From the NCBI GenBank assembly GCA_030562195.1, contig CM060202.1:8246001-8310000 (forward strand): 64,000 nt of DNA, in the 5' to 3' direction. The translations under genes were made by a program, and so were the position numbers. The stretch is from Nipponacmea schrenckii. Lineage: Eukaryota; Mollusca; Gastropoda; Lottiidae. This document shows, piece after piece, positions 1 to 64,000 of the stretch. Every line of letters starts with the position of its first letter. The first letter of the stretch is position 1. A model generated the notes under the pieces. That model searched no databases. It was not told where the DNA came from and saw only the letters and a list, made by a program, of their open reading frames with translations.

Positions 1-769
1 TAATTTGAGTAAAGATTAAGGATTTAGACATAAATAGTAACTTCAGCTCTTTATATTAACATCAATTTCTAATGTAAATAAGTTTCTCTTCAATATCAAT
101 ATTTTCTATAGCAGATAAAGCACACAATTCTAATGAATGTTTTTGAAACCAAAACAATTGTGACAGTAAAATATCATGCCCATCTGCAATATGTGGTATT
201 CTGCCCCACACTTAAATAGCACTAGCTCAATTATTGTCGAAAATTGAGGTCACAGACCTCCCAAGTCTGAAGGAATTTTTGTTGATGTGGAGTGGAATTC
301 AATAGCAGATTAATTTTATCTTGAGCCTTGGAGACAAGACAGATTTGTAGGCTATTAGATGATAATAATAGAATTTGAACTCGCTGAGAGCAACTAATAT
401 CTTGTCCTGTCATCAATATGAGTCACACGGTTGTCTCGTCAACTAGTTACAGTACTAATCTTGGTGTCACACTAACATGTTACTATGACCAATGTGATGA
501 CCAATACGGTACTTTGAGACATTGACATGTTTTTATAGTTTCCTTGAAAGCAGTGAGTCATTACATCAAGTAGATTATTTTGTCTTAAGATAGAGAATTT
601 GTCTTGATGATTTTATGTTGAAGGTCTACTTTTGAGTTTTCATTAAATTTTTTAATTTGGCAAACTCAAGCATATAAAATGAGAATTCTGAGGATTTTTA
701 AACTTTTTTGTGAGTCATGGGTTCTTATGGTATCTATTTTCACCCTTTCAGTTTCCAGTCACATATAGG

Positions 770-960
770 CTAGCCAGTTGACCATGTCTGTGTTTAGGCT
801 TATGACATGGTTGTGTCTCCGTTTAGGCTTACCACATGTTCGTGTTTTAGTTGAGACTTACCACATGGACGTGTCTTGGTTTAGACTTACCACATGGACG
901 TGTCTTAGTTGAGACTTACCACATGGACGTGTCTTGGTTTAGCCTTACCATGTTATAGTT
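770..960. repeat. Minisatellite, about 30-bp unit
   Basis: Four to five imperfect tandem copies of a unit containing ACTTACCACATGGACGTGTC, joined by TTGGTTTAG or TTAGTTGAG variants. The first copies, near 780-840, are the most diverged. Confidence 0.8.
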
Positions 961-1474
961 ATCCGTGGTCCATGGAATTCTAAGAAAACTAGACGATTTA
1001 TAACATCACTATCACAATAGCTGCAATATGTTTGTCAAAATTCCTTATGAATATTCTCCCTCACCCACTTCATTCGAATTTATTTCCAATTCCAAGGAAC
1101 TATTCCCTTTAAAATATGAACTAGACACATGAAGAAGCTCAAAGGGAGATAATAATATGTGTGTCTCAAGTTAGTTAATCCCTCTCTCCAATAGTGTCTA
1201 ATACTTTAATCTTGATTAATGAAGATAACACAGAGACCAGACAACCTCTCCATGAGACCTGTTTAATATCATTTGTCCACAATCACAGAAAATTATACTA
1301 TCATTCTAATTCAATTTCTAGAATATTTAAATCACATACTTTATTAAATTGAAATTAATGATTTTTGTTTCAAATTTGACAGAATTATTGGTACCTCTAC
1401 AGCTTTTTATGCTTTTTCAAGATATTCATTCATAGTGAGTGACATTAATTATTAACAATTGACTATTTCTGATT

Positions 1475-1765
1475 ACTGAGTAGTTTTCCATACAACTCAT
1501 TTACAATTTCAGCTGATTTACTGAGTAGTTTTCCATACAACTCATTTACAATTTCAATAGATTACTGAGTAGTTTTCTATACAACTCATTTACAATTTCA
1601 CCTGATTACTTAGTAGTTTTCCATACAACTCATTTAGAATTCGACTGATTACTGAGTAGTTTTCCATACAACTCACTAACAATTTCAACTGACTACTGAG
1701 TAGTGTTCAATAAAACTCATTTAGAATTTCACTTGATTACTGAGTAGTTTTCTATACAACTCATT
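1475..1765. repeat. Minisatellite, about 44-bp unit
   Basis: About seven tandem copies of a unit containing ACTGAGTAGTTTTCCATACA followed by ACTCATTTACAATTTCA, with copy-to-copy substitutions. Further GATAGTGAGTT repeats follow at about 1820-1910. Confidence 0.85.
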
Positions 1766-3745
1766 TACAATTTTGAAGTTTCAGTTTTAAAAAAAATCGA
1801 CCAATGATAAAAAAAAAATTGATAGTGAGTTAAAATTTATAGTGAGTTAAAATTGATAGTGAGTTGTATTGGAAATACCTCAGGAATCTAGATAATAAAT
1901 AGTGAGTTGTATTGAAAATTAAGTAGAATTGGAAAGGCCAATTTGAAATAACAGAAAGATTTTCAAACATAATTATTGTTAAAAGTAATCATATGTTTTC
2001 AGGGAATTTGAAAGATTAAAAAGTATGATACAAAGTGAAATTAATATTTTTAAAAGCAGCAACAGCCGTACAGGAAATTACCACACTAGTAGAGCACTTT
2101 AATTACAGACTATGGCGTATGACATTAGTTTAAGAACAAAGGCACTTAAAATTTCATTAAGTCTTTATTTCATTAGAAAGCAGCTCTTAGGCTCGTGTAT
2201 GATTAACATTTTCATTCATCAAAGGTTTTTCTAATTAAAAGTTTATAAAAAAACCATGGTTTATGCTTGTCAAAAAATTAATAGACTGCAAAATTTCATT
2301 GAATTAGGTATTTGATTAATCTTTGTAAAAGAAATGGAGTATGGAATTGAGTTTGATATACAGTTAGATTCGAAGGCAGCTCTTGCCATTACTATATATA
2401 TGATCAAAATATAAAATGTTAGCAGAAAATATTTGACTCCAAGAATGATCTTTGACCAATATGGTTGATTTTCAAATTATAAATTGAGCACACACTGTTC
2501 GATGTAATGTTAATTCTCAACTCTATGATCAATTTATCAGATCTTTGGTGTCTATTTTTGTATTTTAATGATATTTATCTAGTCTGCAGACAGTTAGCAA
2601 ACACACTTTACCAATATGGCTGCCATTATTTGTCATTTTCAAATAAAATTGTCATGTCAGCCTGTATTTTTCTGTCATAAGTACCCATAGTTCAAGAGAA
2701 CTGTTGAGATGCTCTATGAAACACAAATTATCTGTATTATTCAGTCTAGAAATATTAAAATAGAACCTGGAACATGTTGTTATTTAGAGTTTCATGCTGT
2801 GCAATCCTCAGACAAGTGACCAAACTCTCCAGTTTTAAAGAGACTGAGTATAGATGATAAAGTTTGAATTTGGTTATTTCCTTACAATGAATACAGAGTT
2901 ATTGCCCCTGTTATTTGAAGTTTGAAAATTTAATTTTCCAATAAATACAGAATAATCCCCTTTGGACCCTAAAAAATGAATCTGCCTTAGGGTTCTCCTA
3001 GTTTTCAGCCGAAAATCTGTTAGAAATGCTTATTTATCCAATATTCAAGGACTTTCAGAAACATTTTTTAGTTTTATTTTAGATGTTATTTATTAACAAT
3101 CAATGGCCATCTACAAAGTCTTAAGTTAAGTGTTAAGGTCAAAAATTATTCTAAAATAAATCATAAACTTCACTTTGTCAACATTTATTATCTTACCTGT
3201 CAAATATTGAACATATTTATTGAATATTTAGTTTCCATTTAAATTCAATTTTCTAATATTTTTGATTGATAGATCCATTAGCTTTGACTTGTTCAAGATT
3301 TTGAGTAGAGGTCAAAGGGTCAGATTTGTTTTAATTGAATTTTTGTTTTATATTTTTGTTATGATAATCATTGAAAGAGATGAATTCTGAATATATATCT
3401 AAATATTATATAAATTGCCATATTGTTAATGTATCTGTACCTTCTACTTAGTTACATTTGATTTACTTAGATGTTACGTGATCTTTCTGAACAACAGTGC
3501 AGAAACCCTGATTATTTCTCATAAGCATTAGAGAAGCTATAGTTTCCATCAGATATTGATGATACTTGATAAGAACTAGTATAAACATGGTTGTAATCAG
3601 ACCTTGAATGAGTCAAAGGGAGCGACAGTGGTCTACTGATTTGTATGCTTTCTTGTTTTGTAACCTCCCAAAATTTTCATTGTGAGTATAAAGGGTCAAA
3701 ATTTTCATTTTGAATATAGAATTTTGTAATTTGGTATTTTTGCAG

Positions 3746-6700
3746 GTAAAATAGAACTAAAAGAAGAAACTGTAGAGAGTTTGTTATCCACTGCGTGCCT
3801 TATTCAATTATCAGAGGTGGTAGAAGCCTGCTGCAGTTTCTTAATGAAACAGTTACATCCGTCCAATTGCATCGGTATACGACAGTTTGCTGATATACAA
3901 GGCTGTTCTAATCTATTCAAAGTTGCAAATAATTATGTTATGGTAAGTACTATTTTCCTTGTTTCGACAGATTTAATGGGTCCGCAGTGGCTCAGTGAGT
4001 TGGATGCTTGCTCGCTAACATGAAGGTCCAGGGTTCAATTCTGGCAAAGCTCGGTATCCCCTTGTCAGAGATGCAGGTTGGAAGAACTGACATGGAAAAA
4101 GCATAAGGAGTATTCATTTCACTTAGTAAAGAATCAGAATTTTTGCTTTATACTGAACATTATACTTGACATGCAGCTACATTAAGCTTTCAATGTACAA
4201 AGTTTCATGTCTAAATTTTGTTCTGTTTGCAGGAAAATTTTGTAGAAGTGATGAACAATCAGGAGTTTTTTATTTTACCGTTTGAAGAAGTGTGTAAATT
4301 ATTAGCCAGTGATGATTTAAATGTTCCTAATGAAGAGACAATATTTGAAGCTTTAGTCAAATGGGCAAAACACGATCTCCCAAATCGAAAAAAATTCCTT
4401 CCAAAACTTTTAATTCATATCAAACTCCCATTGATGTCACCTCAGGTATGTAGAATGTGCACTTATTTGTTTACCTTTCACAGATTTTGATATTTTACAG
4501 AGATTTTGAGAGGTTTTCTGTTTTACAGAGATTTTGAGAGGTTTTCTCGGCTCAGTTTTATGTATCAAAGACAATAAAAGCTTCTGTTTGTACTATTTCC
4601 TTCCATCAGGTCATGTTATTTGTACATTAGAAAACTTTATGATGTCTTTGTCACAATTGGATTGTGATTTCTGTTGCAAATTTGATGGTAAATGAGCTTG
4701 CTTCTTTGTTCATCAAACTTTCAAAGCCTTCATTGTCATTATGGGTTGTCCTAACAAGGATTGTTTATCTGAAACATGTACCGTCAGCACAAGATGAGGC
4801 CTAGACTATTTGAATCTTAGATCTGATCCAGTCTGTTTCTGTCCTTTGATGAATTAGTAAGAAGGTAGTCATGATAATGATAGGATAGTCTAGAAGATAA
4901 GTGATAATGTTACCAGGTTAATTAGGAACTATCATATCATCTTATTATATATCTCATATTGGCTTATCAGATTTCTGTCTGTCAGATAGTCTTGTCTTAA
5001 ATGTCAACTCTTTAGACTGTCTACAAAATGTTAATAGTCTATTAACGGGAACATTAAGATTGATTTAACTTTTTTATAGCTTGTTTCCAGTAAATAGATA
5101 ATTTCTTTTGTTATATTACATTAAAGTGAAAAATTATTATATCCTGCCTTTGAAATATTAAGGAAAATGATGTAAAATGACTATATAATTCACAGAGAAT
5201 ATTTGCATACACTGATAAAACTTGTATCAGAGATTCCTGGGATTTGTTTGGGCACATTTGGGTAAACAGGCCTGTCAGTAGGTACCAGTAGGCCTACTCA
5301 GAATCTCATCTTGATACTCATTGTTGTAAGTGCTGGTATTACCAATCAGTCCTATAATAAATATTGTAATATAAAGGTTAGGATAGGACACATATTGATA
5401 TATTTGATGTTATTTGATTGGCAAAGTTAAATTCTCATTAAGAAAATGGCCCTAGAAAATTTCTAGGAAATCTCAGCAAATTAAATCATATCGCTTGTTT
5501 ATAGACACTTTGTTCTCATTTCCATGACTTCAATCAATAAGTGGGCTTAGTTTTATACTGGTGAACAAAGCCATGGCCAAAACTGGATTTGGGTCTTCTT
5601 ATGTGCTGGATGGTAGCCTATATGCAATATTGTAATGTCTAAACCTATGATTATCATCTTGATGTTTATGAATAATTGTTATTCTTTCAGTTTATTGCGG
5701 ACCATGTTCATAATAATCCATTATTTCAAGATGATAAAGAATGTCAAACTTTAATAATGGAAGCCTTTAAATATCACTTATTACCAGAACGCAGATCATC
5801 ATTCCAATCTCCACGAATTAAACCCAGAAAATCAACAGTTGGCGTTCTTTATGCTGTTGGTGGTATGGACTGCACTAAAGGTAACATTTCTACCATATCC
5901 CAACATTGCATTGTTCAGAGATTTCCTATTGGATGTCAATATTTCATGTGAAGTGATATGAGTATTCTTTGATGGATAAAAAGATTTGCACAACTGTGTC
6001 GGAATCAGAACTTGAAACATATTGAATACTACAGTCAATCCCTTCAATGATGTGGCATTTATTTATCGAAAAACTGTAGTTTGTCAAGTGACGCTATGAC
6101 GTAGTCAAAAAACAGCAATGGCGCTAAGATTTGTGTCATTTTCATTAAATATAAAACAGTGAATTTGTATTAATAAAAGTATCAAAAATATATATATAAG
6201 AATTAAGCGTTGGTCTCAGTAGCGTTATTGGTGTGACTTTATCAGTTTTTCATGTTATCTATTGCGTTTACATACCAATAATGCCAATGAGACCTATGTT
6301 TAATTCTTAAATATATCACATCCAAGAATGCGTCTTGAATAGTTTATGTGTAAAAATATCAGTGCTTGACTAATACTTATAATGAAGGCAACAAATAATT
6401 TCAATTCACTGCCTTCTTAAAAATAAAATGTTCAAGATAAATGCATGTTCCATCTGATATCTTTTCATTGATTATCTTTTTTTTTGGATAAAACTATTTT
6501 TTGTACTTAAATGATGAAACAATTGATTTTAACAGGTGCCACAAGTATTGAGAAATATGAATTACGAACCAACACATGGACCCAAGTAGCTAATATGAAT
6601 GGTAGAAGATTACAGTTCGGAGTAGCAGTGTTAGATGAGAAACTCTATGTTGTTGGTGGTCGAGATGGATTAAAAACATTGAATACTGTGGAATGTTATG

Positions 6701-9071
6701 ATCCAAAAAAGAAGACCTGGACACTGATGCAACCAATGTCAACACATAGACATGGCTTAGGTGAGTCCAAATCATAATTTCAAAGCAACAGACCAACTCA
6801 TTCTAATGGTACTTTGTGAGATACTAGGTAGTTATGATTCAATATATATGAAGAGTATGATACTATTTGTTGAAAAACAAATGTCTTGTCCTCATATGTA
6901 CAGAAAAGTATTTTGTTGTTAAAGTCTTTACCATCATTTGACATATATGTTAACAAGATGTATTTATGTTTTAGTTTTAATCCATGTCATGTAGAAAGAT
7001 GAAAAAGTGCTGTGGAAGAATATCTTGCTTCTCTAATGACCTAGGTTGTTCTCCAATGACCATGTTTGTTCTCTAATGACTTGTTGTTTTCTTATGACCT
7101 AGGTTGTTCTCCAATGACCATGGTTTTTCTCTGATGACCTTTTTTGTTCTCTCATGATCGTTGTGGTTCTCTAATGACCTTTGTTGTTCTTTAATAACCG
7201 TTGTGGTTCTCTGATGACCTTTGTGTTGCTTTATAATGATGTTGTGGTTCCCTAATGACCGTGGTTCTTGGTTAATGATCTTTGCAGTTTTTTTCTTTTG
7301 TTACTAGTCTATTTTCTCTTTGATTTCATAAATAACTCTTTGAACACTGAGTGTAATTCAATCAAACATCTTATACCCTGAACTCTAAGTATTATTACTG
7401 AAAGCGTATGACATTGAAATCTCCACAATTATGTGACCTCTCAGGTTGAAAGGGTCAAAGATGGTTTGATTTGACCTGTAATCTGTTTTATTTAAGGTGT
7501 TGGTGTGCTTGAGGGACCAATGTATGCAGTAGGTGGCCATGATGGTTGGTCGTATCTGAGTACAGTTGAAAGATGGGACCCACAAGCTAAACAATGGAGT
7601 TATGTAGCACCAATGTCTACCATGAGGAGTACTGTTGGTGTGGCAGCTTTACATGGAAAGTAAGTAACTTTGTAGATGCAAAATGTAATTTCCATATCAA
7701 GGATTGTAGAATGCTTCTTTATGGATAATTAATTAGTTTTTTGGATACTTATTTATTTTTTTGTTGTGTCATTTATGGCAGCAGGTATATTATTTTTTTT
7801 TTTTTATTTTTTTTTATTTTATGTTATTTTAAGACTTTTTATCCCTTTAAGTTTCAGTAGAAATTTGAAAAATTTGTTGTTCAGTTGTTTTGCTTTCCAT
7901 GATTCATTTCTATGACAACATTTTTTCTAGGTTATATGCTGTTGGAGGTAGAGATGGTAGCTCTTGTTTAAAAACTGTGGAATGTTTCGATCCTCATACT
8001 AATAAATGGACCAATTGTACCCCTATGTCTAAGCGAAGAGGGGGAGTAGGTGTTGCTAATTGTAATGGATTCCTGTATGCTGTTGGTGGTCATGAAACAC
8101 CAGCTACTAATCCAACATGTAGTAGATTTGATTGTGCTGAAAGGTTGGTATGATTCCTAAGCTTTTATTGCAGCATCTGCATGGAACCCAGATCTATAAA
8201 ACATAAAAACACATAAAAAACATTAGTATGTAATGCATTTAAATAGTTATAAAATTCCATTGAAGTAACTCTTTTTGAAATTTTAACTATACATTCTACT
8301 ATGTTTTTAGTTAAAGTAAATAGTAATTGACATAATACAAGCCATATGCTGAAAACATTTGTTTTTATCTGTGAGACAAATTTATTTTGTGGTCAAAGGG
8401 AGATAACGAGTAGATGGATGATTTTTAAACTTCTTTTATTTATTGAAAAAAACTTATCCTATTTCAGATATGATCCGAAAACAGACCAATGGACAATGAT
8501 AGCGCCTATTGGTTGTCCTCGTGATGCAGTAGGTTTATCTCCCTTGGGTGATAAAATTTTCGCTGTTGGAGGTTATGATGGTCAGCAATATTTAAACGAT
8601 GTAGAATGTTATGATCCTGTTACTAACGAATGGACAAGGGTCAGTATAAGCTATAAAATCCAATTACATCTATTAGTTGTCTAATAAAGCTGATAATGTT
8701 AGTTTTCCTAGCACAATTCCCATTCCTTATTTCTTTTTTAATACACTGAATGGTTGAGTTAGTATCTGCCTAGCAAACAGGCAGTCTTCATTAGCCCATA
8801 AGGTGCAGAAGAGTAGGATGTAAAACTGCATTCATTTCATTTCATATCAAACAGGGAACTGAGTTGACTCTGTGGTTTCCCTGTGACAGTGAAGTAGATC
8901 TTAGTGGCTCACATAAAAAAGCTTCAAGTCAGGGGATAAAAAATATAAGTGAGCTAATGCTCCATTCATTTCAATTCCTTGTAAAAGACTGACTTATAAT
9001 CTGTTTTTTAGGTGTCCTCGTTATGTACTGGTCGAGCAGGAGCATGTGTGGTTCATGTGCAATCAAGCTGA
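3746..9071 (+). CDS. KLHL5-like: Kelch-like protein, KLHL1/4/5 group (KLHL5-like), 3' part of gene
   Basis: Family role (known): BTB-BACK-Kelch proteins are mostly substrate adaptors of Cullin-3 ubiquitin ligases; the KLHL1/4/5 branch is also linked to actin. Seen: eight exons at 3746-3942, 4233-4445, 5691-5880, 6536-6760, 7497-7659, 7931-8143, 8468-8639 and 9012-9071 (TGA at 9069). All phases match, giving 476 codons. Exon 1 enters with two bases of a split Gly codon and reads [18 protein letters not shown], the end of BTB. BACK follows ([26 protein letters not shown]). Then come the linker [20 protein letters not shown] and six Kelch blades with LYAVGG/LYVVGG/IFAVGG and W turns. The C-terminus [13 protein letters not shown] is typical of this group. 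Blade 5 carries an extra loop ([18 protein letters not shown]). The BTB core exon and the start codon lie upstream of the window. KLHL1 or KLHL4 cannot be excluded, since invertebrates usually have a single member. Confidence 0.93.
3976..4113 (+). repeat. tRNA-derived SINE head (family 1), in a KLHL intron
   Basis: The segment has an A-box-like TGGCTCAGTGAGTTGGATGC and a B-box-like GGGTTCAATTCTGGC, followed by the SINE body CCCCTTGTCAGAGATGCAGG. The same body occurs in the copies near 13.2, 35.0 and 58.0 kb. The 3' part of the element is missing here. Confidence 0.75.
6029..6312 (+). mobile_element. MITE-like element with long hairpin, copy 1
   Basis: The segment shares its whole length with 12190-12515 in opposite orientation. 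It has a flank with ACTGTAGTTTGTCAAGTGAC and then a hairpin (about 6198-6309) whose arms carry GTTGGTCTCAGTAGCGTTAT and CAATAATGCCAATGAGACC. There is no coding capacity. It lies within a KLHL intron. Confidence 0.75.
7030..7290. repeat. Short tandem repeat, about 20-bp unit, in a KLHL intron
   Basis: Around a dozen degenerate copies of a unit like TTGTTCTCTAATGACC run in tandem directly upstream of the exon starting at 7497. Confidence 0.8.
8762..8840 (+). repeat. SINE family 1, 3' tail fragment
   Basis: The stretch with CTTCATTAGCCCATAAGGTG and CAGAAGAGTAGGATGTAAAA matches the 3' tail of the SINE copies near 13.0 kb (reverse strand) and 58.1 kb. Only the tail is present. Confidence 0.7.
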
Positions 9072-10490
9072 CTATCACTCAAACGATCATTAGCTTTGCT
9101 GAAAAAATGGCCATCCGGACTTTTACATCTAAAAAAAGTGAAATCTCAGTTATCTTCATGGTTGTAAAATAAATATCATATTCAAAACACATCATATAAT
9201 ATTTATCATATCATACTTTTCTCAGGCAAATTCATTCTTGCCAAGGGACATAATCAACCATTATCATATCAAGTGCCATTTTAGCTTAGAGAGTATAGTT
9301 AGTGATCGTTTGGAGATTAGTTGAATATAACCCGATGTCAAAATGGAGGCATGTAAAAAAAGTTAAAATTCATGAAACCGAATTGTGGTGGAATGATGTT
9401 TGGGATGAAAATCAGATGCAAAAATGAAATGTTTGAAAAGGAGGTGTATGTATTGTGGTTATGAATAGAACTAGCCAACAGAGAAAGGATATTTTTGTGG
9501 AAGTTTCTTGCTTAAAATAGAATAGAAGTATTTTCGTGATGGTATTTTTGGAGAAGATTATTTATATGAAGAAAGCTTAAGAGTGATGCAAATGTATTTT
9601 GCCTATTATTCAGATATGTCTATACAGCTGTAGAGTGCTGAACAATTGTACTGTGATTTCCATCTCTAAAGTGCCTTATGATAACAATGTATGTGTAAAC
9701 TTGATGTCGAAGTGGGCCTGGTAGCCTATGGTTCTATGCAAAAATCATCTTAAAACCAGAAGGAAATTCCCTGATAACAAAATTACATTTAGAGCCCCAG
9801 CAATATTAATAACTTTTTCAAATAAAGCGACTTTTAGGTCATGAATTTCCATGAATATTTTTGATGGGTTGCCTATGTTCAGTTTACATTTTAAGCACTT
9901 AGTATTATTGCTTGTGAATTTTACCCCCTAAGATTCAACGATCACCCTATACTATTGACCATATTATAATTGTCTCATTTGAAACCTAGTCTGACTTAAA
10001 AACCACTTATGTTTCTTTAAAAGTCCACAGGTCATATCCTGTACTTACCATAGAAACCATGAACATCAGCTACAGAGCTCTATACACCAGTTCTGAAAGA
10101 GCATCATACAAAAGCTACGACTTGAACACAATAAAACCCTTACAAATCAGAATAAACCAATTCTGTTTTGTTTTTTGGTTGTATAGTGTCTGTCATATTG
10201 ACTTAAGATACTGCATTGCGGCAATATTTTACTATTGTGTTGTCAGATCTGGTGTATAGAGGCCTAGAGATGCATTCTATGTGTCTCTCAAAACCATATA
10301 TTTTATATAGAGATCAATAGTATACCATGCCTTTAATTTATTTCCTATGTATTATTTACTAAATATGGCATAAGTAATGACTTTAGGTACATTTAATTCA
10401 ATATTCATTTTGAGCAATATCTTTGAATGTTTTTCATATTAGTTGGTTCTTCCTATTTAATATTTTCAATAAAAATTTTGTACCTCTTGA
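9072..10490 (+). other. 3' UTR region of the Kelch-like gene
   Basis: No coding sequence is seen after the stop. Candidate polyadenylation signals AATAAA lie near 9169, near 9821 and at 10468-10473, the last followed by a T-rich stretch. The true end is not determinable by eye, so the span is the longest plausible UTR. Confidence 0.45.
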
Positions 10491-12190
10491 CAATGACTTT
10501 TTTCATTTTATTATGGTATAAATTTCATTTCATATTGGAAATTTCTTCCCTAAAAAATTCAGCATTCCAATTCGTTTCAGACCTCGGTGAAGAACAGGGC
10601 CATTGAAAATTTGAGAAGTTTGTTACATGTAGCATTTGTTATTGGAATTCAAAATCCATTTTGATAAGTTTTCTGTATTTAAGTGAATTATAGAGTTAAA
10701 ATGGTTGTTTTATTTGTGGGCTTTTAAAATATTATATTGCTTTAAATTAAAGAATTCATTTTCATAAAAAGTTTTCTGTTTTTTGTTTGAAATTTGTTCA
10801 TGACATTATTCAGAGTTTACTGCTTATCAACCAATGAAAGGTCAGACATTGAAAACCCCTATATGGAGGGGTCAAAATTTTACTAATTGGCTCGGTAGAA
10901 TTATATTATTATACTGGTTAATTTTGTTGTTTTTAAAAAAGGATAGTTAATTACAGTTTCTTATCTTGCCCATGAAAAATTGTTTTTTTAAGAGTTGTCA
11001 AAAAAAGAAGAAAAAGACAATTTTTCATGGCACAGGTAAAAAATGATTTCTCATTATCTATTGGTTTTATTAAGTAAACTATGACATGACACGCTGACAA
11101 ACCTGGTTACATACTGACACTAGGTGATGTAAGTCTGAACTTTGACCTTTCCAATAATCTTTCATGCTTATTGTTGTTATTTCTTAGTCACAGTGTTGTA
11201 GATTCAATACGTCATATTTAATTTCAATATCTTTCAATTTTGTAATTATTTATTTTAATGTTATATTAGTGATCCTTGGGTCAACTTTCTAAATTACAGA
11301 AACTCAATGGTTCTGTCAAATATTCAACCAAAAATAATTTGAAAATCAAAACATACAATAGGAAGGTCGCTCTGGCCATGATATGCTCACTAAAAAATTC
11401 ACTCTTGGTCTGAGTAGGAAAAATTGCTGGACAAAATTGTGTGTTTTCTGCTAATAAAATTCATGCTTTGTCTCAGTAGGAAAAGTGTTAGGACAAACTG
11501 CTGACAAAAAAAATACAGGCTTTGTCTCAGTATCATTTATGCATTGCTGATTCTTCCATTGCAACATATTGGAATTTGAAAAATTGGTGTATTTTGTAGG
11601 TTTTTAGTTTGCAACTAAAAGGAAATGATGCAAAACTTAGGTTTTATCAGATCTATGAGAAAAAATTCTTATCTGATCTTTCATTCATTTGTAAAGATGC
11701 AGTATTTAAAAGGTTGACCTAAGAAAAGTGTTAAAATGTTTTATCAATATTGTTGCTGTGTTGCCATTATATTTGTTGTTTTATTAAGACATAGTAAATC
11801 TTGTAGATCAAGTCAGATCTGTGAAGGAAATGCAAAACCTTATAGTTTAATAGTCATTTGCTGATGCTATTTCATTGTTTATTCAAGTTCCTTTGCCAAA
11901 ACAAAGCAAGTCTGATCAGTGACAGATTAAAGAATTAGGCTTTACATTTCCTTATCGGTCTATATGTAAATATTTATTTTCTTGAAATGCTCAAATTCAA
12001 CATATTTTTATACCAAAAATTAATAACTTCCATATTTTACCAAATTTGCTGAATCATTTTTTGCCATATTTATAATAGTCTTAAACAACATTGCCTTAAT
12101 AGTTTCAAATGGGTGCTATCATTGTAGATTATTAATAATGTAAATTATACCTGGAAATTTGGGAAACCAATATCATTTTAAATTAGTAGA
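10490..12190. other. Intergenic DNA, no gene seen
   Basis: AT-rich sequence without convincing exons on either strand. Weakly repeated phrases are visible (for example TTTGTCTCAGTAGGAAAA near 11470 and similar near 11405), but there is no clear array. Confidence 0.5.
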
Positions 12191-12515
12191 TTGTAATTAA
12201 GGATTAAATGTTGGTCTCACTAGCATTATTCCATTTATGTATGTTTGTGGCGTGATCAACTATGTTTGCACACCAATAATGCTAGTGAGACCAACGTTTA
12301 ATTCTTATATTTACATTTAGATACTTTTATTAATGCAATTTTCACTTTCTTATGATCAGTTTCCTTGAATTTGCCACGAATCTTAGATTGTGTCATTGTG
12401 TGGTGCCTTGACGACGTCAATCACGTTATAGTATCACGTGACAAACTACAGTTATTGGAAAATAAATACCAGTTTGTTTAACTAGTTCATTGAAGGGAGT
12501 GATAGTAAAAATGTA
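12190..12515 (-). mobile_element. MITE-like element with long hairpin, copy 2
   Basis: Reverse-oriented relative of 6029-6312. The hairpin at about 12196-12308 has arms with GTTGGTCTCACTAGCATTAT and AATAATGCTAGTGAGACCAAC, followed by the shared body with ATCACGTGACAAACTACAG. The arms pair more exactly than in copy 1, so this copy looks younger. Confidence 0.78.
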
Positions 12516-13011
12516 AATATTACATGTTATTCATTTTTGCATTTTTCTTATCACAACCTCCATTGCAATAACCAGCACTACGTCAGTTTGAATTAGGTGA
12601 AGTTCCAGAACACTTAGGTGAGGTGTGTTATTGTTAATGGCATGTCACAACACAATTCTAGTTTTGGGCGATTTTTTACATTTCCTAAATCCTACACATT
12701 TACTACTCTAAGTTTTATGCCATCACATACCTAAAACACAAGGCTCACCTACATGTTGTGTTCTCATATATCAATTTATATAGAGATGAAAAAATCCTAG
12801 TCTAGATTTATCATGTTAAACCATATTTAAAGTTTCTTTGTAAATATCATTTTTCCTTTATGTTTTTTTTTACAGTAATAAAACTTAAAGCAATACAATT
12901 TACGTCTTTTCAATAATAGACTATTAGAATGGGGAGACTTTCATTGATAGTAAGTTGTATTAAAAATGGCCCAGTAATCAGATATAATTGATATTGATAA
13001 AAAATGGAGTG

Positions 13012-13365
13012 AATATAGTTTTACGTCCTACTCTTCTGCACCTTACGGGCTAATAAAGACGGGCAAAGCCATGCAGTGTTCAATGAGAGAAATTTTGTCA
13101 GGACAGTGGCATCAGCCTACTGTTTTTTGTGATTTCCAAGTATCGAGGGATCTTTAACGTGTACAACCTGTAGCTCACTGGTCCTCAGTTTGTTGTCCCA
13201 TCTGAAGGACTAGGCGCTCTTTCCATGTCAGCCCTCTGACATGTATCACTGACAAGGGGAAACCAGGACGAAAAAATCTGCCATCTCGAAATTTGCTGGA
13301 ATTGAACCCGGGACCCTCAGGTTAGTGAACATTGCTCTAACTCACGAGCCACCACGGCTCACACT
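13012..13365 (-). repeat. tRNA-derived SINE, near full length (family 1)
   Basis: Read on the minus strand, it starts with a tRNA-like head (GGTGGCTCGTGAGTTAGAGC, then the B-box-like GGGTTCAATTCCAGC). The body CCCCTTGTCAGTGATACATG follows, and the tail is TTATTAGCCCGTAAGGTGCA then GAAGAGTAGGACGTAAAAC. It is the most complete copy in the window. Confidence 0.85.
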
Positions 13366-14399
13366 TGATACTGATAGTCAGATGAATCAGTAGTCATTTG
13401 ATTAAAGAATACAACAATCAAGGATCAGTAACGTAAATCTTCTAGATGATAAGAAAATTGACATCCAGCTGTACTAAATAAATACTTAGTAACCAGTTGG
13501 TTAAATTTAACTTAGTAACCCAACTGCCTTAAGAATACAATAAAAGTTCTGATAGTGATGTTTGTGGTAAATCATTTAAAGATATCGACGTAAAGTAGTT
13601 GAGGGGAAACAACTCTTGTTAATCCTTAAGCTGAAGACAAGATTTTTTCTGTTGCAACATCTAGTGTAAATTGTCGGCTTATTTACCATCTGTTTCCATG
13701 TAAAATCACGAAATTCAACCTTCTATAACTTTTTCCAGAAATCTCGTTGAAATCTTTCCAATATGTCACATGAAAGCCTGGCCGATACTTGGTTTCTTTA
13801 CAAAAATTTAATATATCAAGATTGTGCATTTTCAGACATTAAATTTTTAGTCTAGACAAAAAAAGTAGTCAATAAACGAGCATGAAAAAACCCCAGAGGA
13901 ATGGAGAGAGGATTTCTTAACACAGAACACTTTTATACAATGAGTAAAATATTTTCGTAAACTTTGGCAGATATTTGAAAATTGCAAAAATGTATTAGTG
14001 TTTGAGGACTTCTTGTGAAACGTTATGCAGATCGAAAATATTTCAAGTTTCATTTTGCTTAATAACAGCCTTGTGGCTTTATAACTTTCTAAATTGAGAT
14101 TTATTTACATTTTAGCACCCATTTTAGTGCTGAAGCTTGCATATTTTGGGAGATAAAAATATGTTTGGATGTGTATACCGGTACATAGTTATTGTGGATA
14201 TTCCCAAGCAAAGTTTGCAATCAGCTACCATATATTTGGGAATTAAAATTTTTTTTCGATATAACCCTTGCTGCAATCGTTTCATCAAATGTTTTAAATT
14301 TTGTTTGTTATTGTAACAGTACGTTCGCATTGCACAAAAGGGTCAACACTATTTACCGAATAGTAATCAAGACAAAAACTGAAAGTCACCCTAACTAAT

Positions 14400-14458
14400 G
14401 AAATGTACTCACTATGTTTTCACCATTGAGAGTCAGTTTGCTTTGTTTATAGCAACAG
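14400..14458 (+). ncRNA. Possible first exon of the repeat lncRNA (donor side)
   Basis: A strong donor, AGCAACAG|GTAAGTCG, lies at 14459, with the next good acceptor at 15096. The 5' end is unknown and no clear TATA box or initiator was found, so the start given is arbitrary. Confidence 0.35.
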
Positions 14459-15096
14459 GTAAGTCGACTTTTCTAAATCTTTGAAGTATTGAATTCCCAT
14501 GCTCATTTTAACATTAACATATCTCAGCTGGGAACTTAAGATTCTGTTTTCTATATAAAGAAAAAAGCCCCAGCAAGGAATATGAATAATAAAATAAACA
14601 TGGAGGTCTGTGGAAAAGGGTGACGCTCTGTGACATTTCTACCCACACCCCATCAAGTAAAAAAAATAATATCATAGATACGCCATTATCGTCGCTACTA
14701 ATTTAAGTAAAAAAAATGTACTTCTGATGAGAGAGTTTCCAAAATCAAAAGACCATTACTACTGATTGAAAATTCTGTTCCCCGCAATTGATTGGCGATC
14801 AAAATTTCAGTTTTGTAAGGTATTTTTACAGCCGTTTTCCCTTTAAACAATAATTTATGTTAATAATTAATGTTTTCTTTATAATAATTCTATAAAAGTA
14901 GATATGTGAATATAAATACTTTGGGTATCAATTTTTTCACTTTTTTGTGCTTGATGATACAAATTGAACCAGTGGTTGTTGTTCCATAATATGATGCGTT
15001 GTAATTCTTAATTAACATTTAAATAAAATAATAATTCATAATATATGATATATTCACATCTTCTGATGCATACTGATGCATGTTTTTGTCTTTCAG

Positions 15097-15169
15097 ATCA
15101 GGGTGACCAATAGCAGATTTTACTATTGCGTTAATACACTATAATGGATGGGATATTATCCTAGTTGAG
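15097..15169 (+). ncRNA. Candidate exon 2 of the repeat lncRNA
   Basis: The acceptor TTTTTGTCTTTCAG ends at 15096 and the donor TTGAG|GTTAGT lies at 15170. The exon contains a perfect 6-bp hairpin, CAATAG...CTATTG with a 9-nt loop (about 15108-15128), and a second small stem GGAT...ATCC. This exon is not part of the repeated cassette. Confidence 0.5.
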
Positions 15170-15673
15170 GTTAGTATATTGTGTATGTACTTCATAAGAC
15201 AAAGTATACAGTCTGACTTGATTGGGGGACATTTGTTAGGTTGATTCAGCTCTATGGAATAACTCAAGAGTCACAAAGGTCTCAAAGGGTTTTCTACTAA
15301 GAATTAGTACAAAAATTAAAATAATTTCGTGCATTCTTACTTTATGGCTTTACGATGTGCATTATGATTTACCAAGTTGGTTCGGGCAAGGCAAATATGT
15401 AATGTAATGCGAGAATGTAATGAGATGTAAGTCTAATTAAAATTAGACCAAACTTTTGTTCCGTTTATAATAGCCAATAAAAAAACCCGTTAATGCCTTG
15501 AAGTGACAACAGCAAAGTGAAAAGATGGATTACGATCGTACATGACTTTACCGCTTTGCATTGATGTATTATTCTATGAAAAGAAATATTGCACTTAAAC
15601 TTAATTGGTCCAACACCGACTTATCTAAAATCAAGGGTTATTTGTATTATTATTATTTTATTGTTATTTTCAG

Positions 15674-18600
15674 GGTTTCAAGTACAGTAGCTTGTCTTTA
15701 GCTACGGACAACTTCAGATATGGTGTGCAACCTAAGTTTTGGAGGTAGTTCACAAGGAGCAAAATTATCGCGTTTTCGGGTTGGGCTCACGTGTAGTTTA
15801 GTTGTGGCAGCCTGTGGGCTACCTTGTTAGGGCCACTTAGGTTGCACACGGCCATATTATGTCCACCCAGCCTCTCTTGGAACAAATGAAGGTCAGTTAT
15901 GATAATATTTAATTATACTTATTATTTGAAGACCATTAGACATGAGTCTCCACAATCTGAACAGTTCATAAAACAAATAAAATATACAATAGATACATAA
16001 ATACATAATATAATTTATATATGCAATATATATTTGAAATAATATGAAATACATATAAGCTAGGCATAAAATACATAGGAAATATATAAAGTTAGATCTA
16101 GATATTAAATAGATGTTAGATATATATAAACTATACATAAAATATACATAAAATAGACCTGATAAAACAAATATGAATATAAAAACACGTTAAATACAAT
16201 ATTAAATAGATATATTACATATATAATAACACAAATTAAAAATAAAATACACAATCATAAAATAAACATGGAATACAATTCAATAAAAAAAATGGGCATA
16301 CAATAAATATGTAATAGATACGACATAAATAAAATACAAAGACAACAGATATATTACATATCAAGGAAATATAAAATACATATATTATAAATATAAAATA
16401 CCTATTAGATAGATATGACATTACATATGAAATAAATATAAAATGTATATAAAATAAACATTAAATACAAATTAAATATACACAAAATAAATATACAATA
16501 GATATCGAATATGTGAGGTGGCCTCCTAATATTGACCATAAGTTATAAATAAAATACAAAGACAACAGATATATTACATATCAAAGAAATATAAAATACA
16601 TATAAAATACATATAAAATAAATATAAAATACCTATTAGATAGATATGGCATTACATATGAAATAAATATAAAATGTATATAAAACTTCATAAAATACAA
16701 ATTAAATACACACAAAATAAATACATGTATACACATAAGTATACGATAGAAAGCAAATATGAGGTGGCCTCAGAATATTGACCATAATTCATTAAGAATA
16801 TCTTATTTGTAGATTTTCATTTACAAACCATTAATTTCATTTCCTAACAGTCAGAAACATGTTGACTTTCTTTCTTGTTGTGCTAGTAATACTTATGTTA
16901 CTTTTGATTCAGTAGTCCAATATTCTAATCCATTTGAAATAAAGTCTTTTTGCGGCTAATTTGGTCAGTCATTAGTCGTATTCAAATCCTCCATATAGAC
17001 AGAATCACTATATTGTTTCTGAATGAGCATTAAATTAAACTGACGGATCAATGTTAAGATAAGAAACTCTCATTCACCCTTATTTGATCAAGATGAGGCC
17101 TCTCGGTCAGCGCAATTTGGAAAATAAAGGTTGTTATATAGAGAGGAATTTCCCTCTATTTTCCATAAATCATAGACAATGAAATGTCAAGTATAGTGTC
17201 TGGATATTTTCTAACTTAGTTTTAGAAAAATAGCCTCTGGAAATGGCTATGTGGAACCATCTTAATTTTTATGCTCTCCCTTTGTCGAAATCGAGATAGA
17301 AATCAACGAGTTTCAGACAACATAGTGTATAGGACACACGCAAATATATAGTATATTTTGTATACATAAATATGAAATTTGAAATAAATATATCAAATAT
17401 TCAATTACAAAAAAATTTCACCATTAAATTTTTTAAATATTTCTGATTTTAGGTGTAAACAGATAGAGCTTCATTATATAGGAATAGAGTGCTTATTGTG
17501 TGGCATCGAAGCTCCAGTCGTAAGTTTAAAATTAATGATATTTTAACAATTTGAGGTTGACGAAATTAGGCCCTTGTTCTTCAATGGTCTTACCTGGTGT
17601 CAAAAACTATCTTCCAAAATCTCTGTATAAACCAATAAATTCACAAAACTAAGTAAAAATCCAATAAAATAATTTTGAAACACTTTATTATTTTAATGTC
17701 TTTATCGTCTTATATAGAGCTATGTTTTAATCAACTCCAACTTATGAATACATTGTATTCATACAATAATTGATCAAGTTGAAGACTTTTTTTATTATTC
17801 TAAGAGTAAATATCCTGTTATGGCATATCATGCATATAATGTCTCTTACATGCTATTTGACAAGGACCAGCTGATAGTAAATTTCCTAGGCGAACCTATG
17901 TATCTAAACCTACGATTTTAAGATTGTATATAATTATAATATTTATTTTCGTATATAAATTTGTCTTTTTCTTATTTATTCATTTCAAACTTAATGTTTT
18001 AACTTGAAAAATTCAAAATATTAGCAAATATATTTTCTTGAGAATGAGTAAAGTTATAATTTTGTTTGTGATTGTGTACCTCATAAAATATTATCATTTT
18101 CAGTCTTTGGAAAATATATATAAAAAAGCATCTGTAAAGTCAGGAGTTTTGAAAATATTGTATTGCAACGTGGGTATTGAAATGTGTTGCTGTTTTATTA
18201 AATTCTGAAATGTGCAGGTCCCTTATTATGTAGATTAATTACATTTTTAGGTTAGAAAGGGTAAATCGTCTGGTAATTTACCTACCCGCCATAGCACTGC
18301 CACAATAGGAGTAATCTGGGGTCATGGCCTGTATGACTCTACAGATCCTCCTATTCACAGATGAAGCACAGATGAAGTGGCGCGCGCCAACAGATGAAGA
18401 ACAGATGAAGAACAGATGAAGAAGTTGGGCGATTTCTCCGCCCATTTCAGGTAAATTGATCTTCGAACTTTTTAGACAGACTGTAGCTCATTTAGTTTGA
18501 ATGTTGGAATATTGACGTAATTTGCTTTCCATCAAGCACATGATACTAAATTGATTGTCATTTGAGTTGTGCTCATTTCTGTAAACAAATTGAAGCTCCG

Positions 18601-18846
18601 TCAGCATGCGTATTGAAAATTAAATGAAGAAAAAACAAGTAATAAATCAAGAATTAGTGACATTTACTGTAATAAACTTTTTGATTCATAATTACTTGAT
18701 AAATAATTATAAGGAATGAATTGAATTTAAATATTTCTTGTCATTTGTGTTCATTTCAGCCGTCAGAAGTCAGCGGGAACTCGATAGCGGTCTTTACTAT
18801 TGGGTTTGACATACACCACGCACAGTTAGATGATCAACGTAGCACG
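15674..18846 (+). ncRNA. Cassette unit 1 (most diverged): exons D1, A1, B1, C1
   Basis: D1 15674-15891, A1 17453-17519, B1 18251-18450, C1 18760-18846. D1 keeps the three stems P1 GTTTCAAG/CTTGGAAC, P2 GTAGCT/AGCTAC and P3 GGACA/TGTCC, with about 95 nt of extra inverted-repeat sequence inside P3. A1 keeps GAGCTTC/GAAGCTC and the inner GTGC/GCAT, and unlike the later copies has a GT donor. B1 has ATCTG/CAGAT where the other copies have GTCTG/CAGAC, a strong terminal hairpin TGGGCG/CGCCCA, and the palindrome TGGCGCGCGCCA. This unit looks like the ancestral form. Confidence 0.7.
15950..16760. repeat. AT-rich low-complexity repeat in the D1-A1 intron
   Basis: Degenerate ATAAAATACATATAAAATA-type sequence. 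A longer unit of about 240 bp appears twice, ending in GTGGCCTCCTAATATTGACC near 16517 and GTGGCCTCAGAATATTGACC near 16763. Confidence 0.8.
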
Positions 18847-19372
18847 GTCAGTACATACTATCATACATTCCACTTTTGGTCAGCAATGTGAATCGGTCCG
18901 TAAATATTATAGAATGCATGATTCTTATGGTTTTCTTTAATTTTGAAGAGGGTTTTTAGCTTGTAAACTTTTTGGAAGGACCGATAGAGTTGTGCCAAAT
19001 TATTCGTTAAACATCAAAAACATGAAAATGTATTATGGCTTTGTTGAAACTGGTGATTGCTACAGCCACATTTGTTTGGAGTTATTGATGATTATTTATG
19101 TTCCTGCTAATGCAATTAAAGTGATTTGTTCTATTCTGATTTTCAGTCCGATATTTTCAGTTTTGTAAATCTACTTAAATGTTACTGCATAGCCATTGCA
19201 AAGACCTTCATAGTAGCTTTTATAGTGACGTTAATTATACTGGGCATTTCTACAATTATATTTGACTGAAATTTAGAATGATGCACAATAGAAAAAAGCA
19301 CACATTTACATGTTAGAAAACATCCTCACAATCTCTGAAATATTGACAGCATGATTCGTTAAATTAATGTAC

Positions 19373-19455
19373 AGTAGAACCTGCATTCAGAGACCACTCA
19401 AGGGAATATTCAAAAACGGTCGCTGAGTGAAGGTGGCCTCTTAAGAGAGGAACTG
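19373..19455. repeat. Possible transposon end (pogo/Tigger-like phrase)
   Basis: ACAGTAGAACCTGCATTCAG followed by AGACCACTC resembles the ends of pogo/Tigger-type elements, and GAGTGAAGGTGGCCTCTTAAG follows. I could not find the other end. Confidence 0.35.
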
Positions 19456-19861
19456 CAAGACCATTTCGTTTTGACGTTTTGGAAATCATGGGATCTTACT
19501 TTTATTCATACATGTATAGTTTCTACTGCTTTTGCATGCTATCTCCTATCTACCGACGGGATACTCTATTTTGTCGTATTTTATTTTCTATAAGATACCA
19601 AAGTTCTCACAGTTATTATCGTTTTCAAAGTCAAAATTCTCTACCTTAAATCAATAAGATTTCCTTCTTTACTTGCATTTTAATTGCCCGGTAACACGCT
19701 TTATTCCATTTTCACCTGATTAATATGTTTTTATGACAACATCCGGTATACCCTACTTTCGCTTTCTGATCAAATTTAAGGTAGTCTAAATTTTACCAAA
19801 AAAGAACTATTGAAGCCTTTACAGTACTTGTCAATTGAAATTTCTGTTGTTTCTCATCCAG

Positions 19862-21257
19862 GGTTCCAAGAACAAAGTAGCTGGTCTTTAGCTATAAAGG
19901 GACATTTAAACTTGAAGGTCAATAAAGTTATGGTGGAGCACAAATGTCCTATAGGTTAGTCTTGGAACGAAGCTAAGGTAAGGGTATTTAACATATGTCA
20001 TGTATAATGATTTAGCAATAATTGAAACCAAATTGACAATACAAGAACTGTAAATATCATTTTAAATGAAAAGTATGTAAAGTTTTCAGTATCAAAAGTG
20101 TTGTTTATTATGCCTGAAAGTATAACTATGTTTCAAAAGCAGAAAACATACATGTTTGTTTAAAATTTATCAGATGTTAACAAGAAGGTTATACATTGTA
20201 AATGATACTTTTATTATTATACTTACTTTTTTAACTACTAGTACCTATTTTGAAAGATATTCTGTTTGATTAAGCAAATATGCTTCAACTTTTTAGATAA
20301 TGAAAATTATGCATACTTCTTACATACATAAATGAACAAATATGTTGAAGACAATGTGTGTCATATTTGTTTAGAGAACTATCTGATTTGTCCCTGCTTT
20401 CTTTATGTATGGTTTTCCATTACTTATTGTAACTCATTACTTTTCTACATATTGCTAGACTTGTTGTGTTTTACTTCTCTTGATTACACTACCAGTATAG
20501 GCATATTTAACGTTGAATTAATAAATGTTAGACATAGTATATCCATATATCTTGTGTTTCTTTACCTTATAAACAGTTATCCGTTATGTTAAATTTTTGT
20601 AATTTTAGGTGTAAAAAGAGAGCTTCACTTTAAAGTGCTTATGGTGTGGCACAGAAGCTCTAAAGGCAAGTGGACTTTATTACTAAATGTTAATCTGAAC
20701 TCTGGCTATTTAAACTCCTTGTGTCCCTTTTCAGGCTTAATAGACTTATCCTTGAATGGGTTAACAACATTGAAAATTTGTTGACAGCATCAGGTGGATT
20801 AAGTGGTTCATTAAAAAATTACATACTTTATATTTGTATGTTTATCTAGGTTACCCGCAATAGCACTGCCACAATAGGAGTGTTCTGGGATCATAGCCTG
20901 TATGACTCTTTAGACCTCCTATTCACAGATGAAGAGGAACAGATGAAGAACAGATGAAGAGGAACAGATGAAGAAATAGGGAGATTCCTCCACCCGTATT
21001 TTGTAAGATTTTCATACATCTTAAAGTTTTGAAATCAGAATACTAGTACCATGATGGCATTTTCAGTTGAGTGAATTTTCTGAAATGTACGTCGATTTGA
21101 AATAATTGTGCCCGATAAAAATGTTTGAAAAATATAATGGAAGTTTTATTGAATACAATATTTTTCTATTCTTTTAGCCGTCAGCGGGAACTCGATAGCC
21201 GTCTTTACTATTGAGTTTTGCATGCACCACATACAGTAAGATGATCAACATAGCACG
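19862..21257 (+). ncRNA. Cassette unit 2: exons D2, A2, B2, C2
   Basis: D2 19862-19977, A2 20609-20665, B2 20850-21002, C2 21178-21257. D2 pairs GTTCCAAGA/TCTTGGAAC (P1), GTAGCT/AGCTAT (P2, closed by G.U) and GGACATTT/AAATGTCC (P3), intermediate between unit 1 and units 3-7. A2 has a GC donor (AAAG|GCAAG). B2 lacks about 30 nt at its 5' end, exactly the stretch that forms the first B hairpin in all other copies. Confidence 0.72.
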
Positions 21258-22031
21258 GTCAGTACATATTAATTTTTGTCACCATGAGTTCAATGAGTTT
21301 ACATTAGTAAACCCACCATAAAAATTACGGAGACATAATTGAAAAAAAAATTCAAAATAAATTAAGTGCTTCAGTCATCCAGTCAATGAGATTGCAAATC
21401 AATCATTGCATTATTTAGAGAAAATATATGCCAAGTAATCCAAGTAATCCAAGTAATTGCAGAGTTAAGGGGGCAGTTTCCAAAATTGTTATTTTTAAGT
21501 TCATGTCAACCTTTATATAGTTTTGGTGTATAGATTCAATGGAAAAATACGTTTGCTTAAAACTGTCACTTAAATCAATTCCTGTATATTTTGATCTATA
21601 GTTTTTTGCTCATAACTTTGTGCTTGCTTACATGTCTACATTACGTTTCATTTTATGTGCGTTTGTACCAAATTAGCTAATTTTGAACTTAAGTATGTGC
21701 CATTTAAATATATAGATTCAATAGATATGATAGATATAATTTTACGAATTATTTTCACAAACTGATAATATACAACTTATAATTTCTATTTCATAATACT
21801 TAAATCACCTAATTGTTATGTAGAAAAACCCAAATTTAGTGTTATTATATTTGTATACTGGTTAATTAATTATTAATTATACTTTTTTATATATTTTTAC
21901 GTTGCATAAAGGTATATTATGTAATATATTTTTCTATGTTATACATGTATTTTAAAAACTTTTGTAACTATGGGTCATAGACCTATTTACTGTAAATAAG
22001 TTATTATTACATTACTTGTCTATTCTTCCAG

Positions 22032-23320
22032 GCTTCCAAGAACAAAAAGCTGGTCCTTAGCTTTAAAGGGACATTAAACTGGGAGGTCAATTGAATTATG
22101 GTGGAGCACAATGTCCTAAAGGTGATTCTTGGAAGGAAGCTAGGTAAGGATTATTATCTGGGATATGATTAGCTAAATATTAACACACTGTAAATATTTT
22201 AAATATTGACATGAAATGTTCGGGAACCTACAAACCAGAAACGAAAGTTGGGGTACTCCTAACCAATTACATCTGGGTCGATTGGAATAAAAAATTTCAC
22301 CACACTTTTATACTCGAACCAATATTCAGATCTCTGATTATCTGATCACCATTTATTCGACATAGCCATATATCTTGTTAAGACTCTTGTTAATTGTTTG
22401 CATTATGTATTTATTTGATCATTTTATAAGTTTCATATCCAGTGAAATAACTTGTTTATATTTGAAATTTTAGGTGTAAACAGATAGAGCTTCAATGATT
22501 TTTTTTATAAAAGTGCTTATGGTGTGGCACGGAAGCTCACAAGGCAAGTTTTATTTGATCTATAAATTTTCAAATTCTTTACTAATCTTATTGCTTTGTG
22601 AATCATGATTTATGTTTTCAAAAAGAAAAGAACGAAACCGGAATAATGTGAGTAAATTGTGACCCTACTGAGTTCTGAAATTTTTGACATTTCTCTATTT
22701 CCATGCTTTCTCAAGAAAAGACATAGTGAAGAATGTATTTTGATTTCAAATTTGTAACTAATAACTAAAAATTGTGTTATCAATAAAATAAAAAAATGTT
22801 ATGCCCCAAATGTGTTTGATCGTATGTTTTTGTATTTTGCAGGTCAGAAGGGGTAAATCGTCTGGTAATTTACCTACCCGCAATAGCACTGCCACAATAG
22901 GAGTAGTCTGTGATCATGGACTGTATGACTCGTCAGACCTCCTATTCACAGATGAAGAGGAACAGATGAAGAACAGATGAAGAGGAACAGATGAAGAACA
23001 GATGAAGAGGAACAGATGAAGAAATAGGGAGATTCCTCCACCCGTATTTTGTAAGATTTTCATACATCTTAATGTTTTGAAATCGGGGTACCATAATGCA
23101 TTTTCAGCTGTGTGCATTTTCTGAAGAAGATGCCGATTTCAAATAGTTGAGCCCAATAAACATTTAAAAAAAAAATATAACATAATATACATGTATATAT
23201 AGTATAATTGAACAAAATATTTTTCTCTTCTCCTTTTTAGCCGTCAGCGGGATCCCGATAGCCGTCTTTGCTCTTGGGTTTGGTATACACCACATACAGT
23301 AAGATGATCAACGTAGCACG
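22032..23320 (+). ncRNA. Cassette unit 3: exons D3, A3, B3, C3
   Basis: D3 22032-22143, A3 22474-22543, B3 22843-23050, C3 23241-23320. D3 pairs CTTCCAAGAA/TTCTTGGAAG (22033-22042 with 22126-22135), AAAGCT/AGCTTT (22046-22051 with 22059-22064) and GGACATT/AATGTCC (22069-22075 with 22110-22116). B3 pairs AATAGGAG+GTCTG with CAGAC+CTCCTATT (22896-22910 with 22934-22946). Introns and exons are almost identical to unit 5. Confidence 0.75.
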
Positions 23321-23740
23321 GTAAGTACATCAATTTCAGTCACAAGTTTAGTTCAATGAGTTTAATTGTAAACCCACCATCAAATTCAAGAATTTTGGAG
23401 TCATAAAATGGAAAAATAATTTAAAATGAATTAAGTGCTTCAGTCATCCAGTCATTGAGTTGGCAAATCACTCATGGTTAATCGAGAGATTACTGAGAAA
23501 ATAAATGCCATGTCATTGCAGAGTTAAGGGGGCAATTTCCAAAATTGTTATTTCTATGTTTTGTGTCAACCTTTCGAATGTTTTTGTGTATAGAATTAAT
23601 GGAAAAAAACGTTTGCTTAAAACTGTGAATTAAATCAATTCCTGTATATTTTGATCTATAGTTTCCATTACTTTTTGCTCATAATTTTGTCCTTGCCTAC
23701 TTTAGACATTACTTTTTACATTACTTGTCTATTCTTCCAG

Positions 23741-25003
23741 GCTTCCAAGAACAAAAAGCTGGTCCTTAGCTTTGAAGTGACATTAACCTAGGAGGTCAAT
23801 TGAATTATGGTGGAGCACAATGTCCTTAAGGCGATTCTTGGAAGGAAGCTAGGTAAGGATTATTATCTGGGATATGATTAGCTAAATATTAACACACTGT
23901 AAATATTTTGAATATTGACATGAAATGTTCGGGTACCTACAAACCAGAAACGAAAGTTGGGGTACTCCTAACCAATTACATCTGGGTCGATTGGAATATG
24001 AAAATTTCACCACACTTTTATACTCGAACCAATATTAAGATCACCATTTATTCGACATAGCCGTATATCTTGTTAAGATTCATGTTAATTGTTTATTTAT
24101 TTGATTATTTCATAAGTTTCATATCCAGTGAAATAACTTGTTTATATTTGAAATTTTAGGTGTAAACAGATAGAGCTTCAATGAATTTTTTTTTATAAAA
24201 GTGCTTATGGTGTGGCACGGAAGCTCACAAGGCAAGTTTTATTTGATCTATAAATTTTCAAATTCTCTACTAATCTTATTGCTATGTTAATCATGATTTA
24301 TGTTTTCAAAAAGAAAAAAAAAGAAACCGGAATTAATGTGAGTAACTTGTGAACTCTACTGAGTTCTGAAGTTTTTGACAATCCATTACTCTATTTTCCA
24401 TACCCTCTCAAGAGAAGACATAGTGAAGAATGTATTTTGATTTCAAATTTGTAACTGATAACTCAAAATTGTCTTATCAAAATAAATCAAGAAAAGTTAT
24501 GCCCCCAATGTGTTTGATCGTATGTTTTTGTATTTTGCAGGTCAGAAGGGGTAAATCGTCTGGTAATTTACCTACCCGCAATAGCACTGCCACGATAGGA
24601 GTAGTCTGTGATCATGAACTGTATGATTCGTCAGACCTCCTATTCACAGATGAAGAGGAACAGATGAAGAACAGATGAAGAGGAACAGATGAAGAACAGA
24701 TGAAGAGGAACAGATGAAGAAATGGGGAGATTCCTCCACCCGTATTTTGTAAGATTTTCATACATCTTAATGTTTTGAAATCAGGGTACCATAATGCATT
24801 TTCAGCTGTGTGCATTTTCTGAAGAAGATGCCGATTTCAAATAGTTGAGCTCAATAAACATTTTTTTTAAAACTATAACATAATATATAATTGAACAAAA
24901 TATTTTTCTCTTCTCCTTTTTAGCCGACAGCGGGAACCCGATAGCCGTCTTTGCTCTTGGGTTTGGTATACACAACATACAGTAAGATGATCAACGTAGC
25001 ACG
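23741..25003 (+). ncRNA. Cassette unit 4: exons D4, A4, B4, C4
   Basis: D4 23741-23852, A4 24160-24231, B4 24541-24748, C4 24924-25003. In D4 the base of P3 is weakened (GTGACATT against AATGTCCT), leaving six pairs; P1 and P2 are intact. B4 replaces the outer A-U pair of its long helix by G.U. Almost identical to unit 6. B4 has a short open frame (24541-24678, part of an 82-codon ORF), which I read as incidental. Confidence 0.75.
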
Positions 25004-25421
25004 GTAAGTACATCAATTTCAGTCACAAGTCTAGTTCAATGAGTTTAATTGTAAACCCACCATCAAATTCAAGAATTTTGGAGTCATAAATTGAAAAATA
25101 ATTTAAAATGAATTCAGTGCTTCAGTCATCCAGTCATTGAGTTGGCAAATCAATCATCGTTTATCCAGAGATTACTGTGGAAAATATATTCCAAGTCATT
25201 GCAGATTTAAGGGGGCATTTTTCAAAATTGTTATTTCTAAGTTTGTGTCACCCTTTAGATAGTTTTTCTGTATAGAATTAATGGAAAAACACGTTTGCTT
25301 CAAATTGTCAATTAAATCAATTCATGCACATTTTGATCTATAGTTTCCATTACTTTTTGCTCATAATGTTGTCCTTGCATAGTGTAGACATAACTTTTAC
25401 ATTACTTGTCTATTCTTCCAG

Positions 25422-26703
25422 GCTTCCAAGAACAAAAAGCTGGTCCTTAGCTTTAAAGGGACATTAAACTGGGAGGTCAATTGAATTATGGTGGAGCACA
25501 ATGTCCTAAAGGTGATTCTTGGAAGGAAGCTAGGTAAGGATTATTATCTGGGATATGATTAGCTAAATATTAACACACTGTAAATATTTAAAATATTGAC
25601 ATGAAATGTTCGGGAACCTACAAACCAGAAACGAAAGTTGGGGTACTCCTAACCAATTACATCTGGGTCGATTGGAATAAAAAATTTCACCACACTTTTA
25701 TACTCGAACCAATATTCAGATCTCTGATTATCTGATCACCATTTATTCGACATAGCCATATATCTTGTTAAGACTCTTGTTAATTGTTTGCATTATGTAT
25801 TTATTTGATCATTTTATAAGTTTCATATCCAGTGAAATAACTTGTTTATATTTGAAATTTTAGGTGTAAACAGATAGAGCTTCAATGATTTTTTTTATAA
25901 AAGTGCTTATGGTGTGGCACGGAAGCTCACAAGGCAAGTTTTATTTGATCTATAAATTTTCAAATTCTTTACTAATCTTATTGCTTTGTAAATCATGATT
26001 TATGTTTTCAAAAGAACGAAACCGGGAATAATGTGAGTAAATTGTGACCCTACTGAGTTCTGAAATGTTTGACATTTCTCTATTTCCATGCTTTCTCAAG
26101 AAAAGACATAGTGAAGAATGTATTTTGATTTCAAATTTGTAACTAATAACTCAAAATTGTGTTATCAATAAAATAAGAAAATGTTATGCCCCAAATGTGT
26201 TTGATCGTATGTTTTTGTATTTTGCAGGTCAGAAGGGGTAAATCGTCTGGTAATTTACCTACCCGCAATAGCACTGCCACAATAGGAGTAGTCTGTGATC
26301 ATGGACTGTATGACTCGTCAGACCTCCTATTCACAGATGAAGAGGAACAGATGAAGAACAGATGAAGAGGAACAGATGAAGAACAGATGAAGAGGAACAG
26401 ATGAAGAAATGGGGAGATTCCTCCACCCGTATTTTGTAAGATTTTCATACATCTTAATGTTTTGAAATCAGGGTACCATAATGCATTTTCAGCTGTGTGC
26501 ATTTTCTGAAGAAGATGCCGATTTCAAATAGTTGAGCCCAATAAACATTTAAAAAAATATAACATAATATACATGTATATAAAGTATAATTGAACAAAAT
26601 ATTTTTCTCTTCTCCTTTTTAGCCGTCAGCGGGATCCCGATAGCCGTCTTTTGCTCTTGGGTTTGGTATACACCACATACAGTAAGATGATCAACGTAGC
26701 ACG
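25422..26703 (+). ncRNA. Cassette unit 5: exons D5, A5, B5, C5
   Basis: D5 25422-25533, A5 25864-25933, B5 26228-26435, C5 26623-26703. Near duplicate of unit 3, introns included. C5 has one extra T compared with C3 (81 against 80 nt), another change incompatible with a conserved reading frame. Confidence 0.75.
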
Positions 26704-27126
26704 GTAAGTACATCAATTTCAGTCACAAGTTTAGTTCAATGGGATTATACTATAAACCAACCCTCAAAAAATTCAAGAATTTTGGAGTCATAAATTGAAA
26801 TATAATTTAAAATGAATTAAGTGCTTCAGTCATCCAGTCATTGAGTTGGCAAATCACTCATGGTTAATCGAGAGATTACTGAGAAAATAAATGCCATGTC
26901 ATTGAAGAGTTAAGGGGGCAATTTCCAAAATTGTTATTTCTATGTTTTGTGTCAACCTTTCGATTGTTTTTGTGTATAGAATTAATGCAAAAACACGTTT
27001 GCTTAAAACTGTGAATTAAATCAATTCCTGTATATTTTGATCTATAGTTTCCATTACTTTTTGCTCATAATTTTGTCCTTGCCTACTTTAGACATTACTT
27101 TTTACATTACTTGTCTATTCTTCCAG

Positions 27127-28294
27127 GCTTCCAAGAACAAAAAGCTGGTCCTTAGCTTTGAAGTGACATTAACCTAGGAGGTCAATTGAATTATGGTGGA
27201 GCACAATGTCCTTAAGGCGATTCTTGGAAGGAAGCTAGGTAAGGATTATTATCTGGGATATGATTAGCTAAATATTAACACACTGTAAATATTTTGAATA
27301 TTGACATGAAATGTTCGGGTACCTACAAACCAGAAACGAAAGTTGGGGTACTCCTAACCAATTACATCTGGGTCGATTGGAATATGAAAATTTCACCACA
27401 CTTTTATACTCGAACCAATATTAAGATCACCATTTATTCGACATAGCCGTATATCTTGTTAAGATTCATGTTAATTGTTTATTTATTTGATCATTTCATA
27501 AGTTTCATATCCAGTGAAATAACTTGTTTATATTTGAAATTTTAGGTGTAAACAGATAGAGCTTCAATGAATTTTTTTTATAAAAGTGCTTATGGTGTGG
27601 CACGGAAGCTCACAAGGCAAGTTTTATTTGATCTATAAATTTTCAAATTCTCTACTAATCTTATTGCTTTGTGAATCATGATTTATGTTTTTGACAATCC
27701 ATTTCTCTATTTCCCATGCCCTCTCAAGAGAAGACATAGTGAAGAATGTATTTTGATTTCAAATTTGTAACTGATAACTCAAAATTGTGTTATCAAAATA
27801 AATCAAGAAAAGTTATGCCCCCAATGTGTTTGATCGTATGTTTTTGTATTTTGCAGGTCAGAAGGGGTAAATCGTCTGGTAATTTACCTACCCGCAATAG
27901 CACTGCCACGATAGGAGTAGTCTGTGATCATGAACTGTATGACTCGTCAGACCTCCTATTCACAGATGAAGAGGAACAGATGAAGAACAGATGAAGAGGA
28001 ACAGATGAAGAAATGGGGAGATTCCTCCACCCGTATTTTGTAAGATTTTCATACATCTTAATGTTTTGAAATCAGGGTACCATAATGCATTTTCAGCTGT
28101 GTGCATTTTCTGAAGAAGATGCCGATTTCAAATAGTTGAGCTCAATAAACATTTTTTTTAAAACTATAACATAATATATAATTGAACAAAATATTTTTCT
28201 CTTCTCCTTTTTAGCCGTCAGCGGGAACCCGATAGCCGTCTTTGCTCTTGGGTTTGGTATACACAACATACAGTAAGATGATCAACGTAGCACG
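27127..28294 (+). ncRNA. Cassette unit 6: exons D6, A6, B6, C6
   Basis: D6 27127-27238, A6 27546-27616, B6 27857-28039, C6 28215-28294. Near duplicate of unit 4, with a roughly 0.1-kb deletion in the A-B intron (around 27680) and two fewer CAGATGAAG repeats in B6. Confidence 0.75.
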
Positions 28295-28710
28295 GTAAGT
28301 ACATCAATTTCAGTCACAAGTCTAGTTCAATGAGTTTAATTGTAAACCCACCATCAAATTCAAGAATTTTGGAGTCATAAATTGAAAAATAATTTAAAAT
28401 GAATTCAGTGCTTCAGTCATCCAGTCATTGAGTTGGCAAATCAATCATCGTTTATCCAGAGATTACTGTGGAAAATATATTCCAAGTCATTGCAGATTTA
28501 AGGGGGCATTTTTCAAAATTGTTATTTCTAAGTTTGTGTCACCCTTTAGATAGTTTTTCTGTATAGAATTAATAGAAACACGTTTGCTTCAAATTGTCAA
28601 TTAAATCAATTCATGTACATTTTGATCTATAGTTTCCATTACTTTTTGCTCATAATGTTGTCCTTGCATAGTGTAGACATAACTTTTACATTACTTGTCT
28701 ATTCTTCCAG

Positions 28711-29727
28711 GCTTCCAAGAACAAAAAGCTGGTCCTTAGCTTTAAAGGGACATTAAACTGGGAGGTCAATTGAATTATGGTGGAGCATAAATATCCTAAA
28801 GGCGATTCTTGGAAGGAAGCTAGGTAAGGATTATTATCTGGGATATGAAAAGCTAAATATCAACACACTGTAAATATTGACATTAAATTTTTCGGGAAAA
28901 TGCAAAACAGAAACCCCTAACCAATTACATCTAGGTCGATTGAAATGATAAGAAAATTTAACCATACTTTTACATTCCAATCAATATTTAGATCTCTGAT
29001 TATCTGATCACCATTTTCTCGATATAACAATACATCTTGTTAAGATTCATGTTAATTGTTTGAATTTATGTATTTATTTGATTATTTTATTAGTTTCGTA
29101 TCCATTGAATTAACTTGTTTATATTTGAAATTTTAGGTGTAAACAGATAGAGCTTCAATTAATTTTTTTATAGAAGTGCTTATGGTGTGGCACGGAAGCT
29201 CACAAGGCAAGTTTTATTTGATCTAAAAATCTTCAAATTCTTTTCTAATCTTATTGCTTTGTAAATCCTGATTTATGTGTTAAAAATAATTAAAAAAAAC
29301 GAAATTGGGTTAATGAGTAAATTGTGACCCTACTGAGTTCTGAAATTTTTGACTATCCTTTTCTTTATATTCCATGCCCTCTCAAGAAAGAATATAGTGA
29401 AGAATGTATTTTGATTTCAAATTTGTAACTGATAGCTCAAATTGTGTTATCAATAAATCAAGAAAATATTATGCCCCCTATGTGTTTTGCAGGTCAGAAG
29501 GGGTAAATCGTCTGGTAATTTACCTACCCGCAATAGCACTGCCACGATAGGAGTAGTCTGTGATCATGGACTGTATGACTCGTCAGACCTCCTATTCACA
29601 GATGAAGAACAGATGAAGAGGAACAGATGAAGGACAGATGAAGCGGCGCCTACAGATGATGACAAGACAAGAATGAAGAAAAGAGTGCTCAATAAGAATA
29701 ACCACGTCTGCAGACAAAAAGCCGCGG
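28711..29727 (+). ncRNA. Cassette unit 7 (last): exons D7, A7, B7, no C
   Basis: D7 28711-28823, A7 29137-29206, B7 29493-29727. D7 has one mismatch in P3 (AATATCC instead of AATGTCC). B7 starts like the others but after the CAGATGAAG repeats continues into unrelated sequence containing GGCGCC, and ends at the donor GCCGCGG|GTATGTT. A GC-rich palindrome after the CAGATGAAG stretch is shared only with B1, so the first and last B exons appear to be the outer, older borders of the array. Confidence 0.7.
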
Positions 29728-30136
29728 GTATGTTACCAGGAATATAGTTAAAATTTAGCAGTTGATGACCGAAATAAAAACTTTACATATTGTAGCTTTA
29801 TATTGGAACGGAAGGGAATTTGATAGACTGGCATTTTTAGAAATTGACAAGGCCAAGTTGCTTCCATGCACGTTCCCAATGTATATGAATATGGATTCTG
29901 GGAAGATTCATTAAGATTTACAGGAATGCTCAACTTTTATACTAAATAAGAACATAGTTTATACGCAAATTCATTGAATACGTTAAGGTTCGACAGGAAT
30001 AATCAATAAATTCCAATGTGCATGACAGTTCAAACATATTCCATTAATAATAGGAAGTTGTTATCAAATAAGCTGTTATGTTGGCTAAAGATATGGGTTG
30101 CGGCTCATTTACAAAAACATTTTTTTTATATTTCAG

Positions 30137-30470
30137 CTGAAGAGCTCAGAAGAAGATATTGCTTCTGCATTGATTTGATTTGTCTGCATTGATTTGATTT
30201 TTCTTCATTGATTTGGTGGTTCTGCATTAATTTGATTTTTCTGCATTATTGGTTCCACTTACTGCTTCCAGACACATGTTTTTACTGGTTCCCTCTTTGA
30301 CTTTCTACTTTCTTTGACTTTAATATAATAAGTCATCTTTACTCAGTTGTCTAAAGACCCAGCTGTAAATGGGCATGGATAATCTGGGAAGTTTGACTGA
30401 GGATCAGCAGTTACACAGGATCTTCTGAACCTTAGCTGTTATCCTAAATAAATGTTTTTTTTTTATCTCT
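30137..30470 (+). ncRNA. Candidate 3' exon of the repeat lncRNA
   Basis: The acceptor TTTTTATATTTCAG ends at 30136, 409 nt after the B7 donor. The exon contains four imperfect copies of CTGCATTGATTTGATTT (30166-30250) and an AATAAA at 30447-30452 followed by a T run, consistent with a polyadenylated end near 30470. No open frame. Confidence 0.5.
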
Positions 30471-30769
30471 GTAGACTGACTCTCATTTAAGTTGGCTTTC
30501 TGCCATCGGTTTTCTGGAACCTGGGTATTTCTGCCTTCATTTGATTTCATTTCTGCATCGTTCACTTGATAGCAGATAATGAAACCAAGGAATACCATTC
30601 ATCAAAAATCTTCGAGATAACAAAAGTACCAAACCAACTAATTGATACAACTACAAAGGCAACTGCTTGAATTTATGTTGATGGCTTATTTAGTTTTTGT
30701 TTTTGTATCCCTTTTTCTATGTTCGGATTTCTATACCTTGGTTTGGTGTATTTTGCCATGTACAAGTTA

Positions 30770-30955
30770 AGGTCAGATTTGGTAGTTTTGGTCAAAGTTT
30801 GTGTATGAGGTGTTTGGTCGAAGATTGTGGTCGAGGTCAAGGGTCATACATGGTGGTCGAGGTCAAAGGTCATAAATGGTTGCCAAGGTCAAAGTTCATA
30901 AACAGAGGTCAAGGTCAAATATTATAAATGGTGGTCAAGGTTCAGATTTGGTTTT
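30770..30955. repeat. GGTCAAGGTCA-type tandem repeat
   Basis: About seven degenerate copies of a 20-28-bp unit around GGTCAAAGGTCATAAATGGT. AGGTCA half-sites occur repeatedly, but a simple repeat explains them. Confidence 0.7.
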
Positions 30956-30996
30956 GAGTCAAATTTTGGTACTTGAGAACAAAATTTTCTTTTCAG

Positions 30997-31049
30997 GGAA
31001 ATGGTGGTATGAATGAAAAGAGGCATGCTTACAATTAAAGAATCTACAG
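30997..31049 (+). ncRNA. Possible alternative 3' exon
   Basis: Acceptor AAATTTTCTTTTCAG ends at 30996 and donor ATCTACAG|GTATGG lies at 31050. Supported only by splice-site appearance. Confidence 0.3.
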
Positions 31050-32131
31050 GTATGGTCATCTAAATAAAAATGTGTAACCAGTTGAAACTCAATTTTGCCT
31101 TACATCATAATAGAAGTGTGCAATGGGAGAAATCCCACAGGGCAGCGAGCTTTTGATTTCCAAACGTCGCAGGATTTTGACAGTGTGTTGCACACGAGGA
31201 TTTGGTATATTGTCCCATCCAAACAACTCGACCATTTTTCATGTCCCCCCAACCTGCATCATGGGTTGAAAACATTAACGGTATGACATTAACCACTGTT
31301 TGGAATTGTTTGGGCTATCTGATAAATGTTTTCATTTGGGAACACAATACTTTGTTAGATATTTGTTTTAATTATGATGAGTTTAAAGAAACGCTAAATT
31401 GCTCTGTATCCTCGGATGTTTGCAAGGAACATTAAACCTATACCAATTGCAAAATAAAGTAGGATAATGACTTTGTCATAACCTTTCTACATCGTTTCGT
31501 ATTAAATATGGTATTTTATATATTTGCTTTTTTGTTTTGTTTTGTTTCATATGGTAGAATTTGGAAGACTGGGGATATTAGTGGATGGCTAGTTTTGGTA
31601 CACGGTTTCAGATGATGGTGTTGGTATATGGTTTCAGATGATGATGGTGCTGGTAAATGGTTTCAGATGATGCTTTTGAAAGAAGATTAGTTTTAATCTG
31701 AACACCAGGTAATTTGAACATAAAAGAACGTTAAATTATTTGCATATTTGATTAATAGATCTACATTTATAAAAAATAACAGTTGAAGCATCGGCCTGAA
31801 AGTCGTACAAATCACAATGTGCGATAAATTGATTTTGAAAAGCCTTGAAGTAAGAGAACGCTACAACATTTGTACAATTCCTTAAACAACACATTAGACT
31901 ATAAATTACAAATCCTCCTTTAAAGAAATACTTCGTCCTAGAATGAACATATACTTTTCCAATAATAGCTCTATTCATCAGAAAATACACCTGCTGCCAT
32001 AAATAACATAAAATAAAAAAGAAATCCAAAAAACTGATTAATTATCCATAAAGATGCATTTGATTATTGAATAACGCATAATAAATTGATTAAACGTTTT
32101 TCAAAATTTACTTCGTTTTGAGCTTTTCCAG

Positions 32132-32400
32132 ATTGTAAGGGATTCTGTTACTTTATGGCACCAGGTAAGTTCACTGATGAATATATACTTATATTGACCA
32201 TTCTTGAGAACTAAAATTTTATGTTCATGCTAAGACGATTTATTCCTTTAATCTATTTTTTCTCGTGTTTTTTTTATTACAGATATTGATAACTCTGTTA
32301 GTTTAAGGGTAGGCAGGGAGTTGTCCTGCAGGGAGTTCATCGTCCCTGTCTTGCCGAGATGGAATGCTCTGTGGACCAAGGATTACTTTTTCTTACAAGG
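32132..32400 (+). ncRNA. Possible 3' exons 32132-32164 and 32283-32400
   Basis: A 33-nt block ends in CACCAG|GTAAGT. A 118-nt block between TTTTTTATTACAG and CAAGG|GTATGT contains the hairpin CAGGGA/TCCCTG (32329-32334 with 32343-32348). Both lack an open frame. They could belong to a longer isoform of the repeat lncRNA or to another transcript. Confidence 0.35.
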
Positions 32401-32762
32401 GTATGTTACTCTTTAATAGGTGAATGTGGCGACTTATTCATGTTCTACAGACTACGTTACCAAGCAACTACATGATGCCGTTGAATTTATTTGATAAAAC
32501 CTTTGCAATGAGTACTTGATTGTTATTATTCAAAACAAGTCAAGATCTGAACTTTTTTCTATGTTTGTCACCCCCTGGCAGTGATGCAGGGTGATGAAGT
32601 TTAGAACTTTTGACTGGGTCAATTTCTCAGGCCTTGTGTGCTGAAAGTAAGTTGCTGCCCTGGAAAAATTTACCTCATTACAACCTAAATTGTTTGACAA
32701 TGATCAGCGGAATTATAAAACAGTTGGAATATACACGAAATATATTAAAATTTCTTTTTCAG

Positions 32763-33470
32763 GTATTGGATATTAGTGGAGGGTTGTTGATTAAGTTTTG
32801 TGACAATCAGGCATTTTTCACAACTAATACAATGAATTAGCGTTTGACGAAATTCTAGCTCTCAGTTATAGTGTTACTTTTCATGCGTACCATATTGTAT
32901 CAATCATAATATTATGTTAATTTAGTGATTATATTATAACCTTGTATCACTGGCTAAAATGGATTGTCATTTATCATAATGATGTCATTCTTTCTATTTC
33001 AAGTATTATTATTATTATTCAAATTCTTCTTAAAAGTGAATGAAGATTATCAATATTTGTAAATGTGTAAGCAAAAGAACTCATTTGCAGAAAAAAAAAT
33101 GAAACAAAGCATCTAGATTTACATTGTACTGATTGAGATAATACAATATGTTATTGGTGATAAATATTTGCAGAAGAATAATTATGTGATATGTTGCAAG
33201 TTAATGACTGTGATGCTATCAAATGTAAAGAAAAAAATGATTTCAAATCACATGAATTTTGTCTTTGTAAATATTCTCTTGATTTGACAAATTTTGTTAG
33301 TGATCAAAGTATAAACTAATGCAGATTGGATATTCTTGGTGATCTTAAATTGATAATAATTGGTGGTTGAAGTAATTTGCGTTTGTAACATAATTATGTA
33401 CGTTTTTCTTTTGTTTTTATGTGTGTGTATGTATACTTTTAAATATAAAAATAAATATTAGTATTATATC
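32763..33470 (+). ncRNA. Possible terminal exon of the long isoform
   Basis: The acceptor ATTTCTTTTTCAG ends at 32762. AATAAA at 33449-33454 follows a T-rich and TGTG-rich stretch. There is no coding frame. Confidence 0.35.
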
Positions 33471-34130
33471 ACGTTTGTATTTACATTGTTTGGTAATTTA
33501 TTTGCTTAGTATCAGATCTCAAAAGTAATATGGACAACTGAAATTGAAAAGAAAGTTTGGAACTGAAGGGGCATGAAACTAAATATTGTGAGAAATCTAA
33601 ATTTCTACGAGAAAGTTTTGCATCCCCCACCTCGATCCATGCTACGAGATTTTACATAAGACATCACACGCTCATTAAACCATTCCATTACTGTATAAAC
33701 ATACAATAAGAAATATTCATGCACGTGCAAAATATTACATGTATAGGTCACATGAGATCAAATCACGTGATACAACAAACAAATACAGGAAATATTTCAA
33801 GATGACCGGAAAAAATTTACTTCTTCGAGGTAAATAGACTATATGACTCATTTATTGCTTTATCATGGATTGGAATCTTTTTTAAGGACGAAATTTGTAA
33901 TCATTTCATACCAAAATTATCTAATATTTTCGGCTTGTGGATTCCAATTAGAATAGTTATATCTACAAGTCAATTTTCTTACCTCGCAATCACACAAAAT
34001 ATATATTACATAATACTGTATCTTTACGTTATTCATATTCACACACAATTCGGAACTGTTATAAACAAATACAGAATGGGTTCGTTGTCATTACACACAC
34101 ATTTTTCAGCACACCACATTTAGATACAGT
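33470..34130. other. Intergenic DNA, no gene seen
   Basis: AT-rich; two CACGTG sites (near 33723 and 33766) and a short ATG frame ending in a donor-like GTAAAT near 33832. No downstream partner exon in phase was found. Confidence 0.4.
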
Positions 34131-34645
34131 ACTTAGGGATACTTCATTTAGGCATACGGTCAGATAAGCACATGTCATTTAGGCACAGTGTTATTTAGGC
34201 ACAGCGTTTGAGGCACACCTCAAATTAAGTACATACTCAATTAGGCACACTCTTTTTAGGCACACTGAAATTGGGCACACAGTAATTTCGACACAGTAAT
34301 ATAGGCACACCTTGAATTTGGCATACATTCATTTAGGCACCCCCTGAATTAGCCACTCGTCTATTTAGGCACCCCTTAAATTAGGTCAATATTCATTTAC
34401 GCACACCCATAGACAAACATCAAAAAGTTGTTAACTGTCATTTAGGCACACATTTTTTAAGCACACCTCAATTAGACACAGTACTTAAGGCACACTTCAT
34501 TTAGGCACATTGTTATTTAAGCACAGCGTTTAAGGCACACTTTCAATTAGGCACACAAAAATTGGGCACACTGTTATTTAGGCACATTGATTTAGGCACA
34601 CCTTCAATTAGGCACACCTTCAATCTGGGACACATTCATTTAGGC
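34130..34645. repeat. TTAGGCACAC minisatellite
   Basis: More than twenty degenerate copies of a roughly 20-bp unit (CATTTAGGCACAC plus spacer). Reverse-complement copies lie at 35100-35220. Confidence 0.88.
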
Positions 34646-34834
34646 ACGCCTGGAGTCATTTCCCCCAACATCATCAAATTATCTTTGCCCCTCACCCTTG
34701 TTCAGAATTTACTTATAGCCCAAGCAGCCATCATTTCCAAGATGACTACCAATTTGGGAGGGGGGGGGGGGGTGGTTGTGGGCGAAACAAACTATATGAA
34801 CAGAACTCAAAACATAAAAGGAAATAGAATTAAT

Positions 34835-35095
34835 ATAGTCCTACGTCCTACTCTTCTACCTGTTATGGGCTAATGAAGATGGGCAACGCCATGCTATGTG
34901 CAATGTAGGAAATTTTGCCCGGACAGCGGCATTAGCCTGCTTTTTTTGCAATTTCCAACTGTCGGGGGGGGGGGGGTATTTAACTTGCATAGCCTGTAGC
35001 ACACGTGGTACTATTTATTGCCCCATGCGTACGACTAGACGTTATTTCCAAGACAGTCCGTCAGACCTGCATCACTGACATATGGAAACCGGGCT
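34835..35095 (-). repeat. SINE family 1 copy between inverted TTAGGCACAC arrays
   Basis: Read on the minus strand, it has the shared body (CATATGTCAGTGATGCAGG) and tail (TTAGCCCATAACAGGTAGAA, then GAGTAGGACGTAGG). Homopolymer G runs near 34758 and 34965 interrupt the neighbourhood. The tRNA-like head is missing. Confidence 0.75.
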
Positions 35096-35099
35096 GAAA

Positions 35100-35220
35100 A
35101 ATCTGAAATGCCTAATTGAAGGTGTGCTTAATAAACGTTGTGCCTAAATCAGTATGTCTAAATGAGGCTGTGCCTAATTGAATGTATTCCTAGATCACTG
35201 TGCCTTAATTGAGAGTGTGT
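35100..35220. repeat. Inverted copies of the TTAGGCACAC repeat
   Basis: GTGTGCTTAATAAACGTTGTGCCTAAAT and similar phrases are the reverse complement of the array at 34130-34645. Confidence 0.75.
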
Positions 35221-35689
35221 CTACCCCACCCCCCTTCTAAATGACTGCTTACCTTATCCTCATGTATCAAGACTTTGTGGAGACGCTGATAGAATGCAAA
35301 ATGTCTAGTTTGGGTTGTTTGTGATGGAACTCTCCCTTCCCCGTAAACAAAATCAAGAACCGAAAAGGCGAACTATGGCTTTTTAAACTGTATTTTGGAT
35401 TTTGGTGATATGTCTGGAGTTAAATGATAAATTTACAAATCAAACAAAATAGAGGATACATTTGTTTCATTGTTCCCTAGCGGCACATCTGCTTGTAAAT
35501 TAAAACACCAAAATAAGTACTGATTCAGTTCCAAGACTTCGAAAACATTAATTAAAATTCATACATTTTATAAATATCCAAAATGAATTTTCAATTGAAT
35601 GCCATCAATAGTTTTCGAAGGACACTTTCCCACGGAAATATCTGTCTTCAAAATACGGTTAAGTGTTTTAAGCGACATGCGAAACAATC

Positions 35690-36125
35690 CCCAAATATTG
35701 ATTACATTACTCGGGTTTTCTTGTACCTTTTCCCCGAAACTCTGCCCTGATTGGACAAGCGTTTTAATATACCAGTGGAAATAACCCAAAATCCCGATTA
35801 CATCATTCGGGTTTTCTCGGGCATTTTCCCCGCAACTTTGTCCTGAATGGACAAGCGTTTTAATCCACTTGTGGAAAATACCAAAAATCCCGATTACTTC
35901 ACCCTGGTTTTCTCGGACATTTTCTACAAAACCTCTCTCCTGAATGGACAAGCGTTTAAACCCACTCGTGGAAAATACCAAAAATCCCGATTACTTCACC
36001 CTGGTTTTCTCGGACATTTTCTACAAAACCTCTCTCCTGAATGGACAAGCGTTTAAACCCACTCGTGGAAAATACCAAAAATCCCGATTACATCACTCGG
36101 GTTTTCACGGACCTTTTCCGCGGAT
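35690..36125. repeat. 97-bp satellite, array 1
   Basis: Four to five tandem units. The phrase CCTGAATGGACAAGCG recurs at 35842, 35939 and 36036 (period 97), and a diverged unit precedes them at about 35746. Units contain CCAAAAATCCCGATTAC. A 137-codon minus-strand frame across it is a by-product of the repeat, whose period is not a multiple of three. Confidence 0.88.
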
Positions 36126-36129
36126 TACT

Positions 36130-37065
36130 GTCCTTAATGTATTATAGCCTACTACTATTCAAGTAAACTACCAAAAATACCGAATGTATCAGAACACAAT
36201 TGCATTAATCATTTTCACGTTCTTAATCAGAGTTTCGTACCTTTAATTTTACATCATCTGTCTATTTCATTTTGATCAAGAATATATATAGATATTATTA
36301 CCTAATTCATAATTATTTCCAGGTATAATTAACGTGAATTTTGATCATGAATATTTTGTATACTGCCACCTTGAGCACTGATAAAATTTACGATGAAACG
36401 AGCAAGAATAAAAAAGAAAAAAAGAAATTTTCTCCCCCATTCTAAATTTTCTATTTTTCTTTTCAAAACAACGATGATATTGCGAATTTCCCCATAAAGC
36501 TGTTCTGATGAAGATTTTATAATCCCAAATACGTAAAGCAAGGGATGGATCAGATTAAATATATATATATTTTTTTCTGACGATAAGTACTTGATATTTA
36601 AATTACAGAAACGAATGGTAAAATGGGTATTGTCAGACAGTGGATATTATAGGCCACAAATTTTCCTATCTTTATAATATACATTTATTCAATGTTGCAG
36701 ATGATTAAAACAATGTTACAATTTAGAAGACTTTTCTGAACGATAATATCGGTGAAAACTTTGACCGAATGGTCTGGAAGGTCGGACATAGAACGAAAAT
36801 CTGACCAAACTATTATTTAGTGATAAATATAGTTGCTGGTCTTTTAGCCTAGCAAAACTGTAACATCTTTCTTTTTACACGTTTAAGTATTCTTATATAC
36901 ACTTTAAATGAAAATGACAGTCGCACAATATTCCAAAATTCAGTAGTTAAATAACTATCATGTTACTAGCAAATCTGTACATAACAGGTTTATAATTACA
37001 TTCTAATAAAAAATATCCAGAAGATCTAGACCCTTTCTCAATAAAGTATTTGTTCCTTCCCAGTC
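36130..37065. other. Intergenic DNA, no gene seen
   Basis: AT-rich, no recognisable exon, RNA gene or clear repeat. Confidence 0.45.
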
Positions 37066-37074
37066 CCGTACACC

Positions 37075-37402
37075 AGGGGCGCGGGAACAAATTTTAGGTT
37101 GGGGGGGCAAACTATTTCAAAGTCAAAAAACTGTTATCATTCATATACCTTTATTTCAAAATTAATCGAATTACGGGAGATAACTTAAAAGAATTAAGAC
37201 AAAAATTATCATTTATTCAAATAATTTGATTGTGATAGAGAAACTTATATTCTTTACAAGCTTCGAGGTTAAAAAAACCAAGGAAATTTACAAATATGAC
37301 CTTATGAGACAATTACATATATAGGCTACCCGGTACATGTAATTATTTTATTTCATTTTGGGGGGGGGGGGCAAAAATGCCCCCCCTGTTCCCGCGCCTA
37401 TG
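37075..37402. mobile_element. Short terminal-inverted-repeat transposon with 9-bp target duplication
   Basis: The ends AGGGGCGCGGGAAC and GTTCCCGCGCCTATG are inverted copies. CCGTACACC stands on both sides (37066-37074 and 37403-37411). No coding capacity; a G/C-run-rich non-autonomous element. Confidence 0.8.
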
Positions 37403-37544
37403 CCGTACACCTGCCTATGCTATGTGGAATTGTCTAATTTATTAATGAATACCGGGTTTCTTACATTCTGAGAGCAGTGATTGACTTTTATCATTTAAAA
37501 TTAATTTTCAGTTGGTTGGAACGCATATTTACCTCTATGAAATT

Positions 37545-37765
37545 TTCATATGATAACGTCCGGGATTTTTGATAATTTCCGTGAATAGTAATAACGATTT
37601 CGTCCCATAATTCACGACAGAGGTCTCTGCGGCTATACAAAACTTCCCAAAATACCCGAATGTTGTAATCGGGATTTTTTGATAATTTCCGTGAAAAGTA
37701 ATAATGATTTCTCCCCATAATTCAAGATAGATGTCTTTGCGGCAATACAAAATTTCACTAAAATA
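37545..37765. repeat. 97-bp satellite family, array 2 (inverted)
   Basis: About two units. The reverse complement, with ATCAAAAAATCCCGATTAC, matches the unit of 35690-36125. Period about 97 bp. Confidence 0.7.
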
Positions 37766-37769
37766 CCCG

Positions 37770-38480
37770 AATTTGAAGACCACAATATTATCAAAATTAC
37801 TTCCCTTTGATCACATTGATTGAACCATATTTTTTCAATATTGATTGTCATGTAAATCAGTTATGACATTCAAGTCTCACATTCAACCCATGGGGCAATA
37901 AATGGGGGAAAAAAAGCGAAAATACACAATACTTCAATATACAATTCGTTTAAAAATACACAAATACATGTGCATCAAATGGACAGATCTATGTTCCGGC
38001 GATCATGTACATGACCACAAAATAAATATACAATACTTCACGTACAATTTGTAATTTGTAAAAGTAATTATTGAATTGATTTGATTTATAAAAAACAAAA
38101 ATAGTGTTTGATGAATTGAGTCGAATTGAGTCGGTTCAGCGTGATGCGTCACATATACAATAAATCCCTTTTTCTTTAATGAAAAAAGAAGTCTACTTTA
38201 TCCCCAGACAAAGTATTTTTTGTCAATAAAGTATGATTTTATATTGTACTAGAATTAATCTGAGTATATTTTGACATTTTGGTAAAAAAAAAAAAATAAT
38301 TTCGTTTTTTCATTTTATACCGATAGTATTGGTTTCTATTACCCTGTTTGTAAGGTAGTCTCGACGGGCGACGGATGACGGATAGTCTGCGACGTACGAC
38401 GGGCTATTCGCGATGGTCGATGTGTCTTGTAGACTTGACTAATTTTATGAAGCAAAATCAATCATTCAAAGTGTCGACTT
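37770..38480. other. Upstream region of the TPR gene
   Basis: No gene seen. A CpG-containing stretch with repeated GACGG words lies at 38355-38415; otherwise AT-rich. Confidence 0.45.
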
Positions 38481-38481
38481 A

Positions 38482-38583
38482 TCTCGCGAGATTTCACCCA
38501 TGTCAACATGTAAACAATATGGCCGACTTCTATCGAAATTAATTTTTCTTCCGGCAAAATTTGTGATTTTAAATGGAAAATAG
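38482..38583 (+). promoter_or_regulatory. TATA-less promoter-like cluster and non-coding first exon of the TPR gene
   Basis: Seen within 75 bp: the palindrome TCTCGCGAGA (38482-38491), a YY1-like AATATGGCCGAC (from about 38516) and an ETS-like CTTCCGG (38548-38554). A donor-like AAAATA|GTAAGA follows at 38583. Known: these motifs mark TATA-less, broadly active metazoan promoters. Inferred: transcription of the TPR gene begins here, with a 5' UTR exon spliced to 39294. Translation from upstream ATGs does not run in frame into the coding exon. Confidence 0.5.
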
Positions 38584-38734
38584 TAAGACGACATTCCTTA
38601 AATCCAATGTAAATATTGAAATTGAATTGTGGCTCAAAATGAATATATATTTTGACAATATGATGGTCTTTTGAAGGCGTTTTAGGAAATGGAGATTGGA
38701 CTCTTGGCTTGCATTCTATTCTGGTACTTTTAGG

Positions 38735-38905
38735 CTAATCCACGAAACTTGCTGATAGCTCTTTGGACAGATATGGCTTGGGGAGAGTTAGAAAAACTAA
38801 GCCACAAAACTTGGAGATTTTCCGCACCTTCACGGGTGCGGATATTTAACCGTACCGGTATTTTTATATCTCGAATCCACTAGACCTCTGTAATTTTAAC
38901 CATGA
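38735..38905. repeat. Diverged copy of the 41.6-42.0 kb inverted-repeat element
   Basis: It shares ACGAAACTTGCTGATAGCTC, TTTGGACAGATATGGCTTGG and the GAATCCACTAGACCTC phrase with the element at 41592-42012. Confidence 0.65.
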
Positions 38906-39318
38906 TGAGAGGAATAAGTTCTGATAAATTTTGTAATGAGTTGCCAATGCCTTAACACAAGCCATATCCCTTTGATACAAAAAGACTTCATTTCTAGAGA
39001 CTCCGCCATAGAAATTGAAAGTAAAATTCCTAGTTTAATGTAGCCTATTTTTGAAGGAATTATGCAAGTTTTGTACTGTACATTTAAAGTATGGTAGGCT
39101 ACTTCACAAGACTATTTACAAGTCCCAAATCTACCCCAGGAAATTCCTAACCTGTCACTTTAAAGCAGCCCTATGAATCATACAATTGATTGGTACTGGA
39201 ACTTTAATTGGGACATCCAAATTGTAGACATTTTATAAAAGAAAAACCATGAATGTTATATTTTACTTATTTTTATTTTTTTAAATTTAACAGGAGCTCT
39301 AAACATATAGTGCACATC

Positions 39319-42300
39319 ATGCCAGGAATAGAGAAGGATATCTACCCAAGTAGTAGAAGTCAGGGTGCTGGTTTTAAACATGGTCCTAGTCGACATGTAC
39401 AGATAATGTTAAGAGAGGAGTTGAATAATGTAGCCCAGAGGTCTGTGGATAATATTATTGCTAATAAAGAAGCTGAAAAGCTTGCCCCTGTATCAGAGGA
39501 AGAGGCACTGTCAAGGTTAGTTTATATATAGCACAATGGACAAGGAATGTACTAGTATAAATGTGTGACCAGATCCAATGTTTGGTTTTATTGTGGGATA
39601 TTAGTGTTGAAACGGTTAGTGATTTTTACTAACCGGGTAACTTTTGGCAATAACCGGTAATTACTCGGTTAATCCCGGTTAATAATTCAAATGCTTATAC
39701 CTGTATAATATTAGGTAATAACGCATTTGCAGCTGAAACTGTGTGAACTAAACTGCAGTAGGGTCAACTATCGAAGACTTGACCAAGTTTTAGACCAGTT
39801 ATTGGCTTGAAAAATATTAATGAATAAATTATCAAAGAGAATAGAAATACACAGACAGGCGCCTATGTCATTGCAACAGGAAAGCCTCGAACAGATCAAA
39901 GGATTAAAATATCAGTTTTGTCATGTAAGGGGAAACTGATTCAAGGAATCCATGCATCTAATCTCATGAATATTCATAACTGACCGTTTCTATTGGTTAA
40001 CCCAATTTACATAACAGCATTCTTGCTGACAAGATAGACTCGATCATCCAGACCCAGTTATTGACTGTAAGTTTATAGAAAAAGAGGCTTGATAACCGTT
40101 GTTTTAAATGTTTATTACAAGGACATTTCTGTCAAAATAATGCCCTCTTTTAACTTCTTATACATTTGACGGTTAACCGATAATCTCAGATCAGGCCCGG
40201 GTAACCGTGAAATCCTACCCGGAATCGGTTAACTTATTAACCGTTTCAACACTATGGGATATAATTTTAGTCTATGCAATATTTGTATTTACGTAAAAAG
40301 AAAATTCAATTGAATATATAGCGCTTTTCAGAATCAAAAGTTGAGTCCTGTTATTCTGTATTTCCACTTAATCAACCCTAATGTTTATGTCGATAACCTA
40401 GTGGAGATCGATATTATAAGAATATTATGAAGTACTGAGAAGACTAGTCATTTTTAAATAATAAAACAAAAGACAATATTATGGAAGAAGCACACCTTTT
40501 TTATTATTAAATTCAGATGACAACACAATATGTAAATTGTGAGCTTATTTCTTAATATTGTGATATATATGATTCAATTCTCTTTTTTTCATTCTAGGAA
40601 ATTGTTGTCAGAATTTGCACCTGAAAAGTACCATAAAAAAATCCACCCTCTATATGATACCATAACAGAAAAAAAGGTAACTGTGTTTTTTTATAGTCAG
40701 GTTTTTTAAAGACATTAAACAAGAATTATGTGATGTAGGACGACAATAGAAAAATTGCAGTCTACAATGAAACCCCTCAAAACCACATCCTCTATAAACC
40801 AGCTTCCCCTGTACACCGGCATATTTGAAAAATCGCAGCCGAAACACTATTAAATACATAGGAGATAAACCAAACTCCCTGTAAACCGCAATCCGGCATC
40901 AAAATCAAGACCCAAAGTAGTTAATCTATAGTTAATTGGTCTCTCTAAAACGGCATCTGAATTCGTATTAATTGAAGTTGACGGTAAGAAAGATGAATAC
41001 GACACGTGTGGCTTAATCACTAATCCAATTAATTACGCTTTTATGTATTACCACTGCTACCGGCAACCCTCCAAACTAGCATTTATCAAGGGTTCGACAG
41101 CCTGCCAGTTTGGAGGGGTTTGTCCTGGTAAATGTTCCATTATTGCACACTGCATGGTAATGTCTATAAGCTTAATGAGGAAAAAAAAATACATCTTCAT
41201 TTATTTTTCTATCTTGATGGGATGATATTGATATTGTTTTCTCAATATTTCAGAGAGTTCTTCCTACAATTAACCGACCTGTAACACCACTTAAAACTAA
41301 GCGATTTCCAGAGAGAAAAGAGAAAACTATAACAACTGAAGGTAAATTAGTTAGTAGATCTGCTTGTTGCAGACAACTGCGTCATAGGATGGCTTCCACA
41401 ACTTTTGGTGCTAGGGTCTATTCTTTTGATAGCTATATGCCATTTTAGTTTTAAGTTTTCTTCCTTGAGAAATTTATGGCCACCAGATTGGTTACAATAT
41501 TTCGTCTTGATACTCTTTGTTTACTTATTATAGTTTGCCATATTGGAATTCCCCTTATAACATGTGCGCCACCTGGTGAATGAAAAAACATGTGGTGGGC
41601 CCTTGTCCGAAACTTGCTGACTCTATTCCCAGCCTCTGAAAGCTATATGGCTAGGGGAGAGTCAAATAACTAGGCACCAAAAATTTGGGATTTTCTGCAC
41701 CTCCGCGGGTACGAGGTTTTTAAACATATTTACAAAACTTTGAATCCACTAAACCTCGATGTATTTGGAAAGATGCATGTTTTTGTAGTTCAGCCATACC
41801 ATAATTTTCCCCTTTCCACCATTCATGTCACGCCTGTGGCTGTGTCAAAGCTTTTTTCAAGAATTTCAATCAGTCAGTTGCCATCTCATATTGTGTGTGC
41901 ATTAAAAAATTATGTGTTTTTGGTGCCTAGTTTCTCCCCCAGCCATATCTGTCCAAATAGCTATCAGAGGCTGGGAATAGAGTCAGCAAGTTTCGGACTA
42001 GGTGGGCCCCAGTGAACAACATTGAGTATTTTGAATTGTTTCCATGAATCTAATTGATTAAGAGACAAATCCTAGCGACCACGCATATTTCAATAATGAG
42101 TTGATCAGTTTGTAGTAAAAATGCTTTTTATTTTCCAGAAATGAAAAAACCTAAACCAACTTCAGTAGGAGTTCTTCCTTCTAGATCTAGGTCAGTTTTT
42201 TTATGAAATTATTTTCTGAATGGCAAGACCAATTAATTTAAATTTGATTCTCATAAATGTACAGGATTACCAGTGAACAAAATATATACATTATTAAGAA

Positions 42301-45300
42301 ATTGAAAGTGGCTTGATTGTTAATAATGGGTTATCTGTAGCCCTTTTACATAGAAATACTATACATAGAAGCACTACTCCTGTTTGAATTCACTGAGGGC
42401 ATTATATGATACAAGTATATTTTACGATTAATAGTGACATCATCAAACACTAAGTTTTGACGTTTGATTGAAAATTAAAATGGTGTAAATTGATGCTATT
42501 AACATAACAAATCAAGAAAATGTCTTTACAACCCCTTTAATAAATTATAAAGCATATTGGTAAAATAGTAGTAGACTACTGTGGTGATCTGGATACTGAG
42601 CTGTATAATTATATTCCAGTAAAGATATATCTCAGTTAAAGTTATGTATGGAAGGAAAACAAGCCATTAATGATACAGATAATACTTTAGATGTTGTTGA
42701 ACAGGTAGGCAAATACTTAAATCACAATACATTAGCAATGTAATGTGACCATTTTTTCTTTCAACTTCTAATAAAACCGATTAACCTATTATCTTGGTTA
42801 TCCATTAAATCCTAACTTAAGTCGGATAACCAATTAATCATTTCAACAATTTTGCCCAGGTTCTCAGTTATGATAAACAGATGTGATTTAAACATTATTA
42901 ATCTATTATTTGATCATTATTTTAAAGAATTTTCGATACAACAATACCATTTGTCACTACTTTGTGTCAATACAGTTCCACAATACAGTATAGATATATG
43001 TATTGGCATAGTTTTCTCTCTTTCCTCCTTCCCTTATAAGACAGAATGTCAATCATCTGATTCAGGTCAAAGCACACAAACTGCCCCATGTTGTCCTTGA
43101 CTATTTACAAAAACAAGTATCAATGTGTGCAGCATGGCCTTACATCAGATAATCAACATTCATGTATAAATCATCCATATAAGAAACTGTGTAGTGCCAA
43201 ATTTGTTTGGCTAGTTTTTTTTCTGTCTCTCGGCCAATCAAAAACTATCGCGTTATTCTTATTTCATTGAAATAACCGACCCAAACCTAATTGCAGTGCA
43301 TTAAATTACAACACTAGACTGAATCAGACGAATGATGTAAAGTGTCATGAATGAGACATTTCCTGTCCTGATTCTAGTAACGAAGTCAGACGTGTTCTTT
43401 TATGACTTGGAACCAACATTTCATTTCTGCATATATTGTTTGTCCTTGACATTAAGAAAACAAACTGACATCAATGCATACTGCATGTATATATTATTTT
43501 GTAGGTTAATAAGATGTCACCACCAGCAAGTGAACGGGAAGAGGATAGTGAAAGTCTTGGTGATTTGAGATTAGCCTTGTCATCTTTAGATGACCCTGAA
43601 CCCTTATCAACTAAACCAGCCATTCTATCTCAAACAGGAGCAATACAAACAGTTAGATTCTGTCAACGCCAAAAACCACCGCCTCGACCATCTTTCTTAC
43701 ATAAACATAAAAAACGTTTACAAAGTATGTACACATATATTTTGACGTCTGGTAGTTTTTTTTTAAACCATCTTGCACATAGTTTGAACAAATTTGTTAA
43801 GAAGAGGCCCAAACCAAAAAAATTGAGAGAATAGAAATCTTATGTAACTGAATATTTCACCAATTGTCACCGTTCCGTCACATAAATATGAACCTGGTGC
43901 TTTTTGTTCAATTTTACTGGTTGGCTAATAATTTTGCATTGTACTGTAACATCATTGATAACATCTTCTTGGAAAATTGAAATAAGATTTCTGTATAATT
44001 TTTAACTTTTAGTTATCTATTAACTCTGTCTAACTATTAACCAGTTCAGTTTTGTCTAACTATTGGCTCTGACTATCTACTAACTCTGTATCACCATTAG
44101 CTCTGTCTTTTAGCTTTGTATAACTGTTAGCTCTGTCTATTAGCTTTGTATAACTATTAGCTCTGTCTAACTATTAGTTCTGTCTTACTGTTAGCTCTGT
44201 CTATTGGGTTTGTATAACTATAAGCACTGTCTAACTGTTAGCTCTGTCTTACTGTTGCTCTGTCTATTGGCTTTGTATAGCTATCAACTTTGTCTAACTG
44301 TTAGCTCTGTCTTACTGTTGCTCTGTCTATTAGCTTTGTATAGCTATTATCTCTCTTACTGTTAGCTCTGTCTAATTGTTAGCTCCGTCTAACTATTAGT
44401 TCAGTCTAACTATTGTATCTGTCTAACTATATGCTCTGTCTAACTATTAGATCTCTCTAACTATAAGCTCTGTCTTACTATAATAGGTAGTGATAAGAGT
44501 AGTAGAAGTATGCACTCCTCATTACGCAGTGGGGATATAACTCTTCCTAGTGAAGATGATGGTATATTGGATTATGGTGGTATTGAAACTGCTGTAGGTG
44601 TAGCAGATGCTACTCAAGATGGAAGATTGAGCACTGTCTCTAGTGCTGGCACTGTATGTTAATTTTGTTATTTTTTATCATGGAAAGGCTCAGTAGAATG
44701 GGGATCTTAAACTTAATATTAGTATAGGTGGAGTTAGTACACTTGGATCGTGATGCAAACAAGACGAGCTGGCATAGATAAACTTTTTCATTTAGGATGA
44801 AACAGATGAAATGCCCAACTTGAACACCTTGTCATAGCATTCAAAACTTGAAAATGTAGAATTGCAGTGCTTTTAACTGTTACTAAAATATTATGGACCT
44901 GTGTCTTACTTAGCCTGCCAGTTTTAGCTATGCATTATTTTATAAAAGAGTTTTTTGACTCTGGAATATAATCTAATATGTAACAATGTTCAAATGGTTG
45001 TTAAAAAAAATTTTGCTCTGTTTATAAACAAGTTATTTCAAAAGTATTTTGCTACAGGTCAAATCAATGAAACAACTGATTGAAGAAGCTAAGAAGATCG
45101 CTCAACCTGATTCAGAACCTATTTATAAACAACATCTGAAACCCAAACCTCCAAATTCACCAAGATCTCCAAAATCTCCTCGCAGAAAAAAATCTAAAAA
45201 AGATTCAAAAGGTAAGTAGAAGAGTGGAATCAGTAAATCAGAAATATCTTGCCGTGAGAGGGGTTTGAACATAAAATATTTAATACAGAAAGAAACATCA

Positions 45301-48300
45301 ATAATTTACAAGGATAACAAAGTTTGTTTACTAAGAAACCATTCTGTCTGCAGGTCATTGGCCTTGAAGTTGATCTTTCCCAGATTAGGCCTATCTCTCT
45401 ATGTGCAGGTCTGGGAAACAAAGCTGAAGACAGGCTATGAAATCATCTCTTTCAAAGCGCATAAATTCATGAATTTCATGCTCCAAATTGCTTTTTTAAA
45501 AATAAAATACTCCTTTAGCTATGAGAGTTAAAAATTTAACTTTATATTTATATTAGCAAATGAAATGAGAATAAACTGACTGTGTTATAGAATCCCATGG
45601 TTGTCTAGTTAGCAACAATGCAATTTCCAATAACCTTAATAAAAACAGTGGTTTGAGCATTTCTTAAAAAAATATTTCTCAGATTTAAATCAGTAATATT
45701 TCTGAGAGTTACTCTGAAAGAGGCACTGAGGTTAATCAAAATCTGTCTTAAATTGATGTGTTCTGCTGATTGGCAATTGTTTTAAAAAATTTTGTCTTTT
45801 CTGATCTTACCTTTTTTATAGAGTACATGTATATGATATTTTTCTTCAGTTAGTTCAGTAACTTCAAAGGAAAGTACAGAACAGACTGATGTACGTACAG
45901 AAAGAACAGTAGATGAAATCATAGCATCTTTACGTAATCCAACCAAGGCCATTGTGTAAGTTACTAAGATAAAACCCTTGCCTAATTTTATATGAGCATA
46001 TTTTAGTATTAAGCAGGTCATCAACACAAATTTTTGTGTAAATGCAACATTGGAATGGTGCAAAACTTTGCTTTAAGTGTATCTGATATAGAAAACCATT
46101 TAAGGGCATACATTTGTATAAACAGCAAATAGTAGTTGAAGTTAAAAGTGGAGACTTTCATTGTTGCAGGATGTTATCGTTCTCTCGGCAAGATAACCTC
46201 AAAATGGGGGCTCTGAAATGATATGGTGTCAAAATGCCAAATTGGCCTTATTCTTTAAAACTTGGGTAAAATCCAGAAATTAGGAAATACAATCATCTGA
46301 TTGGATAACAAAGGTCAATTTAAAATCTATTTTTCTGATTGATCAATCAGATGACTGGAACACTAATCTGTCTTGAAATGAAATTGAAATCATGTCAAAA
46401 TAATACTTTCAATGTGATGATATTTTTCAGTGTATCTGATGCCGATAGAAGGATTAAAGAAATAATGGATGGTGTTATATCACGTACTAGTGCAGTTTTA
46501 GGAGACCTGGGTAAATAAGTTTGATATACTTTTTATATTTTTTTCAATTTTTATTCTATCATCCATCCTTAGTATTTTATAATCATTTTTAAATGTTCAC
46601 ATTTTGTCTATTTTGAAGCCCATAATGATCTGTCCATTCATAAAATTATTTGAATTTTGCTGTAAATTCTCCAGAATCTACAGTTTTTATCCTTATTTGA
46701 TGAAACTTGGTATGTGTATTTATCTAAGCTCTTTCTGAGCATTAACTCTGGTTGTCTTAAATATAACAACTGCTTTTATTTTGATATAATATTCAGAAAG
46801 TTAATATTTAGAGCTAGGTGAGAACTTTGTTTGTTTGAATTGATTTTGAGATTTAAGCAGGATTAACACCCTGTGACATCTAATATCATGAAATTTTGCC
46901 AAAGATTTAAATCATTATGAAATAAGCAGCAAGGCTTCATGTTCTATCTTTCATTGCAATCCAATCAAGTGTATTGTTTGAAAAAAATTTCTGACAGTTT
47001 ATTATATTTTTTATTTTCATAGTAACATATAGTTTTGTAGTTTCAATTTATTGGTATTATTTAGTAGTCATGGCCAAGTTTACTATAACATAGCTAAGAT
47101 AAAATCAAAATTTAAGAAAAATATAACTAATTTGATTGGTGAATGCAACTGAAATTTTGAAAATCAAGTTAAGTGTTATTTTATTAAGATGACTAAAAGT
47201 TGTAATTATTGTAAACTTGGGCCTAGAACTGTTTGTAGAATAGTGCTTAATCCTTTAATTTCCTCCTAAACTTTACCAGACGACCAAATAAGTCTGGGGC
47301 AGACAACTCCTGTTGGTGGAAGAACACCAGAAGATTGCAATGTTTTAACTAACTCAAGAGCAGATTTTACTGTTGGTAGTCCAGAAGATTTAAATGATGG
47401 TAACCTTTTTAGCTAGATTTTGATTTGAATTTTAAATTTCTTTGTTTTAACAATTTTGTAGTTTTATATTTTGACTTGAAAATGGATCATTTTTATAAAC
47501 AGTTTCATGTATAAGGTTAGGCCAGACAATTTTAAACAAATCTAGACATAAGTGTGCTGTAAATAATTTTAAAAGGGAGTTCAAATTTTTTCTTGTGTAT
47601 TCCCTGTACCTGTCTTGGATTCATCTTCAGGATATACACAATTCCAAAAAAAATCTTAATGGTTCCTTAAATTCCAGAAGACCTTTCCTTGGTATTGCAT
47701 CATTAAAGCAAAAACCATTATAGCACTGGTTTCAATTTCACAAAATTTCTGTAGAGTAGAAAATTAATCATTTCATAAAATTGGCCTGAACAAATTTTGA
47801 ATAAGGCTCCAAACATTAACAAATTTTGGTTTACTGCACATCCAAAATTATGATTTTTTGAATTAGAAAACACTTAGATTTATTAGAATGAATTTTAAAG
47901 GCTTGTTTTGAGTTAAGTTTGAATTATTGTGTTTAACAGATAAAAGTCAAGATGTTGATGCACCAGAGTCTGTCCATGATGATGAAGATGATGACATGAG
48001 TGATGTTGAAGGTAGGTTTATCTTCCTTATCCAGCTATCATAATCCATTTAAATAATTTATTTGAAACAAGTAAAGCACCATATAGGATGTATTAAATAT
48101 GAAGAAGCACATATACTAGTTCTGACATTTATTAACTCAACATTTCACATTTTTTTTTTTTTTTTTGTACACTCCGTTCAAGGCATCAGTAGCACTCTAC
48201 TAGTCAATATCACAAGCTTGGCTCCTAACATTAAAATATTTTTGGACAGACTAACAATTTTTTTTACATTTTTATAATATTTATTATATACAAAATACCT

Positions 48301-51300
48301 ATTTTAAAAACATATTGACAGATAGTGTTAGTACGGTTAGTCTGAAGGGGTGCAGTGATTAAAAGCCTTACACTATATACATGACATGGAAAGGTTCTTA
48401 TAGCTGATTTAACCAAGCTTATGCCTCATCACTGTGTACTTTTTTACCTTAAATTTTATTAGCAAGAAAACATATTTACAGTAAACATTAAACATTAAAC
48501 ATAGAAACAAAAATAAACAAGGATAACAAACTACTATTTGTAGCTATATACATGACAAAATATATTACACAAGGGAGATAAATAAAAAAAATGAAAAAAA
48601 AAAAGTTGAAAAAGTGCGCATTAGTTTCGGAATTTTACAGTATAGGTGCATGTTTCAGAATTTGGAAAAAAAGGTTTAAAATTTTGAATTTGGAGAAATG
48701 GTTTCAAGGTATAGTAATAGTAAATTTTTCTAAAGTTTTTTGCCAAATATTAATAATTTATAGCCAAAGGGAAAGTTTTTATGAGCTTAAAATAGTTTAC
48801 ATAGTGAAAAATGGTTGAAAATAAAATAAGGTAATTTTGAATTTAGGTGCTTTAAAAAAGATTATTAAGAAGTAAATCTACTTTCTGTAGATAATATGTA
48901 CATATATAAAAAGTTAAAAACACAATAAAGGAAAAAAGAACAGAACCTGTAGATATAAGAAAACACAAATCAAATAAGAAACTAGGTAGGAAAATAAAAG
49001 TAAACAATAATCGTCTACTACCTGTAGAAGAGAAAAACCACATGCCAAATAGAAAGATCTTAACTAATAGTGCTGAAAAGAGAAAGAAGAAAGTTAGAGA
49101 CGTTTAAAATTTTTGCAAAATCGGTAGATAAGTTAGTCGTTTAGAAGTTTGATATTGAGATTCCTGTTGGACCAGAGAGTGAAAGTGAAAGTATATATAA
49201 AAGGAAAGAATTTAGGATCAGTGTTAAGAAATAGAGTTGATTCAGAAATGGAAAAGTCAGAAGTACAGAGAGAGTTATTTACATACGTATTTACAAATTG
49301 TCGAAATGGTCTTATCGCTTTACAAGTTAAAAACAGGTGCTCGAGAGTTTCGGTGCCATATTTACAGTAATTACATGTGGTGATTAGGTGCCCTAGACGT
49401 GCTGATAAAACTTTTTTAGTGGGTTGCGCATCATGCAGAGATAGAAATAAAAAGTCCTTCAATTTACTGTCATTTATCGTGGCTAAATTTTTCCAAGTTT
49501 GTTTGAAATCTATAAACAGGTGCATAATAACAGTTTTTAACTTAGTAGTGCGTGTAGAAAGAAGAGCTTTTATTCAAATTATTTATTCAAATTTCTAAGG
49601 TTAAGATGGTGTTCTTTTTTAATTTTGAGTAGCGTTATAAATTTTGAAGGATAATAAAGTGTATGTGTATCTGCCAAATTAAAGTCAATCGTGTTTTTGA
49701 GAGAAATTCCTAGCCAATATTTGAAAAGTGACACCCACGGATTTTGATTGCCAATTATGACTTGGGATATCTGTTGTAATTGCATTGCCAAAATTTTAAG
49801 TTCTAAATTGGGGATCCCAAGCTCATACAGGCAGTGTTATCAAGAGAAATGCATAATATAACAAGACTAAGCAATATATATAGTAAATAAATGAGTAGCA
49901 ATTAAGAGTGTTATGAGGCCATAGAATTACGAAGCGTTTTAATGGTTCTTTTCCATTCATTTAGTACCGTAATTATTAAGCCAAGCTAATCAGCAATAAC
50001 AGCACACCGTTGTGATATAAGCCTATAGACTCATGTGTGTTTTGATTTATCCACGTTTAATGTTTATATAACTCATTTTGTTAGACTGCAATATACATGT
50101 TAATATAAAAGACATATATTGAAATAGCAAGAAAAATTCCTAGTTTGAGATACTTTTGATAAATTATGCATTTTGTGTATATTTCTTGTACTTATGAATA
50201 TTATTTACATCTCTTCAATGTTAGGAGTAATTATGAGGTCATGGTCAGGGTGGACATGTGCAGTGATAAGCGTCACCTGTGCCATAGGTATAAACAAGTC
50301 AGTTGATTGTATAATGTTGTATGAGTAACATATCATGAAATGAATAAATATATGATGTTTTAAACTTGTGCTATTGATGGAAATGGATCTGGGTCTTTCA
50401 TTTAAGACCCATATTTACCCTCCCAAAATTCTGAACCTTTCTCTTTAAAAGTGGGATTGTGCACCATCTTCAACAAGATAATTAACAAGATAATCAACAA
50501 GATAATTAACAAGATAATTAACAAGATGATTAATAAGATGGTTAACAGGAATGATCTGAATTCTTGTATTCATTTGTACACATTTTTCTTCAATATTGGT
50601 TAACACTTTAATCTTAGTTAAAATTAATTGATCTTTTCTATACTTATTTATAATTTGAAAAAAAGAACAAATCTTCATGATATTTAATTTAACCATGGAC
50701 TTATTATAATTTTTTAGGGTTTACAGATAGAACTGAAGATTATTCAGAATTTACGGATGAGGTATGAATTTTAGAAAATATGAATATGATTAAGCAACGG
50801 GTTTAAATTGAGAACATAAGGATATAAATTTCTTCACAATTTCAATCAATTTTTATAATTTTCATTTGGTATCTTAATTGCTGGAAACATTCCATTCTAT
50901 ATAAGTCATATCAGATCATTTCAGATTACTTATTGAAAATTCAGATGGTATGACTTAATTTAAGTTATCTGTATTACTTCCCATTGGTACCACAGAGCCT
51001 ACATATACAGCAATCTTTGCCTTCTGAACTAATATTGAGTAATTATAATAGTACGTAAGTCTGCTCATGAGACTCAACTTTATTTTAGTAATACTAGCTC
51101 CAACAACACAACAAATATTGTATTTTTGTCAAATATTTACAGTTTAAAACTCCAAGTTTAGCTATGGTACCTTCTATCCCACCTCCATTAAGTGATTTAT
51201 TAACAGAGAGAGAAAATGATTTAACAGAAGAAATGGATGAACAGAAGGCTGAATTAATGGATGAACAGTCAGAAATGGTGGATCTTGATAAGGTAGGAAT

Positions 51301-54300
51301 TTACTTACTGTCAGTATGATATTTGTCAAGTCAAAGTCAATTTATTAAGCATTTTTCAATAATCAAATGCATCTTTATGTACAAATACTTAGATATTTAT
51401 TTATGTTATTTACGGCAGCAGTTTTATTTACTGATGAATAGACCTCTTATTGGCCAAGTTTAAAATGTTCAAATTTTATGTTCATTCTAAGACCTATTAT
51501 CCCATTAATACATATGCCAATAAGTGATATCAAATAGTTTTAAACCCACATATCTCTTTCAGGCTTGGCAAGATGTTCAGATACCAACCACTGCTACATA
51601 CGAAGATATTGTTAGCATCCATGGTTACGAAAAGACCTTAGAAAACCGATCAGAGCCAGCCCCTAACACCAAGAAAGGTCCATCTGTTTATTCTTCTTCT
51701 GTATCATTTCTGTCCACATGGGCACCCTCAAAAAATCCAAATAACAAACCAGAGTCTGTGGCAGAAACTGAACAGAAACCAGCTAAAAGTATTCATCATT
51801 TCTGCACTATGACATCTGAATTCCAATTGCCGAAACAGTTTCTGCAGATAGGTAGAAAGTATCATACACCAGATAGATTTGTAGGAGTTTATCCTGATCA
51901 ACCATATAGGGTATGTATCTCTTAACCTTCATCTCAGTAGATTCAATGTGTATCAATTTCACTGAGCTATTCTGCATTAAAACATATAATGTTGTGTAAG
52001 TGATTTCTTGCCATTTTGGACACATTCATAAATAGTAAAGGAAAAAAGAAAGAAAGAACTATATTTTACAAGGATAACAACTTAGGTTCACAAGTCCACC
52101 GTGACAGGGATCCTTTCTACCAGCTAGTCCTTGGCCAAACCTCTTGGCATTGATATTTCCTGGATTATCCGTACCAATTTACAGCTGGTTGGACTGGAAT
52201 TATGAGTGAAGATGACTTATTCAAGGTCATCTGACTATCACACGCCGATCGAGATTAGAACTCACGTCCGACATTTTCAACGTATCCAAGCAAATGACGT
52301 CAAGGTTTCATCTTAAGGGAATGTTAAAAATTGTTATCATTTGAATTGATTTCACAATGGAGGTAAAACAGATAATGTTTGTGTAGGTGATTTCTTGCCA
52401 TCTTGGATCCATTCATAAATAGTAAAGGTTTCATCATCTTAAGGTAGTTTTTAAAATTTGTATCATTTGATTTAATTTAACATTTTTGTATCTAGTTTGG
52501 CAGAAAGGGACCAGTGTTGCCAGAGCCAATACCAGAGTCACCAGAGCAGTCAGTGAAATCTGAAGAAAGATTAGTCAATGCAGCACAAAGAATATTAAAA
52601 GAGGCTCAACAACTTGGTGAAAAGACTAATACATTGGAAGACTGGCAGAAGAGAGCTGACACTTTGGTGAGTTATGAATTCTATAGAATTTTAGTATTTG
52701 GTATGCTTATCAAGATCATTGTCAGTAAGACCTTGCCCATTATCAATAAAAGAAGGGACTGCCGTTCACTTTATCCAAATAATTTGGTATGAAACTTTGA
52801 ACAAATTTTAACATTTTTTAAATGGCAGAAAGCGAAACATGGTTTGAGGCTTTAGGGCTTTCTTCAATAGAAATTAAGAAAAGATGGCAACTACAGAAAA
52901 AATTAGAATTTTGCATGGTTCCTTTCTCCCAAATCTAATTGATCTTGCCTTCATTATGATGCACCAGTGATTGCCAGCTAGGACAATAAATTTCTGCTCA
53001 GTGGTAGTTTTTTCGTGTCTGCATAGTAAGCTATAATCAGTTTAAACTGTTGTTTCCTTGACAACAGAATTTCTAATAAGGAATATGTGTCAAGCTTTGT
53101 ATTTTCTTCTTTTTTACAGTTTTCGGATAATCATAACATGGAAGCAGAGGGAAGAAAAATCTCTATAGGATTTGATGAATCTAGGGTGTACTGGGATCCA
53201 GCGCCACCTAAACTAGATGTACCACCAGCCAGGGTACGGGAAGTATTATGTCCTGATTACAAGTTACAACCTGTCCAAGCTGGTTTTGACCTGTCTTCAA
53301 GCCAGGCTTCTGATACTGATAGTGAAAATGAAGCAGAAGATCAGGTAGATTGTATGGATCCAGAAGACCAAGCTGTGTTTGACAGGTAAGGTAGTTCCGA
53401 CACATTGGGTGATAATGGTAGTTTATTTATTGTCCAAAATATCTTGACAGTAGAGCATTGGAAAAAAAATAAAAAATCACTTCTAGAATATATATTGATT
53501 TAAGAATGATGTCTTAATTACCTTTTTAAGGGTTGAAGAATTTGTCTCAAAGAATTAACCCTACTGTTTGACAGTTTGTTGCCCTTTATTAGAAAGGCCT
53601 TCGAAGTATAACGCCTTATGTTCCGCATGTACCCAAAAATAGAGGGTGCAGACATAGTTCAAAATGGACAAGCTCAAAAGAGATTTTGAATGTGATGTTT
53701 ATCCACTTTCATACATTTCAATTCAGATGGAACCAGTTCAGAACGCTCCTTTCAAAGGCCACTCTGGAGTTCGTGCAAATATATACCTTGCTAATTCATC
53801 TTTTACAGCCATTTGACTATTAGCTTAGTTGGAACAGTAACCAAAAACCTATGTACTACAGAGCTTGCATATTAAAGACCAATTCATAGCTTATTACAAT
53901 GTCCTAGTTCATTTTCTCTCATTGTTTTCCATAAAATGTGAAAATGTTTATTTTTTATTTGCACTGCATATCTACTTTAATGTCATGTAGATTATTTATA
54001 ACTTTTTTTTCAGAATTATGAGTAGACAGTATAAGTCAATGGAAGATTTGACTATATTAGATAAAGCCCAGAAAGTTTATAAAGAAAAGATAGATGAAGG
54101 GCGTATTAATCCCTACAACGGTAGAATATTATCCACACCTCAATCTGATGAAGGTTCAGAAACTACAGGTATATTCTTCTATATTTTGGTTCCTTAGTGA
54201 TATACAAAGGTTATAGCATATCTAATAACAGTACATAATGGTGAATATATATTATATAATACACACCCAGGGCCCCTTCAAACCCTTTACTTAATCTTAA

Positions 54301-57300
54301 TTGGTATTCATTATGTACTTTCACTAGTAACAGTGGACACCCTCATACCCAAACTCTTTAAATATATATTAAAATAATGTGTACCCCATTCTCACACACA
54401 TAAAAAATGCACAGTTTCACATAATTTTGTCATTTAGTAATTATAATCATCAATATTATGTGTCAAGGATAGTTTATACAATCAGCATTACAAACTACTT
54501 ATTACATTGTTAGTTGTTTATCATCATCATCAGTATTTCATGTCAAGGATAGTTTATACAATCAGCATTACAAATTACATATTACATTGTTAGTTGTTTA
54601 TCATCATCATCAGTATTTCATGTCAAGGATAGTTTATACAATCAGCATTACAAATTACATATTACATTGTTAGTTGCTTACCATCATCATCAGTATTTCA
54701 TGTCAAGGATAGTTTATACCATCAGCATTACAAACTTCTTATTACATTGTTAGTTGTTTATCATCATTATCATCAGTATTTCATGTCAAGGATAGTTTAT
54801 ACCATCAGCATTACAAACTTCTTATTGAATTGTTAGTTGTTTATCATCATCATCATCATCATCATCAGTATTTCATGTCAAGGATAGTTTATACCATCAC
54901 CATTACAAACTATATATTGAATTTATATTTCAGCAGGAGTATTACCAGCATTCAGTAGCTCATCATCATCATCAGTATTATATGTCAAGGATACATCATT
55001 TTTACCAACAGAATTTCAAATTGATGGCGTGTTGCCTGTATTTCCTCTTGTTAGGTAAGTTCCATAGAATATTGGGTTGAATTAGAGGAGAACCAGACTT
55101 AAGAGTTCAGTTCTGAAAAGTGTTACATTTAGCTGAAATTAGATTCTGATTGAATGTCTTCTGTAAAGATCCAGGAATTGTAAAGATTTCCCAAAGACAA
55201 TAATTGTAAGTCATTACTTACGTGAGAGATTGATTTTGTAGGAAAAGTAAATCCCAACCTGACCTGCTCCATGAAGATGACACTCTGTTAGTACCACAAG
55301 ATTTTACTACAGCTATGGAAGAGGTTAGTTGTCAGCCATTTTGTTCTTATTTGTTTACTGGTGTAAAAAGTGACTTTCAGTGCAAATTACAATACTTGTG
55401 GAGACAGCAAGATACAAAACAATTGTGCCGTCCACAAATAGGCCAATGAAATTCTCTTTTGGAATCCACTTTAAACTTTTTTTTCACTCAGAGTTATCAA
55501 ATGTACTGGTTTGCCAATTTCTGATGGGGATGGTCTTGAGTTTTGAATATATGAAAATTCTATAAATTACTTTAAATGTACAAAAATCACTTAATTCCTT
55601 CTAAAATACCTCAAACTATGAATTCTCTATATATGACAGAGTCTCAAAAAAAGATTAGTTGTCACTTCAATTGTCAAAATTTAGGACTCATATGGTCATA
55701 CGGATTTGAAGGCCTAAGTGATTAACTAGGCTAAAAAAAATTTTTGGAGATTAATAATAAGGATTGGTCAAACAGATAGCAAACCCGTCCCTTTAATAAT
55801 ACAGTTATACAAAATATATTACATTTAATAAATATTTAAGATTCAAGAACAGAAAGCCCAGATAGCTGATATAAGACAACGTAAAGCTAGAGGTGAAACG
55901 AGTGTTATCATACAACCCATTATACCTGAATCTATAGGCGATGATGAGGTGGGTCCTCTTTTCAATTCTTCCTTTTACCTGGTATAAGGAATAACAGGAA
56001 GATCGAAATGACTATTTTTTTTACAAGGATAACCACTTAGAGTAACCTTTCTACCAGCTGGTTCTTGAGCAAACCTCATGGCATTGATGTTTCTTGGATT
56101 ATACAAATCCATTAACTGCTGGGTCAACTGAAATAATTGAAAAAGATAGCTTATTGCAGCAAATAATTCAATGCATGCCACTGGCAAAAAAAATAATATT
56201 GTTGTGTTGTATCCAAAATGTTAAAATCTAACTATGGTTTGTTGTGTTAATCACAAACAGTTTTGTTTTCTAGAGAGTAGAATATTGTATGTTTTAGGAT
56301 GAGTTAGAAGAGACTACACCAGATATAGATGTTACAGCTCCAGCATTCTCCCCAGTTAAAGGTTAGTGAGTGTAGTCTTTTAAATCAAGATATTTCTTGA
56401 AACACAAAATTCCACTTTTGTTTGTTTACTTCGCATACCTTTTTTCCACAAATCCAATCACAGCTGTGAGCCAAAGAAAAAAGCATGTCAATGTCTGTCC
56501 CTTACGTCATTCTACAACCTTTGACCTCTTGAATCCAAGTCCGTATTTTAGACTTTAGAATACTAGAAGGCAAGGTATACTCATCCGTCTTGAACATTTA
56601 ATGCCACCTTAAGATATAGATATTGTTATCTAAGAATGCAGCCTTTTTTTAGAGAGTACTTGATTGTCTTTTTATTGAAAATGTGTTCTATTAATTGTGT
56701 CTGTTGAGAAAAGCATATATCTGACTAGATGTAATGAATTGAAGTTTTTACCGTGAAACCCCTGAACCGCATCTCTATAAACTGGCATCCCATTTAAACC
56801 CGCATATTTGAAAAGCCCTGACCGAATCACTTTATAATACATAGGAGGTAAACGCCGGTAAACCGGGAGCCCCTCTTAACCGCGAACCGGCATCTAAAAC
56901 AAGTCCCAGAGTAGTTAATCTATAGTTAATTGGTCTCTCTAAACCGGCATCTGAATTCGTATTAATTGAAGTTAATCCGTTGACGGCATGAAAGATGAAT
57001 ATGACAGGTGCTGATTAATCACTAATCCAGTTAATTACACTTTTATATATTACCACTGCTATTGTCAATACAGTGAAACCCCTCCAAACTGGCATTTATC
57101 ACAGGTTCGCCTGCTGGTTGAGATATGTTTCACTGTACCAAATAAGTAAGTTTCACAATTCTGTTTATCTGTTAATAATTTGAAGTAATGAGTGTATTAT
57201 TTTGTTTTCTGTTCCTCTGTAGAATATAAAATGACACCAGCAGAAAAAGCTTTAGAAGCAGGAAGAAGTTATGTGACTTTACCAAGAAAACAGTAAGTGA

Positions 57301-60300
57301 TGATGAGACGAGATTTTTAGCTATTATTATATCCTTCCAGCATTTTTTCCATATGTTTCTGATTTTCTATGTCTATATCTATGAAATTTTAATTTTAGAA
57401 AAAAGAAAAAGAAGGGTCCAGTAGATATGTCTCGAATAGAAGCAATAGAAAATTTCCTAGCTACGGAGCCGAATCAACTAGTACGGTCTAAATCCTATAC
57501 AGAATTACCACGTGTAGTAGAGAGAGAACTACGAGTGCCATTGTAAGTTGAAATGATTACAATTTTTGAAGGGCTAGTTTAATTCATCAAGAGTTTTTCC
57601 ATAATTAATTGCATTTTTATGGATAATTACTAAGTTTTTTGGATTTATTTGATTCTGTTATGTTATTCTAAATTGCAGTATTCCTTTCAAAGGATAAACT
57701 CCTCTCATATTTATATTGGTTTTGTCTTCTTTCAGTTTGATATATAATAACATTTGTATTTTGAATTCAGGCATGTCAGAAGTGAAATGAGAAGAAGCAG
57801 ACCTAATCTATTAGATTTTAATGAGTATGCTAAACAAGGTGATTTAAAGTAGGTATTTCCTTGGAGACGCATTGTTAACCTTAGCGTCCAGTGTTCGATC
57901 GCAGCAATGGTCGAAATGAACCTTCAGCTTTTTCATCCCAGTTTCCTCTTGTCAGTGATGCAGGTCAGAGAGAAGGGATGGGACAATAAACTGAGGCCGA
58001 GTTGGCTTCAGTCTGTGCAAGTTAAAGATCCCTTGATAGTCTCAAAAAGCGTAAGCTAATGCCAATTCCTTTCAAAAATTCACTCAATGCACACTTCATG
58101 GCGTTGCCTATCTTTATTAGCTCATAAGGTGTAGAAAAGTAGAACGTTAAACTCCATTGATTTAATTTCATTTCCTCACAGACTTGTTAGACTTGTTAGC
58201 AAGATAACTTAATTTAGTTAGAGGATTTTCCACAGAGGCAGGTTAAACTGATTGGGTTGTTTTGCTGCTGATTACAATCAGATCATGTTTTGTTGAAACA
58301 CTTATTACAGCTGTCAAACATGATCGCAAATTAATGTCTGGTTCATTTTTGTTAGGAAAGATGAAGATGAACGAGAATGGGTACGAGATATCTGGAATAT
58401 CTGGTTTGATGAACTGTATCCACCAACACCATCAGGTTCAGAAGGTGAAGAGGAAGAAGTGGTAGAAGAAAAGATGTCCCTTCTAGAGAAACTAACTTTA
58501 CTTAAACCTAAAACACCTAAAGAAAACAAGAGGTAAGTTGTAAGAACTTTGTTGTGTCAAGTATTCATAGCAAGCTGTAATGTTTCCTGCAGCATTTCAG
58601 CATGACAGTTTATGCAAAAAATTCTGTGGACATACAGTAGAAAATAGTCACTTTGTGTTGTCCAAAAATCTCTGATGGTAAACAAGTGGTAAATAAAATA
58701 TCCTATGGCTTATAGATTTACGCAAGAAAATGGGTATGGACACATATTTAGAAATACAATCCTTTTAGTTTATTATTGCAAATTTTCATATCAGACGGGC
58801 ATCTGTACAGAGTGTATTATCAGATATAGATGTCTTACAACCAATAGAGGATACAGAGGAGAATGCTGAGATTTTAGGGGTAGGGACTCTTTATATTTTT
58901 TATTTAAACAGATTGTTTAAAGCATGAATCTTCACCATTCCATTTATTGGTTTGTGGTTTTTTGTTTTTCACCGAAACTAAGTATTTGATGATGTCTCTA
59001 ATCGCAAAGAGCTTTCTGTGACACAAAGGTTTTTTGCAATTATTGGTGCAGTAACCATAGATGTCTGATTACAAATTCGAATGGTGCAAATTGATAAAAG
59101 TTTCTTAGTGGGGAAAGTGGCGAAAACCAAATGCTATATTTAGAAAGCTCTTATTCAAAACTCATCTGTAACATAGTGCCATACCAAATACAGAATGCAA
59201 AAGTCAAAATACTCGAAACATCTTTACAAAATACATATAACCTCTTAAAGCACCATGAGATAGGCTCTATGTCATGTAATACTTAGGGTAGATGTTTCAG
59301 GTTGTAAAGTCAATTGTATGGCTTTCTCCTGCCATATTGTACACATGGAAAACGTCTTCACAACCCCTTTCCAACTTGTGTTATAATATATAAACATAAA
59401 TGTACTGCAGATTTTTATTTTAATCACAACAGCTTTTCATCTCTGAAATCTGATAAATCTAAATCTTATCTGCATAATTTGTTCTTATTGGTAGATTTTA
59501 CGAGATGAAATAGAGAAAGTTAGTAAAATTATAGAAGAAGCTGATAAACCTTCAGCATTTAATTACTGTCGAAGAGGTGCCTTATATAGAAAGGTAGGCC
59601 ATTTTTTATTATCAGTACTTTTTTTTATTCTTCTTATGTATATTAGTAGATAGATTTACACATGTATTTTCCATTTAATTTTTTTTTTCAAATTTTAGAT
59701 TGGTCAGCTGAAGAAATCTGGTGATGATTTGAATAGGTAAGGTTTCAAGTCTTTAAGATGATTTTTAGGCATTATAAGCAATTTAATTGATCATTGATCA
59801 ATATAGTGCATTGGGATGTGACTGTCCCAATATGGAAATGTTTAATCATCGGCAATTTACATATAAAATTCTAGAAAACCTCTTTACAATCCTTTGAAAG
59901 CATCACCAATATAAATATATATATAAAAATAAATATAATCAAAAACTTGAAAGTCTTTACAATTTGTTTCGTATATTTCAGAGCCATAGAAATAGAACCT
60001 TTATTACTTGATGCTTATTGGCACCGACATTTACTTCATATTTTACAAGATAAAAAACAAGCAGCACTGGATGATTTACAGTATATCATGAAGAAAAATA
60101 ACAAACATGGTGGAGCTTATAGATCTATGTAAGTTAGGTTGTAATTTATAGATCTATGTAAGTTGGGTTATAGTTTATAGATCCATTTAAGTTGAGTTAT
60201 AGTTTATAGATCTATGTAAGTTGGGTTATAGTTTATAGATCTATGTAAGTTAGGTTATAGTTTATAGATATATCTAAGTCGGGTTATGTATTTTAGATCT

Positions 60301-63300
60301 ATGTAAGTTGGGTTATGTATTTTAGATCTATGTAAGTTGGGTTATGTATTTTAGATCTATGTAAGTTGGGTTATAGTTAATAGATCTATGTAAGTTGGAT
60401 TATTATTTACAGATCTATGTAAGTTGGGTTATGTATTATGGATCTATGTAAGTTGGGTTATAGTTTATAGATCTCTGTAAAATGGGTTATGTATTATAGG
60501 TCTATAATGGGTTATAGTTTATAGATCTATGTAAGTTGGGTAAAGTTTATAGATCTATGTAAGTTGGACTATAGTTTAAAGATCTATGTAAGTTGGGTTA
60601 TAGTTTATAGATCTATGTTAGTTGGGTTATTGTTTATAGATCTATGTAAGTTTGGTTATAGTTTATAGATCTATGTAAGTTGTGCTATGTTTTATAGATC
60701 TATTTAAGTTGAATTATGTATTATAGATATGTGTAAGTTAGGTTATAGTTTATAGATCTATGTAAGTTAGGTTATAGTTTATAGATCTCTGTAAAATGGG
60801 TTATGTATTATAGGTATATAATGGGTTATAGTTTATAGATCTATGTAAGTTTGGTTATAGTTTATAGATCTATGTATGTTGGGCTATAGTTTAAAGATCT
60901 ATGTAAGTTGGGTTATAGTTTATAGATCTATGTTAGTTGGGTTATGTATTATATATATGTGTAAGTTAGGTTATAGTTTATAGATCTATGTAAGTTGGGT
61001 ATAGTTTATAGATCTAAGTAAGTTGGGTTAAAGTTTATAGATCTATGTAAATTGGTTATAGTTTATAGATCTATGTAAGTTGGGATATAACTTTTAGATC
61101 TCTGTAAGTTTCGATATAACTTATAGATCTATGTAAGTTAGGTTATGTATTATAGGTCTATATTAGTTGGGTTATAGTTTATAGATCTATGTAAGTTGGG
61201 TAAAGTTTATAGATCTATGTAAGTAAGGTTATAGTTTATAGATCTATGTAAATTGGTTATAGTTTATAGATCTATATAAATTGGTTATAGTTTATAGATC
61301 TATGTAAGTTGGGATATAACTTTTAGATCTCTGTAAGTTTGGATATAACTTATAGATCTATGTAAGTTGGGTTATAGTTTATAGATCTCTAAGTTTGGCT
61401 ATGTTTTATATATCTATTTAAGCTGGGTTATGTATTATAGGTCTATGTAAGTTGGTTATAGTTTATAAATCAATGTAAGTTGGGTTATAGTTTATAGGTC
61501 TATGTTAGTTGGGTTATAGTTTATAGATCTATGTTAGGTGGGTATAGTTTAAAGGTCTGTGTAAGTTGGGATATAGTTTATAGATCTATGTAAGTTGGGT
61601 TATAGTTTATAAATCTATGTAAGTTGGGTTATAGTTTATAGATCTATCTAAGTTGGGTTATAGTTTATAGATCTATGTAAGTTGGGATATAGTTTATATG
61701 TTAAAATTACCTTTTAATCTGTTGATCCTGTTTTTCGTTTCATTGAGGAGGTCAATGGTACTTTTTCAAAAACATTTTGCCTATGACAATATGACAATGT
61801 GTGATGTCAAATTTTATATTCTTTGACATTATTATTTCTGAAAACATAAGTTAACATATCATTAATATTATTGTAGGGCTGAGATTTATCGTAAACAAGG
61901 TGATGTTACAATGGCCATAGTCAACTTTACTCAAGCCATCAAATTTAATCCTACAGATCATGAAGCATATTTTCAGAGAGCTCAGATGTATGAACAGGTA
62001 TTATAGCAATTTTGTTATATATTTATAATCTATGCTTCTTATGAAGTTGTTTTGTTTATTGGTTTCCTAGTTGTCTGTCTTTTTGGGGCATGGCTTCGCT
62101 TCGGGGGATTAATTAATAAGGCAATGATAATATTATTACGGGTGAGATTAACGCGTGTCACGGGCAATTAAAATACAAGTCAAGAATATTTTATTGATTT
62201 TTGGTAAAGAATTTTAAAATAGAAAACGGTAGGCCCCATGAAAATTATGGTTACAGGAAGAAAAAAAAATCGGTAGATTTGGGTCACCCGGCGGTAGATC
62301 AGAAGACAACATCCAAAAGCAGTAGAAACCCAACAAAATCGGTACATTACACATGTCTGAGATGTGACCCTCTAAAAACATCATTTGAAATTGTCCGAAA
62401 ATGTACGAATGGGAAAAATAAAATCATGATCCCTGGGCTTAAGGCTCAACACTATTGCAATCAGCAAATTTTATTATGTATTATTGCCCTTGTTCTTAAT
62501 TTTCTTGCCAATACAAAAGGGTACTAGTCTCTTAAAATATTTGTTGAAACTGGGATAAAATTAAGAATGAACCCTTCTGAAAATCAGAAAAACTACAAAA
62601 TATTAAATGAGTTATTGCCCTTGTTCTTAATTTACTTGTGGACACGAAAGGGGAATAGTCTCTTAAATGATTTTGATGAAACTTGGTGTGAGTGTTTGTA
62701 ATCAACAAAATATATAGAATGTGAGTTATTGTCCTTGTTCTAAAAACAGCAATAAGTTACGTGTGTGAACACTTTAGAGGGCTTGTTTCTAGATACATTT
62801 TGACTAATCTGTTATAGCCCTTGAATAAGTTAATATTTGTCAGTGTCTTATGTTACCTTAGATTTAATGAATTGTATTGATTATGTTAGAGAGGTGAAAT
62901 GTTATTAGCCCTGGAAGATTATACCACATGTAAAAGAATAATGCCAAGTAGAACTGATGCCATTATGAAACACGGACTGTATTATTTTGAACATGAGTAA
63001 GTATATATGTTTGATTGATTATAAATGATATCATATATATATGTTCTGACATATTAACAATGCATATTATTACTAATAAAACAGGCCTCTTATGCAATAA
63101 TAAGGAGGATGTTTTTTTTCCTCTGCTGAAATTTAAAAGAAGACAGAAATCATGCATTTTTAAAGTTTTGACTGCTTATAGCAATGCATATTATTACTAT
63201 TTGGAGTTATTGCCCTTGACTGTGACAATTCGTCAAATTTGGCTACTTATGCAGTAAAAGGGAGGATGTTTTTTACTCTTTTGAAATTTAGAAAAAGACA

Positions 63301-63844
63301 TAAATCATGCATTTTTGAAATTTTGTTTTGAACCACATTTTCTCACCATTATTACTTATAGTGGATACAGAATGCCACAATATGTCTCATATTGTCAGGT
63401 TGTTAATTGATACTTGATAATCTATATATCTCATTTTATAAAAATTAAGATATTTTACAATTAGGGGCATGGAATCTCACTGAATTGACACTTAAATTGA
63501 TGGAAACTTATAACACAAGTGGACATTGACTACTCTTATCAACTACATAATCCCATAGTTATAGGGCTATGAATTGATAAATATTCAAACTTTGAAGATA
63601 AAATGTTAGTTTTTACCCCATAACCCTGTATAACGATCGCCCATAGGTATGTTATCATGTATCGCGATACATTTATTATATTATGGTATGATTGGTAATA
63701 TCAAGCACTAAGTACTGTGTATTACCATGAATTAGATTTGTGATGTACAATATTTTGTGAAACTCGTTCAAGGTGTGATGATGAGGCTCGGTTTAGCAAG
63801 TCAGTTAAACCTTATCTACCAATAAATTATCCTCTTACAAGAAG
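39319..63844 (+). CDS. TTC6-like: Large tetratricopeptide-repeat protein, TTC6-like (5' part; continues past the window)
   Basis: 33 phase-matched exons: 39294-39515 (ATG 39319), 40598-40676, 41254-41341, 42139-42190, 42620-42704, 43505-43724, 44487-44653, 45058-45211, 45850-45955, 46431-46510, 47280-47399, 47940-48011, 50718-50761, 51143-51292, 51563-51910, 52496-52666, 53120-53385, 54014-54168, 54934-55054, 55242-55323, 55841-55948, 56298-56361, 57223-57292, 57399-57542, 57771-57848, 58356-58532, 58795-58879, 59495-59593, 59699-59736, 59982-60128, 61877-61997, 62890-62996, 63773-63844. About 1355 codons. Residues 1 to about 1160 are charged, Ser/Pro/Glu-rich and probably mostly disordered, with conserved-looking blocks (HVQIMLREELNNVAQRS near the start; REWVRDIWNIWFDELYPPTP late). 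TPRs follow. The start is the first Met after the acceptor; the frame stays open back to the acceptor, so an upstream start remains possible. The TTC6 name rests on overall resemblance; a scaffold role is inferred. Confidence 0.82.
39602..40254. mobile_element. Non-autonomous hAT-like transposon, 653 bp
   Basis: Terminal inverted repeats TAGTGTTGAAACGGTTA and TTAACCGTTTCAACACTA (one gap) are flanked by a perfect 8-bp target duplication TGGGATAT (39594-39601 and 40255-40262). Interior GGTTAACCG-like subterminal repeats. No coding frame. Inserted in the first coding intron of the TTC6-like gene. Confidence 0.88.
40755..41130. repeat. Interspersed repeat with GTGAAACCCC-like ends, copy 1
   Basis: Shares most of its length with 56745-57140, including AGTTAATCTATAGTTAATTG and GCATCTGAATTCGTATTAAT. 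The ends, ATGAAACCCCTC and AGTTTGGAGGGGTTT, are inverted; pogo/Tigger-like non-autonomous element inferred. Confidence 0.75.
41592..42012. mobile_element. Inverted-repeat element with about 85-bp arms
   Basis: Left arm GGGCCCTTGTCCGAAACTTG then CTGACTCTATTCCCAGCCTC; the right arm is its reverse complement (GAGGCTGGGAATAGAGTCAG, CAAGTTTCGGACTAGGTGGG). Both arms continue to the phrase CTAGGCACCAAAAA. Central part unique. No transposase frame. Confidence 0.85.
44010..44486. repeat. Minisatellite abutting a splice acceptor (TCTGTCTAACTATTAG unit)
   Basis: About 25 degenerate copies of a 17-22-bp unit such as CTCTGTCTAACTATTAG run up to, and include, the acceptor of the exon starting at 44487 (TCTGTCTTACTATAATAG). 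Many units contain a branchpoint-like CTAAC/CTTAC, a pyrimidine stretch and TTAG. Confidence 0.88.
45295..45425 (-). repeat. SINE family 2, diverged copy
   Basis: Begins with TTTACAAGGATAACAAAGT and contains GGTCATTGGCCTTGAAGTTG and TTTCCCAGATTAGGCC, alignable by eye with the copy near 52.1 kb. Confidence 0.5.
48330..49850 (-). mobile_element. 3' remnant of a LINE (non-LTR retrotransposon)
   Basis: A minus-strand frame at 49133-49525 encodes a C-terminal reverse-transcriptase zinc-knuckle region, with LSARLGHLITTCNYCKYG and ETLEHLFLTCKAI (CxxC and EHxFxxC pattern). A second frame at 49579-49791 (NPWVSLFKYWLGISL) matches the segment that normally precedes it. The catalytic reverse-transcriptase core was not found. 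The copy is broken and lies in a long intron (48012-50717). Confidence 0.75.
50460..50545. repeat. AACAAGATAATT short tandem repeat
   Basis: Six to seven copies of a 12-bp unit AACAAGATAATT with small variations. Confidence 0.85.
52035..52300 (-). repeat. SINE family 2, near full length
   Basis: Reverse complement ends in GTTATCCTTGTAAAATATAG. The body contains CTGGTAGAAAGGATCCCTGT and CAATGCCAAGAGGTTTGGCC. The tRNA-like 5' region (GGACGTGAGTTCTAATCTCG) has a B-box-like phrase. Located in the intron after 51910. Confidence 0.7.
54440..54905. repeat. 80-bp minisatellite related to the following exon
   Basis: TGTCAAGGATAGTTTATA recurs at 54461, 54541, 54621, 54701, 54784 and 54877 (periods 80, 80, 80, 83, 93). 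Units start with (CATCAT)n CAGTATTTCA. The coding exon at 54934-55054 carries the same string, TCATCATCATCAGTATTATA then TGTCAAGGATA. Confidence 0.9.
56010..56140 (-). repeat. SINE family 2, 3' fragment
   Basis: TTTACAAGGATAACCACTTA followed by CTTTCTACCAGCTGGTTCTT and CAAACCTCATGGCATTGATG matches the copy near 52.1 kb. Confidence 0.7.
56745..57140. repeat. Interspersed repeat with GTGAAACCCC-like ends, copy 2
   Basis: Homologue of 40755-41130. It contains AGTTAATCTATAGTTAATTG and an internal CAGTGAAACCCCTCCAAACT phrase, and ends near ATATGTTTCACTGTACC. Confidence 0.75.
57855..58170 (+). repeat. SINE family 1 copy in an intron
   Basis: Head with the B-box-like GTGTTCGATCGCAGC, body CCTCTTGTCAGTGATGCAGG, then AAGTTAAAGATCCCTTGATA and the tail TTAGCTCATAAGGTGTAGAA. 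It starts a few bases after the donor at 57849. Confidence 0.82.
60118..61695. repeat. 28-29-bp minisatellite carrying a splice-donor copy in each unit
   Basis: About 55 tandem copies of TATAGATCTATGTAAGTTGG plus GTTATAGTT. The first copy overlaps the end of the coding exon 59982-60128 (TTATAGATCTAT|GTAAGTT), so the unit contains the exon end and its 5' splice site. Variants with GTATTATAG and GATATAACTT lie inside. Confidence 0.95.
62440..62760. repeat. TTATTGCCCTTGTTCTTAAT repeat in an intron
   Basis: Three diverged units of about 120-130 bp, each starting with TTATTGCCCTTGTTCTTAAT or a close variant (near 62480, 62612, 62726). Confidence 0.7.
63070..63335. repeat. Two-unit repeat with GGAGGATGTTTTTT
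   Basis: About 85 bp at 63088-63172 is repeated at 63250-63332 (ATGCA, GGAGGATG, TGAAATTTA, AATCATGCATTTTT in the same order). Confidence 0.75.
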
Positions 63845-64000
63845 GTAATGGTGAACCATCTTACAGTTTTAGTTATTTGACTTGTTCTGTTGTTACTTTA
63901 CTTTTCATTCTTTGGTTTGTTTGACTTTTTAGAATTTGTAGATTTAAAATACATTTTGGATGATATCTGTTTACAGTTTCAATTTGTTATAAACGTTGAC

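Follow-up and report, generated by a model that had tools for sequence, protein, structure and literature searches.

Tandem four-exon cassettes in a probable multi-locus family of structured non-coding RNA genes of a gastropod

The stretch of 64,000 nucleotides analysed here (the window) probably contains a gene that belongs to a multi-locus family of structured, largely non-coding RNA genes, spliced and polyadenylated, of a gastropod, most likely a limpet. As the best explanation has it, each gene would follow the order E1 - C0 - D1 - A1 - B1 - C1 - (D-A-B-C)n - D-A-B - 3' exons. Sequence comparison shows the exons with their splice sites, at 18 read loci and more conserved than the introns, as well as helices that remain paired in D, a three-way junction, and in B, a long hairpin.

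Regarding the layout of the array (Table 1), positions 15674-29727 contain seven copies each of D, A and B and six of C, and the seven consecutive D-A-B-C units claimed in a preliminary description of this DNA are thus present with a single block missing, 27 out of 28: unit 7 lacks C, and the 3' part of its B differs from the other B copies. C0, a diverged C exon, lies upstream of the array and outside this count. D1 measures 218 nt vs 112-116 nt for the other D copies, and the four exons of unit 3 add up to 470 nt, the module length given earlier. Each block also lies between its own acceptor and donor, as had been described, with AG at the start and GT at the end, or GC at exon A (6/7 copies). 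The array has the multi-exon structure with canonical splice sites of a spliced lncRNA gene, and its 27 exons, which fall into four repeat families, have the FIRRE-type property of many exons copied from a local repeat.

Table 1. Exons of the gene in the window, with the evidence for each
Feature	Position	Strand	Evidence
E1, first exon and probable promoter-proximal stretch (5' border not fixed)	14339..14458	+	donor GTAAGT at 14459; 83% conserved in C5 locus; 25 genomic matches
C0, diverged C exon before unit 1	15097..15169	+	AG/GT borders; 85% conserved in C5 locus
D1, long D form; third arm a long hairpin	15674..15891	+	fold -76.5 kcal/mol, z -3.4; conserved in 6 loci
A1, GT donor	17453..17519	+	exon match, splice borders
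B1	18251..18450	+	exon match, splice borders
C1	18760..18846	+	exon match, splice borders
D2	19862..19977	+	exon match, splice borders
A2, GC donor	20609..20665	+	exon match, splice borders
B2, without first hairpin (as one B in 13/18 loci)	20850..21002	+	splice borders; comparison of 18 loci
C2	21178..21257	+	exon match, splice borders
D3	22032..22143	+	exon match, splice borders
A3	22474..22543	+	exon match, splice borders
B3	22843..23050	+	exon match, splice borders
C3	23241..23320	+	exon match, splice borders
D4	23741..23852	+	exon match, splice borders
A4	24160..24231	+	exon match, splice borders
B4	24541..24748	+	exon match, splice borders
C4	24924..25003	+	exon match, splice borders
D5	25422..25533	+	exon match, splice borders
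A5	25864..25933	+	exon match, splice borders
B5	26228..26435	+	exon match, splice borders
C5 (exon)	26623..26703	+	exon match, splice borders
D6	27127..27238	+	exon match, splice borders
A6	27546..27616	+	exon match, splice borders
B6	27857..28039	+	exon match, splice borders
C6	28215..28294	+	exon match, splice borders
D7	28711..28823	+	exon match, splice borders
A7	29137..29206	+	exon match, splice borders
B7, final cassette exon, own 3' part, donor GTATGT	29493..29727	+	splice borders; comparison with other loci
Probable 3' exon, possibly alternative last exon; AATAAA at 30447	30137..30460	+	conserved blocks vs 10 other loci; borders inferred from sequence
Probable 3' exon	30997..31049	+	conserved block; AG/GT inferred from sequence
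Probable 3' exon	32283..32400	+	surrounding stretch conserved in many loci; borders from sequence
Probable last exon; AATAAA at 33450	32763..33498	+	alignments of several loci stop near 33498; borders inferred

As for the introns, the claim that they were duplicated together with the blocks holds for units 3-7, where unit 3 matches unit 5, and unit 4 unit 6, at 97-99%. A blastn comparison (E 0.01) of the oldest unit, unit 1, with the younger unit 3 gave matches only at A, B, C and their splice signals. Between units 2 and 3, the D, B and C exons are 90.7% identical vs 64.1% for the introns, 151 mixed-label columns, exon A among them, being omitted. In the four comparisons involving unit 7 the exon excess was small or absent, largely because of the repeat tail of B; the pair 3/7 had 84.6% exon and 87.5% intron identity, and only the pair 5/7 reached P 0.027. 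Units 4 and 6 showed no exon excess over introns (P 0.74).

D-A-B-C chains occur at 18 read loci of the genome, the window included, and four other places match the exons as well (C249, C13:17.29 Mb and two in C3, labels that denote loci and not exons). The E1-type 5' exon lies 5' of the array at 15 of the 18 read loci, and the 3' end with its AATAAA-type signal is kept in the loci compared there. Across eight dispersed loci, identity is 94.6% in exons (2.8% gaps) and 87.3% in introns (20% gaps), and the exons are the more conserved part in all 28 pairs; a multi-locus depth profile gave no usable exon signal because the introns align too. Membership in a family of at least 18 such loci had been overlooked in the preliminary description.

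The loci are scattered across many contigs of chromosome size and the distances among the eight are similar, which would suit a large non-autonomous mobile element with exon-like parts spliced from its transcript. This origin is rather improbable: the ends of the gene in the window, where the terminal inverted repeats of a DNA transposon were sought, have no inverted match longer than 12 nt, no ORF of at least 120 aa occurs within that gene, homology continues beyond the poly(A) signal in several loci, and the dispersed copies retain exon constraint.

No scored copy has a broken splice site: exact AG precedes 59/59 D, 73/73 A, 56/56 B and 51/51 C exons, and exact GT/GC follows 61/61 D, 37/37 A, 35/35 B and 64/64 C exons. 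Only hits whose profile match reaches the respective exon end entered these counts, which express intactness and not location, some neighbouring offsets also being AG or GT/GC in most copies. A GC donor at exon A was found in 62 of 77 copies genome-wide by a windowed scan, which searched an interval for AG, took the best nearby donor, and is less trustworthy than the exact-offset count; in the same scan the B donors were irregular (5 none, 10 GTGCAC), an effect of the tail repeat and of the differing last B on the end of the profile.

Regarding RNA structure, the sets comprised 63 of 67 D, 66 of 77 A and 57 of 64 C copies; for B, 3 of 79 copies had no anchor and were removed, as were identical copies and those crossing a boundary, leaving 65 rows. 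In the D helices 96.4% of cells are paired vs 93.9% in shuffles, with both-sided changes in 32 cells vs 8.8; the values for B are 97.4% vs 95.1% and 37 vs 14.6, and in both exons both measures exceed all 500 shuffles. One B pair reads CG 22, GU 20, AU 15 and UG 5 times across copies, and sliding helix partners by 1-3 columns leaves only 23-49% pairing. The nearly invariant A has 2 pairs with both-sided change vs 0.2 in shuffles (2/500), and C has no excess over shuffles on any structure measure. The earlier claim that stems survive is supported for D and B and less strongly for A, and C is neutral. However, the two measures least inflated by kinship, the number of pairs with both-sided change and the number of pair types, are not above shuffles for D (155/500 and 178/500) or for B (196/500 and 404/500), so a small number of old changes, passed on to many copies, may account for a large part of the covariation. 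In a held-out test, for which D1 was trimmed for alignment and its inner hairpin omitted, 17 pairs were broken vs 38.3 expected and 8 changes were compensatory vs 2.8.

Folding energy fell under z -2 in only 2 of 18 pieces, plus the full D1, and most exons were not separable from shuffles. In six loci the folding energy of D1 lies between -76 and -87 kcal/mol, a strength that a long-hairpin precursor of small RNAs might have, with D1 as the hairpin; since that arm is confined to the first D of the window and the other exons have short stems, such a precursor is extremely improbable.

According to the earlier description, no frame survives between copies. This is only roughly so: in the window all three frames carry stops in 7/7 D, 7/7 B, 5/7 A and 5/7 C copies (C0 counted), but across the genome each exon has a single frame in which stops are clearly rarer (copies with a stop: D frame 1, 25/63; A frame 1, 30/66; C frame 2, 26/57; B head, 18/65), stops occurring in the remaining frames in 51 of 66 copies or more. 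The low-stop frames can join in phase, the cassette ORF reaching 114 aa at one locus and exceeding 95% of shuffles in length at 4/18 loci, and in one frame of the B head entropy is highest at third positions and the synonymous share beats 55/60 column shuffles. In addition, homology to proteins, which the preliminary description counted against its reading, exists in part: the exons recur, in a mixture of frames, within 24 hypothetical proteins of Lottia gigantea (e.g., LOTGIDRAFT_175716, _175836 and _173933), of which 6 read C or C0, then D1, A and B in order. Their B is in frame 0 in 18/19 pieces and their C in frame 2 in 8/8.

Small fast-evolving proteins could account for the joined frames, the B head and the consistent Lottia frames, with an ORF per cassette that starts at an ATG in C, crosses D and A and reaches B (~85-114 aa), or in the first cassette, C0-D1-A1-B1. 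They are nonetheless unlikely. The pN/pS values of the low-stop frames (D 0.71, A 0.93, C 0.56, B 0.56) resemble those of stop-filled frames (D 0.71, A 0.70, C 0.72), exon lengths mix all phases, frames shift between copies, and even the B frame is stopped in the 18 copies noted above. The Lottia models split A between frame 1 (16) and frame 0 (9) and D1 between frame 1 (6) and frame 0 (5), where the D labels count from library copies with indels and some "frame 0" pieces start in frame 1 by eye (P0124). The Pfam relations of four cassette ORFs, and those of seven Lottia models out of the 24, were rejected, every match being below the curated cut-offs. In line with the earlier description, strong coding constraint is not seen, though the periodicity of the B head and the low-stop frames stand. 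The single conserved frame with low pN/pS of a protein-coding family was not found in these exons, and the assembled window transcript, with E1 run to 14461 and not 14458, has a longest ORF, outside E1, of 51 aa vs a shuffle median of 64.

The relics of joined frames, together with exon lengths in all phases and so frame-breaking indels, could also point to pseudogenes, that is, decaying copies of an old protein-coding gene with exons that were merely slow from the start. Decay of this kind is quite improbable given the exon excess in every pair of dispersed copies, the intact splice sites and the avoidance of stem breakage by substitutions in the held-out test.

Finally, tandem exon-intron units like those of SNHG14 could belong to a host gene with the introns as its functional part, encoding small nucleolar RNAs. 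The one candidate, a SNORD34 match at 15891-15967 that is weak and under the threshold (E 0.42), was rejected, the stretch being altered or deleted in five other loci; neither the window nor 14 loci gave a match at gathering score to any known Rfam family, box C/D and H/ACA snoRNAs included, and the introns are the less conserved part. A snoRNA host is accordingly very improbable.

Under the preferred reading of structured non-coding RNA genes, RNA polymerase II would transcribe the locus and intron removal would yield a mature RNA resembling a string of ~400-470-nt folded modules. Each module would comprise the D junction, the A stem with its nearly invariant UUAUGGUG-type loop, the B hairpin with a purine-rich (ACAGAUGAAGA)n spacer after it, and the C hairpin. 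The predicted role is that of a multivalent scaffold, through whose repeated modules one or more RNA-binding proteins would be bound in several copies; the GAAGA-rich spacer may recruit SR-type splicing factors, so that the exons are kept included. Cassette number would shift by unequal exchange, the two-cassette blocks 3-4 and 5-6 being a likely example in the window, and whole genes would spread by DNA-level duplication.

On sequence grounds we lean slightly towards the broader view that limpets possess an undescribed family of >20 dispersed lncRNA genes with tandem, ordered four-exon structured cassettes under RNA-level selection, conserved GC-AG introns and variable cassette number, a modular RNA scaffold arising via exon-cassette amplification. 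This would be a multi-gene repeat-exon family outside vertebrates, in which 57-66 distinct copies per exon make RNA structure testable within one genome and the growth, shrinkage and spread of cassette arrays can be followed. A literature search found no account of such RNAs in molluscs.

As for related systems, the Lottia gigantea hypothetical proteins have the same exons but are annotated as proteins, with A and D1 in two frames; the arrays described here suggest that these 24 annotated "proteins" represent parts of a family of non-coding genes. Repeated RNA modules, proposed to bind several protein copies, are also a feature of Xist, roX and other repeat-bearing scaffold RNAs; to our knowledge the repeats of these RNAs lie inside exons and form no multi-exon cassettes, whereas the snail repeats are whole multi-exon cassettes. 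We know of repeat-exon lncRNAs from single mammalian loci. The layout had been presented as unmatched, which does not hold in view of two of these. In FIRRE/Firre, the repeating RNA domain (RRD) accounts for 7/13 human and 11/23 mouse exons (PMC4820808); lncRNA exons are local repeats there as in the snail arrays, but one repeat exon recurs in FIRRE, whereas the snail genes have an ordered set of four different exons with helices at no fewer than 18 loci. SNHG14 likewise has an array of repeated non-coding exons, IPW-A/116HG (SNORD116) and IPW-G (SNORD115), around intronic genes (PMC4742849); its snoRNAs lie in introns and its IPW exons are without human-mouse conservation, whereas in the snail the exons are conserved and no snoRNA was found. 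In conclusion, tandemly repeated non-coding exons are already known from FIRRE and SNHG14, and the new variation is their organization as ordered four-exon cassettes in a multi-locus family.

As for the layout of the array (see the table below), the preliminary description had proposed seven consecutive cassettes of the exon types D, A, B and C, making up a structured lncRNA in which a multi-exon unit recurs; blastn with the unit exons and reading of the borders confirmed the order D-A-B-C, while the count held for D, A and B (seven each) and fell to six for C. The first D exon, D1, measures 218 nt versus 112-116 nt in the other D exons of the window, and exon A has a GC donor in six of its seven copies there. 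Units 3 and 5, and units 4 and 6, share 97-99% identity, which indicates that a two-cassette block was duplicated recently; exon and intron identity do not differ between units 4 and 6, and it is the older units, unlike these pairs, that are the real test of exon conservation. Between units 1 and 3, the blastn alignment is confined to A, B, C and their splice signals, and between units 2 and 3 identity is 90.7% in exons and 64.1% in introns; comparisons with unit 7 give little or no exon gain over introns, largely because of the repeat tail of B.

Features of the window, with neighbours and side observations
Feature	Position	Strand	Remarks
KLHL5 (kelch-like protein 5) exons	3730-9074	+	in pieces, upstream; best among the matches listed: Haliotis cracherodii, 90%
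First-exon block	14339-14492		donor at 14459
C0, diverged C exon	15097-15169	+	upstream of unit 1
Units 1-7	15674-29727	+	D-A-B-C cassettes
Tandem repeat, 11-nt unit	15966-16720		A-rich and degenerate; lies in the intron after D1
Run of eight (A/G)GGTCA half-sites	30770-30917		AGGTCAAAGGTCA among them; partly conserved at other loci; presumably akin to nuclear-receptor elements
3' part of the gene	to ~33498		
Open frame	35571-35990	-	140 codons, repetitive in look
ORF with zf-RVT domain	49133-49525	-	E 6.5e-8; probably a retrotransposon remnant
Exon-like peptide	59875-60129	+	may resemble a tetratricopeptide protein
Strong G-over-C stretch	60000-62000		skew 0.51; degenerate repeats like TTATAGATCTATGTAAGTTGGG

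The cassettes are dispersed in the genome. Searches of the 399-Mb assembly that contains the window returned at least 48 matches for exon B (best 40 of 106 candidates scored), at least 40 for exon A (best 40 of 45) and at least 40 for exon C (best 40 of 69), the last adding two places on contig C3 and one on C13. Seventeen further loci were read and annotated with exon profiles, giving 18 with the window; all 17 carry cassettes, in the order D-A-B-C everywhere bar two oddities, namely a D-A without B-C plus a stray piece of C (contig C8, 20.1 Mb) and an inverted piece of B (contig C10, 24.70 Mb). The array ends in A-B at 16 of the 18 loci; in the remaining two the sequence read stops before the array does. 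The pattern A-B-C-D-A-B-C-D-A-B-C-D-A-B occurs in eight of the 17 other loci (in one of them B is divided between two hits), and four more are compatible with it, their start missing; the window has seven cassettes and the C10 locus at 24.70 Mb eight. At 13 of the 18 loci a single B is without the first hairpin, and in 13 loci the D that comes first among the regular ones (D2 in the window) falls into one clade (support 100/99), which together argue that a four-cassette gene predates the spread and that longer arrays grew later. The sister of the window's gene is an inverted locus ~54 kb away (C13:8.19-8.21 Mb, 8190001-8206000), with a first exon 97% identical and 3' homology that stops near window position 30049. 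The loci C3:4.80-4.82 Mb and C3:34.43-34.44 Mb, separated by 29.6 Mb, have identically spaced first exons and C exons; they would reflect either very recent copying or a duplication introduced by the assembly.

Regarding conservation, exons of eight dispersed four-cassette loci have 94.6% mean identity with 2.8% gaps and introns 87.3% with 20% gaps, exons exceeding introns in 28 of 28 pairs. Among hits whose profile reaches the border, and with D ends taken at two neighbouring offsets, AG is intact at 239/239 exon starts (59 D, 73 A, 56 B, 51 C) and GT or GC at 197/197 exon ends (61 D, 37 A, 35 B, 64 C); the GC donor of exon A is retained in 62 of 77 copies. Such intact splice sites and exon conservation would not be expected of copies decaying freely since duplication.

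As for the gene ends, the first-exon block and its donor are conserved in the locus on contig C5, as are C0 and D1. All 25 candidates scored in the assembly matched this block; a match lies 5' of the array at 15 of the 18 read loci and was not found there at C10 10.97, C12 13.59 and C13 5.22 Mb, and four matches sit where no cassette exon was seen. Among the 25, the matches at C13:10.68, C6:5.09, C7:24.07 and C14:23.30 Mb, where no array was read, are weaker. The 3' part includes a conserved AATAAA-type signal and more exon-like blocks with predicted borders.

Exon D is predicted to fold as a three-way junction and B as a long hairpin, and because kinship alone can lift paired percentages and the covariation score above shuffles, their figures lend moderate support: in D (63 distinct copies), 96.4% of cells are paired versus 93.9% in shuffles and 23-47% with slid partners, with both-sided change in 32 cells versus 8.8; in B (65 copies), 97.4% versus 95.1% and 39-49%, with 37 cells versus 14.6 and one pair occurring in four types. 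Neither exon has an excess of pairs with both-sided change (D, 4 versus 3.1, reached in 155/500 shuffles; B, 3, 196/500) or of pair types (D, 20 further types, 178/500; B, 18, 404/500). Exon A is 98.4% paired in 66 copies, with both-sided change in two pairs and three cells (2/500 and 1/500 shuffles); exon C, 98.6% paired in 57 copies, is not above shuffles. When structures derived from units 3-7 only were applied to nine copies of units 1-2 and C0, 17 pairs were broken versus 38.3 expected (0/5000 as low) and eight were compensatory versus 2.8 (P 0.0044); taken by itself, C did not reach significance (P 0.23). Folding energies of the exons are mostly ordinary. By regex count, 10 of the 14 D2-type copies whose 5' run is the longer one have helix P3 extended by one pair on both sides, which probably goes back to a single inherited event. 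D1 retains the junction and has a long third arm at six loci, and its outer stem, read by eye, has A-U swapped for U-A at both C10 loci.

A coding role was weighed against these data. The longest ORF of the predicted window transcript, 51 aa, is under the shuffle median of 64, and exon lengths are distributed over all phases. Across the genome, however, each exon has a single frame in which stops are scarcer. Joined together, these frames can run from an ATG late in C across D and A and on into B, and an ORF exceeds the 95% shuffle level at 4 of 18 loci (up to 114 aa). In the low-stop frames, pN/pS is 0.71 for D, 0.93 for A, 0.56 for C and 0.56 for B; in the stop-filled frames of D, A and C it is 0.70-0.72. 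The head of B has some third-position excess, so the non-coding reading is most vulnerable at B. In a protein search, the 114-aa ORF matched nothing but hypothetical proteins from Lottia gigantea (6 of 8 candidates, E up to 10), and a profile built with them gave 24 matches (E up to 0.01) on at least 19 contigs, told apart by their length, all from Lottia; candidates were proteins of similar length, so the absence elsewhere weighs little. Mapped back, each of the 24 holds at least one cassette exon and six have the order C or C0, D1, A, B; A is in frame 1 (16) or 0 (9), D1 in 1 (6) or 0 (5), B in 0 (18) or 1 (1) and C in 2 (8). Gene finders have thus already come across these exons in a limpet and annotated them as proteins. 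KLHL5, the gene upstream in the window, places the source among the gastropods, and the Lottia hits make a limpet likely.

In conclusion, exons and splice sites are conserved across the 18 loci and the helices stay paired, and the window gene is fairly probably a member of a family of spliced, structured non-coding RNA genes built of tandem multi-exon cassettes. The cassette genes would be transcribed and spliced into a multimeric RNA, whose repeated modules might bind proteins multivalently; the best candidate sites are a motif common to the A loop and a D arm, found at 13 window places with up to two mismatches (0.93 expected, the places being copies of one another), and ACAGATGAAG, with 35 copies in the predicted transcript. 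The literature listings obtained included no description of a dispersed gene family built on an ordered, structured cassette of four exons, and the balance tips slightly towards an undescribed limpet family of dispersed lncRNA genes, with ordered four-exon structured cassettes under RNA-level selection; both estimates were lowered slightly, and three rival readings raised a little, because the pair and type counts of D and B stay within the range of shuffles. Published work has dealt with GC-AG introns in lncRNAs (PMC7242645). The layout itself has precedents in FIRRE (PMC4820808) and SNHG14 (PMC4742849), for both of which repeated non-coding exons are described.
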